From Isoetes taiwanensis (taxonomy: Eukaryota; Streptophyta; Lycopodiopsida; Isoetales; Isoetaceae), in NCBI GenBank assembly GCA_021234155.1, contig JAJEKV010000052.1, positions 3,032,254 through 3,096,253 on the forward strand: a stretch of DNA of 64,000 nucleotides, read 5' to 3'. Made by a program: the position numbers and the translations under genes. Below the pieces are notes generated by a model. The model worked only from the letters and a program-made list of their open reading frames with translations, was not told the DNA's origin and did no database searches. This document shows positions 1 to 64,000 of this stretch, one piece after another (position 1 is the stretch's first letter; each line of letters starts with the position of its first letter).

Positions 1-68
1 ACACTCATTGTTTAGATTTGACTTGATGGTTGTCACACTCGTTGTTTAGATTTGACTTGATGATTGTC
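1..68. repeat. 34-bp direct repeat, two copies
   Basis: Two adjacent 34-bp copies (1-34 and 35-68) differ at two positions. They sit in what looks like the tail of an intron, just before the acceptor at about 78. The left edge is cut by the window, so more copies may lie outside. Confidence 0.85.
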
Positions 69-78
69 TATTTTTCAG

Positions 79-427
79 GAGGAGGGTGACATGGAGCAAT
101 CCAGAGGATTTAAAGGGCAAGAAATTTTACATTATTTCTGGCAACCACAGTATTTGCGCGGCACAATTCCTTTGTTCGGTCGTCGGCCAGTTGGAGCAGC
201 AACTAGAATTTGCTAAAGTATATGCTAGAAGAAGATCGAGAGTGCTCAACGGAAATCTTACAGACAAGGAATATATAGAGTTGAGTATTCAATGCAACGA
301 AGTAATTGCAAACACCGTCTACAGAGAGCCACTGATTGAAAAACTGCAACAACTTCATCATCAGCACAAGGCTTATGGCTGTCCTCCACAAGGACCGATA
401 GGGACGGCTACAACTTCAGCTTGGAAG
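79..427 (+). pseudogene. ParB-like domain exon of system 1
   Basis: This is an internal exon with no ATG of its own. It follows a pyrimidine-rich acceptor (tttttcag, ending 78) and stops at AAG|GTATTT at 427/428. The frame reading VTWSNPEDLKGKKFYIISGN is open throughout. The segment FYIISGNHSICAAQ aligns by eye with YFVLGGTHSFKARR of the gene at 21015-25146, and the following VYA...LTDKEYIELSIQCNEV matches FVYVGVTDSEAKLLAMSHNV there. The G-x-H-[RS] core followed by an Ala-rich helix is typical of the ParB/Srx-type N-terminal domain. I infer that this exon belongs with the methyltransferase half at 13492-15521, the two now separated by inserted Helitrons. The 5' part of the gene lies outside the window. 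It is listed as a pseudogene because the downstream half has frame breaks. Confidence 0.6.
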
Positions 428-454
428 GTATTTATTCATTTTCTACTCGCCAAC

Positions 455-468
455 ATCGCGGCCGCGAT
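455..468. repeat. Palindrome ATCGCGGCCGCGAT, copy 1
   Basis: A perfect 14-bp palindrome lies just inside the intron after the ParB-like exon. The identical 14-mer recurs at 15646-15659 beyond the methyltransferase half. This parallels the 14-bp palindromes in noncoding parts of the transposon at 16463-28394, but with a different sequence. Confidence 0.8.
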
Positions 469-1150
469 CTTGATGACCTTTGCTTCTGCAGGATTTCCAT
501 GAAATTGCAACGACCACTTTGAAAGTGCAGGAGCTTAACACTAGACCTGTCCCATGATGGACCATTAAAGGGCATTTTGAAGGTTTACAAAAAAAATCAT
601 ATAAAATCAAGGGCACAAAAACTGGCCAAAGCCTTTCTAGTTATGGTTCACATAAAAAATACACAAAAATATATCAGCTCCCGTTCTTGTGAGTTATGCA
701 CTAGCAAACCCAAGGGGGTCAAGTACCAAAAGCTTCATGTTCACACAAAGTAAAACTGTCTTAACGAAAAGATTTTTTTGATTTTTTTGGCTATAATGTG
801 ATTTTTCTACACGAGATATAGCATCTCAATCCGAAGTCTGTGAAGGAAGATATAGCCATTCAAACATGACAGGGTCAGAACTGTCTTCTGCTTTCTGAGA
901 ACCAGTACTGGTTCCTAGAAAGCAGTTGTGGTATAAAAACAAGAACTTTTGGAAGGAGATAAATTTTGAGGTCAAATTTGGCATATAAGTAGTTCACGAG
1001 GTCCTCCATTCTAGAAAAATGTTTGTTGAGTTTGAATTTGATATTTTGACTTTTACTTCTAGTTTTAATTTTAGGGAATTTATACAAATGGGTAACATTG
1101 ATACATATGACTCTAGGTTGTCCTCCAAAAAATCACATTATGAAAGTTTA
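469..1150. other. Noncoding, probable intron of system 1
   Basis: No gene is seen. The sequence is AT-rich with only short chance open frames. It ends at the A|T insertion point of Helitron A. Confidence 0.5.
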
Positions 1151-3036
1151 TCTTATATTATAAAGTTTTAGCGTATGTCTTGCATCAAACCCTAATTTAG
1201 ATAGTTGAGATCGTCTGATTGCATTTGAAGGCCGAGATTTATCGCACAACTTCCCACCACCATGATTGGCCATGCTCTGATCTCTTAAGAGGAAAGGGAA
1301 AATGACAGAGAAAAGGGCAAAGTGAGAGGCAAAAAGGCATGGGTAAAAGGGAAAGACGGAGAAGGAAAAAGGAAAGGGAAAAGAGCACGAAAAAGGGAAA
1401 GAAAAAGAAAGGGAGAAAAAGGAAGGAAAAAAAGACACTATGAAAAGGAAAAGGGGGAAACGGTGAGGACAGAATAAGGGAAAAGAAAAGGGGAAGGGAA
1501 GAAAAGGAAGAAAAAAGGGGCAACGGAAAAAATGTGAAGACGAAAAGGGTGACGGAAGGGAAAAAGGGGAAGATAAGAATGGTGGAGAGGGAAAAAAGGG
1601 CATGGAAAAATAGAAAGGGAAGGAAAAAGGAGGCGAAAAAGGGAAAAGGGCATGAGGAAAAGGGAGAGGGAAATGAGAGAGGAAGGAGAAAGTGGCATGA
1701 GAAGAGGAAAAGGGTGAGGAAAGAAAAAAAAAGAAAGAAAAAAAAGAGATGGAAAAAGGGAAAAGGGAAAGTTTAAACGCTAAAAAGAGAATGGAAAAAC
1801 ATGCAATAGGAAAAGAGGAAAAGGGAAAAGGGGAAGAGGGTGGGAAAAGGAGGAAAAAGGGCATGTGAAAAAGGTGGAAAAAATGGAATGCAAAAAAGGT
1901 GTGGGAAAATGGAAAGGAAAAGAGAGAAGGAAAAAAAAGGGTGGAAAGGAAAGCGGAAAAGGGCATGGAAAAAGAGAAAAGGATGAAAAAAAGAAGGAAA
2001 AGGAAAAAGGAAATGGGAGGCGAAAAGGGAAAGGGGAAAGAAAAAAGAACACGAGGAATAAGGAGGGAAAATGAAAAAGAGGAAGGGAAAAAAGGGCAAC
2101 TGGAAAAAAAACTGGAAGAGGGAAAGGGTGAGGAAAGGGTAAAAATAAAGGGAAAAAGAGCATGGGGAAAGGGAAAAGAAAAAGAAAAAAGGGGAATAGG
2201 GACGGGAAAAAGGGGAAGAGGGTAAGGAAAGGCGGAAGAAAAGGCAAGTAAAAAAAAGTGGAAAAAAGGGAATGGAAAAATATATGGGAAAAAGGGAAAA
2301 GGAAAAAGGAAAGAGAAAGGGAAAGGGAAAGGGAAAGGGAAAGGGAAAGGGAAAGAGAAAAGGAAAGGGGGAAGGAAAGAGGAAAAGGGCACGGGAAAAA
2401 TGGAAAGGGTGGGGAAATGATGAAAAAAGAAGGAAAGGGAAAAGGAAAAAGGGAGGCGGAAAGGGGGGAAGGAAAGGAAAAAAGACATGAGAAAAAAAGA
2501 GACATGAGATAAAGAAGAAGAGGGTGAGGAGAGGAAGAAAAACATAAAAAAAAAAAGGTGGGGAAAAGGGAATGCAAAAAGGGCATGAGAAAAGGGAAGG
2601 GAAAAGAGAAAAGCAAAAGGAATGGGAAAAGGAAAGGGAAAAAAGATCATGAGAAAAATGGGAAGGGTGGAGAAAGGTGAAAAGGGAAGGAAAAAAGCCG
2701 TCAAAAAAAGGGAAAGGGAAAGGGAAAAATGAGAAGGAGAAAAGGAAGAAAAAGAGGAGGGAGAAGAGGGTAAAAAAAAGAGAGAGAAGGAGAAAAGTAA
2801 ATGTGCAGGGAAAATAAGAAAAGGGAAAAAAGAAAGTGTGTAAGAAAATGAGGAAAAAAGGATATGCAGGATAGAGCAAAGGGAAGGTTATCAAATGTAC
2901 AAAAACCTCTTATAGCCTAGCAATGATGGACTTGGTTTCTATTATATTAGATGTATAAAAATGAGTCTGAGCTGAATAGGTTTCCATCCACAAATGTTCC
3001 CAACATTTGCCCAGCAACGCTGGGCACCATTACTAG
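1151..3036 (+). mobile_element. Helitron A, non-autonomous
   Basis: The 5' end is TCTTATATTATAAAGTTTTA at 1151, preceded by A. The 3' end has the hairpin GCCCAGC-AAC-GCTGGGC (3010-3026) followed by ACCATTA and CTAG (3033-3036), then T. This matches Helitron rules: 5'-TC, a 3' hairpin shortly before CTRR, and insertion between A and T. No Rep/helicase frame is present. Beyond the 5' end the body is almost entirely a purine tract. The first 110 bp match the 5' part of Helitron G (minus strand, ending 43072), so the two are one family. Confidence 0.85.
1290..2890 (+). repeat. 1.6-kb G/A (purine) tract
   Basis: About 1600 bases on this strand are nearly all A and G, built from irregular GGGAAA/GGAAAA units, with a regular (GGGAAA)n run near 2308-2360. 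Pyrimidines are rare and occur mostly in scattered GGGCATG motifs. Long open frames on both strands reflect the lack of T (plus strand) or A (minus strand), not coding. The tract could form triplex or other non-B DNA. Confidence 0.9.
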
Positions 3037-4400
3037 TAAGAATATGAAACCAATGCAAAAACAAGCTCGTGAAAAGAGTAAAAGACATGGTAAATAAAAA
3101 TCAAAAACGATTTCTGTACCTGCCCATTACTGGTCCATAGTCCATTTAAAAATCAATAATATACTTATGTTAGTCCATCTCACGCTCAGTTTTGGGACAT
3201 GAGTACCTCCTGAACCACTTTGTTCACAAAAAATATCTGTTGGTCATTATCTTGAGGATTGTATTAAAATAAATAGCATCAATTATATTATGTCTTCCAT
3301 GTTTATTCTAGATTTGTGCCTTAAAGGTGTGACTTTACAAAATCACATCCTCGAAGTATCTCATATCAAGAAACAAATGCAAAAAGAACCAAGGAAAAAT
3401 ATGAAAAACTTTTTCTATAAAACATCAAGATAGACTGCTATCTGCAGTCCAATTGCAGACCATCATTGGTCCAAATGATTGAAAGTTTAAAAATCAATAA
3501 TGGCATCACTTTAATCAATTTTGATCTCAACTTTCGCATATAGTTTACTTGTATGATTCTCTGTAGGAGAAAATTAGTTGACTATGTGAGCTTGCGTAAT
3601 TTAAGGGTCAGATTGAAGCACAAAGAATTGAGAATTTATGAGGTACTTATGACCAATTGAACCTACATGGACCTCCACTTACACCTTTCAAAAATCATGT
3701 GATCGAAGCTAAAAAGCCATAGTATCATTCTATGGGGCAAAATGGATAAGGCTAGTGAGAGATATATGCTCTATACAATTGGTCTCATGGACCATAAATC
3801 GTGATGCATGCTTATATAAATTAAAACCTTCGAAATAACATGTTACTTTAACATGCAACTAGAGATTTATATTGCCAAGAAAGGTATGCATCCATGAAAA
3901 ATATAATATACATGAAAGATAACCTACATGTAACATTATTCTACTTAGATAACAATGCTTTATAGCAGCAACACAGATATAAAGTTTATGCTAGTAAGAA
4001 ATAAACAGATTTCTTTGTATTTTTTTTTCAATAAGGACATACAACCTATATAAGAGACCTCCATATAAGTCAATGTTCACATTTTCAACTATTTTATAGG
4101 CTTATATGGGGAAAGATAGTGTCTCTTCCATGAACTAAAGAACCATACATATAATGTCATATGGTCTAATTACATATTGCCATGGCTAAACTTCACAACA
4201 TTCACTTAATTCATCAATAAACATCACTAAATATGACCATTGTGGAGTTTTGGAGCTATAATTGTGGAGTTAACTCAACATTTATACTCTAATGTGTTAA
4301 TCCTGCAGCTGTACATCATGTTTTAATCCCAAAAATTGCATAGTTACACTCTAGTTACCCTATATGTAAGTTGATAAGAGTTATCTACTTACTTAAAAAG
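3037..4400. other. No gene seen
   Basis: AT-rich sequence without a credible open frame. It is either the interrupted intron of system 1 or the body of Helitron B, whose 5' end I could not place. A phrase similar to CCAT..TTTAAAAATCAATAAT recurs near 3140 and 3480. Confidence 0.4.
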
Positions 4401-4816
4401 TTTTTGGGGGTTTTTGCTGATGCCGGTGTCCCCTTTCCGGCCGCCGGATGTTACGCTTTTTCCGGCCATGTAACGCTTTTTCCGGCGTTTTATCTTCATA
4501 TTTTATTTTTTGTGGCATCGTATTTCTTTTCCGGCTGAAGAGGCACTCGGGTTAGGGTTTTCACAACGCTTCCTTCTATTCTCTTTTCAGTTTGCATAGC
4601 TTCGGCTTCATTGTTACAGGTTTAATTCATTGTGGTAGATAGGGAAAGGATCGGAGGGAGCTTAGAGCAAGAGGAATCGCTGTAGAAAGGAAGAGGGATG
4701 CATTCGAGTGTATCAGAGGGAGCTTGGAGCTGATGCAATCGCTGGAGTGACTTGGAGACGGTGCCATTACTTTCGACAGTTCTTGCCACATTTTTTGTTA
4801 TTGTATTTTCTCTCTT

Positions 4817-5103
4817 CCGATCCATTTCCCCACCATTTTTTTTGTCTTATTTATGTCTTTTTTTTGCTCATTCTATCTTCAGGAGAGTACCTCCATTCCG
4901 ATTTAGTTTCCAAGGATAGCATCAAAGATTTTGGCGGCTTATTCTGTCTTCAGAGGGTTAGTTCCGACCCATTTCTCCACCATTTTTTTTGTTTTACTTA
5001 TATTTTTTTTTGCTCATTCTATCTTCAGGAGGAGTACCTCCATTCCGATTTAGGATTCAAAGGGATAGCATCAAAGGGCAGCTTATTCTGTCTTCAGAGG
5101 GTC
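4817..5103 (+). repeat. Diverged ~145-bp tandem duplication
   Basis: Two adjacent copies begin with TCCGAYCCATTTCYCCACCA and end in TTCTGTCTTCAGAGGGT. They differ by substitutions and small indels. The open frame across both (about 4708-5121) is leucine/phenylalanine-rich and matches no family I know, so it is probably noncoding Helitron cargo. Confidence 0.75.
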
Positions 5104-5177
5104 GGTTTTAAACTAACATAGTTTTTTTAATTCGGGGAATCACCATCTTCTTTGTGCTTGGAACCGCAACAAAACAT

Positions 5178-5208
5178 GTGACTATTCTATTCTATTCTAT
5201 TCTATTCT
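5178..5208 (+). repeat. (TATTC)n microsatellite
   Basis: About five tandem TATTC pentamers. This is simple sequence with no further role visible. Confidence 0.8.
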
Positions 5209-5399
5209 TCTATAAAAACATGTATTGTTTTTGTGCATTCTTATCAAAACGGGTGCCTCCAACTGTGGATCCCTTTTTATCAGGTTTTCCAGGGCAGGCA
5301 ACTCCAGTCATGTTCCCGGGTTCACTCTTGATCAGGTTTTCCAGGGAAGGCAATAAAGGTACAGTGTACTACACATTTCCAAAAGTATAGTTGAACCCA

Positions 5400-8340
5400 C
5401 GCCTCTATTGCTGCCTATTTCTTTCTCAAGCTGTTTGCTTTCGTTTTGTTGTTGCTTAAGTTTACTAAATCAGAGGAAGCTTCAGTGTTTGGGATGCTAT
5501 AACAGGGGATAAGCTACACTGATTTGAGCACAAACACATAGTTCGGACCTGTGCATTTTCTGAGGCCCATATTTTCTCTCTTCTTCTGTTGTAGCATATG
5601 GTTTCTGGTTTCTTGGAACTGCATTCAAAATTTTGTATTCTAATTATGAGATGTCCTGCTACAGAGCTCTACATTATTATGACTGACTGGGGCGCAGAGA
5701 AAGTCCTTCGGATATTTCATTTAGAGCGTCCAGATGCCTTTGGGCATTCGATTTGGGCGAACAGATAGTTCAAAAGTGTATGTCGATGCTCTTGCGAAAC
5801 AGGTACTTAAAGGAGCTTCTGTGAAATGTACCTGTGTCAATCCAGTAAAAAATCCTCACATTTACTATATGCATCTTGATTTTTCGGGGAAATGGTGAAA
5901 AGACGAAAACAAGATTGTATTTCCTGATGCCTCTTTTGGTGAAGAAGACTTTGAACAAACTATGTAAGTAATTTGTTTATTCTGTTCTTGTATGCATATC
6001 AACTAGAAATCAACTTATAGTTACAAACTACATAGAGGTTACCAAATGCATTTGTTGGGTTATCAATCACTCAAAATTTAATCTAGGCATAAATTCTTTT
6101 GATGGCATTCTAAATGGGGTCTTCAGCTGAGTTAATACAGGCATGATGACTATCCTAAAGTGCATCTTACTCTTATTAAACCGGCCCAAGCTGAATTCTT
6201 TTAAAGATGTCTATGTGTTTATAGGCTGCAAACTTGATGTTGTTTCACTGGTGCGCAGTTCTATTGTTTCAGTTTCTATGATGCTACATTTTGCATACCA
6301 GACACCAGAGTGTTGTTTCTCCACTATCCTTTCCTTTGCATAACTTTGGTCTGCTGGAAGAATCTATATGAGTGCCACTGTTCATTTAAGAGTTGATTTG
6401 TAATTTTTAACATCCTAATTTGTAAGTAGAACATTTGTATTCACTCCAGGATTTCAAGTGCGGTTTTTTTTTTCAACTTGGTCTTTGATTGCTTGATGTA
6501 GGACAGACGGCCAGAAGGCAATCATGTTTACTGCCTATAGATACAAAAAGAGAAGGTTTTGAGGAGTTAGTGGCACAAAGTGACTTTTGTCTAGCAAGCT
6601 GCTCAAGGCCACTATAGATTGCACCAGACGATGCAAGATGAGGCGCAGCAACATTCAATCAGGGTTTTTTTATTTTTGTTTGTTCTTATTGACAGCGAAG
6701 TTGGAGTTATTTCCTTAAAATCACATACATGCAGGTTGAAACCCTTGCTTTAAATTAAGTTGCCAAATTAAGAGCTTTTTGCCAAATTAAGTTGAACTTT
6801 GATGTCCTTTGTTTTTCCTTTGTTTGAATGCATCTCCATTTTGCTTACTGTTATGGGTTTTTGCAGAGGTACTCCAATTAAGAATGAAGAAAGAAAGAAA
6901 TTGCTCCACCAAAATCTACAAAGGGGACTGCTGGCCTTTGTAAGATACAAGCTTGATGTTGTACTCTTACTGCACATCAAGCAATTTAACATTTTGGTGG
7001 AGTGGGCTACTGTCATTTTTAAGTTAAAAGGTTTGGCTGGAGAACATATAAAAAGAGGAGGAGAGAATTTAAACAGATCCAGAGCCATTAAGAATTTCAG
7101 GAACTAGCTAGATTAGTCACAAATCAACGAGCATATAAAAGGAGGACGAGAGAATTTGAACAGACCTAGAGCCATTTGGTAAGCATTCTTTGTCTCACTA
7201 ACTTTGTGCTTATACTAGAAGCAATCTCACGGAAGAGTTTATATCCTAACCATAAGTTTTATGTATTGGCATTTTGATTGGTGTAATGTGTATGTTGTAG
7301 ATCTATTTTCTCTGCTTTAGTATCAGCTTGGCTAACCACCCTTTTGCCTGTAATACTTATACTGGACCAGATTAAGGGGAATATCTCCTTTGGTTGATTA
7401 ATTTGATCTAGGATACCAAGCAAGAATGGTTTGCCTTATAATCATGGGAGCTTTGTCATACAATGCATAAAGAGATGACCTATACATTGTCGAAAATGCA
7501 AAGGTCTTTTGGGTATGATGACGGTTGAAAATGTCGGCATTCATGTCATTGCAGTAGAGGCTGGTACAGGTCAGATACTTTGGGTTGCAGATGCTGGAGA
7601 TTAACAGATCGGCTGAATAGAAAATAGAAACAGATCTGAAGTTAGTGAATAGAAAATAGAAACAGATCTGAAGTTAAGTAATAGCTACCCAGGCGGCGCC
7701 GCCCAAAAATTCAGCAGGCTGTCAACAGAGGATTTTGTGTTTTAAAATTTCGTTTAAAAGGGCGAAATTTCATGATGGTTTTCTTAAAAATCCTTCTTTG
7801 GACGGGGAACGGGAGTAGAGAGTACTGCTGTATATGTGGCTTGCAAGTTCTGTGTCGAGTAAGAAGGGTTTCAAGCCTTCACACTACAAGGCATATTATG
7901 TAAAAACACCCTTTTCACTAACAAAACAATTCTGTTTTGAAAGCTTTCATCCTGCTAATGGCCAGTGGAAAAAACTTTGCTACAGCCATTGAAATCTCTG
8001 AACTGCTGTCAGGGAGATAAATAATGCAGGATCAATGAAAGCAGGTGTAAGTTTGTTGGAGGAGTTTTCCAAGATATGGTATCTACATGTATGAAGATTC
8101 CGAAGTGCACAAAGTATTCCTGTTTTATTTTTACTCAAGGTACATTTATGTCTTGGCTATCTGGGATACGATGCCACTTGCAACATAGACATGCTGATTT
8201 AGATTGCATCATTGATGGTTTCTACACCGATTGAAGGAATAGAATAGAATAGAAGGCCCCTATAAAGATTGTTGTGATGTGGGTTCTTGAAGGTTGATCA
8301 AGGAAAAGGTTAGATGCCAAGAAAAAACACAAGTCAGGAC
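5400..8340. other. Probable Helitron B interior, no gene recognised
   Basis: No open frame here resembles a known protein. Short frames near 6143-6343 and 6799-7107 contain the related phrases KLDVVSLV and KLDVVLLL, so part of the segment is an old internal duplication (near 6230 and 6950). A 22-bp phrase around TAGAAAATAGAAACAGATCT is repeated at about 7616 and 7648. Confidence 0.4.
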
Positions 8341-8342
8341 AT

Positions 8343-8374
8343 TAGCCCGGCAACGCCGGGCACACGTTTACTAG
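8343..8374 (+). mobile_element. 3' terminus of Helitron B
   Basis: The hairpin GCCCGGC-AAC-GCCGGGC is followed by ACACGTTTACTAG, matching the 3' ends of Helitrons A, C, D and E with compensating changes in the stem (CAGC/GCTG to CGGC/GCCG). CTAG at 8371-8374 abuts the 5' TC of Helitron C. The 5' end was not found between 3037 and 8340, so the element's length is unknown. Confidence 0.75.
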
Positions 8375-10020
8375 TCCTTTATTATAAAGTTTTAGTGTAT
8401 GTCGTGCATAAAACCCTAAAACTTTCGATGACCCAGATTTGATGAAATCAATGGAAGAGATGATGCCACGTAAGATTCTAGGGTTTTTTTTGGCTAGGGT
8501 TAGCGAGGGCACCTACGAGCTAGGGCGGCAGTAGCACCTTCGAGCTGCTAGCTCCTCCTCCAGTAAGCAAAGCACGTATCTATAGATGCAACAGCGTAAG
8601 AAAGAAAGAAGAAGCAGAGCCGCTTCCGGCTATGGCGGCATTCAGAAGAAACAAGAAGCCGATTCCGGCTATGTGGGTATTTAGAAGAAGGAAGAAGCAG
8701 CTTCTGGCTATGTCGGCATTTAGCAGTCAAGTATATGATTTAACGCCATCAAAAGCAATATATGGATGGGCTGTATTTATTCACTTCCGGAACCAGTAGG
8801 CTCATATGAGCAATATGACGACGTTGCTCTTTAGGTAAGAACATCCACATATACACATAGGAAATCTTGCATCATAACGGTCCATAATATTATTTGTTTG
8901 CAGAATCTGTAGCAGGGGACTTCAAGCAAGGAGCATCACAGTAGTAAACGGTGTAAGTGGATGAAAATGATGCCATTTCTGCCAGTTCAAGCAAGGCCAT
9001 ACCATCCATTCCTTCTTTAGAACTAAGGTGCTGTCAATGAAGATCAAAGCCCTTTAGATATTCGCCACCCATTCTTGCTGGCAAGGTACTTTTCTTCACA
9101 AGCTGAAGACAAAGCATTGCATTTGATCTAGAAATGGTGCATGGCATGATTGCTGGGTATCGAGTGCTGCAAGAGGTGCATGGCACGGTTGCTGCAAGGC
9201 TTCTTTTTTATTGAGCAAACAAAATTTTGCCAACTCTACCTACAATTTACTTGAGGTGCATCTTTTAATCCCTTGCCTTTTAGGATCTTCATCTGTTTGT
9301 TTGTTGTAGATATTTCTCCAGGGCACCATGTATATGCAATACTGCGGCACACTCCCAGATAGTGAGATAATCTGTTTGCTTTGCATGGTTTTTAAGCCAT
9401 TAACAAATAATCTTGAAGCTCTTCTTTTGCAGGTTTAACAAGCTTATGCAATGGCAAGGCTCTAATGGAGAAGACCAGTAACTTTTCCTTTTAAGCATTT
9501 TGCAGCTCACAACACCCAATCAATGCCTATGATATTAGAGATGATTATGATTATGGACGTTTGATAGAATTTGCAAATCTGAAGGTTTTAATCTACCTAC
9601 GATACCCATTCAAGTAACAATCAGCTGGATGTCTTCGTTTATGATTTGAGCAATCTAATACGAGATCTTGAACAGTATGTTTTCTTTTGCAGATTTTACC
9701 ATATTGTGATGATATATGACTGCCAAAACATCAAAGATAAATTAACATCTTGATGTTCAAACAAAATAAACTATAGCTCTGCCTCAACATTGCAGAAGGT
9801 CTCAGGTGGATTGGAAAGGTTTCTGCACATAAACCGTCCGCCGACATTGAGGTTTTGCCCAAGTAACATCGTGTTTGTGGTATCAAAGTATATTTTTGAA
9901 GTCCTTGATACTATTGCAAATTACTTTTAGTACAAGACTGCTGTACAACTCATCTAGGCAAGCATGCATATGGTGAAACTATCAATTTTTTTCTAAGCAG
10001 TAAGCCCTTTGACGTGCCTC

Positions 10021-10437
10021 TTATTTCCAAGCTGGTTTATTTCTAGAAGTTGGATCCATCCAATAATTCTTTATGGTCTGGAGCATGTCAAGGTAAGATT
10101 GCGTATCAACCATGTTAGCAGCACGTGAATGCCTTTTTGCATTTGTTTTATTCGTAATTTGCATTTTGATAAATTGCTTGATTTGTGATCCAGGTTGAAG
10201 GCTAAAGGAATTGTTTGAAGCCGGATGCTCTTCTACTGCTTGGCACAAGATAGCTCCAATTTGAGAACTATCAAATGCGCCATGTGGCAGGACCATACTA
10301 TGAGAATTTTGGGGAGGCAATGGCAAGTTGTAGGGTGTAGTTGATGCTGTGTAGGCTTGGATTGATGATAAACAATACTGTTTCTTCTGAAACCAATAGC
10401 TGCAGACAAATGTGTGGCCATTTGTTTGAAAATCCAC
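10021..10437 (-). CDS. Unrecognised 138-codon open frame
   Basis: The frame starts MDFQTNGHTFVCSYWFQKKQ and ends near TSRNKPAWK. Its composition is protein-like (Q, N and S-rich, mixed charge) and unlike the simple-sequence frames elsewhere. It lies inside Helitron C on the opposite strand, so it may be an exon captured by that Helitron. I do not recognise the family, and no splice sites were confirmed. Confidence 0.3.
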   Translation of the reverse strand: MDFQTNGHTFVCSYWFQKKQYCLSSIQAYTASTTPYNLPLPPQNSHSMVLPHGAFDSSQIGAILCQAVEEHPASNNSFSLQPGSQIKQFIKMQITNKTNAKRHSRAANMVDTQSYLDMLQTIKNYWMDPTSRNKPAWK

Positions 10438-11172
10438 CTAGAAACTTGGTTGTGCTCAAGAATACCTCATTGATTGTAATTATGATGCTCCCGGGAACTA
10501 CGATGGTGAACCTCCTCCTTTCTTATCTGTTCTAACCTGGTGACCATTTGGAAGCATGTTAAAAGAGAATGATAGTTTCATCCAATCCGTTCCTTGATTT
10601 TATATTTCATTAGCTGAGCTTTTGGATTTCCTCAAAATAAGCACATAATTTTAAACTTCTTGAGTAGTTGCGGGAAATTTCACATAGATCATTTCTAATA
10701 ACAAACGAAGCTTTTAAATGAGAGTCTTTTGCTTAGCCTTTTGTTTTAGTTTTAAGATGAGCAGACTAGGCACATGAGTGTTTTGCACTACTTAGCAATC
10801 GTGAATCCTTGGAGATGTACATACATGTTGTGTCCGGTAAAAATTCTTGACATTGCTTTGCTTTTGCCATCATCACTTTGTTGGTTGTAGGCATTTACTT
10901 TATTTATACAGCGCCACTTTGTCGATTGTACACTCATGTATAAGTGTTGGCCCATCGATGCTATATAGCCACTCGCAGATATGAAGGGATATGTAAAGGC
11001 TTCTTGGGTGAGGTGCAAAATTATTTCACAAAAATGAATTTGAGAATTTTACTCAGAAGAGGAAGTGGAGGCAGCTTTCTTACAGCTTTCTTGGCAGAAT
11101 ATGGCTTGGTATGTGCATAAAGTTCGTGTACCTTTGCTGAGAAGAAATGCCCAACTTGGAAGCTTCTGAACT

Positions 11173-11206
11173 GGCTTATGCTTATGCTTATGCTTATGCT
11201 TATGCA
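11173..11206 (+). repeat. (CTTATG)n microsatellite
   Basis: Five tandem CTTATG hexamers, then a short further run at 11211-11222. Simple repeat within Helitron C. Confidence 0.85.
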
Positions 11207-12896
11207 GGTTGCTTATGCTTATACTTTTTGATACTCAAGTGCCCAGAAAAAGGTATTAGGATATCAAATGCATTTTCTTTGAGATTTGCTTATGCTTGAT
11301 GCAACTCGAACTCAAAATAGACTTACCTCTACATCTGGACCACTTTGGCAAGAACCAATGCAATTGTGATGGTTGTGCTTGGTAAAGAACTTAAAAAACT
11401 GCATGTTGGTCATGGAATAATTTAAGGGCTAAACTTAGCTATTTGGCGATTTTTTAGCATATTTAAAAAAAAAAAATTGGCTAAAGTAAATGGAAAAAAT
11501 TGGAAAAAAAATAATAATTTTAGCTTAACTTTTTTCGGGACTGCACCAACCCTGGAGCTCTTTAGCCAAATGCTAGAAAGTAAGAGAGTGAAATTTTGTA
11601 TTGTTTAGCCAAACCATAGAAACTTTTAGAATGAATTTCGGGCTAGTTTAGCTAACATCATTGTAGTTTATATGAAATATATGATTAGTAGTTTAGTTTC
11701 TAGCATTATGAATTAATTTGAGTCCTAGACTTTGCTAGTTAACATTATTTTAGCATGTTTTCACAAAGAAAATGACTAAAATAAATGGAAACGATTGAAA
11801 AAAAGTATGTAATTTGGCTTAATATTTTCTGTTGGCCACACCATTGAAATTTTTGGGATGATATTTGGATTAGTTTAGCTAAATGCTAGAATGTATGAGA
11901 GGAAAAATGTGTAGAGTTTAGCTAAACCACAGAAAGTTTTGGGATTAATATCGAGCAAATTTAGCTAAAGTCATTCTGGCTAATAAGAAATATGCGATTA
12001 GTAATTTATTCCCTGATGTTGGTATACAACAGCTTACAGCTCTATTTGTCATTTATTATTGATTATTTTTTGCTACACGTGGTGAAATTTCAATGCCCAC
12101 ATATTTCTTAGATCCTTTACATGTTAAGTAAAATCACTACGTCAATTAGAATTATGATGAGATTGGTTGCTTCCCTATTTTTTGCCTGGTTAGGTTTTGA
12201 GGGGATGCATGTTTCAAGTTCCAACTAACCCTAGCAATGATTCCATTCTCAGCATAGCTTGATTCACGAACGAACGTTGAACGTTGAACGTTGGTTAGCT
12301 TGATGTAGCTCACGAATGTTGGGACAAATTTTTGTGGAAAATGCTTCCTTTATATACTTTCAACTTAGCAAAATGTTGTATTGAATGTTCATATAGAAAC
12401 AGAGAAAACATAGGTGGAAAGTATGCAAAGATGATATTCATTATCTAGGTCTACTATCAATGTCAGACTAATGTTACAAAGTACCTTAGTACCTAGATTT
12501 ATTAGCTAAGTGCCTAATATAGCATAAGAGCACTTTGCACATGATCATTACTTTTTCATACTCTCAAATCGAGATCCTAATATTGAGATGATTAATTGGC
12601 CTACAAGTCACCATAATATCTAATGTCGGTCATATTAAACTTGAAGTGAACAGCATACTGGGGAGAAGAATTTTAAGGCTTGCACAATCAAATAGTGCTA
12701 TTGCATAGTATGCATGTAAGACTGAGTAATATGATAACAAATGCTAGGAATTTGAGCTTCAAAATGACTAGAAGGGCCATGTCAGTTTACCTTGAGATTT
12801 CATAGGTGGTCAAAAAAGGCATCAAGAGGCCATCAAAGTGCAACATTTAGAATGATGAGTCTTACTTTTGCCCAGCAACGCTGGGCAATTTTCTAG

Positions 12897-13491
12897 TATT
12901 CTATGTAGATATAAGTAAAATGAATCACTTATTACCCTCATGGTATTATGGATGGTTGTTATTTGAGCATTTTAACATATACTTGTGTCCTGATTCTGTA
13001 TCGTAGATTCTTTTAGTAAATTGTGAGGTTAACATGAATTATGAACACTCCAAAAAATCATGAGACTATAGCTCGTATAGTTAGAAACTCATGGCCACAA
13101 GAATTAAGTTAAAACTTGTTATAATAAGAGAGAAATAATTCTCGAACCTCAAGCAGCTTTTTTGACCAAAATAGGGTTTGGCGGCTTCCACCAATGTCAG
13201 CTGATAGCAAGAAAACATGGGAACATAAAACTCAATGTGTTCTATGATAAACAGGCAAATACCTCCAACTTTAGCAAGGTTTAAGTCACTTTATGCTAGA
13301 AAAATTGAAGAAGGCAGTTCTGGACTGGTGCAGAGACTGCCAAATTCTCTAATGTTTGAGCAATCACCACAAGGTAGAGGTGACCCCATTGGTCTTGAAA
13401 TCCTCGGAGGTCATTAAGAAACAAGTGAAGACTCAAATGGTGGCGGTATAGTTCAAAATCGAAATTTCTGTTATGAGTTACATGGGTTTAA
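12897..13491. other. Noncoding, possible short exon of system 1
   Basis: This is the segment between Helitron C and the methyltransferase half. A 60-codon frame at 13235-13417 (contains LARFKSLYARKIEEGSSGLV) has protein-like composition and could be a linking exon, but I could not fix its splice sites. Confidence 0.3.
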
Positions 13492-15521
13492 GTGGCAGAG
13501 GTCATGTGGGCCAGTTCTGGTCCATGGATCAGGAATGGTTCCAGAGACAGGTCTAGTGTTAAAGATGAAAAACAATTCATCTTTATGGATGAGAAGGTTT
13601 TCAAGAAGTTAATGGAAGTTGCCGGACTGTGGGTGAACCGTAAGCTCAGTGACGACCATGGTGAGTTTCCGGACAAGCCATCCAAAGACTTCTTTAACAA
13701 GACCTGGCTCCGGTTGCTACGAGGTATGTCGAATGCAGAGGTGTCACAGCTGCTCGATGAGATTATAGAAGGCAAGACGTATTTAAAGGTGCAGTCAGGG
13801 TATAGCGGGAGATTTGATTGCAAACAACGGGCAACTGACATCAGAACCCTAACTTTTATGAGGCGCGAAATTTTATCTTATGCCACAAATTTGCTGCAGA
13901 AGGATTTCGATAGCTGGGAGGAATTGCTTCAGGCTTTTCCTGATTTGACTGAACAGAGAATACTTGATATATCAGATACCGATACAGAGTACGTGAAGGC
14001 TAACTATAACAAGGATCATACACTAGGTAACCTACCTGTAGCCTTTCTGGAGCCAATCAGAAATATTCTAAAGCCAGAAGAGGCTAGAAAAAGAAAAGAG
14101 AAGAAAAATATTGTCATAAGGATGGCATCCCTACTTCCTCCCCAGTGTCAGAGAATGCCACATTGATATTTATTGACATCCGAGGGATGAACAAGGTATG
14201 GGATTGCAAGAAATACACAGACCTATTTACAAGGATAGCTACCATGACTACTGCCAAAGTTTATCACTTGGTTATTATCATGCGCTCTATGAATTTGCCC
14301 AATTGCTTGTACAGTCAGAAGCAAATTCAGGGAGGTGGCCACCTGTCTTTAGGTTCTTATGAAGAAATGGGTTGGGAGAACAAACGAAGGGTGAAAGAAT
14401 ATCAGTACTATATTAGTCATATGTGCATTAACAGGAGTGATGTTCGTGTAGCACCTGTGCAACCTGAGTTGGAGCTTCGTCTATCTCCACACAACAAGGC
14501 CCCTAAAGCAACACCATTGCCTCCAATGCCGCTAACAGGTAATGAGGATGCCAATGAGAAGATAAAAAAGACGAAGTTTCAAACTCTTTTTACAGGCAAA
14601 CCAAGATACAAATGGGCGGCAATGGAAGGAGAACTTGTATTGAAATGCCAGCTGAAAACCTTGTATGCCTATTATATTGTTGATCAGCTGGTGCCCACCG
14701 ACGGTTGCGTTCTGAATTTCTTTTCGGCTGGACAGCTTCTCGTGTCGCTCTTATGCAAGGCAAAAAGAGCGTGGCCTTTGAAAGTTCAGGTAAAGTGTGC
14801 CGTTTCCTGAGGGCCTTCTTGGAAACGCTTGAGAAAATGGCCAGTCAAACTACGGGGGGATCTGAAGAAGAGGAGAAAGCAGAGAATGCTGAGCCTAATC
14901 CTTTGCTGCCCAACATCAGTATTACCCAAAACACAGATATATCAGGGTTGGATACCATTTTGGATAACCTCGATGCTAAATCCTACAAGGAGAGAATGCA
15001 AGAAACAAAGCGCTTGCTGGACGGAAAAAGGTATTGAAGCTCTCGAGCCCACTTTTCAAAAATTAAGTGCACTGAATGAGAAGATTGATGGGTACATGCC
15101 ATTCTTGACAGGCGAACATAAGTTTGAATACATGGGCGTAGAGCACATGGAAATAGACCAACAGCACATGGAAACAGACCAACAGCACATGGAAACAGAC
15201 CAAGATGAGGCTGTTGGGACACAAGAGCATCAGGTACACTGCAAGAAGCAGAAGCTCTTTCATCCACACGAGATTGCTACTCAATCGGAGAAGGAACTTA
15301 TAGGCGTGAATGGTGCAGAGGAGAGTGAAAATGCGGTGCCTGATTCACATGTGGAGCGCATCGCAAAGGCCATGGGTGTTGAGATTCCAGAGGTCACAGG
15401 TTATTCAGAGATGGACACAACACAAACTATAGAATTGGGTAGAGCGCATGTCATCCGCATGGCCAATGAAATGGGTGTGATACCTGATAGTGTATCTGAA
15501 ACACAATCACGAGAATTATAA
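13492..15521 (+). pseudogene. Methyltransferase-like half of system 1 (degenerate)
   Basis: Three overlapping frames read as one protein. Frame 1 (13492-14166) is a helical region, with SWEELLQAFPDLTEQRI aligning to TWEKVKELYPTWSSDEKI of the gene at 21015-25146, then a K/E-rich stretch. Frame 2 (14145-14810) carries NATLIFIDIRG where the other gene has NYSLCIADIPYG (motif IV). Near 14725 the reading moves to a third frame: VLNFFSAG is followed by ASRVALMQGKKSVAFESSG, a motif I-like glycine loop. From about 15035 the tail reads to ...SETQSREL at 15521. So motif IV precedes motif I (permuted order), but the catalytic Pro-Tyr is replaced by Arg-Gly and the SAM loop is eroded. An acceptor-like cttcctccccag ends at 14143. 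The frame changes near 14140, 14725 and 15035 suggest a pseudogene. Homology to the second gene is by eye. Confidence 0.55.
15144..15203 (+). repeat. 21-bp in-frame repeat (HMETDQQ), three copies
   Basis: Three tandem 21-bp units encode HMEIDQQ, HMETDQQ and HMETDQD in the acidic C-terminal part of the system 1 protein. The unit length is a multiple of three, so copy changes keep the frame. Confidence 0.85.
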
Positions 15522-16462
15522 TTGCATTCCTCAAGAATGATTACTGTACATTACTTCCTTCAATGGAAATTTTTGTTTCAGGAATATGTATTACCATATC
15601 TTTTTGTCCCTACTACTACTTCGTGCATGTTTAATGTTAAAAATAATCGCGGCCGCGATCCTCTGTGGCAAATACATAGCTTTAAATACTGAAATGTTTG
15701 TGCTATGCTTGCTCCACTGTACCTATTTTGTACGTAATGCTCTCATATGGTTTTAATAAAAAGCTCATTATTTTGTCTCTTTTCTGCTGCGAAAGATCGC
15801 GTTCGCGATTCTTGCGATAAGATAGAGCATTCCCTCCTACTACATTCTACTCACGATGGATCTTTGCATGAGCTGTAAAAACTATATTTCCGAACAACAC
15901 CGAATCATTGGTAGAATTTGTACAAAAAAATGCCAACTTTTACTCAGTTGCTAGTAGTTTCTGCACTATATGGCTAACCACGAACCTATTTCATGCTAAA
16001 CGAGAATTCCAAATTTCTCTAATTAATTAATTCATGCTTAATGGGGCTTTTTGGTAGCATAGATTAGTGTGCAGGTGCATGGAGCAACATAAGTTTTGTT
16101 AATATTTTCATCCATGGCTACGGATCCGGCTGTGTCATTTCCACAACTCCAGATTTTCATATAATTCTCTAAATAAAGATAGAATTCTACTCGTTTTTGT
16201 CAATAAATAAAAAAATTAGGAACAAGAATGAGGTGCTTTTTGGTGAAGGTAACAGAAGTAATGGATGCAGCTGGGCCTTTCAAAAAGCTACCTGGCACTA
16301 CAATTTGAAATTAGCTAAAGCCCAATTCTACAAGTCCTTCTAAACTCTATGATCCAGATCTTGACAAATTCTCTGTTTAAAGTCATCCCATCGAGTCTCT
16401 GGCCAGCTGGCGCTGCCTGCAAGAATGGGATCTGTAAGTTCCTTTCTACATTATACAAGGAT
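15522..16462. other. 3' flank of system 1, no clear gene
   Basis: AT-rich. It contains the palindromes at 15646 and 15796. A 40-codon open stretch near 16215-16340 (NKNEVLFGEGNRSNGC) is not recognised. It ends with GGAT (16459-16462), the left target duplication of the transposon that follows. Confidence 0.45.
15646..15659. repeat. Palindrome ATCGCGGCCGCGAT, copy 2
   Basis: Identical to the 14-mer at 455-468. A variant with TT at the centre (ATCGCGTTCGCGAT) follows at 15796-15809, exactly 150 bp start to start. Both lie downstream of the system 1 stop codon. Confidence 0.85.
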
Positions 16463-16493
16463 AACAAGGTGACGGTGCAAACGCACTAATGAC
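16463..16493 (+). repeat. Left 31-bp terminal inverted repeat
   Basis: Pairs without mismatch with 28364-28394. It overlaps a hairpin: GTGCAAACGCA (16475-16485) and TGCGTTTGCAC (16495-16505) form an 11-bp stem around a 9-nt loop. The right end lacks this second stem arm. Confidence 0.95.
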
Positions 16494-16821
16494 TTGCGTT
16501 TGCACTAATAAAAAGCATCTTTCAAAGATTCCCTAAGATACCCTTAAATTCAGCCACTTTTGGGGGGTCAATTAAAAAAATGACCCTAAATTTACGAATT
16601 CGGTAGCCATTTTAGGGGTCAAAATTACCAAAAAATTGGCGTCTTATTAATTTGACATCCCCATTTTAGGTATGAAAATAATAATTTAATTTAGTTGTTT
16701 TAGGTACACATTCAGAAAGTCGCAAAATGAAACAACGAGCAAATTCTTGACAAAATTTAAAGACAGAAACCATAAAATGGAGCCGTATACATTTTTTATT
16801 GCTCAAGGAGCAGCACACATG

Positions 16822-16898
16822 CTATGCGCGCATAGGCAAGGCACAAAAATAGTTTGCTACAAAAGAAACAAAAATTGCAAAATGCTATGCGCGCATAG
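16822..16898. repeat. Two CTATGCGCGCATAG palindromes near the left end
   Basis: Exact copies start at 16822 and 16885 (63 bp apart), between the left terminus and the 3' end of the DUF7869-type gene. They are the leftmost sites of the set. Confidence 0.95.
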
Positions 16899-16966
16899 CA
16901 GGGATCCTAAGTTTGAAAGACAAACATTGTACAAACTAGTCATGTACAGCTGTACAAATATTCAAA

Positions 16967-19900
16967 TTACACGAGTAGCTTACGCCCTTTAAGAAGAGCA
17001 GGTATTGGAATGTCGTCGTACTCATCAATGCCTTCAGACTGGTGATCACTCTCCTCATTGACACTCTCCTCAATATCGCTTGAAGTGGTGGAAGAGCTAA
17101 CCGCTGGAACGCTGTCCTCGTCTTGTTCAGCTTCGTCCTCGCTATCCTCGCAGAAAGACTTCAACAAGTTTATTGTTGTTCTGCGAAGTCTGTTATCAAC
17201 CTTTAAAGTAAAATCGTAAGCCAAGACTTGAGTTTCAGCCAGGTCCAGATTGTCTAAGTGATTCTTATTCACCGTTTTCCGTCCTTTCTTAAAAGGAATT
17301 ATCACAGGATCATACCGACCAACGAATGGATCTGTATCCTTAGTGGCATACCAGTGAACTTTTATCACTGAGGGTAGGTTGCCTTTATAAACAATGTCTT
17401 TAACCCTTGCAATCCAAAAAGGACGTTCTTCGTCATCGTCAGTTGAAGGTACAACCACTAGCATTCCTTTCTGCAGATCTGCAAGTTTCTCTGGAGTTTG
17501 ACCTTCCTTTTTCTTGAGTGCACGTCGAGATCCCAGGTACATTGCACGATCAACGGGCTCCTTGTTGATAACAAGATTGATAATGATTCTTACGCAATTC
17601 CTTGGGCATCCTCAGCAGGAGGAGAGGTTTGGCTACCAGGCCAACAAAAAGGAATCTCCAAAGTGATGTTGTTTAAGGACATGGTCACGTCTTTCATGGT
17701 TTCAAAGAAATTTTCCCACCAGCCCTTTTCTTCCTCATTAAAGTACTTAAAACACGAGCTTATGCTTTTCTCCATGCTGGATAGTGAGACAAGAGGATTC
17801 TTGTCTTTGTTCTTCTCAGTGTTGTTTATGGCACTCTTCAGTGGCTGCTGAATGGCTCTTCTCATTTCTTTAACTTCAGGAACACGTCTCAAGAATTGTA
17901 ACCCTGCCTCTGGAAGCCAGGATGCAGAAGTTACAAAGTACTTTCCTTGAAGAATGGCATTACCTTCTTTGAGAAAGAACTTCACATGATGCTGAAAGGT
18001 CAAATTATTCAACTTGTGAATAGCAGGACCTGTGTCAGACTGTCGTTGGAAAATAAATTCATGAAAATCACAAGTCTCGCTAAGCACTTCGACAACTGGA
18101 GTTGGATTGTAGGCTTTCTCGATCACACTGCACAAAGAGTACAGACAAAATGCCTTTTTCCTGCGCAACCTTACAGAAAATCGACTGAACATTTGGTCTA
18201 TTTGATCATGCGTGTGGCCAACAAGTAAGAAGCCAACCTTGACCTTTCGGAAGATACCTAATTGGACCAGCATTGCACAGTAGGCAAATAGAACTTGGTT
18301 TTTATTTTCCCTGCTTGTATTGTCTAGCTGTATGTAGAGCACTGAAGGCAACTTCTCCGTTGCCAGAAGAATCTTGTTCAGTATTGTGACCGTGAGATTA
18401 GGATCACTGTGTATATTTGGGTACCTCAAAAATACTCTGCACTTAACCACGCCCTGAAAAACTAAAGCACCAACTAGATGCAACTTCAGGAAGTCAGCTT
18501 CATCTAAATCCTTAGGAACATTTATAAAATGAGGAAGGGACGTCTTCTTTTGATCCATGCCATCTATTACCACAGACATGTATTCAAGAGGCCTCTCCAA
18601 AGCTTTTTTTCTGTGTTTTGCAAGCTTCTTTCTTTCCAGGGCTTGAGCCTCTCTGTGTTTCTGTAATTGTTGAGTTATTTGATCTGCAACCAAAGACATT
18701 TGTCAATATCACAGTCACTTGCTTTGCTATGCGCGCATAGACACAATGACACGTATTTAGTTTTTCGCTATGTGCGCATAGACAAGCGACCAGGGTACAT
18801 AAAGCATGCTATGCGCGCATAGAGAAGCGACAAGAAAACAGAAGCATGCTATGCGCGCATAGACAAGCGACCAGAAAATAGGAAGCATGCTATGCGCGCA
18901 TAGACAAGCGACCAGAAAATAGGAAGCATGCTATGCGCGCATAGACAAGCGACCCGAAAATAGGAAGCATGCTATGCGCGCATAGACAAGCGACCAGAAA
19001 ATAGGAAGCATGCTATGCGCGCATAGACAAGTGACCAGAAAATAGGAAGCACGCTATGCGCGCATAGACCAAAGTCCTTGCTTTATAAACTGTGCTATGC
19101 GCGCATAGACAAAAGACAAATCTAGTTAACCTGTGTTACGAGCGCATAGATATGGGAACCGTAATTTGAATCAAAGAACGTACTTTTCTCGGGAAGATTC
19201 TTTGCCATGGACCTTTTCTCCAATACAGAACATGTAGAACATACTGAGAACCGGTGCCTTTTTGGGATCCTAACAAGATTGAATTCTTGCTTCCACAATC
19301 TTAAGAAGTAAGAGTAGGATATGAACGACTGACTTGAAGACTGGAAGAGATCTCTGTACATGATGTAGACTTCTTTCTTGGTAATGCTGTCCGTAAGATG
19401 ATGAACAGGACTGTTGGGTAGTCGCTCACAGTTTGAGTCAAAGAAGCCCACCAACCATGCTTTTGCTTCCAAGCAGTGCACACCAACTACTTTCTTTGGG
19501 TGACAGTAGTCGTCAATGCATGGATTTCTGTCTAACCGTCTTTGTACCCTTGACATGCGACAACTTCCAATGGCATGTATTCTTTTGAAAGCCAGCTGGC
19601 AAACAGTTACATTCAACTCATAGTATGAAAAACTGTCGCCTCGCTCAGGCATCACGTGATATGCTAGGTAGGATTCCTGGTCACCTTTAGACATTGACAA
19701 GAAGGATTGTCTTGTTTGCCTTAAGGACGAAAAAGGGAAGTTCATTATACACTTCTTTTGACAACAAGCCAGACGCCTTAGCTGCCTCATGTAAGTTAGT
19801 CCCATTAACCGATTTCGCAAAACTGTCCTAAATGCCCTTACTGTAGGGTCCCTCTTAAATCTCTTTTGCACCGGGCCAGTATTTCTCGAGTCGAAAGCTC

Positions 19901-20357
19901 GGGGGCTGTTCTGGCTGGAGCCTATATAGGTCTTTCTGGAGTACAAACAGGCTCGTCTTCAATAGTTGTGTCGTTAACCTTCTCGCTCTCAACCGAGGAA
20001 CATGGAAACAATGTTCTAGATTTCCTCCTTAACATTTGTAGGTCATCCTCGGCCGACCCTTTGGGTTAACGAGGGCCTTTTTCACGTTGAAGAGGTCTCT
20101 ACGTAATCAATTATGTTTTGCAAGGAACGTTGCAATTCCTGTAGAGGTGAAGGAGTTTCAAAAATTGAGTGGGTCGTGGTGAGTAGGTGAGGCCGAGGGA
20201 AACGCGTCTTGTCGAGTGAGGAGGGAGATGGTGTTCTAAACACGTAAGAACGCCGTAAAACGTGTGTTGGTGAAGGAGTTTGAAAGGAGGTGGCACAATC
20301 AATAGACCGGCGCATTGCTGTATTGGCGACAAAGAAACAAAGCTTCCGGATGGACAT
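16967..20357 (-). CDS. DUF7869-type transposon protein
   Basis: A multi-exon minus-strand gene. The probable first exon (20357 to about 20082) has repeated F-x-TPSP motifs. The next block (19946 to a GTACGT donor at 19182) carries FSYYELNVTVCQLAFKRIHA, RVQRRLD and a Cys pair (FSVCSTCSVL), matching the N-terminal half of DUF7869 proteins. After an intron full of palindromes, the exon from 18683 to about 17590 has VVIDGMDQ, YIQLDNTSRENKN and VGHTHDQIDQMFSRF, which are the family signature and plausible RNase H-like acidic positions. The last block (17542-16967) has an SH3/Tudor-like FWIARVKDI...IKVHWYA region, an acidic tail and a TAA stop. Frame changes near 19925 and 17580 leave it unclear whether the gene is intact. 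It is the likely transposase by elimination and domain type, acting in the nucleus on the element's ends. Confidence 0.7.
18727..19149. repeat. Palindrome array A, 11 sites at 41-bp steps
   Basis: Starts at 18727, 18768 (variant), 18809, 18849, 18890, 18931, 18972, 19013, 19054, 19095 and 19136 (degenerate). All steps are 41 bp except one of 40. The spacer over most of the array resembles ACAAGCGACCAGAAAATAGG. The array fills an intron of the DUF7869-type gene (18684-19182). Confidence 0.95.
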
Positions 20358-21014
20358 CCACGAAATCTTAGATCTTCACCGCTTTGTCGGGTGTCTTTGA
20401 ACCCCTCGAGGCAATAATGTAAGATTCGAAGGCGGAGATAGGAAACTTTTTCTTGAGTGGCTGCCGTCCATGCTGCAAATGGACAAAAATACCATTCGTA
20501 AAACAAACATGCACCACACCTACTATGCATGTACTAAGTAAGGAAGTACACTAACTAATTAAAATAGAAATAATAGTATCTTGCCTATGCGCGCATAGCC
20601 CGGGTGTAAGATGAACTCTCGTTCCATGCGCGCATAGACAAGATATCAAAAATTACCGCGTGAGAGATAAGCCTCGTTACCTACTTGAGCCGTGGAAGAC
20701 GATTAATAAATTCTATAGCTCAAGCGAAGGAAGACAAGATAAGATACGAAACTGTAAAGGAAGAGCGGGGAAGACGAAGAGACTTTGTGTGGGTTTGACA
20801 CTCCATAAAGGACTGCATGAAATGAAACGCTATACTCTTCATGCATAATCTCATAGAGAATATCCAAGTACTAACATAGACAATAAATAGGAAAGAAGGG
20901 CGCACATTTCTGCATACAGACCGACGCTCCTGGGCCCTCGACCTCCGCCTTCACACTCACTCCACTTTTTTTTACCTATCGAATTCTATAAGAAGCTGCA
21001 TAGACACGCGGCAA
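20358..21014. promoter_or_regulatory. Shared 5' region between the two divergent genes
   Basis: About 660 bp separate the likely start of the DUF7869-type gene (20357, minus) from the first ATG of the methyltransferase gene (21015, plus). It holds an exact palindrome at 20585 and the variant CCATGCGCGCATAG at 20624. A bidirectional promoter is inferred from position only; no specific TATA box or start site is claimed. Confidence 0.45.
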
Positions 21015-21207
21015 ATGGCAGGTGGAAGGTACGTCAAGATCTTAGCTGCTACTTAATTAGCTCACTTTTAAATGTTTTTTGTGCATTATTTGCTTCATTT
21101 GGCTGCCTCCAAAATGATTAAAAATGTCAATTTCTTAAGTATTTCTGGCCTTCTTCCTCTGTTCTAGGTATTTTTTGTTTGGTTTGAGTCTTTTTTTTAA
21201 GCTTTGC

Positions 21208-21468
21208 CTATGGGCGCATAGACACAAAGCTTTTTTCTTAGGCTTTGCCTATGCGCGCATAGACACAAAGCTTTTTTCTTAGGCTTTGCCTATGCGCGCA
21301 TAGACACAAAGCTTTTTTCTTAGGTTTTTGCCTATCTTGCCAAGATAGACACAAAGCTTTTTCTTAGGGCTTTGCCTATAACGATAGACACAAAGTTTTT
21401 TTTCACGCTTTGCCTATGCGCGATAGACACAAAGTTTTTTTCTTAAGCTTTTGCCTATGCCAAGATAG
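21208..21468. repeat. Palindrome array B, seven sites in intron 1
   Basis: Starts at 21208 (variant CTATGGGCGCATAG), 21249 and 21290 (exact), then decayed sites at 21332, 21375, 21414 and 21455. Steps are 41, 41, 42, 43, 39 and 41 bp. The spacer resembles ACACAAAGCTTTTTTCTTAG, unrelated to array A. The decayed copies at 21332 and 21414 keep inverted symmetry around changed centres. A further exact site lies at 21529, before the exon 2 acceptor. Confidence 0.9.
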
Positions 21469-22192
21469 ACACAAAGCTTTTTTCTTTTGTAGTATGCCTG
21501 TCACTATTGAATTGGTTGAATTGGTTGGCTATGCGCGCATAGGAAAATGATGTCTTAATACTTTACTGTTCTTAATATTTCAGTAAGAAGAAAAACCTTG
21601 CACGGGGTAGCCAGGATGATGCAGGTGTATCCTCCCAAAAGGTCGCCAAGAAGAGGAGAACGCCGAAGGATCCAAGTCAGGATGTTTTGGCTCCAAGTCA
21701 GCAGCATTTTCAGGAGGCCGATGATGGCTCCTATTTTTGTAAGGATCAGCAGTGGTTGCTTGTCAGGGGTACCGGTAAACCAGCAACTGTGCATTTTTTA
21801 TATTTATACATTTGTTCTGCGACTGGCAAGCAAACACAGGACCTAGAAAGCTTCAGAAGATGTGGCAGGCTTATAGATGTTGAGCTGTTTGGTATGTACC
21901 ACATCAAGTGCACGACCACCACCAAGGGCAGTCAACATATATATTCTGTGGATAGTTCATTTTTTAAGCTGAGTTTGTCTTCTCCGGAAGATATGCAAGG
22001 CTACATTCAGGCAAGAATGAAGAGTAAAATTGTAAGTGTTATTTTCCTGCACGAGAAGACTTTACCAACATGTTTGGTCTATGACATCATAGGTTTTGTT
22101 TGCAGGATCTTCTTTCTATACTAAAAGATCTTCTTTTGAACAAGGATCATCTGTTAAGTTCTAGCGCACCTCCTACTAAGCTGCTGAAGGAT

Positions 22193-22238
22193 GCCATGCC
22201 ATCTCCTGCCAAGCTGCCATGCCATCTCCTGCCAAGCT
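22193..22238 (+). repeat. Exact 23-bp tandem duplication, frame-breaking
   Basis: The 23-mer at 22193-22215 is repeated exactly at 22216-22238. Because 23 is not a multiple of three, the reading from exon start 22106 ends in TAA just after the repeat. With one copy, the frame runs directly into ISRISETVELATVDED and the ParB-like domain. Confidence 0.9.
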
Positions 22239-23120
22239 AATCATCTCCAGAATCTCAGAAACTGTTGAGTTGGCAACAGTGGATGAAGATGAACCTTCGG
22301 AATCCGAATCTGAGGAGGAAGAGTTTGAGGTTGAAGTGGTGGAGAGGCCCAGAAAAAAGAAAGCCAAAAGAAATTATTACAAGGCAGGCCTGGTGACTGA
22401 CATTGCTCCACCAACTAGCAAGGCATCAAGACAAGGCACTAAGGTAACTTTGCCTCCAGCACCGGGTACAAGGATTGCCAGTAAGAAAAAAGACATGGCT
22501 TCTAGGAAGCTCGAAGAAATTGAGCTGAGATGTCGTGTGCCTGGGATCGTGCACCTGCAGGTTGATTGTGTTAAGTTGTGCCCAAAGGATGAGTCTGGCG
22601 AGAGACCTTTGCATGTAAGAAAAATTTACTCTGGTCATTTGTCTGCTCTTAAGGAACGTATAAGGGACAGACCAAATGCAGCTACAGCACCACACATTTG
22701 CATTGTTGACCCTTCCCAGTGCACGGAAAGGGATTCGTTTGTAAAGGAAGAGGATGAAAGCTACAGATATTTTGTTTTGGGTGGCACTCACAGCTTTAAG
22801 GCGAGGAGGCAGCTTTATAAAGAAACTAAAGAGCACTGCTTCTCTCAAATATTTGCATTTGTTTACGTGGGTGTCACTGACTCTGAAGCCAAGTTGCTTG
22901 CTATGAGCCACAATGTGGACAATGAATATCGGATGAGCATGAGCTTCATTGATAAAATTAAGTTTATGCACAAGGAATACGAGCTTTTTAGGTCGGAGCA
23001 TAAGGGTGACAAAGATATAAAGGATGATCAAAACCTATATCTGGCTCTTAAAGAGCAGTGTGGTACAGAGTGCTGCTTAACGTACAACTCCAGTGATGCC
23101 AGAGCATCTCTTGTGAAGTA

Positions 23121-23140
23121 CTTCCAACTACTTCCAACTA
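23121..23140 (+). repeat. Exact 10-bp tandem duplication, frame-breaking
   Basis: CTTCCAACTA is doubled. The duplicated form runs into TAG at 23146-23148. A single copy would stay open to the CGT|GTAAG donor at 23158. Confidence 0.9.
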
Positions 23141-23189
23141 GCTTTTAGGCATGGACGTGTAAGATAACTTTCTTCTCCAAGTTCTTTGA

Positions 23190-23203
23190 CCATGCGCGCA
23201 TAG
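23190..23203. repeat. Variant palindrome in intron 3
   Basis: CCATGCGCGCATAG, one base from the consensus, lies in the short intron between 23159 and about 23248. Confidence 0.9.
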
Positions 23204-23730
23204 CCATTGAGTTTTCTTACCTTTATTTCTTTCTTGTCCCTTTTTAGGTCTGGGAACTTCAAGAAATTTTTTTTTGATATGTTTGCTGAGGGTACACTGA
23301 AATCTAAAGGGAAGGTGAAGGATCCAAAAAGAAAAAAAAAAATGAACCTGCAAAACAGAAGGACATGGGTATCATGGTTTGGAGGGAAATGCAAGGTCTA
23401 AGAAATACAGAAAAAGTTTGTGAGGTGCTGCAGAAGGTGGTGAATGGCCACTTTAGCTTGGAAGAAATGCAGGGTGAATTCAAACAGTAAGTTCTTGCTA
23501 GTTCTCGCTGGTAGTTTACGTTCCCGAGTTTTTTAACACTCCTTACTTTTGCAGCCAAAAGGATTGTGCACTCTGTCAGCAGCACTCATGGTTCACCTTA
23601 ACTGTGACACCTGGGAAAAAGTTAAAGAATTATACCCTACATGGTCGTCGGATGAAAAGATAAACCAATACGCTTCAAATTTTACAAACTGGGTAAATTT
23701 TGTTGTTCCCCTACTTATCTTGTTGTGTGC

Positions 23731-24013
23731 CTATGCACGCATAGCACTACAAGAAGTCCGTTACTGTGGTGCTATGCGCGCATAGGCTGACACTTCGAAC
23801 TTTTGTTTTTTTCTTCTTGCTGTAAGTTGTTTTCTTGTTGTGTGGCTATGCGCGCATAGCATTACGAGAAGTCCATTACTGTGGTGCTATGCGCGCATAG
23901 GCTAACACTTGGAACCTTTGTTTTTTCTTCTTACCAAGGCTGTTTTCTTGTTGTATGTCTATGTGCGCATAGCACCAAAAGAAGTCCGTTACTATGTTGC
24001 TATGCGCGCATAG
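23731..24013. repeat. Palindrome array C, three 41-bp pairs in intron 5
   Basis: Pairs start at 23731/23772, 23846/23887 and 23959/24000, each exactly 41 bp apart. The intra-pair spacer resembles AGAAGTCCGTTACTGTGGTG. The pair unit recurs at 115 and 113 bp. The first member of pairs 1 and 3 is a one-base variant (CTATGCACGCATAG, CTATGTGCGCATAG). Confidence 0.95.
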
Positions 24014-24429
24014 GAAGACATTTTGAACTTTCGTCTTCTTGTTTGTACTAAAGCTGTGTTCTGTGGTTTTAGAAAAAGAAGGACCCGATGCCGCCAGGGT
24101 TTCTTAACATGATTAGACTTGCTAAGGAAGAGCGCGCCAAGCTTAAGAAGAAGGAAGAAGCTGAGCAAAGTTTTGTACCAACAGAATTTGAAAGGTTTGA
24201 CATGTTTGGCCAGAATTGTTTATACCAGATATATCATGGAAATTGTGTCAAACTTGACCATACGTTGAAACCTGGCAATTATTCGTTATGTATTGCTGAT
24301 ATTCCTTATGGATTCAAGCTACCTGATAGTCGTGGAGACGATTCTCCATTTACTTATGCTGAATTTGATTCTTTCTTGAGACGTTTCGTCAAAATAAATA
24401 CTGCACCTTTGGTAAGTTATTTCTTTTTG

Positions 24430-24443
24430 CTATGCGCGCATAG
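24430..24443. repeat. Palindrome in intron 6
   Basis: A single exact CTATGCGCGCATAG fills much of the 62-bp intron 24412-24473. Confidence 0.95.
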
Positions 24444-25208
24444 CACACAATAACTCATTGGTTGCGGTTGCAGGTTGAAGATGAATGTAAGAGGAAATGG
24501 CGGTGGTGCAAGGCTTGTAAATGTTTGGGAACAGATGCACATTGGTTACCACAGCATTGGTGGGCAGAGAAGCATTTTGCACTATAATACTGCTGGCATG
24601 GACTTGCGTAATGCGTTTCAATTCCCAGCTGTCATTCATAAATTAACAGACCCAGTACACCAGGATCGTGTAGTCAATCCTTATCAGAAGCCTCAATAGC
24701 TCATTAATACCCTTTTAGAGATGTTTTCACAGCCAGGTGACTGGGTCGTCGTTGCCTTCTCAGGGTCAGGGACCACCTTGGCTTGTGCTTTAAAAAAGGG
24801 TCGCAACTGCCTTGCAATTGATTTTGATAAGGATTCTGTGGTATATATAAAATCCAGAATAAGTTCTCTGCACAGCCTGCCAGATGAAAAGCAGGAGGTT
24901 GGCCTTAAGGATAAGGATGGTAATCCCGCAGCTTCAAGCTCAGAGCCTTTGCCGCCACTCACCGGGAACACCAACGATCCGGCCGAGTTCGTTGAGCTTG
25001 TTCCTGTGGAAGAGATTCAAAAGGTTGTGGAAGAGAATGATGCCTCAGACACTGAGGAAGTTAATCCTGATAGCTCTACTACGGTTCTCCCTCCTCCAGA
25101 TTCTGATGATGAACTTCCTCACAAGGAAACTCTTCTTGATATATAATGTGTGCTAAAAAAATGAAATTTGTTTATGTGCCTATATTATTGTATTACATTA
25201 TTGAAATA

Positions 25209-28140
25209 CTAGTAACGGTGCCCAGCGTTGCTGGGATAAGTTCAAAGCCTGTAGATGTTGTACCCGCAATGAGAAAAGGTGCAGTAATAATCCAACTTTT
25301 GTAACTTTCTATTATAAGAAAAAAAAATTCAATTAACGTCGTCTAAAAGAAATCTAGCTCAAACATGGACCATTCAGCAAGTGTAGACATCACCTTCCTT
25401 TAAATTTACATGATCTAGCATTTTTGGATGGACAGACCTGCAAAGCAACCAACACTAATGATGTGCATTGTAAAAACACATGTATCATATTTTGCCTGCA
25501 TTATTGGTATAGCAATTGATCTCATGTATACGGCTTGATGAATTCTCAAAAGTTTCTGTCATCTATAAACGAAATACCTTTACATCCCTTTTGATTGATC
25601 ATGGCAGAAATTGATATAACACAATTGGTTACAACTTTCTTTAAATTGATATTGGTAAAGTAAAACTATTATAACTTCATTTATAGTTCAAACGTAGATT
25701 ATTCAGCAAAAGTAGATGTCAATTTCTTTTGAAATAACCTAACTGGTTTATTCCTAGCACTTTTGGATGGACAGATCTCGCAAAGCCGCCAACACTAATG
25801 GAGCGTCGATTGTAATATACAAATATGGAATGTTCTTTGCAAATGAACACGCCCATGTCACCTCTAGCGTGAATCCTAGTTAATATTCACGAATTTGGAA
25901 GCGGGGCAAACTTGCTCTAAGCGTGAATTCTAGTTAATATTTAGGAGGGCGGGAAGAGGGGCAAACTTGCAAAAAAAGAACATGGTAGACTATGTTGGAT
26001 ATCGGAGGAAAACATATTTTTAAACAGAGACTTAGGTGTAACAATTGTCCCGCATTTCCAAGACAAACCGGATCTTTGCTTGAGAAAACCCACAAACATA
26101 AATGTTGCTCCATCATTCAGTTCACAATTGGTTCTTTGCTTGTGCACCTCTAAGGTTTGCAAACCTGTTTTTGCACAGGTTGCATGGCTTCATGTAGGTG
26201 TAAGTCTAGCTGCCGTCATGATTCTCGTAAATTCATTCTCACGCAAAAATTAGCAAGATATAATGGAAAAGCTTATTAGACTCCCAAGCGATGCATGCTT
26301 GAGATGAAATTAGATGTGCAATGACAAAGCAGATAGTTCATTCTAACATAACATATGTTGTTAATACGTTTTCAAATTGATTGCAATATTAAGTCGATTG
26401 AGTGAGTGATGCGGATAGGCTCGCGACAAATAAAGCGAAGCGTTTTGTAGTAGTAAGTGTTATGTAGCCTTTACTTGATGGCATAGGGACAACATTGCAA
26501 GCGTGCCAAGCTATTCAAAGATGGCATTTTTCGAAAAAGGTAGAGACCACATTGTTGAATAAATTATCTCAAGTGGTGTGTCCCTTTGTAGCAAGCTCCA
26601 CTTATAATCTCAGAAGATGCATAATAACTCTTCAAACTATGGAAACAGAATTAAGTTGCATAAGTTTACGAATCCATGAGAAGGGCAAGACTGTATGTAG
26701 AGGATCATAGTGGAACATCATAGTTAGCTAGTTGCAAAGATATAAACAAGCTCCTCCTTGAGTGAATGAAGAGAGAGATAGAGCTTGAGGTGGTTTGGCA
26801 AGAAAAAAATGGAATGGGGATTACAATTTGCTAAAATATAGCCAATAATATCTTCATAAAATTAACTACCCGACAGAAAAAACGAAAATTTTCAGAGAAA
26901 ATTTAACTACCCGACAGAACAGAGATACTTGAATCCCTGAGAATGTAAAATAGAGGCCATGGCATAAGATAGCATTCAAACTTTGGCCCTTCAAATAAGC
27001 GTATAAAAAGACCTCGAGTTCTTCATACAATTCTCGTATCACTTACTCATGGTTAAGAATGATATTGTTGGCGGAGAGAAGATCGGTTTACCAACGTGAA
27101 ATACCGGATTTTGTTGTTGTTTACGCACATAATCTCGCAAAAGAAAAACACAGCTCGGTTAGCCATCTTGCCAAGCATGGGCAAATCCGAATATAGAAAT
27201 TATCTCCGCATCTTCATGTTTCCCAAAAGCTCCGAGAAAATGTAAGATGGAAAATGCACATAATCTACGCAAAAGAAAAAAACAGCTTCGGTTGGCCATT
27301 TTTTGGCAGATAGCTTAAATCATTTAATTACGAGAGCATCCTAAGCTCGGATGGATCACAGAGATGAACGAAATACTACGGCGGTGAAGCCCTTGTACAA
27401 AACAAAATCCGGGAAAAAACAATTTCGGTTGGCCATTTTTGCGAGATAGCTTAAATCACTTAATTATCGAGCATAGATGGGCCTAAATACTACAGCAGAT
27501 GAAGCCCTTATACAAAACAAAATCCGTGAAGTAAAGGAGCTTACAATGCAAAGAATACCAGGATGGGTTATAATGTAAACGTATCCAAGCATGTCCGGTC
27601 ATGCCAGGGTGTTACCGTTACATTCTCAAGCATCCAAAACTGACCCTTTACAGCCTCTTGAAGAATTTCTTTTGGTGACCATAATTCAGAATAGTCCATA
27701 GCTTCCCGAAGAAAAACTCTACCTGGCTTTTATCGATGTGCAAGCCTGCATATTCTGCGCCATAGCCCTTTGAAAAATCAAGCCTCCAGCTATTGTATCT
27801 GATGGGTTCCTTGAGCTACTAAATCCAGTTGATCAGACCTTCCTGCACCTTTGAATGATGCGGTTGTATAAACAGATGCATGGCAACCTCGGATGTTATT
27901 GAGTACAACCGCTGTGAATGAAGAGTCGCTTCCCACCTGTTTCCTTCTTACGCCAGACTTGTCCCAGGTTCCCATAAAAGAATGGCCTCCCCTAGACGGG
28001 ACAGCCATGGCCCGATATCTCAGCCTAACCCTAAACGTGCCATTATCTTGGCCTTTGGATGCGATGCGATGGAGAACTTAGGCCGTCGATTAGGGCTAGG
28101 GTTTCATTCACGACATACAATATAACTTTATAATATAGGA
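25209..28140 (-). mobile_element. Helitron D, non-autonomous, nested in the transposon
   Basis: On the minus strand it starts TCCTATATTATAAAG at 28140 (preceded by A) and ends with GCCCAGC-AAC-GCTGGGC, ACCGTTA and CTAG at 25212-25209, followed by T. It sits about 60 bp beyond the methyltransferase stop codon, between that gene and the right end of the larger transposon. The 2.9 kb contain no Rep/helicase frame. Internal ~140-bp units around TTCGGTTGGCCATTTTT and GATAGCTTAAATCA repeat near 27285-27400 and 27420-27530, and a diverged pair around TTTTGGATGGACAGA occurs at about 25420 and 25765. Confidence 0.85.
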
Positions 28141-28152
28141 TAACTTTGTTGT

Positions 28153-28166
28153 CTATGCGCGCATAG
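28153..28166. repeat. Rightmost CTATGCGCGCATAG palindrome
   Basis: An exact copy between Helitron D and the right terminal repeat, so the transposon has palindromes near both ends. Confidence 0.95.
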
Positions 28167-28363
28167 ACTTCCTTCCTTCCCTTTGTATTTTGTTTCGTAA
28201 GAAAGTGCATTTTCTTAGTGTGTCTTAACACAAAATCTGTCGCCCGCTTTTAAAATGGCCATATTTGGAATGCAACTTTTTTTTTATAGTTGTTTTTTTT
28301 TTTAATGGTCAAAACTGCCGAATTTACGTTTTTTGGAAAAAGGAATCTGCAATTGCACCACAG

Positions 28364-28394
28364 GTCATTAGTGCGTTTGCACCGTCACCTTGTT
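28364..28394 (-). repeat. Right 31-bp terminal inverted repeat
   Basis: Exact reverse complement of 16463-16493, followed by GGAT (28395-28398). The host sequence without the element would read ...TATACAAGGATGTGCATG.... Confidence 0.95.
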
Positions 28395-28451
28395 GGATGT
28401 GCATGAACAAGTTGATGAAGGATAAATTTTCTGCTAGGTATTTAGCATGAA

Positions 28452-28505
28452 TTGTATATAATGGGCTACCTTTAGATATTTTAGAAGGTAGCCCATTATG
28501 TACAA
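28452..28505. repeat. 21-bp foldback with 12-nt loop
   Basis: The arm 28452-28472 (core ATAATGGGCTACCTT) pairs with 28485-28505 at 20 of 21 positions. It begins 57 bp outside the right end of the large transposon, in its host sequence. It could be a small foldback element or a hairpin RNA source; no target duplication was seen. Confidence 0.8.
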
Positions 28506-29407
28506 CTCAGGTTGTTCTTGATAGCGAAGTTCATGTTTAGTCTTTCTAAATAATGAACTAAGAAGACATAAAAAACCATGTCAACGCTATACGATAAATA
28601 TAGTAGATCAACAGACTTCGACTTTTGAAGGCAGATGGACGTTAATTGCATTTGAATGGTAGCTCATTCCTCGATTCTCTGCAAAGAAACTTATGCTTTT
28701 GAAATTGCGGATTCAGATGATCTTTGAGGGTAAGGTATTCTGAAGTGTCGTGAGTTTAGAGTTGTTTAAATGCAGATGTTGATGTTTTTAGACGCTCCAC
28801 TATAAACAAAATAGAAATAGGGTTGTCTTTATTCCCTGGCGACTATTCCTATGACGACACGTGGCATTAGCCAACATTCTAGAATGGAAGTTGGGTTCGT
28901 TCATTCCGTAAGACTGGCTGCACAGGTTAGATTTAAAGTTCTTCTCTTTCCCACTGCCAGTCCATTAGGGTTCTACAAGCTCTGCCGCCTCTAGTCTTCA
29001 TGTTGATCACAACGTTCAAATAAAGGGTTCTTAATTTTTCATCCAACTATGGGGTTCTTTGTTCTTTGCAGGTAAAACTCCGTCGAATCGACTTCTAGAA
29101 CATTGTTTTAGCAAGATTCGAGCTTCGTGTCTGCAGATCCCGGTAAATTTAAACTGCTTTGTTCTTCTACAGGTTTTCTTTGCAGGTTCGCAGAGTTGTA
29201 CTTCGTAGGTCCTCTACTTAACCGCTTAGCTCGTTGCAGATAAAGTGTGCAAGATCTTTACGTGTAAACCTTTATTTTTGCCAAATCTTTGCAAATAAGC
29301 TAAATCTGAGATTTGTTCTTGCTTTTATTTTTACTGTATGTCCCCTATTTCTATTTTGCAGGGGAATGGATGTTGGTCCTCCATTCCTGGTTTTGCAGGT
29401 CACCCGT
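28506..29407. other. No gene seen
   Basis: Mixed sequence with several pyrimidine-rich stretches ending in GCAG (near 29069, 29185, 29361) that look like splice acceptors, but no credible coding frame joins them. Confidence 0.4.
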
Positions 29408-29924
29408 TGTCATGAACCTACGCAAAAACAAAGAAAATAAATAGAAAATACGTAAGAAATAGGAGGAAATATGCCAAGATCGGTGAAGAATCTAAGATAT
29501 GCATAAGAATCAAGAGTACAATGGCCTGAAGGCAAGCAGGAATACGAGACAGATGCCTAGAGCGATCAAGATTGGCATTGAACCGGAATGGTTCGATAAG
29601 AAGGAAGTGCCTCCTTATATATCTAGGCCAATTGTCAGGATCGCGCCATTCTAATGGATGAGATCACACCAAGCGTTGCGCATGCATGTAGGTTCTAGAA
29701 TATTCTAGAACCTCCTAGAAACAGCCCCGCGTATGAGGAAGATGTGAGGAAATGTCTTCAACAAGTATTGATAGCGCACTTGGCAAAGGTTTGTGATTTG
29801 CAACTAGAAGGTCGCAAGTTCAACTCTTGTCTTGTGCAACTACCCTTGTGCATCCGTGTGACGACCATCTTTTGTACATACGAGTATAATATTCATATGA
29901 TACGAATATTCTATGGTCGTCACA
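29408..29924 (-). mobile_element. Probable 3' LTR of a Ty3/gypsy element
   Basis: On the minus strand it starts TGTGACGACCATAGAATATT at 29924, directly after a purine tract (GTAGGAGGGGGATGG), and could end ...TTCATGACA at 29408 (TG...CA). The start is supported by the adjacent polypurine tract and the pol fragment; the far end is a guess because no second LTR is present. Confidence 0.5.
29768..29840 (+). repeat. tRNA-like sequence, SINE-type head or tRNA relic
   Basis: TAGCGCACTTGG fits an A box and GTCGCAAGTTCAACTCTTG a B box/T-arm, about 36 bp apart. The acceptor stem does not close convincingly, so this is a tRNA-derived relic rather than a functional tRNA gene. Confidence 0.4.
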
Positions 29925-30011
29925 CCATCCCCCTCCTACGACGGCCAGGTTTTCACACCATCCCCCTCCTCCTCAGAGCTGGGGCCGGAGTACTCAAACT
30001 TGGTTTATCTG

Positions 30012-30440
30012 GGTAACGTTACTGAAATCTCCACAATTTTATCAGGAGCATTAGTCAGATTCTCGGCAGGCTCCCAGGTTCTATCACTTGGTGAGTAACC
30101 TTCCCAATCGATAAAGTAATACAATCGATGACGAAAAAACTTGGAGTCCAGAATCTCTCGAACCTCGAACTATATGACGGCATTGTCTCGGGCTGCAAAT
30201 CAATAGGACAATCGTATAGACGATGCTCTGGAATCTTGTTGGCCTTGATTTTGTCAAAAACATCAGAGAAGTCGCGATATTTATGTGGAATCATTGGAGC
30301 AGACTTCACCGGTGCAGAGCTAGCCGATGGATGAGCCTGGATTGCAAATACTGAACTTAGATCTTGCCTTCCAGATTTAATAAACTCGTGAAGTGAAATC
30401 TTCGAGATATGAAACTGAGGACGTGAAGAAGCCTCTACAG
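30012..30440 (-). pseudogene. Gypsy pol remnant: RT start fused to chromodomain
   Basis: Reading on the minus strand from about 30440, SGRQDLSSVFAIQ leads to YRDFSDVFDKIKANKIPEHR and YDCPIDLQPETMPSYSSRF, the well-known start of Ty3/gypsy reverse transcriptase. The reading then passes in another frame straight into REILDSKFFRHRLYYFIDWE and GYSPSDRTWEPAENL, a chromodomain that normally sits at the end of integrase. The whole RT core, RNase H and integrase are missing, so this is an internal deletion of a chromovirus-type element. A stop (TAA) ends the chromodomain at about 30014, shortly before the LTR. Confidence 0.8.
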
Positions 30441-30444
30441 AAGC

Positions 30445-30640
30445 ATGAGCAGAGCAAGAGCAAGAGTAGGAGCAGGAACTAGAGCAGGAGCAACTGGAAC
30501 AGGAACTAGAGCACGAACTGGAGCAAGAACTGGAGTTGAATCAGGACATGGAGCAAAACCAGGAACAACAAGGGCGAAATCAGGAGCCCACGATACTGCA
30601 TGGACTGAAGTAGATGTTGGTGCAGAGGCCTGAACTGTAG
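30445..30640 (+). repeat. GAGCARGARCWGGA-type minisatellite
   Basis: Irregular tandem units of about 12-18 bp rich in GAGCAAGA/GGAACTAGAGC. It is purine-rich and probably noncoding. Confidence 0.7.
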
Positions 30641-31121
30641 ATAGACTGGAACTAGAGTTAGAACTAGCAACTAGCTACAAGAATACAAAAAAAAACGGTT
30701 GCAGTAGTTTTTTCAGTCCATTAACCGCAACATTTAGTAGTGAGAAGACAAAATAAATAATAATTACAAAGGGCAAAATCAATGGGGCAACCAGAAAAGC
30801 TATGGCTAAACCATCTAGATATGGCAGTTGTGTTTGGCAAGGTGGTGTATTTTCTTATGGTTCCTTTGTAATTTTGTTTATTACTTTTAATGTGACTATT
30901 CTTTACCATCAATTTAACATGTTTCAGATTTTAGTTTAATGCATTTGGGGTTGTTTCTTCACAGGCTTGGTCTTCTTCTTTTCTACATGCATGGCATTCC
31001 CTAATCTTCTTCTCTTTCCACTCTACAAACGAAGAACAAGAAAGCTAATATGTAGGAGATAGACCATAATCATAATATGTAGGGCCATAATCATAATCTC
31101 TATCAGCTTTTTATGAGTGTA

Positions 31122-31385
31122 TCTTATATTATAATGTTTTGCTGTAATTCTTGGATCCAGCCCTAGATTGGATGGCTGAGATCCATCTTAGTAATTTCGA
31201 CGGTCAGGATTTTTAGGGCGATTTTTAGGGCTTGCCCGCAATAGAACTCCCTGCTGAAGGGAGCGTTACAAGCAGATGCAATCCGATGGTCAGATCCAAC
31301 CCATCAGGTTCAGCCCCCCTCTTCTGTGCAGGGTTTTGTTGGGCGTCCCCGCGCTCTAGCTATAGCGTTGCTGGGCGTAAGTTGA
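31122..31385 (+). mobile_element. Helitron-type 5' end F1
   Basis: It starts TCTTATATTATAATGTTTTG at 31122, preceded by A. Its first ~265 bp match, in reverse complement, the segment ending at 39900 (with a 600-bp interruption there). No matching 3' hairpin plus CTAG was found downstream on this strand. Confidence 0.7.
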
Positions 31386-32826
31386 GATCCTATAAATGTT
31401 TTGGGCCACAATGAAAAAAGCATGGCCAAAATATGCTCGCTCTGTAATTCTTATCTTTGTAATTTTCTTATTTTATTTGATATAGGAAATTGCCCACCTT
31501 TGATGGAAGTTTCGTGTATGTTGCGTATATCTTTGAACTTTTAGATATGTTGCCCCCAAAATAACTGCTGACCAAAACAACTTGAAAACTTATGATCCTC
31601 TTCAAGCTTTGTTGATGTTCTGCAGTTGTTCTGCAAGGAATAGCAATAGCTTGCCTCGGACTGTGCAATATACAAAAAAATCGCAGCTAAAAGTTTTAAA
31701 TTCCTCATGAAAGTATCTTGTTCTATTTCGAAAGAGGCCACAGTTTCTTCTGTAGGCAATGTCAACTGCAATGAAGGTTCACAACAATGACTTCTGCAGC
31801 TCGATTCTTCCTATCCCTACCTTTGCCATCTCCTGCCAAATTCGACTCTTGGTTATCCCAATTCGACGTTCTCCAGATTCGTCTACCAAATCAATCATTG
31901 TTTCTTGCACATGTTCGTTGCTTTCTGCTCATTTTATAACTCCTTTTGCACCAACCTCACTGCCACGTCATTCCCCTTCTACCCCTTCCCACCTCCCTTT
32001 TTTTAAATAACACACATTTTAAATTATTCTGCAACCAACAAATGCTAGATGACCATTTCTAACACTCCCTTTTTAGCCACCAATTGTCCTCCAGATGATG
32101 CCAATGGCATTTCTAAATTCGACATGCTTCTTTTCATTCAATGCTTTGTCAAAATGTCTGCTTCTTATAGATATATATTGCAAATCATTCTCTCTTTTGG
32201 CTACTACTATTGTAGATAGTTTGGCTATATTGTAGATATTTGCCCACCTTCGGTGGGCAGTCCATATGGTTGTAGGTGAGAATGTGTGCGGGTCGTCCAA
32301 TTTCATCCAGTACATATCGATAAGTCATACTAAAATTCCATTGTTGTGCCATCCATCCATTTATTCCATTGTTGTTCCAACCATCTATTTATTTGATGAT
32401 TTATGGGAATTCTTATACAGCTTTGATGTAATTCTAAGTTGTTTGGTGTTGCTTCAGTGTTGTATTTAAGTGAGGAAGTATTATGCACATTTCAATGGGA
32501 GATTACAATAATATTTTCTGTCTTATAGAGGCTAGAGTTTAATTGTTTAGAGCTACACATAGGACCATCTCATTGCTGTTTTTGTAGCACTTCTCCTTTG
32601 AGAATATTAATGAGCTCACAAAGGAGGCTCACTTATAACTTCATACAGGCATGTATACCTACACCTATATATGTAATAAGGTGAACCAAGTGATGTCATT
32701 CGCCTACTATTTAAAATATCAATCATCAATAATATCAATCATCAATTGAAATTACAGCCTTACACTGAATTAGTTAATGCAGCAAGATTTAATATTTCTT
32801 CTGATGATTGAATATTTAGATCTATG

Positions 32827-32877
32827 TTGCCCTTTTGCAACATAGATCTAGAGCAGGATGGACGGTTTCCAGATGCG
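32827..32877 (+). repeat. 51-bp direct repeat, copy 1
   Basis: Begins TTGCCCTTTTGCA and ends TTTCCAGATGCG. It matches 34455-34505 at 49 of 51 positions. The two copies bracket the methylthioribose kinase fragment. Confidence 0.9.
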
Positions 32878-33069
32878 GTTTCTCAGCTACGGCTTTTAGG
32901 ATCCATATTTTATAGTCCTGTACTTACAAAAGTAAAAGAGAATTTTATCAGAAGAATGAAGACTCGAACAACTATCTTGATAGGCAGTAAAAATTTAGGC
33001 AAACATTAACCCAACTGAATCTGGTCCAACAATATTGAACATATAACCCTCTTGGGTCAAAGTACACTA

Positions 33070-34320
33070 CCTTGCGGTCATCATTGTTGGATGCATGGCC
33101 ATTGTGGGCATAAAATGCAAGAAATAAATTTCCAAAAAACGCTCCTATGTCAAAGCCCATGGGTCCGTAGAATGCAAACTCAGGATCAATAACCTTTGTA
33201 GAAGTAAAGGTGACCATAATTGATCCAGTATGCAAATCACCATGGATTAGCGCTTGTGATCTTTCACAGAATCTACACAAAATATGATGATTAATCCAAG
33301 GTAACAACGTACAACTATAAACCAAAAAATTACGTACTTTGCCTTTAAGTCCAGCTATTTCTACTTTGATTTCATCATCTTCACGGAGAATCTTGACATC
33401 TTCATCTAGCTGCGGAGATGTCCACCGGTTGTTTGATGCAATCATGTAGGGCTCCGTAAATATAACTTGTTCAGTAAGCCTACACATCTCAACATTACCT
33501 AAGAATATTTTCACTGCCAGAAAACATAAATTAGAATAACAATGCAAGATTAAAACATGTAAAAATGGTTAACTTCAAAGCATCCTTGGGGCCAATGTTT
33601 GATGATTTTTTGACTGTGGTTCATTCATAAGTAGAGCATTGCTAGGTTTAGGTCTAAGTTTCTCAACTATTGATCTTTGTAAAACAATCCAAGGACTCCT
33701 TCCACCAAATTTACAAAGGGTGTTAGACAGGGCCCATCTGGTCTTTACAGGTTTTGAATAGAAGAATATCAATTGCTTCAGATTACAAAAAAAAGAATGC
33801 TCTGAACAGCTTGCATCATTATTATTGCATTTTTTCCCAGAAGTATAAATCTAGCATCCTTAAAAGGGGAAAAAGAGGGGATATAGCGTACCACTTAGTT
33901 TGTGCTCTTCTGTTGTATGGGCTAAAAGAGAAGTTGAAAAAAGTGTGTTCGCTAGATAATCTGACACGTGTTCTGCCAATGAGGGATATTGAACACCACT
34001 TATTAATCCCTTCCGTAGAATAATGTGTGGAGGCTCCAAGTATTGCATGACGATGGTGGCCATCTTAACATCAAAGAAATAAACTTCTGGAACATGCTCT
34101 GGAGAATAGCTTCCGTGCACTTTCAAAGCTCATGCTTCAAAGAATGCTCGCTCTATTGTCATTGGCCAGCTTTCTCCAACACATCGAACATATGGAATTG
34201 CCATCTCCTACTTCCTCAATCTTCCATTCATTTGCGGGTTCACCAAGTCTTTCTGCTATTTCTGGAGGAGCTTTAATATAGCTTGCAGGTGTTCCTTCTG
34301 TGAGGTGGTAAAATCCCACC
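33070..34320 (-). pseudogene. mtnK (plant MTK): 5-methylthioribose kinase fragment
   Basis: Minus-strand exons of the methionine-salvage enzyme that phosphorylates 5-methylthioribose. The first (34319 down) reads MGFYHLTEG...IEEVGDGN, then skips about 20 codons of the ATP-binding region and continues in another frame as IPYVRCVGESWPMTIERAFF, a TGA, then HVPEVYFFD and [20 protein letters not shown]. After an intron (donor GTACGC near 33890) comes [19 protein letters not shown] (acceptor near 33503). A second intron leads to [15 protein letters not shown] and [20 protein letters not shown], ending at DRK|GTAGTG near 33072. The catalytic HGDLHTGS motif and the DPE metal site are kept, but the final ~120 residues are absent. 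It is a truncated, frameshifted copy, probably captured by a mobile element. Confidence 0.85.
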
Positions 34321-34454
34321 TCGTTAATCTTTTGGCAGTCTTTGATTTCGTCATTTTCTTTGATTGCCCTAGAACAGAATGATCAATCCAAAGTACCAGC
34401 AACTTTGAGCAGATAAAATCAGGGTGCAGATAGCTAGAGCAGATAGTTGAAGAT

Positions 34455-34505
34455 TTGCCCTTTTGCAGCATAGATCTAGAGCAGGATAGACGGTTTCCAG
34501 ATGCG
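34455..34505 (+). repeat. 51-bp direct repeat, copy 2
   Basis: Second copy of 32827-32877, same orientation, just upstream (in gene sense) of the methylthioribose kinase fragment. Confidence 0.9.
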
Positions 34506-34739
34506 ATAGAAACTTCAGAGCTTGGATTTGGAAGCCGATGGATTCTTACATTGTCACTGGTTAGTAAGGTGGGGGTGCCAGCAATGGTGAACTTAAGGTA
34601 AAATCTACTCTCCAATTCACATGTTAATCTAAAACAGTGAAATTTTTGCATAAACATGTGCTCTAAGACATGACAAAACAAACTTAATCTACGACATTCA
34701 CTAAAATTCAGTCTGCCCTTCAAAATGAACAGTTAAAGT

Positions 34740-34936
34740 CAGGGGGTCCAGACCCCCTAATGGTGATACGTTGTATCAAATGGTGCACAAAATTCATGTG
34801 ATGCAAGGGAGCCTGAATGGTGAGCATCTGCTGCAGCTATGGTGAGCCATGAAACATGAAATGGTGATGCTAGAATCAGAATATGGTGATGTGAATTGGC
34901 AACAATGGTGATATTTTGTACCTATATGGTGACAGT
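34740..34936 (+). repeat. Subterminal ATGGTGA motif cluster
   Basis: About eight ATGGTG[AC] copies within 200 bp of the left end (for example near 34760, 34781, 34817, 34840, 34862, 34884, 34906 and 34925). The right end shows related CACCAT/CGCCAT motifs (38705-38970). These are candidate transposase-binding sites. The left tip also has a perfect GGGGGTC-CA-GACCCCC hairpin (34742-34757). Confidence 0.7.
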
Positions 34937-35494
34937 AATTTCATGACTTGGTCTGTACATTGCCCTGAAAGATAACAATAAGAACACAAAAATTAAGCAA
35001 GATTAGTTGCCTATACATTCTTGTGAACTTATATGTTACCAGTTATAGGGAATTGAACCCCTATTGACCAATAAATTGGCCAATTACCATTACTGCGCCT
35101 GCAAAACAAACAAGAAATCCGTGTTAGAATGTTCACACAGCAACAAAGACATTATGCACTCATGGAAATTAACAAAAATACCTGTTGAAGGGATCCTATC
35201 TATTGATGCATGTCTAAAACATGATCAAACGATAAGATCCCTCAAATGCAACCACACACATATCTTAATAGCTCCAAAGTCTTCAAAACGCTTAAGTTAG
35301 CACCAACAATTGTTCAATCAAGTTTGCTGAAGTCATCTAATTACATGATCAATACAGAATTAAAAAAGAAAATCACTTGAATAGAATCACTTGATATTAA
35401 GCTTGATACATACCTCATTAAGAGGCAAAAAATGCATACCATGGCTGAAAATACAAGAAGTAACTGCTGGAATGATAACGCCGAAATTTTGCTG

Positions 35495-37998
35495 TCAAAG
35501 ACCCAAACTTTTGAGGTGCTCATCTGCCTCAAACCTGTACAATTCATCCAAATCTTTAAGCTTTCCTCTAGCCTGAGATTCTTCGTCTGAATCAGATGTG
35601 TCCTTTTCATTCAATTTTCTTTTTTTTCTACAATGCTCATCATTTTTACATGCAGTCAAGGGTAAATCCACAAATAGATCTAGACCTTGACTGCATCCAT
35701 GACTAGCATCTTCACCTTGTTCACTATTTTCATTTATTTCATGTTCATGCGCAGTTTCAGCCAGTAATTCAGTTGTGATAATAATTGGGCCATCTTCCAC
35801 ATCTTGTGCTTCTGATTCCAGCATTCTTTTTGTTTTTCTCCTCAATCTTTTAGGCCTTAATGAGGCAAATTCATTGTTCTCTAAGGCAGCCCTTTCCAAA
35901 GCCTCCCTTTCTGCTGCAGCCTTTCTTTCCTCTCTCAGTTTCTTATTCTCTTCCCTTCTCTTTTTCTCTTGCTCCTTTGCTTCTTTCCTCTGAGCCTGCA
36001 GCTTCTTCTTCTCTTCTAATTGTTCTTGTCTAATCCTAGCTGCCTCTTCACACTGCCTTTGATACTCTAATCTAGCATGCACCATCTCATCTGATGTCAC
36101 AAGGAGTCTGCCCTTCAAGCTTTCAGGTAATCTAAGCCTCTTAGGTTTACATTTTGGATTACTTGTGGATGGAACATCTGCAGCAGCAGGAGCAGATAGT
36201 GATGGATTGTTTGAAGGGATGGGAAGATGGGAAATCAGGTCTACAAGTGCAACAAGTGGATTGCCATCTTCAAGAGTACCACCTAAGGTATAACATAGAG
36301 AAATATTAGAGCAAGACAGTAAGATTGAATGGATTTACAAAAATTAAAGTGTCTTGTACCTTGTATCTCAGATTGACCACCATCAAGTTCATCTGCTCCT
36401 GCTGCTGCAGTATCATCAGCATCATAATACTCATCTACATCAGGTTCAGCCACAGGTGCTTCAGCCACAGGTGCTGCCATGGCTTCTGTCCTACCAGTTG
36501 CTACCTCTCTTTCCCTTTCCATACTATCTGCTAAAGGGTCAGGTTGTACACGAGAAGGATCCCAAGGCCATATTCCAGTTTTGGAAAATCCAGCAGTGAT
36601 GTTACTAGGACTAAGAGCTTGCGATAATGAATTTGACACAATAGTAGCAAGATCTTCTTTAGTAGGCTCAACTCCATATTTGCTATGCATGAAATGACCT
36701 CTTAGTTTTCTGAAATTAATTTTGAATGGTCTAAAACAAGAGACGTCTAATGGTTGCAGCCTATGTGACGTATGTGGTGGCAATTGAACAATCTGCAGCC
36801 CTATTTCTCTCGCTTTTAGAATGGTAGCCATGTTAACATGGCTACCATGACCATCACAAATTAGCAAATGAGGTCTGTCTTTACTTACCCCCCCAGGAAC
36901 GTTATTTCTGAAATGGTCTAACCATGCTTCAAATAACTCATCTGTGATCCAAGCTTTTTTTTGGAAAGCCATGGCAGCACCAGCTTCACAACCTGCTACC
37001 AGATTCTGATCTCTCATCCTTTTGCCTTTAAAAACATAAAGACTTGGAATCCTAGTTCCTGTTAATGCAAACAAGTAATGAATTAATCTATTCAATCAAA
37101 TTTATAAAACATAAACAATTAAACTAGCAAATTTAATACTTCATATCTATTCAATCAAATTTATAAAACATAAGCAATTAAACCAGCAAATTTAATACTT
37201 CATAGCTATAAACTCACCTGATGCATTTACACAAACTAGAACGGTCATCCATTCCCGATTCTTTGGCACATGCTCTGTCACATTTTTCTGCCCCTTCCTA
37301 GCTATAACTCTCATGCCAGTTCTGCAACCTGCCTGAACTCCAGTTTCGTCGCAATTCCATACTCTGCTTGGATCAAGATTTAGGTCATCATATACTTTTC
37401 TAAGTGTGGAATAGAAATTGTCAAGGTTTTTGGTAGTCATTGACTTCACCCTTTGAAGTTCAATGCATTGTACAGTCCTCACAGCAATTTCTGGATGCCT
37501 CCCCCTAAAAGATTTCCACCACTTCTTACCAGGGAGCCCATCCTTGAAACAAGTCTGCCTATGGATAGTCATGGCAGCTACCTTTTGTTTCATAATGTCA
37601 AGGGTAATTGCACGACCCTCCTCAGCCAATTGGAGGGCCCAATCAAGGAGAAATTTCTCCTCATCCACTGTTAGTGCTTTGGGAATAGATCCAAATTTAG
37701 ATTTGGATTTACCATACAAGTGATTCCTCAAAGTGGTTTGAGGAATCCCATAGTGCAAACCAGCTTTTCTTATGGAGAAGATGCCGTCTTCAATGGATTC
37801 CATGGCAGATTCTAAGGCTTCCATAGTCCATGAACCCCTAGTAGGACCTCTAACATGCTTCTTAGCAGTTGCAGATTTTTTGGCAGAAATCAGAATTCTA
37901 GAAGACCTACTTTTTCTAGGAGGAGGTGGATCTGCAACTTCTTGTTCTAAGTTAGAATCAGGGGGAAAAGCAATGGTTCTATTACTTCTCAGATTCAT
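35495..37998 (-). CDS. Pogo/Tigger-like DDE transposase, intact
   Basis: Exons 37998-37218, 37058-36360 and 36282-35495 join with GT-AG introns (donors GTGAGT and GTACAA; acceptors AACAG and CTTAG) into 2268 nt, giving 755 residues and a TGA stop. Residues ~50-190 form the DNA-binding region: a psq/CENP-B type helix-turn-helix (FSIRKAGLHYGIPQTTLRNH) and a second one with FLLDWALQLAEEGRAI and GKKWWKSFRGRHPEI. The DDE_1 catalytic core follows with NCDETGVQ (~217), LLICDGHGSHVN (~328) and LQPLDVSCF (~365) as the acidic triad. The C-terminal third is a K/E/R-rich coiled coil (~550-620) and an acidic tail. It cuts and pastes its own element in the nucleus. The open reading over three exons and intact triad suggest recent insertion. 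ATG at 37998 is chosen because it begins the basic N-terminus; an upstream in-frame ATG is possible. Confidence 0.85.
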
Positions 37999-39059
37999 TT
38001 CTGAAAGAAATGAGATGGGAAAAACAATGAGATGAAGATGTAGCGCTTCTCCAAAAGAATGACAAAATTTATGCCTACATATAAACAATTCATTGGCATC
38101 AATATTTAAAGAACTCAGTGAAAGAAATGTGAATTAAAGACTAAGTTTAAAAATATGAGACTATGGAATTAAAACAATGGGATAAATAATCTACCAGCAG
38201 ATCAATGAGCAGCAGATCAATGAGCAGAGATGCCAGTGATAGTGATCAACCCTGATGGCAAAAAGGGAGCATCATCAGAACGATTACTTCAAGCCCAAAA
38301 ATGAAGAAAAATCCTGAAAAAATGACCTCCAGAATAAACTCTTAAACTCACCTACAGAAGCCCACATCGCTCATCTCAGTTGGGCCTATTTATACCCTGC
38401 AGCCATACGAAAAACAGCATGAGAATGAAGCCACTAAAGGATGCTAATTAAAATCAAAGGTTCAGGAGATTCCATGTCAATGATCCATCCTATTTCCGGC
38501 TGGGATCATGCCAAATGGGTGCCATCTCATTGATCCTAAAGAACTGCAGTTGAAAAACCCGCCAAATCGATGAAGAAGCTCCAAGTTTTTGGAGGGCAGG
38601 AACGAAAACATGCTGCACAATGGTTTTCTTGTGAAAAATCCATGCAAAATAGTGCTCTGAACCATTGGATTCCATGGTTTTGCAAGACTCCAGCAGCTAA
38701 ATTTGATGCGCCATTAAAGGCGGGCGCAGCGCCATCTTGGGCAGTCGCCTAACCGTCATGAAGATTAGGTTTGCCATCTGCAGGGTTAGGGTTCGCCATC
38801 TGGAGCAGCCGCCTAACTGTCATGAAGATTAGGGTTCGCCATCTGCAGGGTTAGGGTTCGTCATCGTGAGGATGAGATTTCGCCATTAAGGGCTTTAGGC
38901 GGACCATTAAGGTGAATTTTGCGTGCAAAAAATAAGCTCCTGGTGACACCATGGAAGGGGGCGTCACCATTGACGGGGACCCCACCTTAAAAGGAAAATA
39001 GATGCCATCTAACCTTTGTAAAGAGGAAATAGGCTTGAGTGCTACAGCCGCAACCGCCA

Positions 39060-39900
39060 TAGCTAGAGCGCGGGGACGCCCAACAAAACCCTGCACAGAA
39101 GAGGGGGGCTGAACCTGATGAAGGGGTTAAACCCCTGTGAGAGCCCATTACGGCAAATAAATGGGCGAGCACAGGGGTTTGACCCCTTTAACCGGGCAGG
39201 TCCGAGACTGTTTTTTGGACTCCCTTGCAAATATTTTGGCGAGATTTTCAGGCAGATTTATGTGCCAGGCAGCACAAATGCGGCCAGGAATATGTTTTTT
39301 CAAAGCAGATTTGGATGAGGCATGCAAATCCGGCCAGGACCTTATTCAATGAGCCAAGCCGAAACCATGGCGACCATGGCCTTGGTGAGCCAAAGGCCGA
39401 CTTGCGAAGCGCGAATTAAAAAAGGGGGGATATGATGCGTTGAATTAAGAACATGGCTTCTTGAACATCCCGAAGAGTCCGTGGAAATTTGAACAAAGCG
39501 AAACCGGTTGTGGCGGTCGGTTTATGCAGAAGCATTGGCGGCCGGGATTGATCGAAAGAAAGCGAAATCTTCGGCTGCCGCAGATGGTTTATCATGATAA
39601 CCGTGCTGCCGCAGATGGTTTATCGTGATAACCCGAGGCGAGAGGATCACACTATTCGGCTAATAACCAGTCTAGATCTAACGGCTACGATCTAAAATAG
39701 GCGAGGACCTGCCGGTTAACGGTTGGATCTGACCATCGGATTGCATCTGCTTGTAACGCTCCCTTCAGCAGGGAGTTCTATTGCGGGCAAGCCCTAAAAA
39801 TCGCCCTAAAAATCCTGACCGTCGAAATTACTAAGATGGATCTCAGCCATCCAATCTAGGGCTGGATCCAAGAATTACAGCAAAACATTATAATATAAGA
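39060..39900 (-). mobile_element. Helitron-type 5' end F2, inverted to F1
   Basis: On the minus strand it starts TCTTATATTATAATGTTTTG at 39900 and matches F1 (31122-31385) for about 180 bp, then resumes the match at 39120-39060 after an inserted 600-bp block. No 3' hairpin/CTAG end was found for it inside the window. Confidence 0.65.
39121..39720. mobile_element. 600-bp insertion relative to the F1 copy
   Basis: Comparison with F1 shows the block is extra: F1 reads directly ...AACCTGATG|GGTTGGATCTG.... The insert opens with a foldback (AAGGGGTTAAACCCCTGTG at 39121, pairing with CACAGGGGTTTGACCCCTTT at 39170). TTAACCGGGCAGGTCC (39188) is nearly the inverse of GGACCTGCCGGTTAA (39705). A ~30-bp unit (TGCCGCAGATGGTTTATC) is repeated near 39575 and 39604. 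No target duplication is evident. Confidence 0.6.
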
Positions 39901-40340
39901 TAAGATGAAGCAAATCACGAAGCAACTCATGAAGCTAGCAATCGACACAATATGGCCATGTTATATAATGTCATATGGTATTGCGTTATTTTGATGCTGA
40001 ACCAAGTTAATCTTAATCACATTGCTTAGTTGTCATTGTTTTGCCAGTTAAACATCAATGTGTGATAATTTGTCTATGATATTTATTTTTATTGATGCCA
40101 TATATGGAGGCCAAAAGAAAGAAATTTTTTATTTGCAAAGTAGAGCTTCTTTTTTGCTTTCATTTTTTAAATGCTTCTCTTGCACTAATAATGCTAATCA
40201 CACCAAGGAATTTATAAAAATGTAGACAAATATCGAAATAAAATATTATGGGCAAGCCCAACGTTATATTCCAACAAGAAATTAAAACTATTACAATTAT
40301 TTTCAAAATTTTCATTGCCAAGTTCTCAAATTTTGGGTTC
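39901..40340. other. No gene seen
   Basis: AT-rich spacer between the F2 end and the possible 3' end of Helitron G. Nothing else is recognisable. Confidence 0.5.
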
Positions 40341-40669
40341 CTAGCTAACATGCCCAGCATTGTAACTTGTTTCGTAGAAAAATAAAAACTTAAGGGCATC
40401 TTGCAAAATAGTCAAAAACTTAAGGGCATTTGGTAGTTTTTTCCTTGATTTTAAGATATAGACTAGCACTAGGTATGGTCTTTTTGGGCTCGTGGGCCTT
40501 AGTTTTATGTTATCTTGGCCGGCTAGAACATATGACTAAAATGACTAAAAGAAACGTGTATATGAGCAACAATGCATGTCGAGACGTGCTAGATGCCTCC
40601 TTGCATCACGAAATGCGGTCATTAAAAGGGGCAGAATGAACCCATTACATAAGAACAACAAGGCCAGGA

Positions 40670-41490
40670 ATGACAAAGATGGATGCGAAGAAGGCACTGC
40701 TGTTGGGTGCCTTCCTCTGTCACACCGTTCTGCTAGTCCATGGAGTATATTATGGTAGATATGGTTACATGTATGCAGATGCAACACTGTCATTTCCTCA
40801 GTACAAGACCATTGTAAGCTCTCCGAACAACTTGTACAGCCTTGTCCTGTATATAACCAATAATGCAGGGAAAGGAATGCTGTGCTATGTTGGAGTGCTT
40901 AAGAACAGCACGGTGCTGACATCCTATTGGGGAGGCATAGCCATGTCTGATAGGTACTTAACCACTGATCGGTGTGAGCTGGATTTAGATACGGAGGGGT
41001 TTATTGCGGTTGAGACATCCAGTTACTACAGTAAAGTTGCGATTCTAAGTGCGGCAGAGACAGCGGACATGGCCAATGTGCTGGTAGCAGTTAGCGACGC
41101 TGGAGAGTTTATCCATTTCCTTAGAAGCAACCCCCCGGCTCCCCCTCCCCCTACTATTTCAGACTCCCCTCTACCCCCTGTTGCTAAAGACTTCCCACCA
41201 CCACCTCCTATCGGCTCTACCATACGTGCTCCTCCCAGTCCTAACAGTCGCCCCTTTGCCGGCTCCGGTTCCTGCCCCTGGTAAACTACCTTGCCTTTCC
41301 TCGTATGCTTCACTATATTTGCATGACGCTTTTACTAACTCTATTATTTAGATTTGGTTTTTTCGTACAGGCTTTTGCACAATGCCTTTACTAACTTGCA
41401 CTGTTTTGTTTCTGCAGTAACGCTGCGTCTCTCCATTTTGTCTTGTGTATGACCTTGTTGATTGGTGTCATTGTGTTTATACTCATGTAA
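40670..41490 (+). CDS. Small secreted protein, proline-rich, tail-anchored
   Basis: Two exons, 40670-41280 and 41418-41490, are joined at CCCTG|GTAAAC...TCTGCAG|TAAC. Residues 1-26 form a signal peptide (KKALLLGAFLCHTVLLVHG). Residues ~30-150 form a compact domain with aromatic and beta-like character (NNLYSLVLYITNN, CYVGVLKNSTVLTSYWGG, DTEGFIAVETS) that loosely resembles a B-lectin/curculin fold; this assignment is weak. A Pro-rich stretch follows (PPAPPPPTISDSPLPP). Splicing replaces the stop just past exon 1 with CNAASLHF and a hydrophobic C-terminus (VLCMTLLIGVIVFILM), so the product looks GPI- or tail-anchored at the cell surface. An alternative start is the ATG three codons later. It may lie inside Helitron G, opposite to that element's strand. 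Confidence 0.55.
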
Positions 41491-42326
41491 TAATTGGTAG
41501 CCTTACCAACATATGGTCTATATGTCAACGTTCAACAATGTTTTTGCATGACCTTGTTGATTGGTATCCATGTGTTTGTTATACTCATCTAGGAGTTGAT
41601 TGCATTGCCAACATACAGTTTATGTGTCAAAGTTCAGCAACGTTTACCATGCAATATAATGGGGAATGAAGAAACAAAAAATAAGTAGATAGTGCTTTAA
41701 TAATTTTGTTTCTTAGTGCACTGTTATATAACTCCTCAGGTTTTACCTACAATATGGAAATTCATGCCAAGTACATGGTAAAGTTTTGAATTAAAGAATA
41801 AAGCTTGATCTACATTTCTAGTAATGAAGGTGACCACAATTTGCTTTAAATTTGGAATGAATTAGGGTACCTTCGCACCGACCGTTAAGTTAGCATTCCG
41901 TTAGGATTTTAACTTCATTTGCCTTCACAACACTAGTTAGGTTAGGTTTACATTAAAAAAATTTATTTAGCATTCCGTTGACTTTTATAACCTAGAAGTG
42001 TTAACTTAAATTGGCTTCAGACTAATCTATGTTAAGTTAGGAAATTAAACCCAAATAAATGAATATTAAAATTACATAAAAAATTAAAGTGACATTTTAA
42101 GGTGCCTTTAATTTTTAATGGACATAACCGTCGGCTTAGCTCTGTTGAATGAACTTGTCGAAATGGCGGACACTAGAATTTGACAATATCGGCATCTACA
42201 GGTAGAAATCAAACGAAAATTGCAAGAAGGAAGTCAAATTATGTATCTGTTTCCTGCAATTCTCTTTGACTATACATATTCCTTAGATGCAAATTTGAGG
42301 CAAGCAGTCAGCTCCTTAGATGATGT

Positions 42327-42958
42327 AAGTTTTTCCCTTCTCTTTTCCCTCCTTCTCTCTTCCAAGTTTCTATATGCCCTCCCTTTTCCTTTTCCTTTTC
42401 CCTTGTCTCCACCTTTTTTTTCTTCTATTTTTTTAGTGCCCTTTTTTCCCTTCCTTTTTTTTTCCGTGCCTTTTTTCCTTCCCTTCCTTCTTTTTTGTTC
42501 TTTTCCCTTTCTTTTTTTCTATACATTCCATTTTTCCCTTTCCTTACACTTTCCCTCTTTCTTTTCTGCTCTCTTTCAATTTTCGCTATGCCTTTTATTT
42601 CCCTTTCTTGCTTTCCCCCTCTCTTTTTTTTTCCCCTTTTTATCTCCCTTCTCCCCTCCCTTTTTCTCTTCCCCTTTTTTGTGTCTTTTTTCTTCTTTCT
42701 CCACTTACTTCCTCTTCCCGTTTCCTAATGTCCCTTTTCGCTCCCTCCTCCTCCCCCTTTCTTTTCCCCTTTCTCTTCCCTTTTACTGTTATCCTCACCC
42801 TTTGTCTCTTCTTCTTTTCGTAATGTCCTTTTTTTCCTTCAATTTTTTTCCTTTCTTTTGCTTTTCACTTTTTTCTGTGCTCTTTTCCGCTTTTTTCCCT
42901 TTTCCTTCTTTCCCTTTTAGCCGTGCCTTTCACTTTGCCCTTTTTTTTCTTTCCTCTT
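42327..42958 (-). repeat. Purine tract of Helitron G (pyrimidine on plus strand)
   Basis: About 630 bp of almost pure C/T on the plus strand, in TTCCC/CTTTT units, with scattered GTGCCTTT motifs. It occupies the same place relative to the 5' end as the 1.6-kb tract of Helitron A. Confidence 0.85.
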
Positions 42959-43088
42959 AACAGATTAATGCATGGCCAATCATGATGTAGAAAGTTGTGC
43001 AATAAATCTCAGACTTCGGTCGAAATTAGGGTTTGATTCATGACATACGATAAAACTTTATAATATAAAAGATATTTACAGTACAAGT

Positions 43089-45599
43089 TCAAGGGGTGAA
43101 GGAGGAGGAAATAGAAATGCCCGTGTCCATCTGACTCGTGAAAGCAAGGCGAGCTTGAACGTTGATTAAACATTGTCCCGGAATTGGAACCACTGCTTCC
43201 AACATCTGGACTACTTTGCTCATACTTGGTCTGATGATTGGATTATCTTGAATGCAAAGAGATGCAACTTTCACCACTCTCTCTGCTTCCTCATTATCTA
43301 CACAATCAGCAATACCAGAATCAATCAGATCCTGAAAGGAATTATTACCATCTTTCTGCAAATAATGGTAGTTGAAAATGCTACTTAGACATTCCCTGAT
43401 CCTTTTACCACTCAAAATCTCAAATGCTACTACACCATAGCCGTATACATCAGCTTTTTCTGTCACGACCCCTTCAATCAGCCATTCTGGAGCTAAATAA
43501 CCAGGTGTGCCTCTCATCCTTGTCATTACTAAGCTCTGATCTCTGCTTACGAGCTTGGAAACTCCAAAGTCTGCAATTTTTGGACGGAGCTCAGAATCCA
43601 AGAGAATGTTTTGTGGTTTCAGGTCTAGATGAATGATCTTGTCAGAACATTCTTCATGCAAATATGCAAGCCCCTTTGCAGTCCCCACAATGATGTCAAA
43701 TCTTTGTCTCCATGTTAAACGAGGCTTGTCACCAAACAACCATCTGTCAAGCGAGCTATTTTTCATGAATTCGTAGACCAGTATGCTCTTTGTGGCCGTC
43801 GCACAATAACCCAACAAGCGCACAAGATTTTGATGATAGCTTTTTCCAAGAATAGCAATCTCGGTGTAGAATTCCTTGTGATCAGCCTCTAACTTTTCTA
43901 ATTTCTTCACGGCAACTTCTGTACCATCTATAAGTTTTCCCCTGTACACTTGTCCAAAGGCTCCAAAGCCAATTGGTTGAGAAAAATCCTCTGTTATGAT
44001 TCTTAGCTCCTCGAATGAGAACTTGGTTGGGAGCATGGCTTTTAATGTATCATCCACTAATACTGCCTCATCATCTTCAGAGGATACGCTTGACTTCTTT
44101 GGCTTTGAAATCTTATACAGGACTGAGATAACTACAACTATGAACAACAGGCCCCCTACTGTTCCACCTGCAATGGCTTTCCAATTAACACTTCTATGAA
44201 TAGAACCCAATCTCACAAAAGCTAATAAATTGTTATCTGATACAGCTTGAACTGTCCCAACTGTGTTATTCATCAAAAAGCAAGACGATGCACTGAAGTT
44301 ATAGAATGCAGCTTTGCAGTTGCAATCTCCCCTACAAGCATCTTGGCACGCCTGTTTTGAAACCAAATTCTTGCTCTGATATTTAACAGTAAAGTACTCA
44401 TAACCTTTCAACTCTGCAAACTTTAAACTGCATGTAGAATTTACAGGTTTGCATCCTAGGTACGGTTGACTCTTGTTTATCTCAACAAAAGAGCCATGTC
44501 CTGCCAAACACTCTCCACATTTGCCATTTCGGCAAAGTCGATAACTGCCACATTTGTTTGGAAGGGAACACGAATTTTGATCATCAAAAAGGGAGAACAA
44601 CTCACTCCAACTGGAGGCTGTGATATTCCAAGAATACACCTTAAGATTACCATCAGGAAGAATCTTGAGAAATGTACCAGCACTATTAAAATGGCCAAAA
44701 TCCTGCCTCTGACCACTGGAACCAATATGCTTACAGGCAAAATCATTCAGCATGTTCGTGTTATCGACTGCAGAAAAATTAGATCCTAGTTGAAGATTAC
44801 CTAGGAAATCAGAGTCGGAGTAAGAGTCGATGCAGAAGGCAGCAAACATCTGGGTTGCAGATTGTTTGATAGCATCCAGGTCTTGTTGTCCAGAAGGACT
44901 CCATATCCAATAAGGCAGCTTTTGATCACCAATGCTTGAATAAAGGACCAGCCCACCGGGCTCCATAACCAAGCTATAACCGCCGACAGAGCTGTCTGTA
45001 GTGGAAGCCCAACTGGTTAAGTTCTTTGCCGGCTTCAAAACCCTGCCCACCATAAGCGTATCAGTCAGCTCGTCAAAGTTCTCCCAAATAGTATCATTAA
45101 ATCGAGTCTGCAGAACCAAATTTCCCATATTTGTCACCAACAGAGTCTGCACACCTTTGCTGTAAGTATAACTGCTCCAGACTAGCCTTCCACGTTCATC
45201 TTTGAGCTCTAGATTACCAATTGAAGTAAAACTAAAGCTGGCATTCTCCCCAACAGGGTTGCCTCTATTTGCAGTCCAGATGATGCGCGCGTCCAAACTA
45301 GGATTGTTCCAGGACTTAGGAAGCTCAAGTAGAATAACAGAGAGAGTGTAGGAGTTGAACGTGCTGTTTACAAACCAGACTTCAAAGTCTAGATTATCGT
45401 ATGGTCTGTTAGCACGAAGGCCTGCCCAACGACCCGTGAGACCCTCCTTGTTGATCAGTTTAAGAGGGTGTTTGGCCTCATTGTTCCACACAGTCCAATT
45501 GTTGGTGTAATGTGTATCAGCATTACCAAGCATAGGTGTCAAGACTAAGAAACAGATTAAAGCTTGGAGGCAATAGCTAGACGTTTCTTCCTGCGCCAT
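43089..45599 (-). CDS. G-type lectin S-receptor-like Ser/Thr kinase
   Basis: An uninterrupted, intronless 836-residue frame, the usual length for this family. It has a signal peptide (1-27), a B-lectin domain (~50-200; ARIIWTANRGNPVGENASF, GNLVLQTRFNDTIWENFDEL), an S-locus-type region, a Cys-rich EGF/PAN region (~340-450; CSLPNKCGSYRLCRNGKCG), a transmembrane helix (~475-497; GGTVGGLLFIVVVISVLY) and a cytoplasmic kinase (~540-810). Kinase motifs are complete: GFGAFGQVY loop, VAVKK lysine, HLDLKPQN catalytic loop, DFG and GTPGYLAPEW. The residue before the catalytic Asp is Leu, so it is a non-RD kinase. Such receptors act at the plasma membrane in defence or cell-surface signalling; the ligand is unknown. 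Helitron G begins 17 bp beyond the stop codon, so the insertion lies in or near the 3' UTR. Confidence 0.95.
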   Translation of the reverse strand: MAQEETSSYCLQALICFLVLTPMLGNADTHYTNNWTVWNNEAKHPLKLINKEGLTGRWAGLRANRPYDNLDFEVWFVNSTFNSYTLSVILLELPKSWNNPSLDARIIWTANRGNPVGENASFSFTSIGNLELKDERGRLVWSSYTYSKGVQTLLVTNMGNLVLQTRFNDTIWENFDELTDTLMVGRVLKPAKNLTSWASTTDSSVGGYSLVMEPGGLVLYSSIGDQKLPYWIWSPSGQQDLDAIKQSATQMFAAFCIDSYSDSDFLGNLQLGSNFSAVDNTNMLNDFACKHIGSSGQRQDFGHFNSAGTFLKILPDGNLKVYSWNITASSWSELFSLFDDQNSCSLPNKCGSYRLCRNGKCGECLAGHGSFVEINKSQPYLGCKPVNSTCSLKFAELKGYEYFTVKYQSKNLVSKQACQDACRGDCNCKAAFYNFSASSCFLMNNTVGTVQAVSDNNLLAFVRLGSIHRSVNWKAIAGGTVGGLLFIVVVISVLYKISKPKKSSVSSEDDEAVLVDDTLKAMLPTKFSFEELRIITEDFSQPIGFGAFGQVYRGKLIDGTEVAVKKLEKLEADHKEFYTEIAILGKSYHQNLVRLLGYCATATKSILVYEFMKNSSLDRWLFGDKPRLTWRQRFDIIVGTAKGLAYLHEECSDKIIHLDLKPQNILLDSELRPKIADFGVSKLVSRDQSLVMTRMRGTPGYLAPEWLIEGVVTEKADVYGYGVVAFEILSGKRIRECLSSIFNYHYLQKDGNNSFQDLIDSGIADCVDNEEAERVVKVASLCIQDNPIIRPSMSKVVQMLEAVVPIPGQCLINVQARLAFTSQMDTGISISSSFTP

Positions 45600-45784
45600 T
45601 ATCTGTACCTAGCTCAGATATGAACGCTACTAGCACATATTCTAAGCTAAGTGACTATAGAAAGTCTCAGGATTCTACTTACATTATAGTTACTGAAATG
45701 ACTTAAACCCATTTTTCAGAATCTATCCTTCTAATATGCCCCTCGGCAGTGTGGAACCTGTAAGTTATCCTTCAGGTCCATGTA

Positions 45785-45930
45785 ATGAAATATCCTAGCC
45801 TCCCCAAAGCGCCAATTGCACGTTCCAAAGTGGTGGCTTCCTCGTTTTTTTTCCTTCATCTTCATGAAATGAAATATTCTAGCCTCCCAAAAGCGCCAAC
45901 TGCACGTCTCAAAGTGGTGTCTTCCTCCTT
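45785..45930 (+). repeat. ~80-bp tandem duplication
   Basis: Two diverged copies of a unit around AAAGCGCCAAYTGCACGTYYC, at about 45785 and 45866, upstream of the kinase start. Could be promoter sequence; no function seen. Confidence 0.7.
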
Positions 45931-46704
45931 ATTTTATTTTATGATCTTCAGGCCCTTTTTCCATGGCATAGGTGTCGTATATTTTGCTTAATGTGATTGG
46001 GCCACATAAGAAAATAAGACAGCCTAGCTTTTCCACTGCCCTTTTTAAGACGTGTCTTATATTGCTGCCGTACAACTTCATAGTCTTATTTTACTCCGGG
46101 GGAAACCCCCCGCCACAAAATAAGGTGTCGATTTCTATCCAATCGTGGGGCTTCTTCTCCGGTTTCTAAGGATGTCCTAAAAAAAAAAGCAGGGATGGGA
46201 AGCGGATGGGATGCTGATGGCCTTCGGCTGCAATGGAATGGACAAGAATCAAATGTTTGTGGAATCGATTGGGCTGGATCAAATGTCTGTGGAATCGATT
46301 GAGAGGAAACGCCAACAAGCAGGTCCATCCCTGCCACTTCAACTATCAGGGGTTCATATTTCGTACTGGGTCAAATGTAGTTTTAGAGAAGTTTAGTAAA
46401 CAATGGTTTTTTTTTGCTACCCTTCATATGGCCTATCCTTTTTATCTTATATCACTACCTATGTAAAGCATTCTATTTTGTTCTTAAACAAATTAGATAT
46501 CTAATATTTCTGGGCTGAGAGCAACCCTGGTGCTTGACATGTACATTTTTTCTTCATTTCTAAAATCTTAAAAAGGAAATGTTGCATGGTTGACACGTGG
46601 ATCTTCCCCTTTCTTGCTCTGCAAGCGATCCCTGGTCTTGGTTTCTTGAGGAAGGCCAGATAAAGATCAGGAACTTCAACAATTTTTGCCATCGAATATC
46701 GAGG

Positions 46705-46990
46705 ATTCAGCAGAAAACATTAAATTCAAGGTTCGAAGGTGCATGAGACGAAGAAGCCACAGCTGGACGGAATGCCCCTTTGCTAATCCTGGAGAGAAGG
46801 CAAGAGGGAGGTATCCAAGATGGTTTCCATATCTGGGCACTGTGACCTGATTTTTAGAAAGGGAAACTTCAAACAGGGCGATGCTTGTGGATATGCTCAT
46901 GGGGTTTTTGAATGCTGGCTTCATCCTGCTTGCTACAGAACTCAGCCTTGCAAAGATGGAAGAAAATGTCGTCGCCTTTATCATCTCTTT
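46705..46990 (+). pseudogene. CCCH tandem zinc-finger (RR-TZF) fragment
   Basis: Two frames carry pieces of the plant RR-TZF arrangement. First comes [20 protein letters not shown] plus [13 protein letters not shown]; then, after a frame change near 46835 with [23 protein letters not shown] and [15 protein letters not shown]. The spacing Cys-x5-His-x4-Cys-x3-His of the family is partly preserved, but the first zinc finger has lost a Cys and the last finger decays after [13 protein letters not shown]-binding regulators of this type normally also have ankyrin repeats, absent here. It is a captured or decayed fragment. Confidence 0.75.
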
Positions 46991-47589
46991 AAAATTGGCT
47001 TAATCCTCAGGGCCATCCTCTTTCTGTTGCTGGCATCTGAATCCACTGCCATAGCGTGAGCTGGCGGACTCCCTGCCGCTGTTGTACCCTATGCTGCATC
47101 TTCTTCCACATCTTTTTCCGATCTGGTGCGAGGAATGCAAATGTGGGGATGTATTCTGCTCCAGGGATAGGTTCAATACGTTGTACGTTTTATACGGAAT
47201 ACGTATGAATTGTATGATACGACACATATTTGTCGTATAAAACATAAAAAATAGGGCAAAAAAAATTTCCGGCGTCGGAAGATTTTTGCGTACGAGAAGA
47301 TATCTAATTCGCGTATAAACAAAAAAAACCGGCATTAGATACGAAAAAAAAAAAAAAATCCGGCGTCTGATTTGAAATTTGAATTTCACAGGTCACGTGA
47401 AATCCTATATATACAGCGACGCTTTTTTTTTTTTTTTTTTTACGAATTTGAAATTTGAAAACCGCATACGCGAAACCTTCTATATGCAAGACATCTTTTA
47501 TTATGCTGGATTGTTGGAAACGCAAGAAATTTGTTATGATCTGAAAATTATTTGTTTCACTTTGTTAGAATTTACAAGCTCCGTCCCCG

Positions 47590-47607
47590 TTAATGGGGGC
47601 AAGCTGG
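47590..47607 (+). other. Possible Helitron-like 3' end, different family
   Basis: CCCC-GTTAAT-GGGG (47584-47597) is followed by GCAAGCTGGCCTAG and T. The layout suits a Helitron 3' terminus, but the stem is only 4 bp and no partner 5' end was found. Confidence 0.2.
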
Positions 47608-47784
47608 CCTAGTTATTCATCTTTAACAGATGCAGAAATAGATTGCAGCGCCTATTCCGATCAGTGCATGAAGGGGCAAAAGATTTGAGACAAAAATCTA
47701 TTGCCCATAAGATTTTAATACAAGAATCGATTAGATCACTGGATCTACATCATTCATTTAAATTCGTGAGGGCAATTTCCTCAG

Positions 47785-48018
47785 GTGCAAGATCTTTCTT
47801 GGCAGAAAATTGCAGGGGGCTTGCAGATTATTAACAAGCAGAAACAATCCATTAAATCTGTTGAGCCGCAGAGCATTGCAGCCAGAGAAAGGCGAAAAAA
47901 GATGAGCAAAAGCATTTCAATTCTTCAGAAGCTTATTGACCGGAAAAAAATAAACACCGCTTCCATGCAACCCCCTGTTTGTACTCAAGTGAGAAACAAA
48001 AAAATTTATTCGCAGTGA
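47785..48018 (+). pseudogene. bHLH transcription-factor fragment
   Basis: The frame contains EPQSIAARERRKKMSKSISI followed by LQKLIDRKKINTASM, which matches the basic region, helix 1 and loop of plant bHLH proteins of the HEC/RSL-like type (consensus DPQS-x-AAR-x-RRERIS...TASM). The sequence diverges right after TASM, where helix 2 should begin, and stops within about 16 residues. The DNA-contacting Glu and Arg of ERRKK are kept. Without helix 2 it cannot dimerise normally. It is likely a captured exon piece; it lies about 1 kb from the TZF fragment. Confidence 0.7.
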
Positions 48019-48019
48019 G

Positions 48020-49428
48020 TGCACATGTCCTTCTACCGACTCACTTCTGACAGTAGAATAGTTTATAGATGATCTAGTTGTGCATTGTGTTATAATTTAG
48101 ATGAGAAGCAGATCTAAATGCTCCCTGTGCACAGCTAGAATGATATTTGACTTACTTTCCAAATTTAAATACTTTGTGTGCTAAGTTACAATGGTATTTG
48201 ACTTACTTTACAAAGGTCTTCACTCAAGGGAATCAATATATCTAGGTCAAATACCTCAATTCATGGGAACAAACCCAAAGAAGATGGATGACCTTCTAGC
48301 TAGAAATGTGCCTGTGGACGTCTTCAATATACGCAATGATGTTTGATTCCTTCAAGAAGTAATTATGCAGAGGCTACTGCTCCTTATTTGAAAGATTCCG
48401 AAGGGTGTTTGTTTAAGCACATGACCATGACATCAAGATATGCCATTGAGCTCGTGGGTACCAAGTGGGAGGCAACATAGTTTGCAATGAAACACTAACA
48501 TAGGTTTTGTAGATAGCAAGTGGAGATGTACAACTACCGTTAGGTAATTTGTGTCAGGTTGAAACATTTGAATGTTGAACTTAGTATAAACATCAATAGT
48601 CCTATTCAAGAAGTAATGAGTCGCATTTATGACAATTTTGTTCATTTTATCATAAGGGTTATATATCGAATCTCATGCCTAGATTCCCTTGTCATCTAGA
48701 GCTTCACGACGTAATATGAAGTCTCTTATTCTTTAAAACATATAATTTATTGCGTAATAGTATGCATTACAAAGACATGTGAAAATACTAAGTACAACAT
48801 TGTGCGAGTGTAATTATAATGTACAATATTGAACCATGCAAGTTCATGATCATAATCAGTAAGGAACAAAGATTGAACCCCTCAAATAACAAAGTAATGG
48901 AGAAAAGAAATGGTCAAACCAGAAACCCACAACATAGCCAAAACGATCGATAACAACATCCAACTAATTTAAGTAAAGATTAAATGATGTTAAATTAGAC
49001 TAAAAAGATAGTGCATAAATAAAGAGTGGGATTCAAACCCCCACTATACCTCCCTTAATTGACAAAGACACAGATCGTGGTTTTCTTCAAACCCTCAGAG
49101 GGCTAACGGCAATGCTAGGAGAGCTAGGTTTCTCTGATCTACGAATTTCTTGGCAGGGTTTGGAAGCAAAATGGCAGCAGACTTGCAAACATCTATAGAA
49201 TACCTGTCAATTCCAAAGCACTGCCATTAGCCAGAGCCAATGCTTGTAGTTTCAAGGGAGCCTTCCACTTCGGCTTTGTAATGGCGAACAGGGAACATGC
49301 TTTCTGATTTTTGAAAGCAAAAGTGAAGCAAAAACTCTGTTAACCTTCAGTCTTCTGCAAATTTGTGATATGCATTTGGGTTGAAGCCCGGGCTGGAGCG
49401 GCCAGCGGGTAAAGGCATAGCTGGGATA
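48020..49428. other. No gene seen
   Basis: AT-rich with two related short phrases near 48130 and 48185 (GGTATTTGACTTAC). It ends at Helitron E. Confidence 0.5.
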
Positions 49429-50378
49429 TCTTATATTATAAAGTTTTACCGTATATGTTGGACCCAGCCCCAAATCGGACAGCTACGATTTAAGCACGCC
49501 ACTGTGGCATCATCTTATGGTCGAGATTTCATGAGTGTCCTTTTGTTTTTTTCGCTTTAGGGTTCCCCAAAGTTTTGATGGCAAGAATCGTATAAGAAAC
49601 CCAGCAGAATCTACCAGTCGATGGCTGTTGGAGGCTATGGCAAAGTTACAACCCCATTCAATTCAATTACGACTTCTTTTCTAGTTCTCGCACATGTCTG
49701 AGTATGTAGAACCTTTTTGAGCTTTGTGAGCTCACGATTGATTTTGGCACTCGGCAATGGACTATCAGAAGTTGCATTTAGGGATATTTCATCCCTACAT
49801 TTAGGGATGCCATGGCTTTGGGTATGGTTTTCGCTGTTAATGTTTCATCAGGCCTGGCTATATCTTGCAAACCCTAAAAGAGCTTCGTCCCTCATAAATC
49901 CATTCAATTTTGGCACTGGAAAAAGTGGGCTTGCATTCAACATTCTGGATTCTGTACAGATTCGACTGGAAGCCCCAAGTATAATTCCACCTTTGCTTTT
50001 AAGGCTTAGATATAAGAAAGAAAGAAATCTTCAGTTCAGACTGCATCCGATTGTGCTGCTCAGATATGAAGAAAGGGGCTAAAAATCATTATAAAGTCAA
50101 ACAGTAGCATCTCGACATCATTTGCCTGTGTTCTTCGGTTGGTCAGTGAAAACAAACGAAGGTATGGATGCTCACACATTTTCTGCAACTAAGATATTCG
50201 ATTCTTATAATAGCTTCCCTATTATATATTTGCAACTCTTAGAATTATCGTAGGTAATGCAGTAGCAATAATGAATTTAGAATCATTTTTCTGCAGTTGG
50301 AGCCTTGGCACGAAATGGAAGAATATGGTAATTTTATGCGCAAGTTTACATACTGTATGTCCCTTAAATTCGTTTTGC

Positions 50379-50961
50379 ATGTAATAGCAGCCTGTGGAGG
50401 ATTGACAGCATACTGGCTAACTGTTTCTTTTTGCCAAAAGTGCTAATTCAGATATTGTTTTCGGTTTTCTTTTAATATACATAATTGTTTTTCATCAATT
50501 TTTGTTCCTGTAGATATAATACATATAGTTGCTCTGATGAGCCCTTGTCTCCGTTGTATCTTCTTTACGACAGGAGCAGCCTTCATTCAAGGACCTAAAA
50601 ATCAAAAGGCTAGGGTTTTGACTTCTTGGCATGGCATCACAGCTTATGAAGATGGAGATGGAGTAGCATGTAATAGCAGATCTGTGGAGGATTGATGAAG
50701 ATCTTGGCTAAGCTGCTTCTTTTTGCCAAAAGTGCTAATTCAGATATTGTTTTCGGTTTTCTTTTAATATACATAATTGTTTTTCATCAATTTTTGTTCC
50801 TGTAGATATAATACATATAGTTGCTCTGATGAGCCCTTGGCTCCGTTGTATCTTCTTTACGATAGGAGCAGCCTTCATTCAAGGACCTAAAAATCAAAAG
50901 GCTAGGGTTTTGACTTCTTGGCATGGCATCACAGCTTATGAAGATGGAGATGGAGTAGCAA
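50379..50961 (+). repeat. ~290-bp tandem duplication inside Helitron E
   Basis: The second copy starts about 290 bp after the first (GCATGTAATAGCAG at 50379 and 50668) and is nearly identical over GATATTGTTTTCGGTTTTC and the following 200 bp. It is recent compared with the diverged pair at 51215-51722. Confidence 0.9.
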
Positions 50962-51214
50962 CCTGCGAAGGAGTCCTTGGCTCCATTGTTAGCTAAGTCA
51001 AGGGGAATGCATCTCATTTTGCAATAAAGGTATTGAAAATTCCCCTGTGTTGCCTATCTCCTCGGTTCCTTTTGCCTTGCCTACAAGTTGTTCAAATGGA
51101 CATAACATTGTGAGGTAGCTTTATATACAAAACAATCTTTTTAAGCATTTTACAGATGGATAAGCAGAGACAGCAGCGTATAGGTAAGTATATGCTTTCT
51201 CCTTTCAAACAAAT

Positions 51215-51722
51215 ACCCTTAAAGCTGCAAAGGAACTGAAGCTTCTGAAAAGTGCATAAATTCATATTGTAGAATTATGGAGGGCTGGCTTTGCTAGCTC
51301 TCTCAGAATAATTCAAGTAGTACCTTGTAGGATTTGTAACAGAGAGTTATTCCAGCTAGAGAATCAAGTTCAGGTTTGCATTTGAGAACCGTTTCTTCTT
51401 TTGCTTTTAACCTTTTCTTCCACGTTTTACCAGAGTTAAGGAAACAAGGCACTTCCAGTAAGTGGTCCAAGGCCAATTCATAGAGTTCTTGAGCATATGG
51501 AGCAAGAAGTTTAAAACGAGATGTCACCCTTTCAAACAAATTTCCTTAAGGATACATGAGATGCTTTTGAAAGATGAATAAGTTGATATCGCAAAATTAT
51601 GGAGAACTGGCTTTGTTGTCTCTCTCAAAATAATCAAGTAGTACCCTACAGGATTTGCAACAAAAAGCAGAAAGGTAAAGGTTAAGAATAAGTTCCAGCT
51701 AGAGATTAAGTTCAGGTTTGCC
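51215..51722 (+). repeat. Diverged tandem duplication inside Helitron E
   Basis: Copies around GGCTTTG, TCAAGTAGTACC, AGGATTTG and TTCCAGCTAGAG occur at about 51215-51380 and 51540-51722 with substitutions and indels. Confidence 0.7.
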
Positions 51723-52519
51723 ATTTAAGTAGATGTGTACATTGAGGACCAATTCTGTTCCAAAATAAGCAACACAGAGTTCGAGCACAGAGCATGAAGT
51801 TCAAAAAGAGGTAATTTTGCAGCTTTTGTTTTGGGGGTTGTGATAGAGGCAATTAAATGTTATCCTTTTTCTATTTATTATTGCGTATAAAATTGCAATA
51901 AGAAAACAAAAGCAAATACACAAGCAAAGACAAATTTAATGTCTTAAATGGGCAAACTTGGCTTTCAATCCCATCTCATTCAATCTAACAACTAGGATGT
52001 ATAGTGTGAAATTGCAATAAGAAAGCAAAAGTGGATACAAAAGAAGGATCATATGCCATTTAATTGTACATAACACAAAGACATTCAATGGCTAACACAT
52101 TTTATATAAGCAGCATCACAAATGAACAAAATCTTAAGACATTCTTTATAGACACCGTGACAAAATCAATTGGTATGAATAAGAGATATACATATAATGC
52201 CCCCTCTTCGACTATTATAAATGAATATGGATCAATATTTACAGGCCCCCAACATTTACAGGTCCCCACATGATGCCCAGCAACACTGGGCACTGTATCT
52301 AGTATACAAGAAATTTATTGCGGCGGCCAAGGCCGCCACGAACCTTTCTTTTGTTTGACTCGGAGCAAAAGATAATGGGTATAAAAGATACTTGGTGCCA
52401 GAGAAAAAATAGTTAAAAATGTAGCCACTAAGAAACTTTTCACATGTGATCTTGCAATACTACTTGGTGTTCTGGCTAGCCTATTTATTCCTACTTTCAG
52501 ATCACTTGAAATCAAAAGC

Positions 52520-52800
52520 GATAACCCTGATCTAGAAGAGATTCTTGACACACCAACCCTTCTGAAAATGACTGATGAAGAATTAGAAATCGTTCCAGTG
52601 GCTTTTCTTGATAGAGCATATAAGCAAACCCCTCAGAACCTGCAACATTTGGTTAAGTGGAAGCACTTACCAGAAGGATGCTACATGGATTCTGAAAATG
52701 CATCTTGATAAGGCTTATCCAGACGTTATGCAGCAGTGCCAAGGTCGGACTATCCACGATGCTATCGACTCCAACTCCGATGGTAACCACAAGTGTGTTT
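52520..52800 (+). pseudogene. Ty3/gypsy integrase tail with chromodomain-like part
   Basis: The frame reads DNPDLEEILDTPTLLKMTDE then VPVAFLDRAYKQTPQNLQHL and VKWKHLP, the usual end of a gypsy polyprotein (a DR-x-Y...VQHLVKWK-type chromodomain). After LPEGCYM the frame shifts and ends around AYPDVMQQCQGRTIHDAID at about 52800. Only the last ~90 codons survive; the rest of pol is absent. Confidence 0.65.
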
Positions 52801-53311
52801 GATCCGGCAAGGATCATGTAGGGGTTGGGAATAGATGCATTTTATTTAGGCATGACAGGACGCGTTCGCCTACGACTATAATGGGAATGATGCCATTCTT
52901 TACGTCGCGACGAATAGCAAGCCCTAGGCATGATAGAATACCTCTTTTTCTTTTAAACACGGAGTGAACCCTTTAACCACAATCTTTTATTATCTAGTAT
53001 GTACTAATGTACTCAGAATCTGCAGGCCAGTAGCGGTTGTTATGGGACCTGCAGCTTCTTATGTTCATGACTGTTTTCCTTTTTCTGTCAGTGTGTTGTC
53101 GTTTACTAGTATGGTCCATTGAAGACCCCCCTGTAATTGTATCGGTATTGTCTTTAAGCTTTGTGTGAAGGACTACGGTCCAGAACTATGATCCTTATGA
53201 TCATTTAATGTATCATTTACATTACATGTTTGAATATATTAGCTTCCTTTTACTTTTTAACGTTAACCACTTCACCACAATGCTGCGGACAATTTTTTTT
53301 TTTGGGGAGAA

Positions 53312-53460
53312 TGTGACGTTCCACGTATTTATATGGTATACGTATAAATATTATGACACGTCACTACTGGTATTTTGGGACCATTGTGGGGTAAACTAAA
53401 GAGGTTTAAGTTAGATATGCTAACGAATTAATTCATTGAACTAATAGTGACTAAATACCT
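53312..53460 (+). mobile_element. Start of a probable gypsy 3' LTR
   Basis: TGTGACGTTCCACGTATTTA follows a T/G run ending TTTGGGGAGAA (polypurine-like). The LTR start resembles TGTGACGACC at 29924, so the two gypsy pieces may be related. The right border was not found; the end given is only the part I can support. Confidence 0.4.
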
Positions 53461-54660
53461 AGTTAATTAGTAGTAATTAGGATAAATTGGCCCATGGGGT
53501 AAAGCCACCTAAATCAACTCGATTGGCCCAGGCTACTTACCATTTGGGAGGTATTCAAGTGGTTCTCTAGCCCAATTCTGCCCCAATTCGACCTGGGAGA
53601 GTTGAAGGAGGAACATCTGCTTTTTTGTAGCCAACTATGGAACCCCTCAGAGACAATGGATCAAGGCAAGACACCAGTTAGTTCCTAGATAGATTGATCT
53701 TCTACTAACCCCTGTGTGAGTAGATGGATGATTAATCTCTATTTTATTCTTTGATCAAGTTATGGATGAACTGATGTATGTATAGTGGATGTTCTCTTTC
53801 TGTTCCTCCTATGTTGCATGGATTAGGGGGGGAGACCTAAAAGCCATCTAGTAGTAGAGATGCTCCTAGCTAGAAATCCCCGAAATCCCAGTACATGGGG
53901 CTGGTGCATAAGAGCCCACTTGGCTGTGGATGCTATGATGCGATTGAGTACAAGATAACGGGTACCGTGGTGAAGTGGGGACGGAGCCACAAGTTGGAAG
54001 GAAGTTGCCTTTAGTTCCATGCATTGATACCAATTTGTAATATAACATACCTGCCAAAATCAATGACCATGGGCCTCATGCGGTGGGTTCTTTCATATGC
54101 TCACAAGAGTGTATGACCTGCAATTCGTAGGTAGTTAAATGTTGTTAAGGTTCTGAATCCTGGTTCCTAAATCCATACTTGTTGTATTATAGAGTATGAG
54201 CGAAGCCAAAGTATGGTCTTTTGAAGGGGGTATGGTGGTTGTACACCCTATGTAAGTTGGATTGTGTCAAGCTTAAAAGACACGAAGAAAGAATGAGTGG
54301 ATTTGCAGATGTTAGAACAGGGCTTTCGACGTTACTTATCTCTCTAACATTCCGCGCATAAAACCACCCAAATTCCCTTTGCTCTCTGGCTCCTACGGCT
54401 TCTTGCATGGGAAGTCCGCTATCTTGAATCTCATATGTCCCCTTCATCGCATGCTCGAATCTGGGCCCTTGTTCTAGTATAAGCGACGCATATTCCTTTC
54501 TCACCTCCACAGACCTAGGGTTGGCCCTTCGGACAACCCAAAAATAAAAACCCTTAATTCTCGCTTGGCAAAATCATAGGAAACAGATGTTATAATTCAA
54601 TGGCCGAGATGGGCCTAGATGAATGGCCTGGATTTCGATCCCGACCCTCTCATTCTATTG
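53461..54660. other. No gene seen; possible LTR debris
   Basis: Near 54025 the minus strand reads ATTGGTATCAATGC, similar to a tRNA-Met primer-binding site, so a minus-strand retroelement end may lie here. Nothing else is supportable. Confidence 0.3.
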
Positions 54661-54784
54661 GTTGGACTTAAATGGATTCATTTCCCCTCTGCCCTATATC
54701 CCGTCTTGGTTGCTTTGGTGTGGCCATGGCGATAGCTCCAGTGATCCACGGCTCCAGCAATGGCGATGGCGCATATAGCATCTT

Positions 54785-55090
54785 CTGAAGCTTAGCAGTG
54801 CACAGAGGCCAGAAAATGGTGTTAGCAAATTCGATGGAGTATGAAGGCACTGGCTTAATAGTTTGCTCTGAAATCAGGTGAAGCTTCTGAAGCTTAGCAG
54901 TGCACAGAGGCCAGAAAATGGTGTTACTAGCAAATTTGATGGAGTATGAAGGCGCAAGCTTAATACTTTGCTCTGAAATTAGGTGAAGCTTCTGAAGCTT
55001 AGCAGTGCACAGAGGCCAGGAAATGGTGTTGGCAAATCCGGTGGGAAATAAAGGCGCTGGCTTCATATCTATCTCTGAAATCCGGTGAAG
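54785..55090 (-). repeat. Three ~105-bp tandem units
   Basis: Three copies of a unit containing GAAGCTTAGCAGTGCACAGA and GGCCAG[AG]AAATGGTGTT. An open minus-strand frame (54668-55093) runs across them (FWPLCTAKLQKLHLISEQ repeated), but it has no recognisable domain and may be fortuitous. Confidence 0.8.
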
Positions 55091-55460
55091 CATGAAGACC
55101 CTGATCTCCTTCCCTCTTTCCCTTTTATTTTTCCTTCAGATCATCCATGAGCACAAGGGGAACCCGCCTAGTCCCAAGGAAAGTTAGGGGGTTAACTGCC
55201 AAAGTTTAAGTTAGGCCAATGGCTACCTCCTCCGTTCTCCAAGAGTAACGGAAAAAACATGCTGAAGCCTTGTATACTACCAATCTTATCTAGTTCCTTA
55301 TCATAATTTCTACCATACCTCCTATGGTGCCCCAACCCCATCATTGCAACCTCCATATTGAAGTATTTGCATATTCGAGTGGTAGAGAGAGTCTGCTTTT
55401 GTTTTTAAGCAACCTAGCATTGTTTCCTTCAAAAGCATACATGCTTTTAAGGAATATAAT

Positions 55461-55664
55461 CACTACAAGGGATCATCGTTGTTCAACGACGTTGAGGCAT
55501 CCTTAAACGACGTATCAACATCGTTAATAACGTCGTTATTGCGACATAGTTTAACGACGTCGTGGTGTCATTCAACGACGTCCATGACGTATTTGAACGA
55601 CGTCGTAATGTCGTTGAACGACGTCGTGACGTCGAAATAGTTGTCACGATGATCCCTTGTAGTG
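55461..55664. mobile_element. 204-bp CACTA-type MITE
   Basis: It starts CACTACAAGGGATCATCGT and ends with its exact reverse complement ACGATGATCCCTTGTAGTG. The 3-bp duplication AAT (55458-55460 and 55665-55667) fits the CACTA superfamily. The interior is made of repeated AACGACGTCGT-type motifs, which are typical of subterminal transposase-binding repeats. It has no coding capacity. Confidence 0.95.
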
Positions 55665-55734
55665 AATGTTATTACTTTAAATCTCTAATGTAGTTTCCTT
55701 AATAGCTGTTACAGAATAAATTGCTGCGATTGGA

Positions 55735-56591
55735 CACGCAAAGCACACCTGTTCTGGGCCCTCATGGAACCAGTATTGCTGTATGGGGTAGAGGTCTGGG
55801 GGCCAGCGGTTAGCAATGGTACTTGGGATAAGCTAGAGAGGGTACAGAAGGCTTTCCTGACATACAGCCTAGGCGTCAAGGATACGGTGCTTTATCCGAT
55901 TTTGTTGTATGAGACTGGATTTTGGCCCCTGCAATGCCAGGCACCTTGCGTATTTCCATAAGGTTGACAGAATGGATGCACAATGTCTTCCTCCCCGGGC
56001 TCTGCTATTGGCACAAGGGCCACAACGTCTCAAGAGATTATGGCAGGAGCATTGTAGGGATGGTTCGCAAGATGGTCCATAGACTATCAACACTTTATGG
56101 ATATGTCGGATATCGTGGAGCAGGAGCTGCATTTGAATGAGCGCTTTGCTGCCTCTCTGTGGGATGCGCCCACTCTTGCAAAGCCCAAAACAGAGCACTA
56201 CCACACGCAGGTTAATCCGTCGCTTGAACATGGCCCCCACCAATATTTGAAGGCACACATCTCTACCAAGAAACGGAGAGCTATAGCTGCAATAAGGACA
56301 GGGTCCCACCATCTTAGAATTGAGACAGGCCGCTGGAGTACGGATGGAGGGCAGGGAATCCTCCGGCATGAGAGATTATGCCAGTGCAGTCACATGCAGA
56401 TAGTAGAAGATGAACACCATGCTCTACAGGAATGCCCAGCATATGCACACATCCGAGCAGCTCATGCCGATCTCAGATGCTCTGAGATAGCAATTCATCA
56501 ACTGCTGGCTTCGCCAATGGTTGCACGTCTCGCGTCCTACATTCTGCAAGTCTCCACCGTCAGGGAGTCTTTCACAGAACAGGGAATTTAA
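55735..56591 (+). pseudogene. 3' end of a LINE ORF2
   Basis: MEPVLLYGVEVWGPAVSNGT and KLERVQKAFLTYSLGVKDTV match the region after the reverse transcriptase core of plant LINEs. After frame changes near 55940 and 56095, RFAASLWDAPTLAKPKTEHY leads to RLCQCSHMQIVEDEHHALQE and CPAY, the C-terminal zinc-knuckle (C-x-C...H...C). The RT catalytic core and endonuclease are absent, as expected for a 5'-truncated insertion. It ends at TAA 56589-56591 and is followed by a 3' UTR and a (CTTC)n tail. Confidence 0.75.
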
Positions 56592-56776
56592 GCGCCTAGA
56601 TAGGGCCTCTCAACGCCTACTACAAGGTTTTTCCTCCCACATGGGGGGTTTTTTCATCTCAGTGGTAGAGATACACTGTACAGGGTTTCTGTGGTTTTCT
56701 TCTTTGTTTGGAAACTTTCCGCTATATTGTATCACCGTCTCATAGGCCAGTTGGCCTCCATGGACGTTAAAATATA

Positions 56777-56811
56777 CTTCCTTCCTTCCTTCCTTCCTTC
56801 CTTCCTTCCTT
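56777..56811 (+). repeat. (CTTC)n microsatellite, likely LINE tail
   Basis: Eight to nine CTTC units directly after GACGTTAAAATATA. The position suggests that the LINE ends in a simple repeat rather than poly(A). Confidence 0.8.
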
Positions 56812-56999
56812 AAAAAGGATATATGCTTTTTTTAATTTGCTAACATTCTTTCCTTCAAGCAACCAGACCTATTCCCTTTATGTTTGTGGATTATATTTGT
56901 TGCTACTTTAGCTCTTATTCAATGGTCAATACATTCATTTTTTATTTGTTAAACAACTTCATATATTTTGAATGTTTCGAATTCTTGATTGTAAACAAA

Positions 57000-57205
57000 G
57001 GTATATTTTGAATTATTGATAGTAAAACAAAGGCATTGAGAAAGATAATATGACCATCCTTGTTATTATTGAATGAAAGAAACAGTAATACAACAAGAAA
57101 CATATTTTGAATTCCTGATAGTAAAGGCATTGAGAAAAATAATATGATCATCCTTGGTATTATTGGATGAAAGAAGCAGATATACAGCAAGAAACAGAGA
57201 CCATT
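57000..57205 (+). repeat. ~103-bp tandem duplication
   Basis: Two diverged copies of TATTTTGAATTMYTGATAGT followed by GGCATTGAGAAA and ATAATATGAYCATCCTTG. Confidence 0.8.
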
Positions 57206-58030
57206 GCCTAGCCGCCTTTTTCTGCATCTTTGCAAGCTAAACCCAGCCACATGCGTTTTTATAGCGGATATCCACGAAATTGACAGTAAAACAGGTCTCT
57301 GTTGATAGCAAAGAAAAGATTAATAAAAAACATAGCAGAGTTACCTCTGTCAGTACTTTTGCTTTCCACGAGATATGGTTACAAAATGACAGAAGAAGAA
57401 TGGTGGAATATATGTTCTGCAAGAAACAGACGTGGCCATAGCCGTTGCCAGAGCCACTTCGACACCCTAATCCCAGTGCAGTGCTTCAACACAATGAAGT
57501 CCCTGTTTTAAATAAGTAGAAAGATGTTATGAGTGATATAAAGGAAAAAAATCAAAAGGAAAAATAAACGAACAATCTGAGGAATAGCCCCACCGGATCT
57601 AAAGGCACCGACCTTAAGGCTGCAATAGATCCAGCAAAAAGGCTCACAATAGGAAGCTTGAGAAGACCATGGTCCAGGGAGTTTGTCTGATCTCGACGTT
57701 ATGGCGACGTTCTTTGGGGCTCACAATTTGAACGCACTAGAGGGGTGAACGCAATGGCTGGTGTCTCCGGTTTCTAGCTCTGCCCACCTGCAAATTTTAC
57801 AAAGCATTTCATTTCAATCCAAAGCAAAAACTCCGTAACTTCAAATCTATTGTATCCCAAATGCTCGCTCTTAAAACTCTATGGATTTCTGCACGTCGCC
57901 AACGTACAGCACAGTGTATGCATAATGGGGCTTGTCGATATTTGTGGCCATAGCTACGCACCATGGACCGCCCCGCGGCACACGCTTCTGCTCTCTGCCC
58001 GCCGTTGAGCTTCAGGCCGGAAATGACAAT
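57206..58030. other. No recognised gene
   Basis: An open frame at 57302-57511 has no family match I know. The rest is unique sequence leading into the satellite. Confidence 0.4.
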
Positions 58031-58034
58031 ATTT

Positions 58035-60555
58035 GAGCACCTTGGCATGTGTGCCACCTTGGCATGTTGGAGCCTAGGTAGCATGTTTGAGACTAGATGG
58101 CATCTTGGAGCCCACGTGGCATGTTTGAGCCACTTTGGCATGTTTGACCCTAGGTGGCATGTTGAAGCTAGCTGGCATGTTTGAGCCACCTTGGCATGTT
58201 TAAGCCTAGGTGGCATGTTTGAGCCACCTTAGCATGTTGGAGCCTAGGTGGCATGTTTGAGCCACCTTGGCATGTTTGAGCCACCTTGACAGGTTTGAGT
58301 ATAGGTGGCATGTTCGAGCCACCGTGGCATGTTTGAGCCACCTTGACATGTTTGAGCCTAGGTGGCATGTTGGAGCCTAGATGGCATGTTTGAGACACCT
58401 TGGCATGTTGGAGCCTAGGTAGCATTTTAGAGCCCACGTGGCATGTTTGACTCACCTTGGTTGTTGGCCCTAGATGGCATGTTGGAGCCTGCGTGCCATG
58501 TTTGAGCCACCTAAGCATGTTGGCGCCTATGTGGCATATTTGAGCCCACGTGGCATGTTTGAGCCACCTTGGCATGTTGGAGCCTAGGTGGCATGTTTGA
58601 GCCAACCTTGGCATGTTGGAGCCAAGGTGGCATATTAGAGCCCACGTGGCATGTTTGAGCCTAGGTGGCATGTTGGAGCCACCTTAGCATGTTAGAGCCA
58701 CGGTGGTATGCTGGAGCCTAGGTGGCATGTTTGAGCCACCTTGGCATGTTGGAGCCTAGGTGGCATGTTGGAGCCAAGGTGGCATATTGGAGTCTACGTG
58801 GCATGTTTCAGCCACCTTGGCATGTTTGAGCCTAGGTGGCATGTTGGAGCCACCTTGGCATGTTGGAGCCATCTTGGATGTTTGAGGTTAAATGGAATGG
58901 TGGAGCCTAGGTGGCATGTTTGAGCACCTTGGCATGTTTGAGCCACCTTGGCATATTGGAGCCTACATGGCATGTTGGAGCCACCTTGGCATGTTTGGGC
59001 CACCTTGGCATGTTTGAGCCACCTTGGCATGTTTGAGCCTAGGTGCCACCTTGGCATGTTTGACACACCTTGGCACTGGAGCCTAGGTGGCATGTTGGAG
59101 CCCACGTGGCATGTTTGAGCCACCTTGGCATGTTGGAGCCTAGGTGCCATGTTGGGGCCTGTGTGGCATGTTTGAGCCTAGGTGGCATGTTTGAGCACCT
59201 TGGCATGTGAGCCACCTTGGCATGTTGGAGCCTAGGTGGCATGTTTGAGACTAGATGGCATGTTGGAGCCCACGTGGCATGTTTGAGCCACCTTGGCATG
59301 TTTGACCCTAGGTGGCATGTTGAAGCCTAGGTGGCATGTTTGAGCCACCTTGGCATGTTTGAGCCACCTTGGCATGTTTAAGCCTAGGTGGCATGTTTGA
59401 GCCACCTTAGCATGTCGGAGCCTAGGTGGCATGTTTGAGCCAACCTTGGCATGTGGAGCCAAGGTGGCATATTGGAGCCCACGTGGCATATTTGAGCCAC
59501 CTTGGCATGTTTGAGCCTAGGTGGCATGTTGGAGCCCACGTGGCATATTTGAGCTTAGCTGGCATGTTGGAGCCTAGGTGGCATGTTTGAGCCACCTTGG
59601 TTTGTTGGAGCCTAGGTGGCATGTTGGAGCCGACATGGCATGTTTGAGCCTCCTTGGCATCTTTGAGCCACCTTGGCATGTTGGAGCCTAGGTGGCATGT
59701 TGGAGCCTGCTTGGCATGTTTGAGCCACCTTGGCATGTTTGATCCATATTGGCATGTTTGAGCCTAGGTGGCATGTTAGAGCCTAGGTGGCAAATTTGAG
59801 CCACCTTGGCATGTTCGAGCTTAGGCGGCATGTTGTGAGCCACCTTGGCTTGTTGGAGCCTAGGTGAGATGTTGGAGCCCGTGTGGCATGTTTGAGCTAC
59901 ATTGGCATGTTTGAGCCTAGGTGTCATGTTGGAGCCTAGGTGACATGTTTGAGCCACTTTGGCATGTTGAAGCCTAGGTGGCATGTTGGAGCCCACGTGT
60001 CATGTTGGAGCCCACGTGGCATGTTCGAGCCACCTTGACATGTTTGAGCCACGTTGACATGTTTGAGCCTATGTGGCATGTTGGAGCCTATGTGGCATGT
60101 TTGGGCCACCTTGGCATGTTGGAGCCTAGGTGGCATGTTAGAGCCACCTTGGCATGTTTGAGCCTAGGTGGCATGTTGGAGCCTAGATGGCATGTTTGAG
60201 ACACCTTGGCATGTTGGAGCCTAGGTGGCATGTCTGAGTCCACAGCATGTTTGAGCCACCTTAGCATGTTGGAGCCTAGATGGCATGTTGGAGCCTGCAT
60301 GGCATGTTTGAGCCACCTTAGCATGTTTGAGCCTAGTTGGCATGTTGGAGCCTAGGTGGCATGTTTGAGCACCTTGGCATGTTTGAGCCACCTTGGCATG
60401 TTGGAGCCTACGTGGCATGTTTGAGACTAGGTGGCATGTTGGAGCCCACGTGGCATGTTTGAGCCACCTTGGCATGTTTGAGCCTAGGTGGCATGTTTGA
60501 GCCAACCTTGGCATGTTTGAGCCAACCTTGGCATAATGGAGCCCACGTGGCATAT
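58035..60555 (+). repeat. 19-bp satellite, block 1 (~2.5 kb)
   Basis: Tandem 19-mers of three main kinds: GGCATGTTTGAGCCACCTT, GGCATGTTGGAGCCTAGGT and GGCATGTTGGAGCCCACGT. The 19-bp step is not a multiple of three, so the translation repeats every 57 bp (19 residues) and long frames such as PPRLQHAKVAQTCHLGSNM appear on both strands without being genes. Occasional 18- or 20-bp units break the phase. Confidence 0.95.
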
Positions 60556-61761
60556 AGTGCTAAAATTTGAACTTGGAACACAGTATAGTAGTCCAAAACA
60601 ACGCCAGCGCTTGACAGAGACTATGAGAAAAATATAGAAAAACTAAATAGAGCTAGAGTGGGAACCCTGAAACGAAATAGTTGAGACCAAAATAAATCCA
60701 AAATTTGACAGACCTAGACTTTGAATCCAAAAAATAAAATAGCGGAGAGCAAAACAAAGCCAAGATTTGACAAAGTTAGGATTTAAACATGTATCTACCA
60801 ACAAAAAATACAAAAAACCGATACACAAATCACAGCTCACAAGTGGAAGAACAAGAATAAGGAAATCAAAACTGCACTGAAGTATCAATGTAGCAAGCAA
60901 CAACGCATCTCTTGGGTGAAAGCATAGTTGTGGTTGAATGGAGGCAGTCACAGGGCAGATACGTGGCCAAGATGTTGCCCTGGGAAGAACATGCCCTGAT
61001 CATTTGCTACTGCATATTGGTTCTACAACATCATGTTAAAATTACGAACTTTGCAGTGCACAGACCGTGCCCACATCAAATTCTAAGGACTGAAACGCCG
61101 TCAAACTTAGATCTATACAACAAGGAAGGGAAAAAACTCACCAACAACAAGAACCAGCTGCAAATCCTACCATACACTGGCGACAAGCATACCCTCGCTT
61201 ACAAACTATAGCACCATAGCTCCAGGCAGCAAAGCTTCAAACAGCTCGGAAAATCAAGCACGGCCAATGCTATCTTCTAAAACCCTAGAATTGAGCACCG
61301 ATTATACCCCTTCGTGAGACCAAGCGGACCCAGGTGATCTATATCATAGCGAGCTATCAAACAGACACAAGGTTAATCAGGAAAAAAAGTAAACTGGTTT
61401 TCTAGGGACGAAAAACCTAAATCGTTCTCTGCTAGTATGTGTGCAATTTGTCCGAGTTCACGAGACTAGACGTAATAACAAGCCAATGAGAGCAAGCAAG
61501 CTTGAGTATTGTTGAAGAGATAGAAGGCACCCAGTGCCCAGGACTGCTAGCATGGTTATTTGGTAGTGTTGGTTGAGTGCAACTAGGCTCTAGAATTGTT
61601 GAAAATACAACATGGGGGGAAGACCTATCCCAGCGATTAAAAAGAATGAGACTCTTGTTTAATATTTGGTTATTGTGTTTGGTGATGGGGCTTAGTCCCC
61701 AGGTTTTAGATGGGCTAATGCCCTTGCATATGCCGTCCCATAACCCGTTTTAGATGGTCTT
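60556..61761. other. Non-satellite block between satellite blocks
   Basis: About 1.2 kb of unique sequence splits the satellite. No gene is recognised. The junctions lie within satellite units, so it may be an insertion, but I see no terminal repeats or target duplication. Confidence 0.5.
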
Positions 61762-62805
61762 GAGCCACATTGGCATGTTTGAGCCTAGGTGGCATGTTGG
61801 AGCCACCTTGGGATATTAGAGCCTTGGTGGTATGTTGGAGCCTAGGTGGCATGTTTAAGCCACCTTGGCATGTTCGAGCTTAGGTGGCATGTTTGAGCAC
61901 CTTGGCATGTTTGAGCCACCTTGGCATGTTGGAGCCTACGTGGCATGTTGGAGCACACGTGGCATGTTTGAGCCTAGGTGGCATATTGGAGCCTATGTGG
62001 CATGTTTGAGCCACCTTGGCATGTTGGAGCCCCGTGGCATGTTTGAGCCACCTTGGCATGTTTGAGCCACCTTGGCATGTTGGAGCCTAGGTGGCATGTT
62101 CGAGCCAACCTTGGCATGTTGGAGCTAAGGTGGCATGTTGGATCCCACGTGGCATGTTTGAGCCACCTTGGCATGTTGGAGTCTAGGTGGCATGTTGGAG
62201 CCCACGTGGCATATTTGAGCTTAGGTGGGATGTTGGAGCCTAGGTGGCATGTTTGAGCCACCTTGGTGTGTTGGAGCATAGGTGGCATGTTGGAGCCCAC
62301 GTGGCATGTTTGAGCCACCTTGGCATGTTGGTGCCTAGGTGGCATGTTGGAGCCCCCGTGGCATATTTGAGCCACCTTGGCATGTTGGAGCCTAGGTGGC
62401 ATGTTGGAGCCCACGTGGCATGTTTGATCCATATTGGCATGTTTGAGCCTAGGTGGCATGTTGGAGCCTAGGTGGCACATTTGAGTCACCTTGTCATGTT
62501 GGAGCCTAGGTGGCATGTTGTGAGCCACCTTGGCTTGTTGGAGCCTAGGTGGCATGTTGGAGCCCGTGTGGCATGTTTGAGCCACCTCGGCATGTTGGAG
62601 CCTAGGTGGCATGTTGGAACCCACGTGGCATGTTGGAGCCCACGTGGCATGTTGGAGTCTTGGTGGCATGTTGGATCCCACGTGGCATGTTTGATCCACC
62701 TTGGCATGTTGGAGCCTAGGTAGCATGCTGGAGTCCACGTGGCATGTTTGAGCCACCTTGGCATGTTGGAGCCCACGTGGCATGTTAGAGTGGGTGTGGC
62801 ATGTT
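61762..62805 (+). repeat. 19-bp satellite, block 2 (~1.0 kb)
   Basis: The same monomers and orientation as block 1. The CCACGTGG-containing type is more frequent here. A run of consecutive copies of that type occurs at about 62600-62700. Confidence 0.95.
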
Positions 62806-64000
62806 TGAGTCCTTCAAGAAATGCCTATATGATGCCAAACCAGTGTCTATCTTTGGTTTTTCGTATCAATGTGTCTTCTACAAGTTGCCAAGTGATGGAT
62901 GTCTTCAAATTTCACGCTCTACAAGCTCACACACACACACATATATGAGGTCAAATGCTAGTGAGTGTGTCAAGCATGTATACAGCTCTTTTATGCCGCC
63001 ATTTTGTAGCAATAATGGCATGTGGACAACTTGGTCATACATGGATTCTTAGAAAACCATAAAAAACCACACCTCAAAAAAACACTACCTTAAAGAACAA
63101 CACTTAAAAAAAGAAAAACATCCCTTCAAAAAACCATACCGCCTGAGAAAACAACATATACTTAAAAAAGAAACTACACCTCCTTAAGAAACTACACATT
63201 CTTAAAAAAAAAAAGCTACGAATCCCTAAGAAAAACTATATCATATCCTTGAAAAACCACACCTCCATATAACTACGTGTAGGTTTTTTTCAAATCTTCA
63301 AAAAAACAATCCATATCTTGTTTTTACTGTTGTTTTCAGCCGTGGACCAAATGTTGGGGTTATAGTGCCTTTCTAATACACAGGAGTGAGCATAGAGATA
63401 GAACATTATCATCCATAGAACTAAAATATAGAATAACATCTAATCTATCTACCTAAACATACATGGTTAGGTTCCTTCGTTAGAGGTTGAGATCTTGGAA
63501 TCTATAGGTCCTATAAGGCTAATAGAAGATGCTAACTCGGCCTAATGCCAGTTGGGAAGTTGGCGTTGCTCAACAGATTAACCACATACCAGATCCTTGA
63601 CTCGCTCCAACTCATGAAAGGCGTCCATGCTCTCGATCTGGTCTGAGACGATCGAATGCGCGTGATCTATTGGACAATGTTGGCTTCGCGGCGGCTGGCA
63701 AGGCGGAATGGCGCAGGCGCTTGGTCAAAATGGCGCTTGGAGACTGGAATCTGAAAAAGGAGACATTTTTTAGGGTTCCTGCCTCTTTATGCCCATGTTT
63801 TAGGGTTAGGGTCTAATGGGCCATATGGCTCATATAGGGTATTGCCACATGGCAATATAGGATATATTCACATGTTGCAGAACATGTGCAATATAATGGG
63901 TTCTAATTGTTGTACCCCATGGTACAATCCTTTACGGTCGCCATGTACATGTCCTCATAGTCGACATGTACTAATGATGTGGTAGTATAATATACGTATT
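62806..64000. other. No gene seen
   Basis: Unique sequence. A (CA)n/(TA)n run lies at 62929-62946. An A-rich stretch (63050-63310) has loosely repeated AAAAACCACACCT and AAAACTACAC units. The last 300 bp are rich in CATG/ACATGT words. Confidence 0.5.

Follow-up and report, generated by a model that had tools for sequence, protein, structure and literature searches.

Why would a plant DNA transposon carry a DNA methyltransferase gene next to its transposase, and on which DNA would the enzyme act? The locus that raises this question lies within the window, a stretch of 64,000 nucleotides belonging to a genome of 1.66 Gb, and spans positions 16463..28394 (11,932 bp). Its terminal inverted repeats (TIRs) match at 31 of 31 bases, GGAT is found on both sides, and it encloses two divergent genes, a DUF7869 gene on the minus strand (PF25273) and a N6_N4_Mtase gene on the plus strand (PF01555). 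An 11.9-kb element with perfect 31-bp termini, a GGAT duplication and two divergent genes is what the original prediction had described, and all of this was borne out (Table 1). The same description was incomplete in that it missed the palindromes reported below; a 2.93-kb insertion and a broken methyltransferase frame are added here as corrections. CpG depletion, determined with the palindrome sites masked, is weaker in the element than in its flanks (0.61 vs. 0.47), for which age or coding content may be the cause. The same window contains an open reading frame (ORF) for a receptor kinase with B_lectin, S_locus_glycop, PAN and kinase domains. This make-up is typical of land plants and points to a land plant as the source of the window.

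Table 1. Features of the element and its flanks (positions in the window).
Feature	Position	Strand	Basis or remark
Target-site duplication GGAT, left	16459..16462	.	Sequence
Left 31-bp terminal inverted repeat	16463..16493	+	Identical to the right one, 31/31
CTATGCGCGCATAG, 2 sites, left end region	16822..16898	.	
DUF7869 C-terminal exon	16967..17542	-	Putative join to catalytic exon
DUF7869 catalytic exon	17593..18678	-	Probable DDD transposase domain (D42, D119, D161 of piece)
Palindrome array, DUF7869 intron	18727..19149	.	11 sites (one with 3 mismatches), spacing 40-41 bp
DUF7869 N-terminal exon, Cys-rich, start approximate	19191..19946	-	Open frame, likeness to full-length relatives; ends by eye from GT/AG
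Palindrome pair between the divergent genes	20585..20637	.	
Palindrome array, first methyltransferase-gene intron	21208..21303	.	3 sites, plus degenerate ones to 21468
Single palindrome, first methyltransferase-gene intron	21529..21542	.	
N-terminal domain exon, ParB-methyltransferase gene	21585..22032	+	Similar by eye to ORFs in families X and Z
ParB-like exon	22104..23160	+	Frame broken by 23-bp tandem duplication (22192-22237) and 10-bp duplication near exon end
Single palindrome, intron	23190..23203	.	1 mismatch
Palindrome array, intron	23731..24013	.	6 sites, three pairs at 41 bp
Methyltransferase exon, motif IV (DIPYGFK)	24073..24410	+	
Single palindrome, intron between motif IV and motif I exons	24430..24443	.	
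Methyltransferase exon, QKP and motif I (FSGSGTT)	24474..25146	+	PF01555, 27.9 bits; CcrM and RsrI matches; in-frame TAG 24697-24699
2.93-kb insertion, window copy	about 25208..28140	.	Separates A and T of the intact site, without a clear duplication
Single palindrome near right end	28153..28166	.	
Right 31-bp terminal inverted repeat	28364..28394	-	Identical to the left one
Target-site duplication GGAT, right	28395..28398	.	Sequence

A genome search with the left 238 bp of the element returned 556 first-look candidates, and the 40 that were scored are 94-100% identical over the matched stretch. The termini are not a product of chance, because the element family is mobile. Ten further copies of the window family were fetched. 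Both TIRs and a perfect, locus-specific 4-bp duplication were found in nine of them, consistent with the complete DNA transposon that had been proposed, while the right TIR of the tenth copy was not recognised within the 14 kb taken. The nine two-ended copies measure 8.0-10.6 kb, and the 2.93-kb insertion is absent from each of them (four junctions were displayed as sequence). All tested exon pieces align in 10/10 other copies, except for the N-terminal methyltransferase exon, which is missing from one. Parts of both genes are kept in all ten, and copies lacking the gene pair, which would have spoken against the original prediction, were not among them. The Sola1 branch of the Sola superfamily is reportedly characterised by a 4-bp target-site duplication and a DDD transposase with an RNase-H-like core. 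Such a duplication is present in the window copy (GGAT) and in nine of the ten further copies, and the DUF7869 protein fits the core; in these two features the element is like Sola1.

The DUF7869 domain matches its Pfam profile with an E-value of 2.9e-51, and the C-terminal exon has no Pfam match of its own. As suggested before, this protein is probably the transposase; its type is probably DDD. Among window-family copies, pN/pS of the three transposase exons ranges from 0.39 to 0.51, with all bootstrap intervals below 1. The genome holds 9,902 first-look DUF7869 candidates, and 150 out of 150 that were scored passed the cut-off. A search of IMG/VR with DUF7869 returned no relatives.

Judged by its sequence, the plus-strand gene encodes a beta-class amino-methyltransferase. 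It matches PF01555 with 27.9 bits (cut-off 26.7), its best PDB sequence matches are CcrM (E 4.2e-8) and M.RsrI (E 1.6e-6), and its motifs follow each other as DIPYGFK (IV), QKP and FSGSGTT (I). Motif IV before motif I is the order of beta-class amino-methyltransferases, and the permuted enzyme that had been predicted was thus recovered. The ParB-like domain predicted in the same protein is weakly supported. This part resembles TIGR03764 in two of the three families tested (E 1.7e-3 for the whole ORF, 5.5e-4 at best, far below the cut-off) and contains a GG(T/N)HS box, whereas it gave no match to PF02195, and a PDB profile search with a three-family profile returned three weak, unrelated matches and no ParB structure. 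PF20188 (DUF6551) reached an E-value of 0.013 in one of three members, no better than PF05352 (Phage_connector, 0.013), and further profile families with E-values of 0.013-0.028 look like chance matches, although their scores are about as good as those for ParB. ParB folds often are NTP-binding modules. Support for ParB by structure was sought by modelling the ParB-like ORF as a single sequence with AlphaFold, and the model was discarded for its pLDDT of 35.

In the window copy, the methyltransferase reading frame is broken at several places: two duplications, one of 23 bp in tandem and one of 10 bp, are joined by an in-frame TAG and by what looks like a slip in an A run. The 23-bp tandem pair is missing from all ten other copies. 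Across the window-family copies, the methyltransferase gene is under purifying selection: on codons away from gaps in 10-11 copies, pN/pS is 0.42 for the N-terminal domain, 0.30 for the ParB-like part and 0.13, 0.36 and 0.44 for the methyltransferase pieces, with bootstrap limits below 1 for all five. Among 7,993 candidates from public collections, no relative of the gene was found at E-values up to 0.001 with a query that contains low-complexity stretches, and a second search of public collections gave three bacterial-looking matches and no eukaryotic relative.

A possible target of the enzyme is suggested by a 14-bp palindrome, CTATGCGCGCATAG, which occurs at 21 exact sites in the element and at 28 if up to 3 mismatches are allowed, while shuffled windows contain 0.00 and 1.22 of them, respectively. 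All 28 fall in the element, which makes up 19% of the window, and the rest of the window is free of them. They form nine clusters, none of which touches a drawn exon; the chance of this is about 0.005 if the nine clusters are independent. Throughout the genome, 1,551 exact sites were counted against none for the reversed control, and chance was thus ruled out as the origin of the palindromes. The 11 window-family copies carry 11-23 exact sites of their own motif each and none of the three other motifs introduced below, and outside the element no palindrome was found at up to 1 mismatch in the nine two-ended copies. At ten places taken from the first listing of palindromes, chosen to be mostly palindrome-poor, element-like DNA (about 66-92% identical) was present within 3 kb in every case, and at 8/10 of these chosen places the palindrome lies inside the aligned element-like part. 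A 20-mer containing the palindrome had no match in GTDB genomes. Within the window, 15 of 27 successive spacings measure 40 or 41 bp. Over 13 loci (118 spacings), spacings no larger than 75 bp tend to fall close to multiples of 10.25-10.5 bp; 20-22, 30-32 and 40-44 bp are frequent, 27-29 bp and others occur as well, and tandem units do not count as independent.

The genome contains at least four DUF7869/methyltransferase families. Those examined are the one of the window (W) and three sister families (X, Y and Z), and each has a different palindrome. The motif of W is CTATGCGCGCATAG. In family X (9,466 bp, duplication CTAC) GTATGAATTCATAC is found 5 times, in family Y (8,636 bp, duplication GCAA) GTATAAATTTATAC 18 times, and in each of two copies of family Z GTATTCCGGAATAC 4 times. 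X and Y are represented by one copy each, with the 4-bp duplication as a condition for choosing their ends, and in the two Z copies element ends were not found. All four motifs follow a common plan, [GC]TAT-(6-bp palindromic core)-ATA[CG], with the cores GCGCGC, GAATTC, AAATTT and TCCGGA. The exact cross-table of motif and family is diagonal, apart from one Y site in X, and at up to 2 mismatches 9/9 sites in X and 28/28 in Y fall inside the termini. The motifs of X and Y are one symmetric base pair apart, and the X copy holds X sites, its one exact Y site and X/Y hybrids. Between families, matched pieces of the DUF7869 proteins are 38-63% identical at the amino-acid level. X, Y and the second Z copy contain parts of a divergent ParB-methyltransferase gene, with 28-55% amino-acid identity of each matched piece to the gene of the window, and the first Z copy has only an ORF resembling the N-terminal exon of this gene. 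It lies on the strand opposite to the transposase in W, X, Y and Z (each Z copy shows a part). DIPYGFK is conserved in all four families; by pattern, motif I was found in W and X and not in the Y and Z copies.

A forward test of the link between motif and family was performed on 8 of 20 loci from the DUF7869 family list, which were picked on the basis of DUF7869 alone, so that they differ in the range over which they match the family profile, and from which 2.2 kb upstream of the DUF7869 domain were taken. All eight carry an array of one known motif, with 3-17 exact sites. In each of them, the family of the motif is the family of the remaining DNA, which is 66-83% identical to the reference; five loci belong to Y, two to Z and one to W. 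Circularity of this assignment was ruled out, since it was the same in 8/8 after masking of all motif-like sites together with 60 bp of flank to the left and right; one Y locus also showed a 33-bp match to X after masking. Five of the eight short stretches contain matches to the methyltransferase gene as well. Taken together, the palindromes are family-specific, lie in noncoding DNA and persist where the surrounding DNA has diverged.

What, then, might read these palindromes? We suggest that the element belongs, as one family, to a large group of two-gene transposons, which would combine a DUF7869 transposase of the DDD type with a divergent ParB-like amino-methyltransferase, and that each family would tag its own noncoding DNA (inter-gene stretch, introns and subterminal DNA) with a 14-bp palindrome peculiar to it. 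The element's own protein, most likely the ParB-methyltransferase, would bind the palindromes as a dimer, cooperatively and along one helix face; a dimeric reader is suggested by the symmetry of the sites, and binding on one face of the DNA is consistent with spacings near whole helical turns. The bound protein would methylate adenine (or cytosine) in or beside the palindromes, and this methylation would mark the transposon as 'self'. The simplest purpose would be to shield promoters and introns from silencing by the host and so keep them open, in the way that VANC proteins protect VANDAL elements. We infer the reader, the methylation and the anti-silencing purpose, and consider the chances of this self-tagging by an own protein to be about even. 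The weak profile support for ParB, the broken frame of the window copy, motif I being found in W and X only and the small extra conservation of the palindromes described below speak against it. The idea of self-marking, already raised in the original prediction, receives strong, if circumstantial, support from the family-specific palindromes; the timing of transposition by methylation, also raised there, would be a mere possibility. Tentatively, one might go further and speculate that the methyltransferase of each family targets its own palindrome, planted in its own noncoding DNA, in a self-recognition code based on modification. In it, the outer TAT/ATA, present in all four families, would serve as the shared point of contact or as the part that is methylated, and the core as the family address. 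New families might then arise by drift through half-changed sites, as suggested by the X copy with its X, Y and hybrid sites.

However, the transposase could equally be the reader, because both genes occur in each of the four families, and this is the main rival to the methyltransferase in that role. The palindromes would then be sites for DUF7869 dimers, serving transpososome assembly or promoter repression, their family specificity would block cross-mobilisation, and the methyltransferase would have a different role. Binding to repeated motifs, whether internal or subterminal, is common among transposases, the divergence of DUF7869 between families parallels that of the motifs, and sites between the divergent genes lie where autoregulation would act. 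Yet the dense arrays are situated in introns and in the middle of the element rather than near its ends, a distance of 450 bp or less to a terminus is seen for only 3 of the 28 sites in the window, and the termini of W, X and Y share a different motif, AACAA.GT...ACGCACT or close variants. On balance, we regard transposase sites as rather unlikely. Less probable still is a role in the regulation of expression without any DNA modification, in which the palindromes would be enhancers or would act through a transcription factor of the host or the element. While their location in the inter-gene region and introns and the near-helical phasing of the spacings would fit, a host factor would favour one site, and four palindromes built on one plan are hard to explain in this way.

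Neutral satellites, in which palindromes were spread passively by slippage inside the element, would account for the many sites in tandem 41-bp units and for a number of palindromes that varies among copies. Furthermore, one flank of array 3 is similar to a part of array 1 in inverted orientation (35 nt, 86%), and extra conservation is small: for eight orthologous sites in recent copies (75 site-copies), differences were counted at 56 of 1,050 palindrome bases and 389 of 5,608 flanking bases, which indicates that single copies decay nearly freely. Against slippage, single sites show little likeness beyond their 14 bp, spacers compared between three arrays, one from each, seem to have no relation to one another (ungapped p 0.13-0.72), an unchanged palindrome is retained where identity of the other DNA is only 66-83%, and the distinct palindromes keep one symmetric plan. 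We therefore consider this origin very improbable. Since the motif is kept while its surroundings turn over, yet single copies decay, constraint must act on active lineages.

Self-tagging by the methyltransferase, the reading we prefer, can be compared with several known systems. According to the excerpted text of PMC12477816, the Ectocarpus Sola-1 transposon Sola1-1_Ec32 carries a gene for a ParB-like protein with an N4C/N6A methyltransferase, similar genes are cited from green and red algae (Iyer 2011; Petroll 2025), and such proteins are suggested to possibly bind and modify their own transposon. Like our element, Sola1-1_Ec32 is a DNA transposon that encodes a transposase on one strand and an amino-methyltransferase on the other; the ParB-like part of the latter is weakly supported in our element. 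Consequently, the earlier statement that no plant system of this make-up was described is not supported as it stands, and the pairing itself is not new, having been published for algal transposons including the Ectocarpus one. In contrast, at least four families with a palindrome each are present here, while the excerpts on the Ectocarpus element do not mention palindromes, and that element is algal, whereas ours shares its window with a receptor kinase gene of land-plant type. Our literature search gave no account of family-specific palindromes in ParB-methyltransferase transposons, and it is these palindromes that look new.

A parallel in working is found in Arabidopsis, where VANC proteins exert their effect through noncoding motifs particular to each family, to which they bind (excerpts of PMC5735166 and PMC10398659). 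As in VANDAL elements, short family-specific motifs are arrayed densely in noncoding DNA, here as there in introns and upstream regions; VANDAL motifs likewise often sit in tandem repeats that are gained and lost, and are rare in other transposable elements (excerpts of PMC5735166). Unlike our palindromes, the VANC21 motif has 9 bases and is arrayed in one orientation, and the same excerpts name no methyltransferase of the element. The comparison is one of working and not of identity, since the transposase is DUF7869 here and Mutator-type there. A ParB fold fused to an N6_N4 methyltransferase, the same pair of domains, is frequent in phages and enriched in prophage regions; those fusions are prokaryotic and viral, and 'transpos-', 'plant' and 'alga' are absent from the excerpted text (PMC12704722). 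CcrM and M.RsrI share the beta-class motif order and are the best PDB sequence matches, but here motif IV reads DIPY, and the enzyme is fused to other domains, encoded by an intron-split gene and found in a eukaryotic host.

If the methyltransferase reads the palindromes, a eukaryotic transposon would mark its own DNA at an address defined by sequence, much as the modification half of a restriction-modification system does, and several families would have changed this address. It would represent a second solution to the problem solved by VANC proteins, the disputed question of 6mA and 4mC in land plants would become testable at defined sites, and natural pairs of protein and target would be at hand for site-specific epigenome tools. 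Even with the transposase as reader, four family palindromes in one genome would be an unusual natural experiment in the co-evolution of protein and DNA.

Read by eye, the window family's palindrome (sites in window 16822-28166) has an inner 12-base stretch, TATGCGCGCATA, in which purine and pyrimidine alternate from end to end. Such a pattern is Z-DNA-prone, and by eye this alternation is absent from the motifs of the other three families. Among Y-type sites, spacings of 20-22, 30-32 and 40-44 bp are frequent (genomic loci L051, L057 and L061 to L064), corresponding to about 2, 3 and 4 helical turns. An X-family copy (L047-L048) mixes its sites, as if its address were drifting: five of them are X palindromes, one matches the Y palindrome exactly, and others are hybrids, for example GTATGAATTTATAC. 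The Y-family locus L061 carries seven exact Y sites together with two half-X sites (GTATAAATTCATAC).

The window copy of the element is itself interrupted by a 2.93-kb insertion, located between the A and the T of the uninterrupted site. No clear duplication was seen at its junctions, and the insertion is possibly Helitron-like. For the three ORFs left of the element, no Pfam match was obtained at E up to 0.01.

Features within and around the element (window positions)
Feature	Position	Strand	Remarks
Three adjacent ORFs	13492-15521	+	left of element
Insertion, possibly Helitron-like	25208-28140		within window copy
Second transposase-like gene, fragmented	36283-38088	-	HTH_psq, HTH_Tnp_Tc5, DDE_1; pogo-like as judged by these domains
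Long array	58060-60553		19-bp unit (TGGCATGTTG...-like)
Second long array	61762-62790		19-bp unit (TGGCATGTTG...-like)

Across the whole genome, 9,902 first-look DUF7869 candidates were found, and all of the 150 that were scored lay above the cut-off. Thus, the DUF7869 transposase group looks very large in Isoetes taiwanensis.
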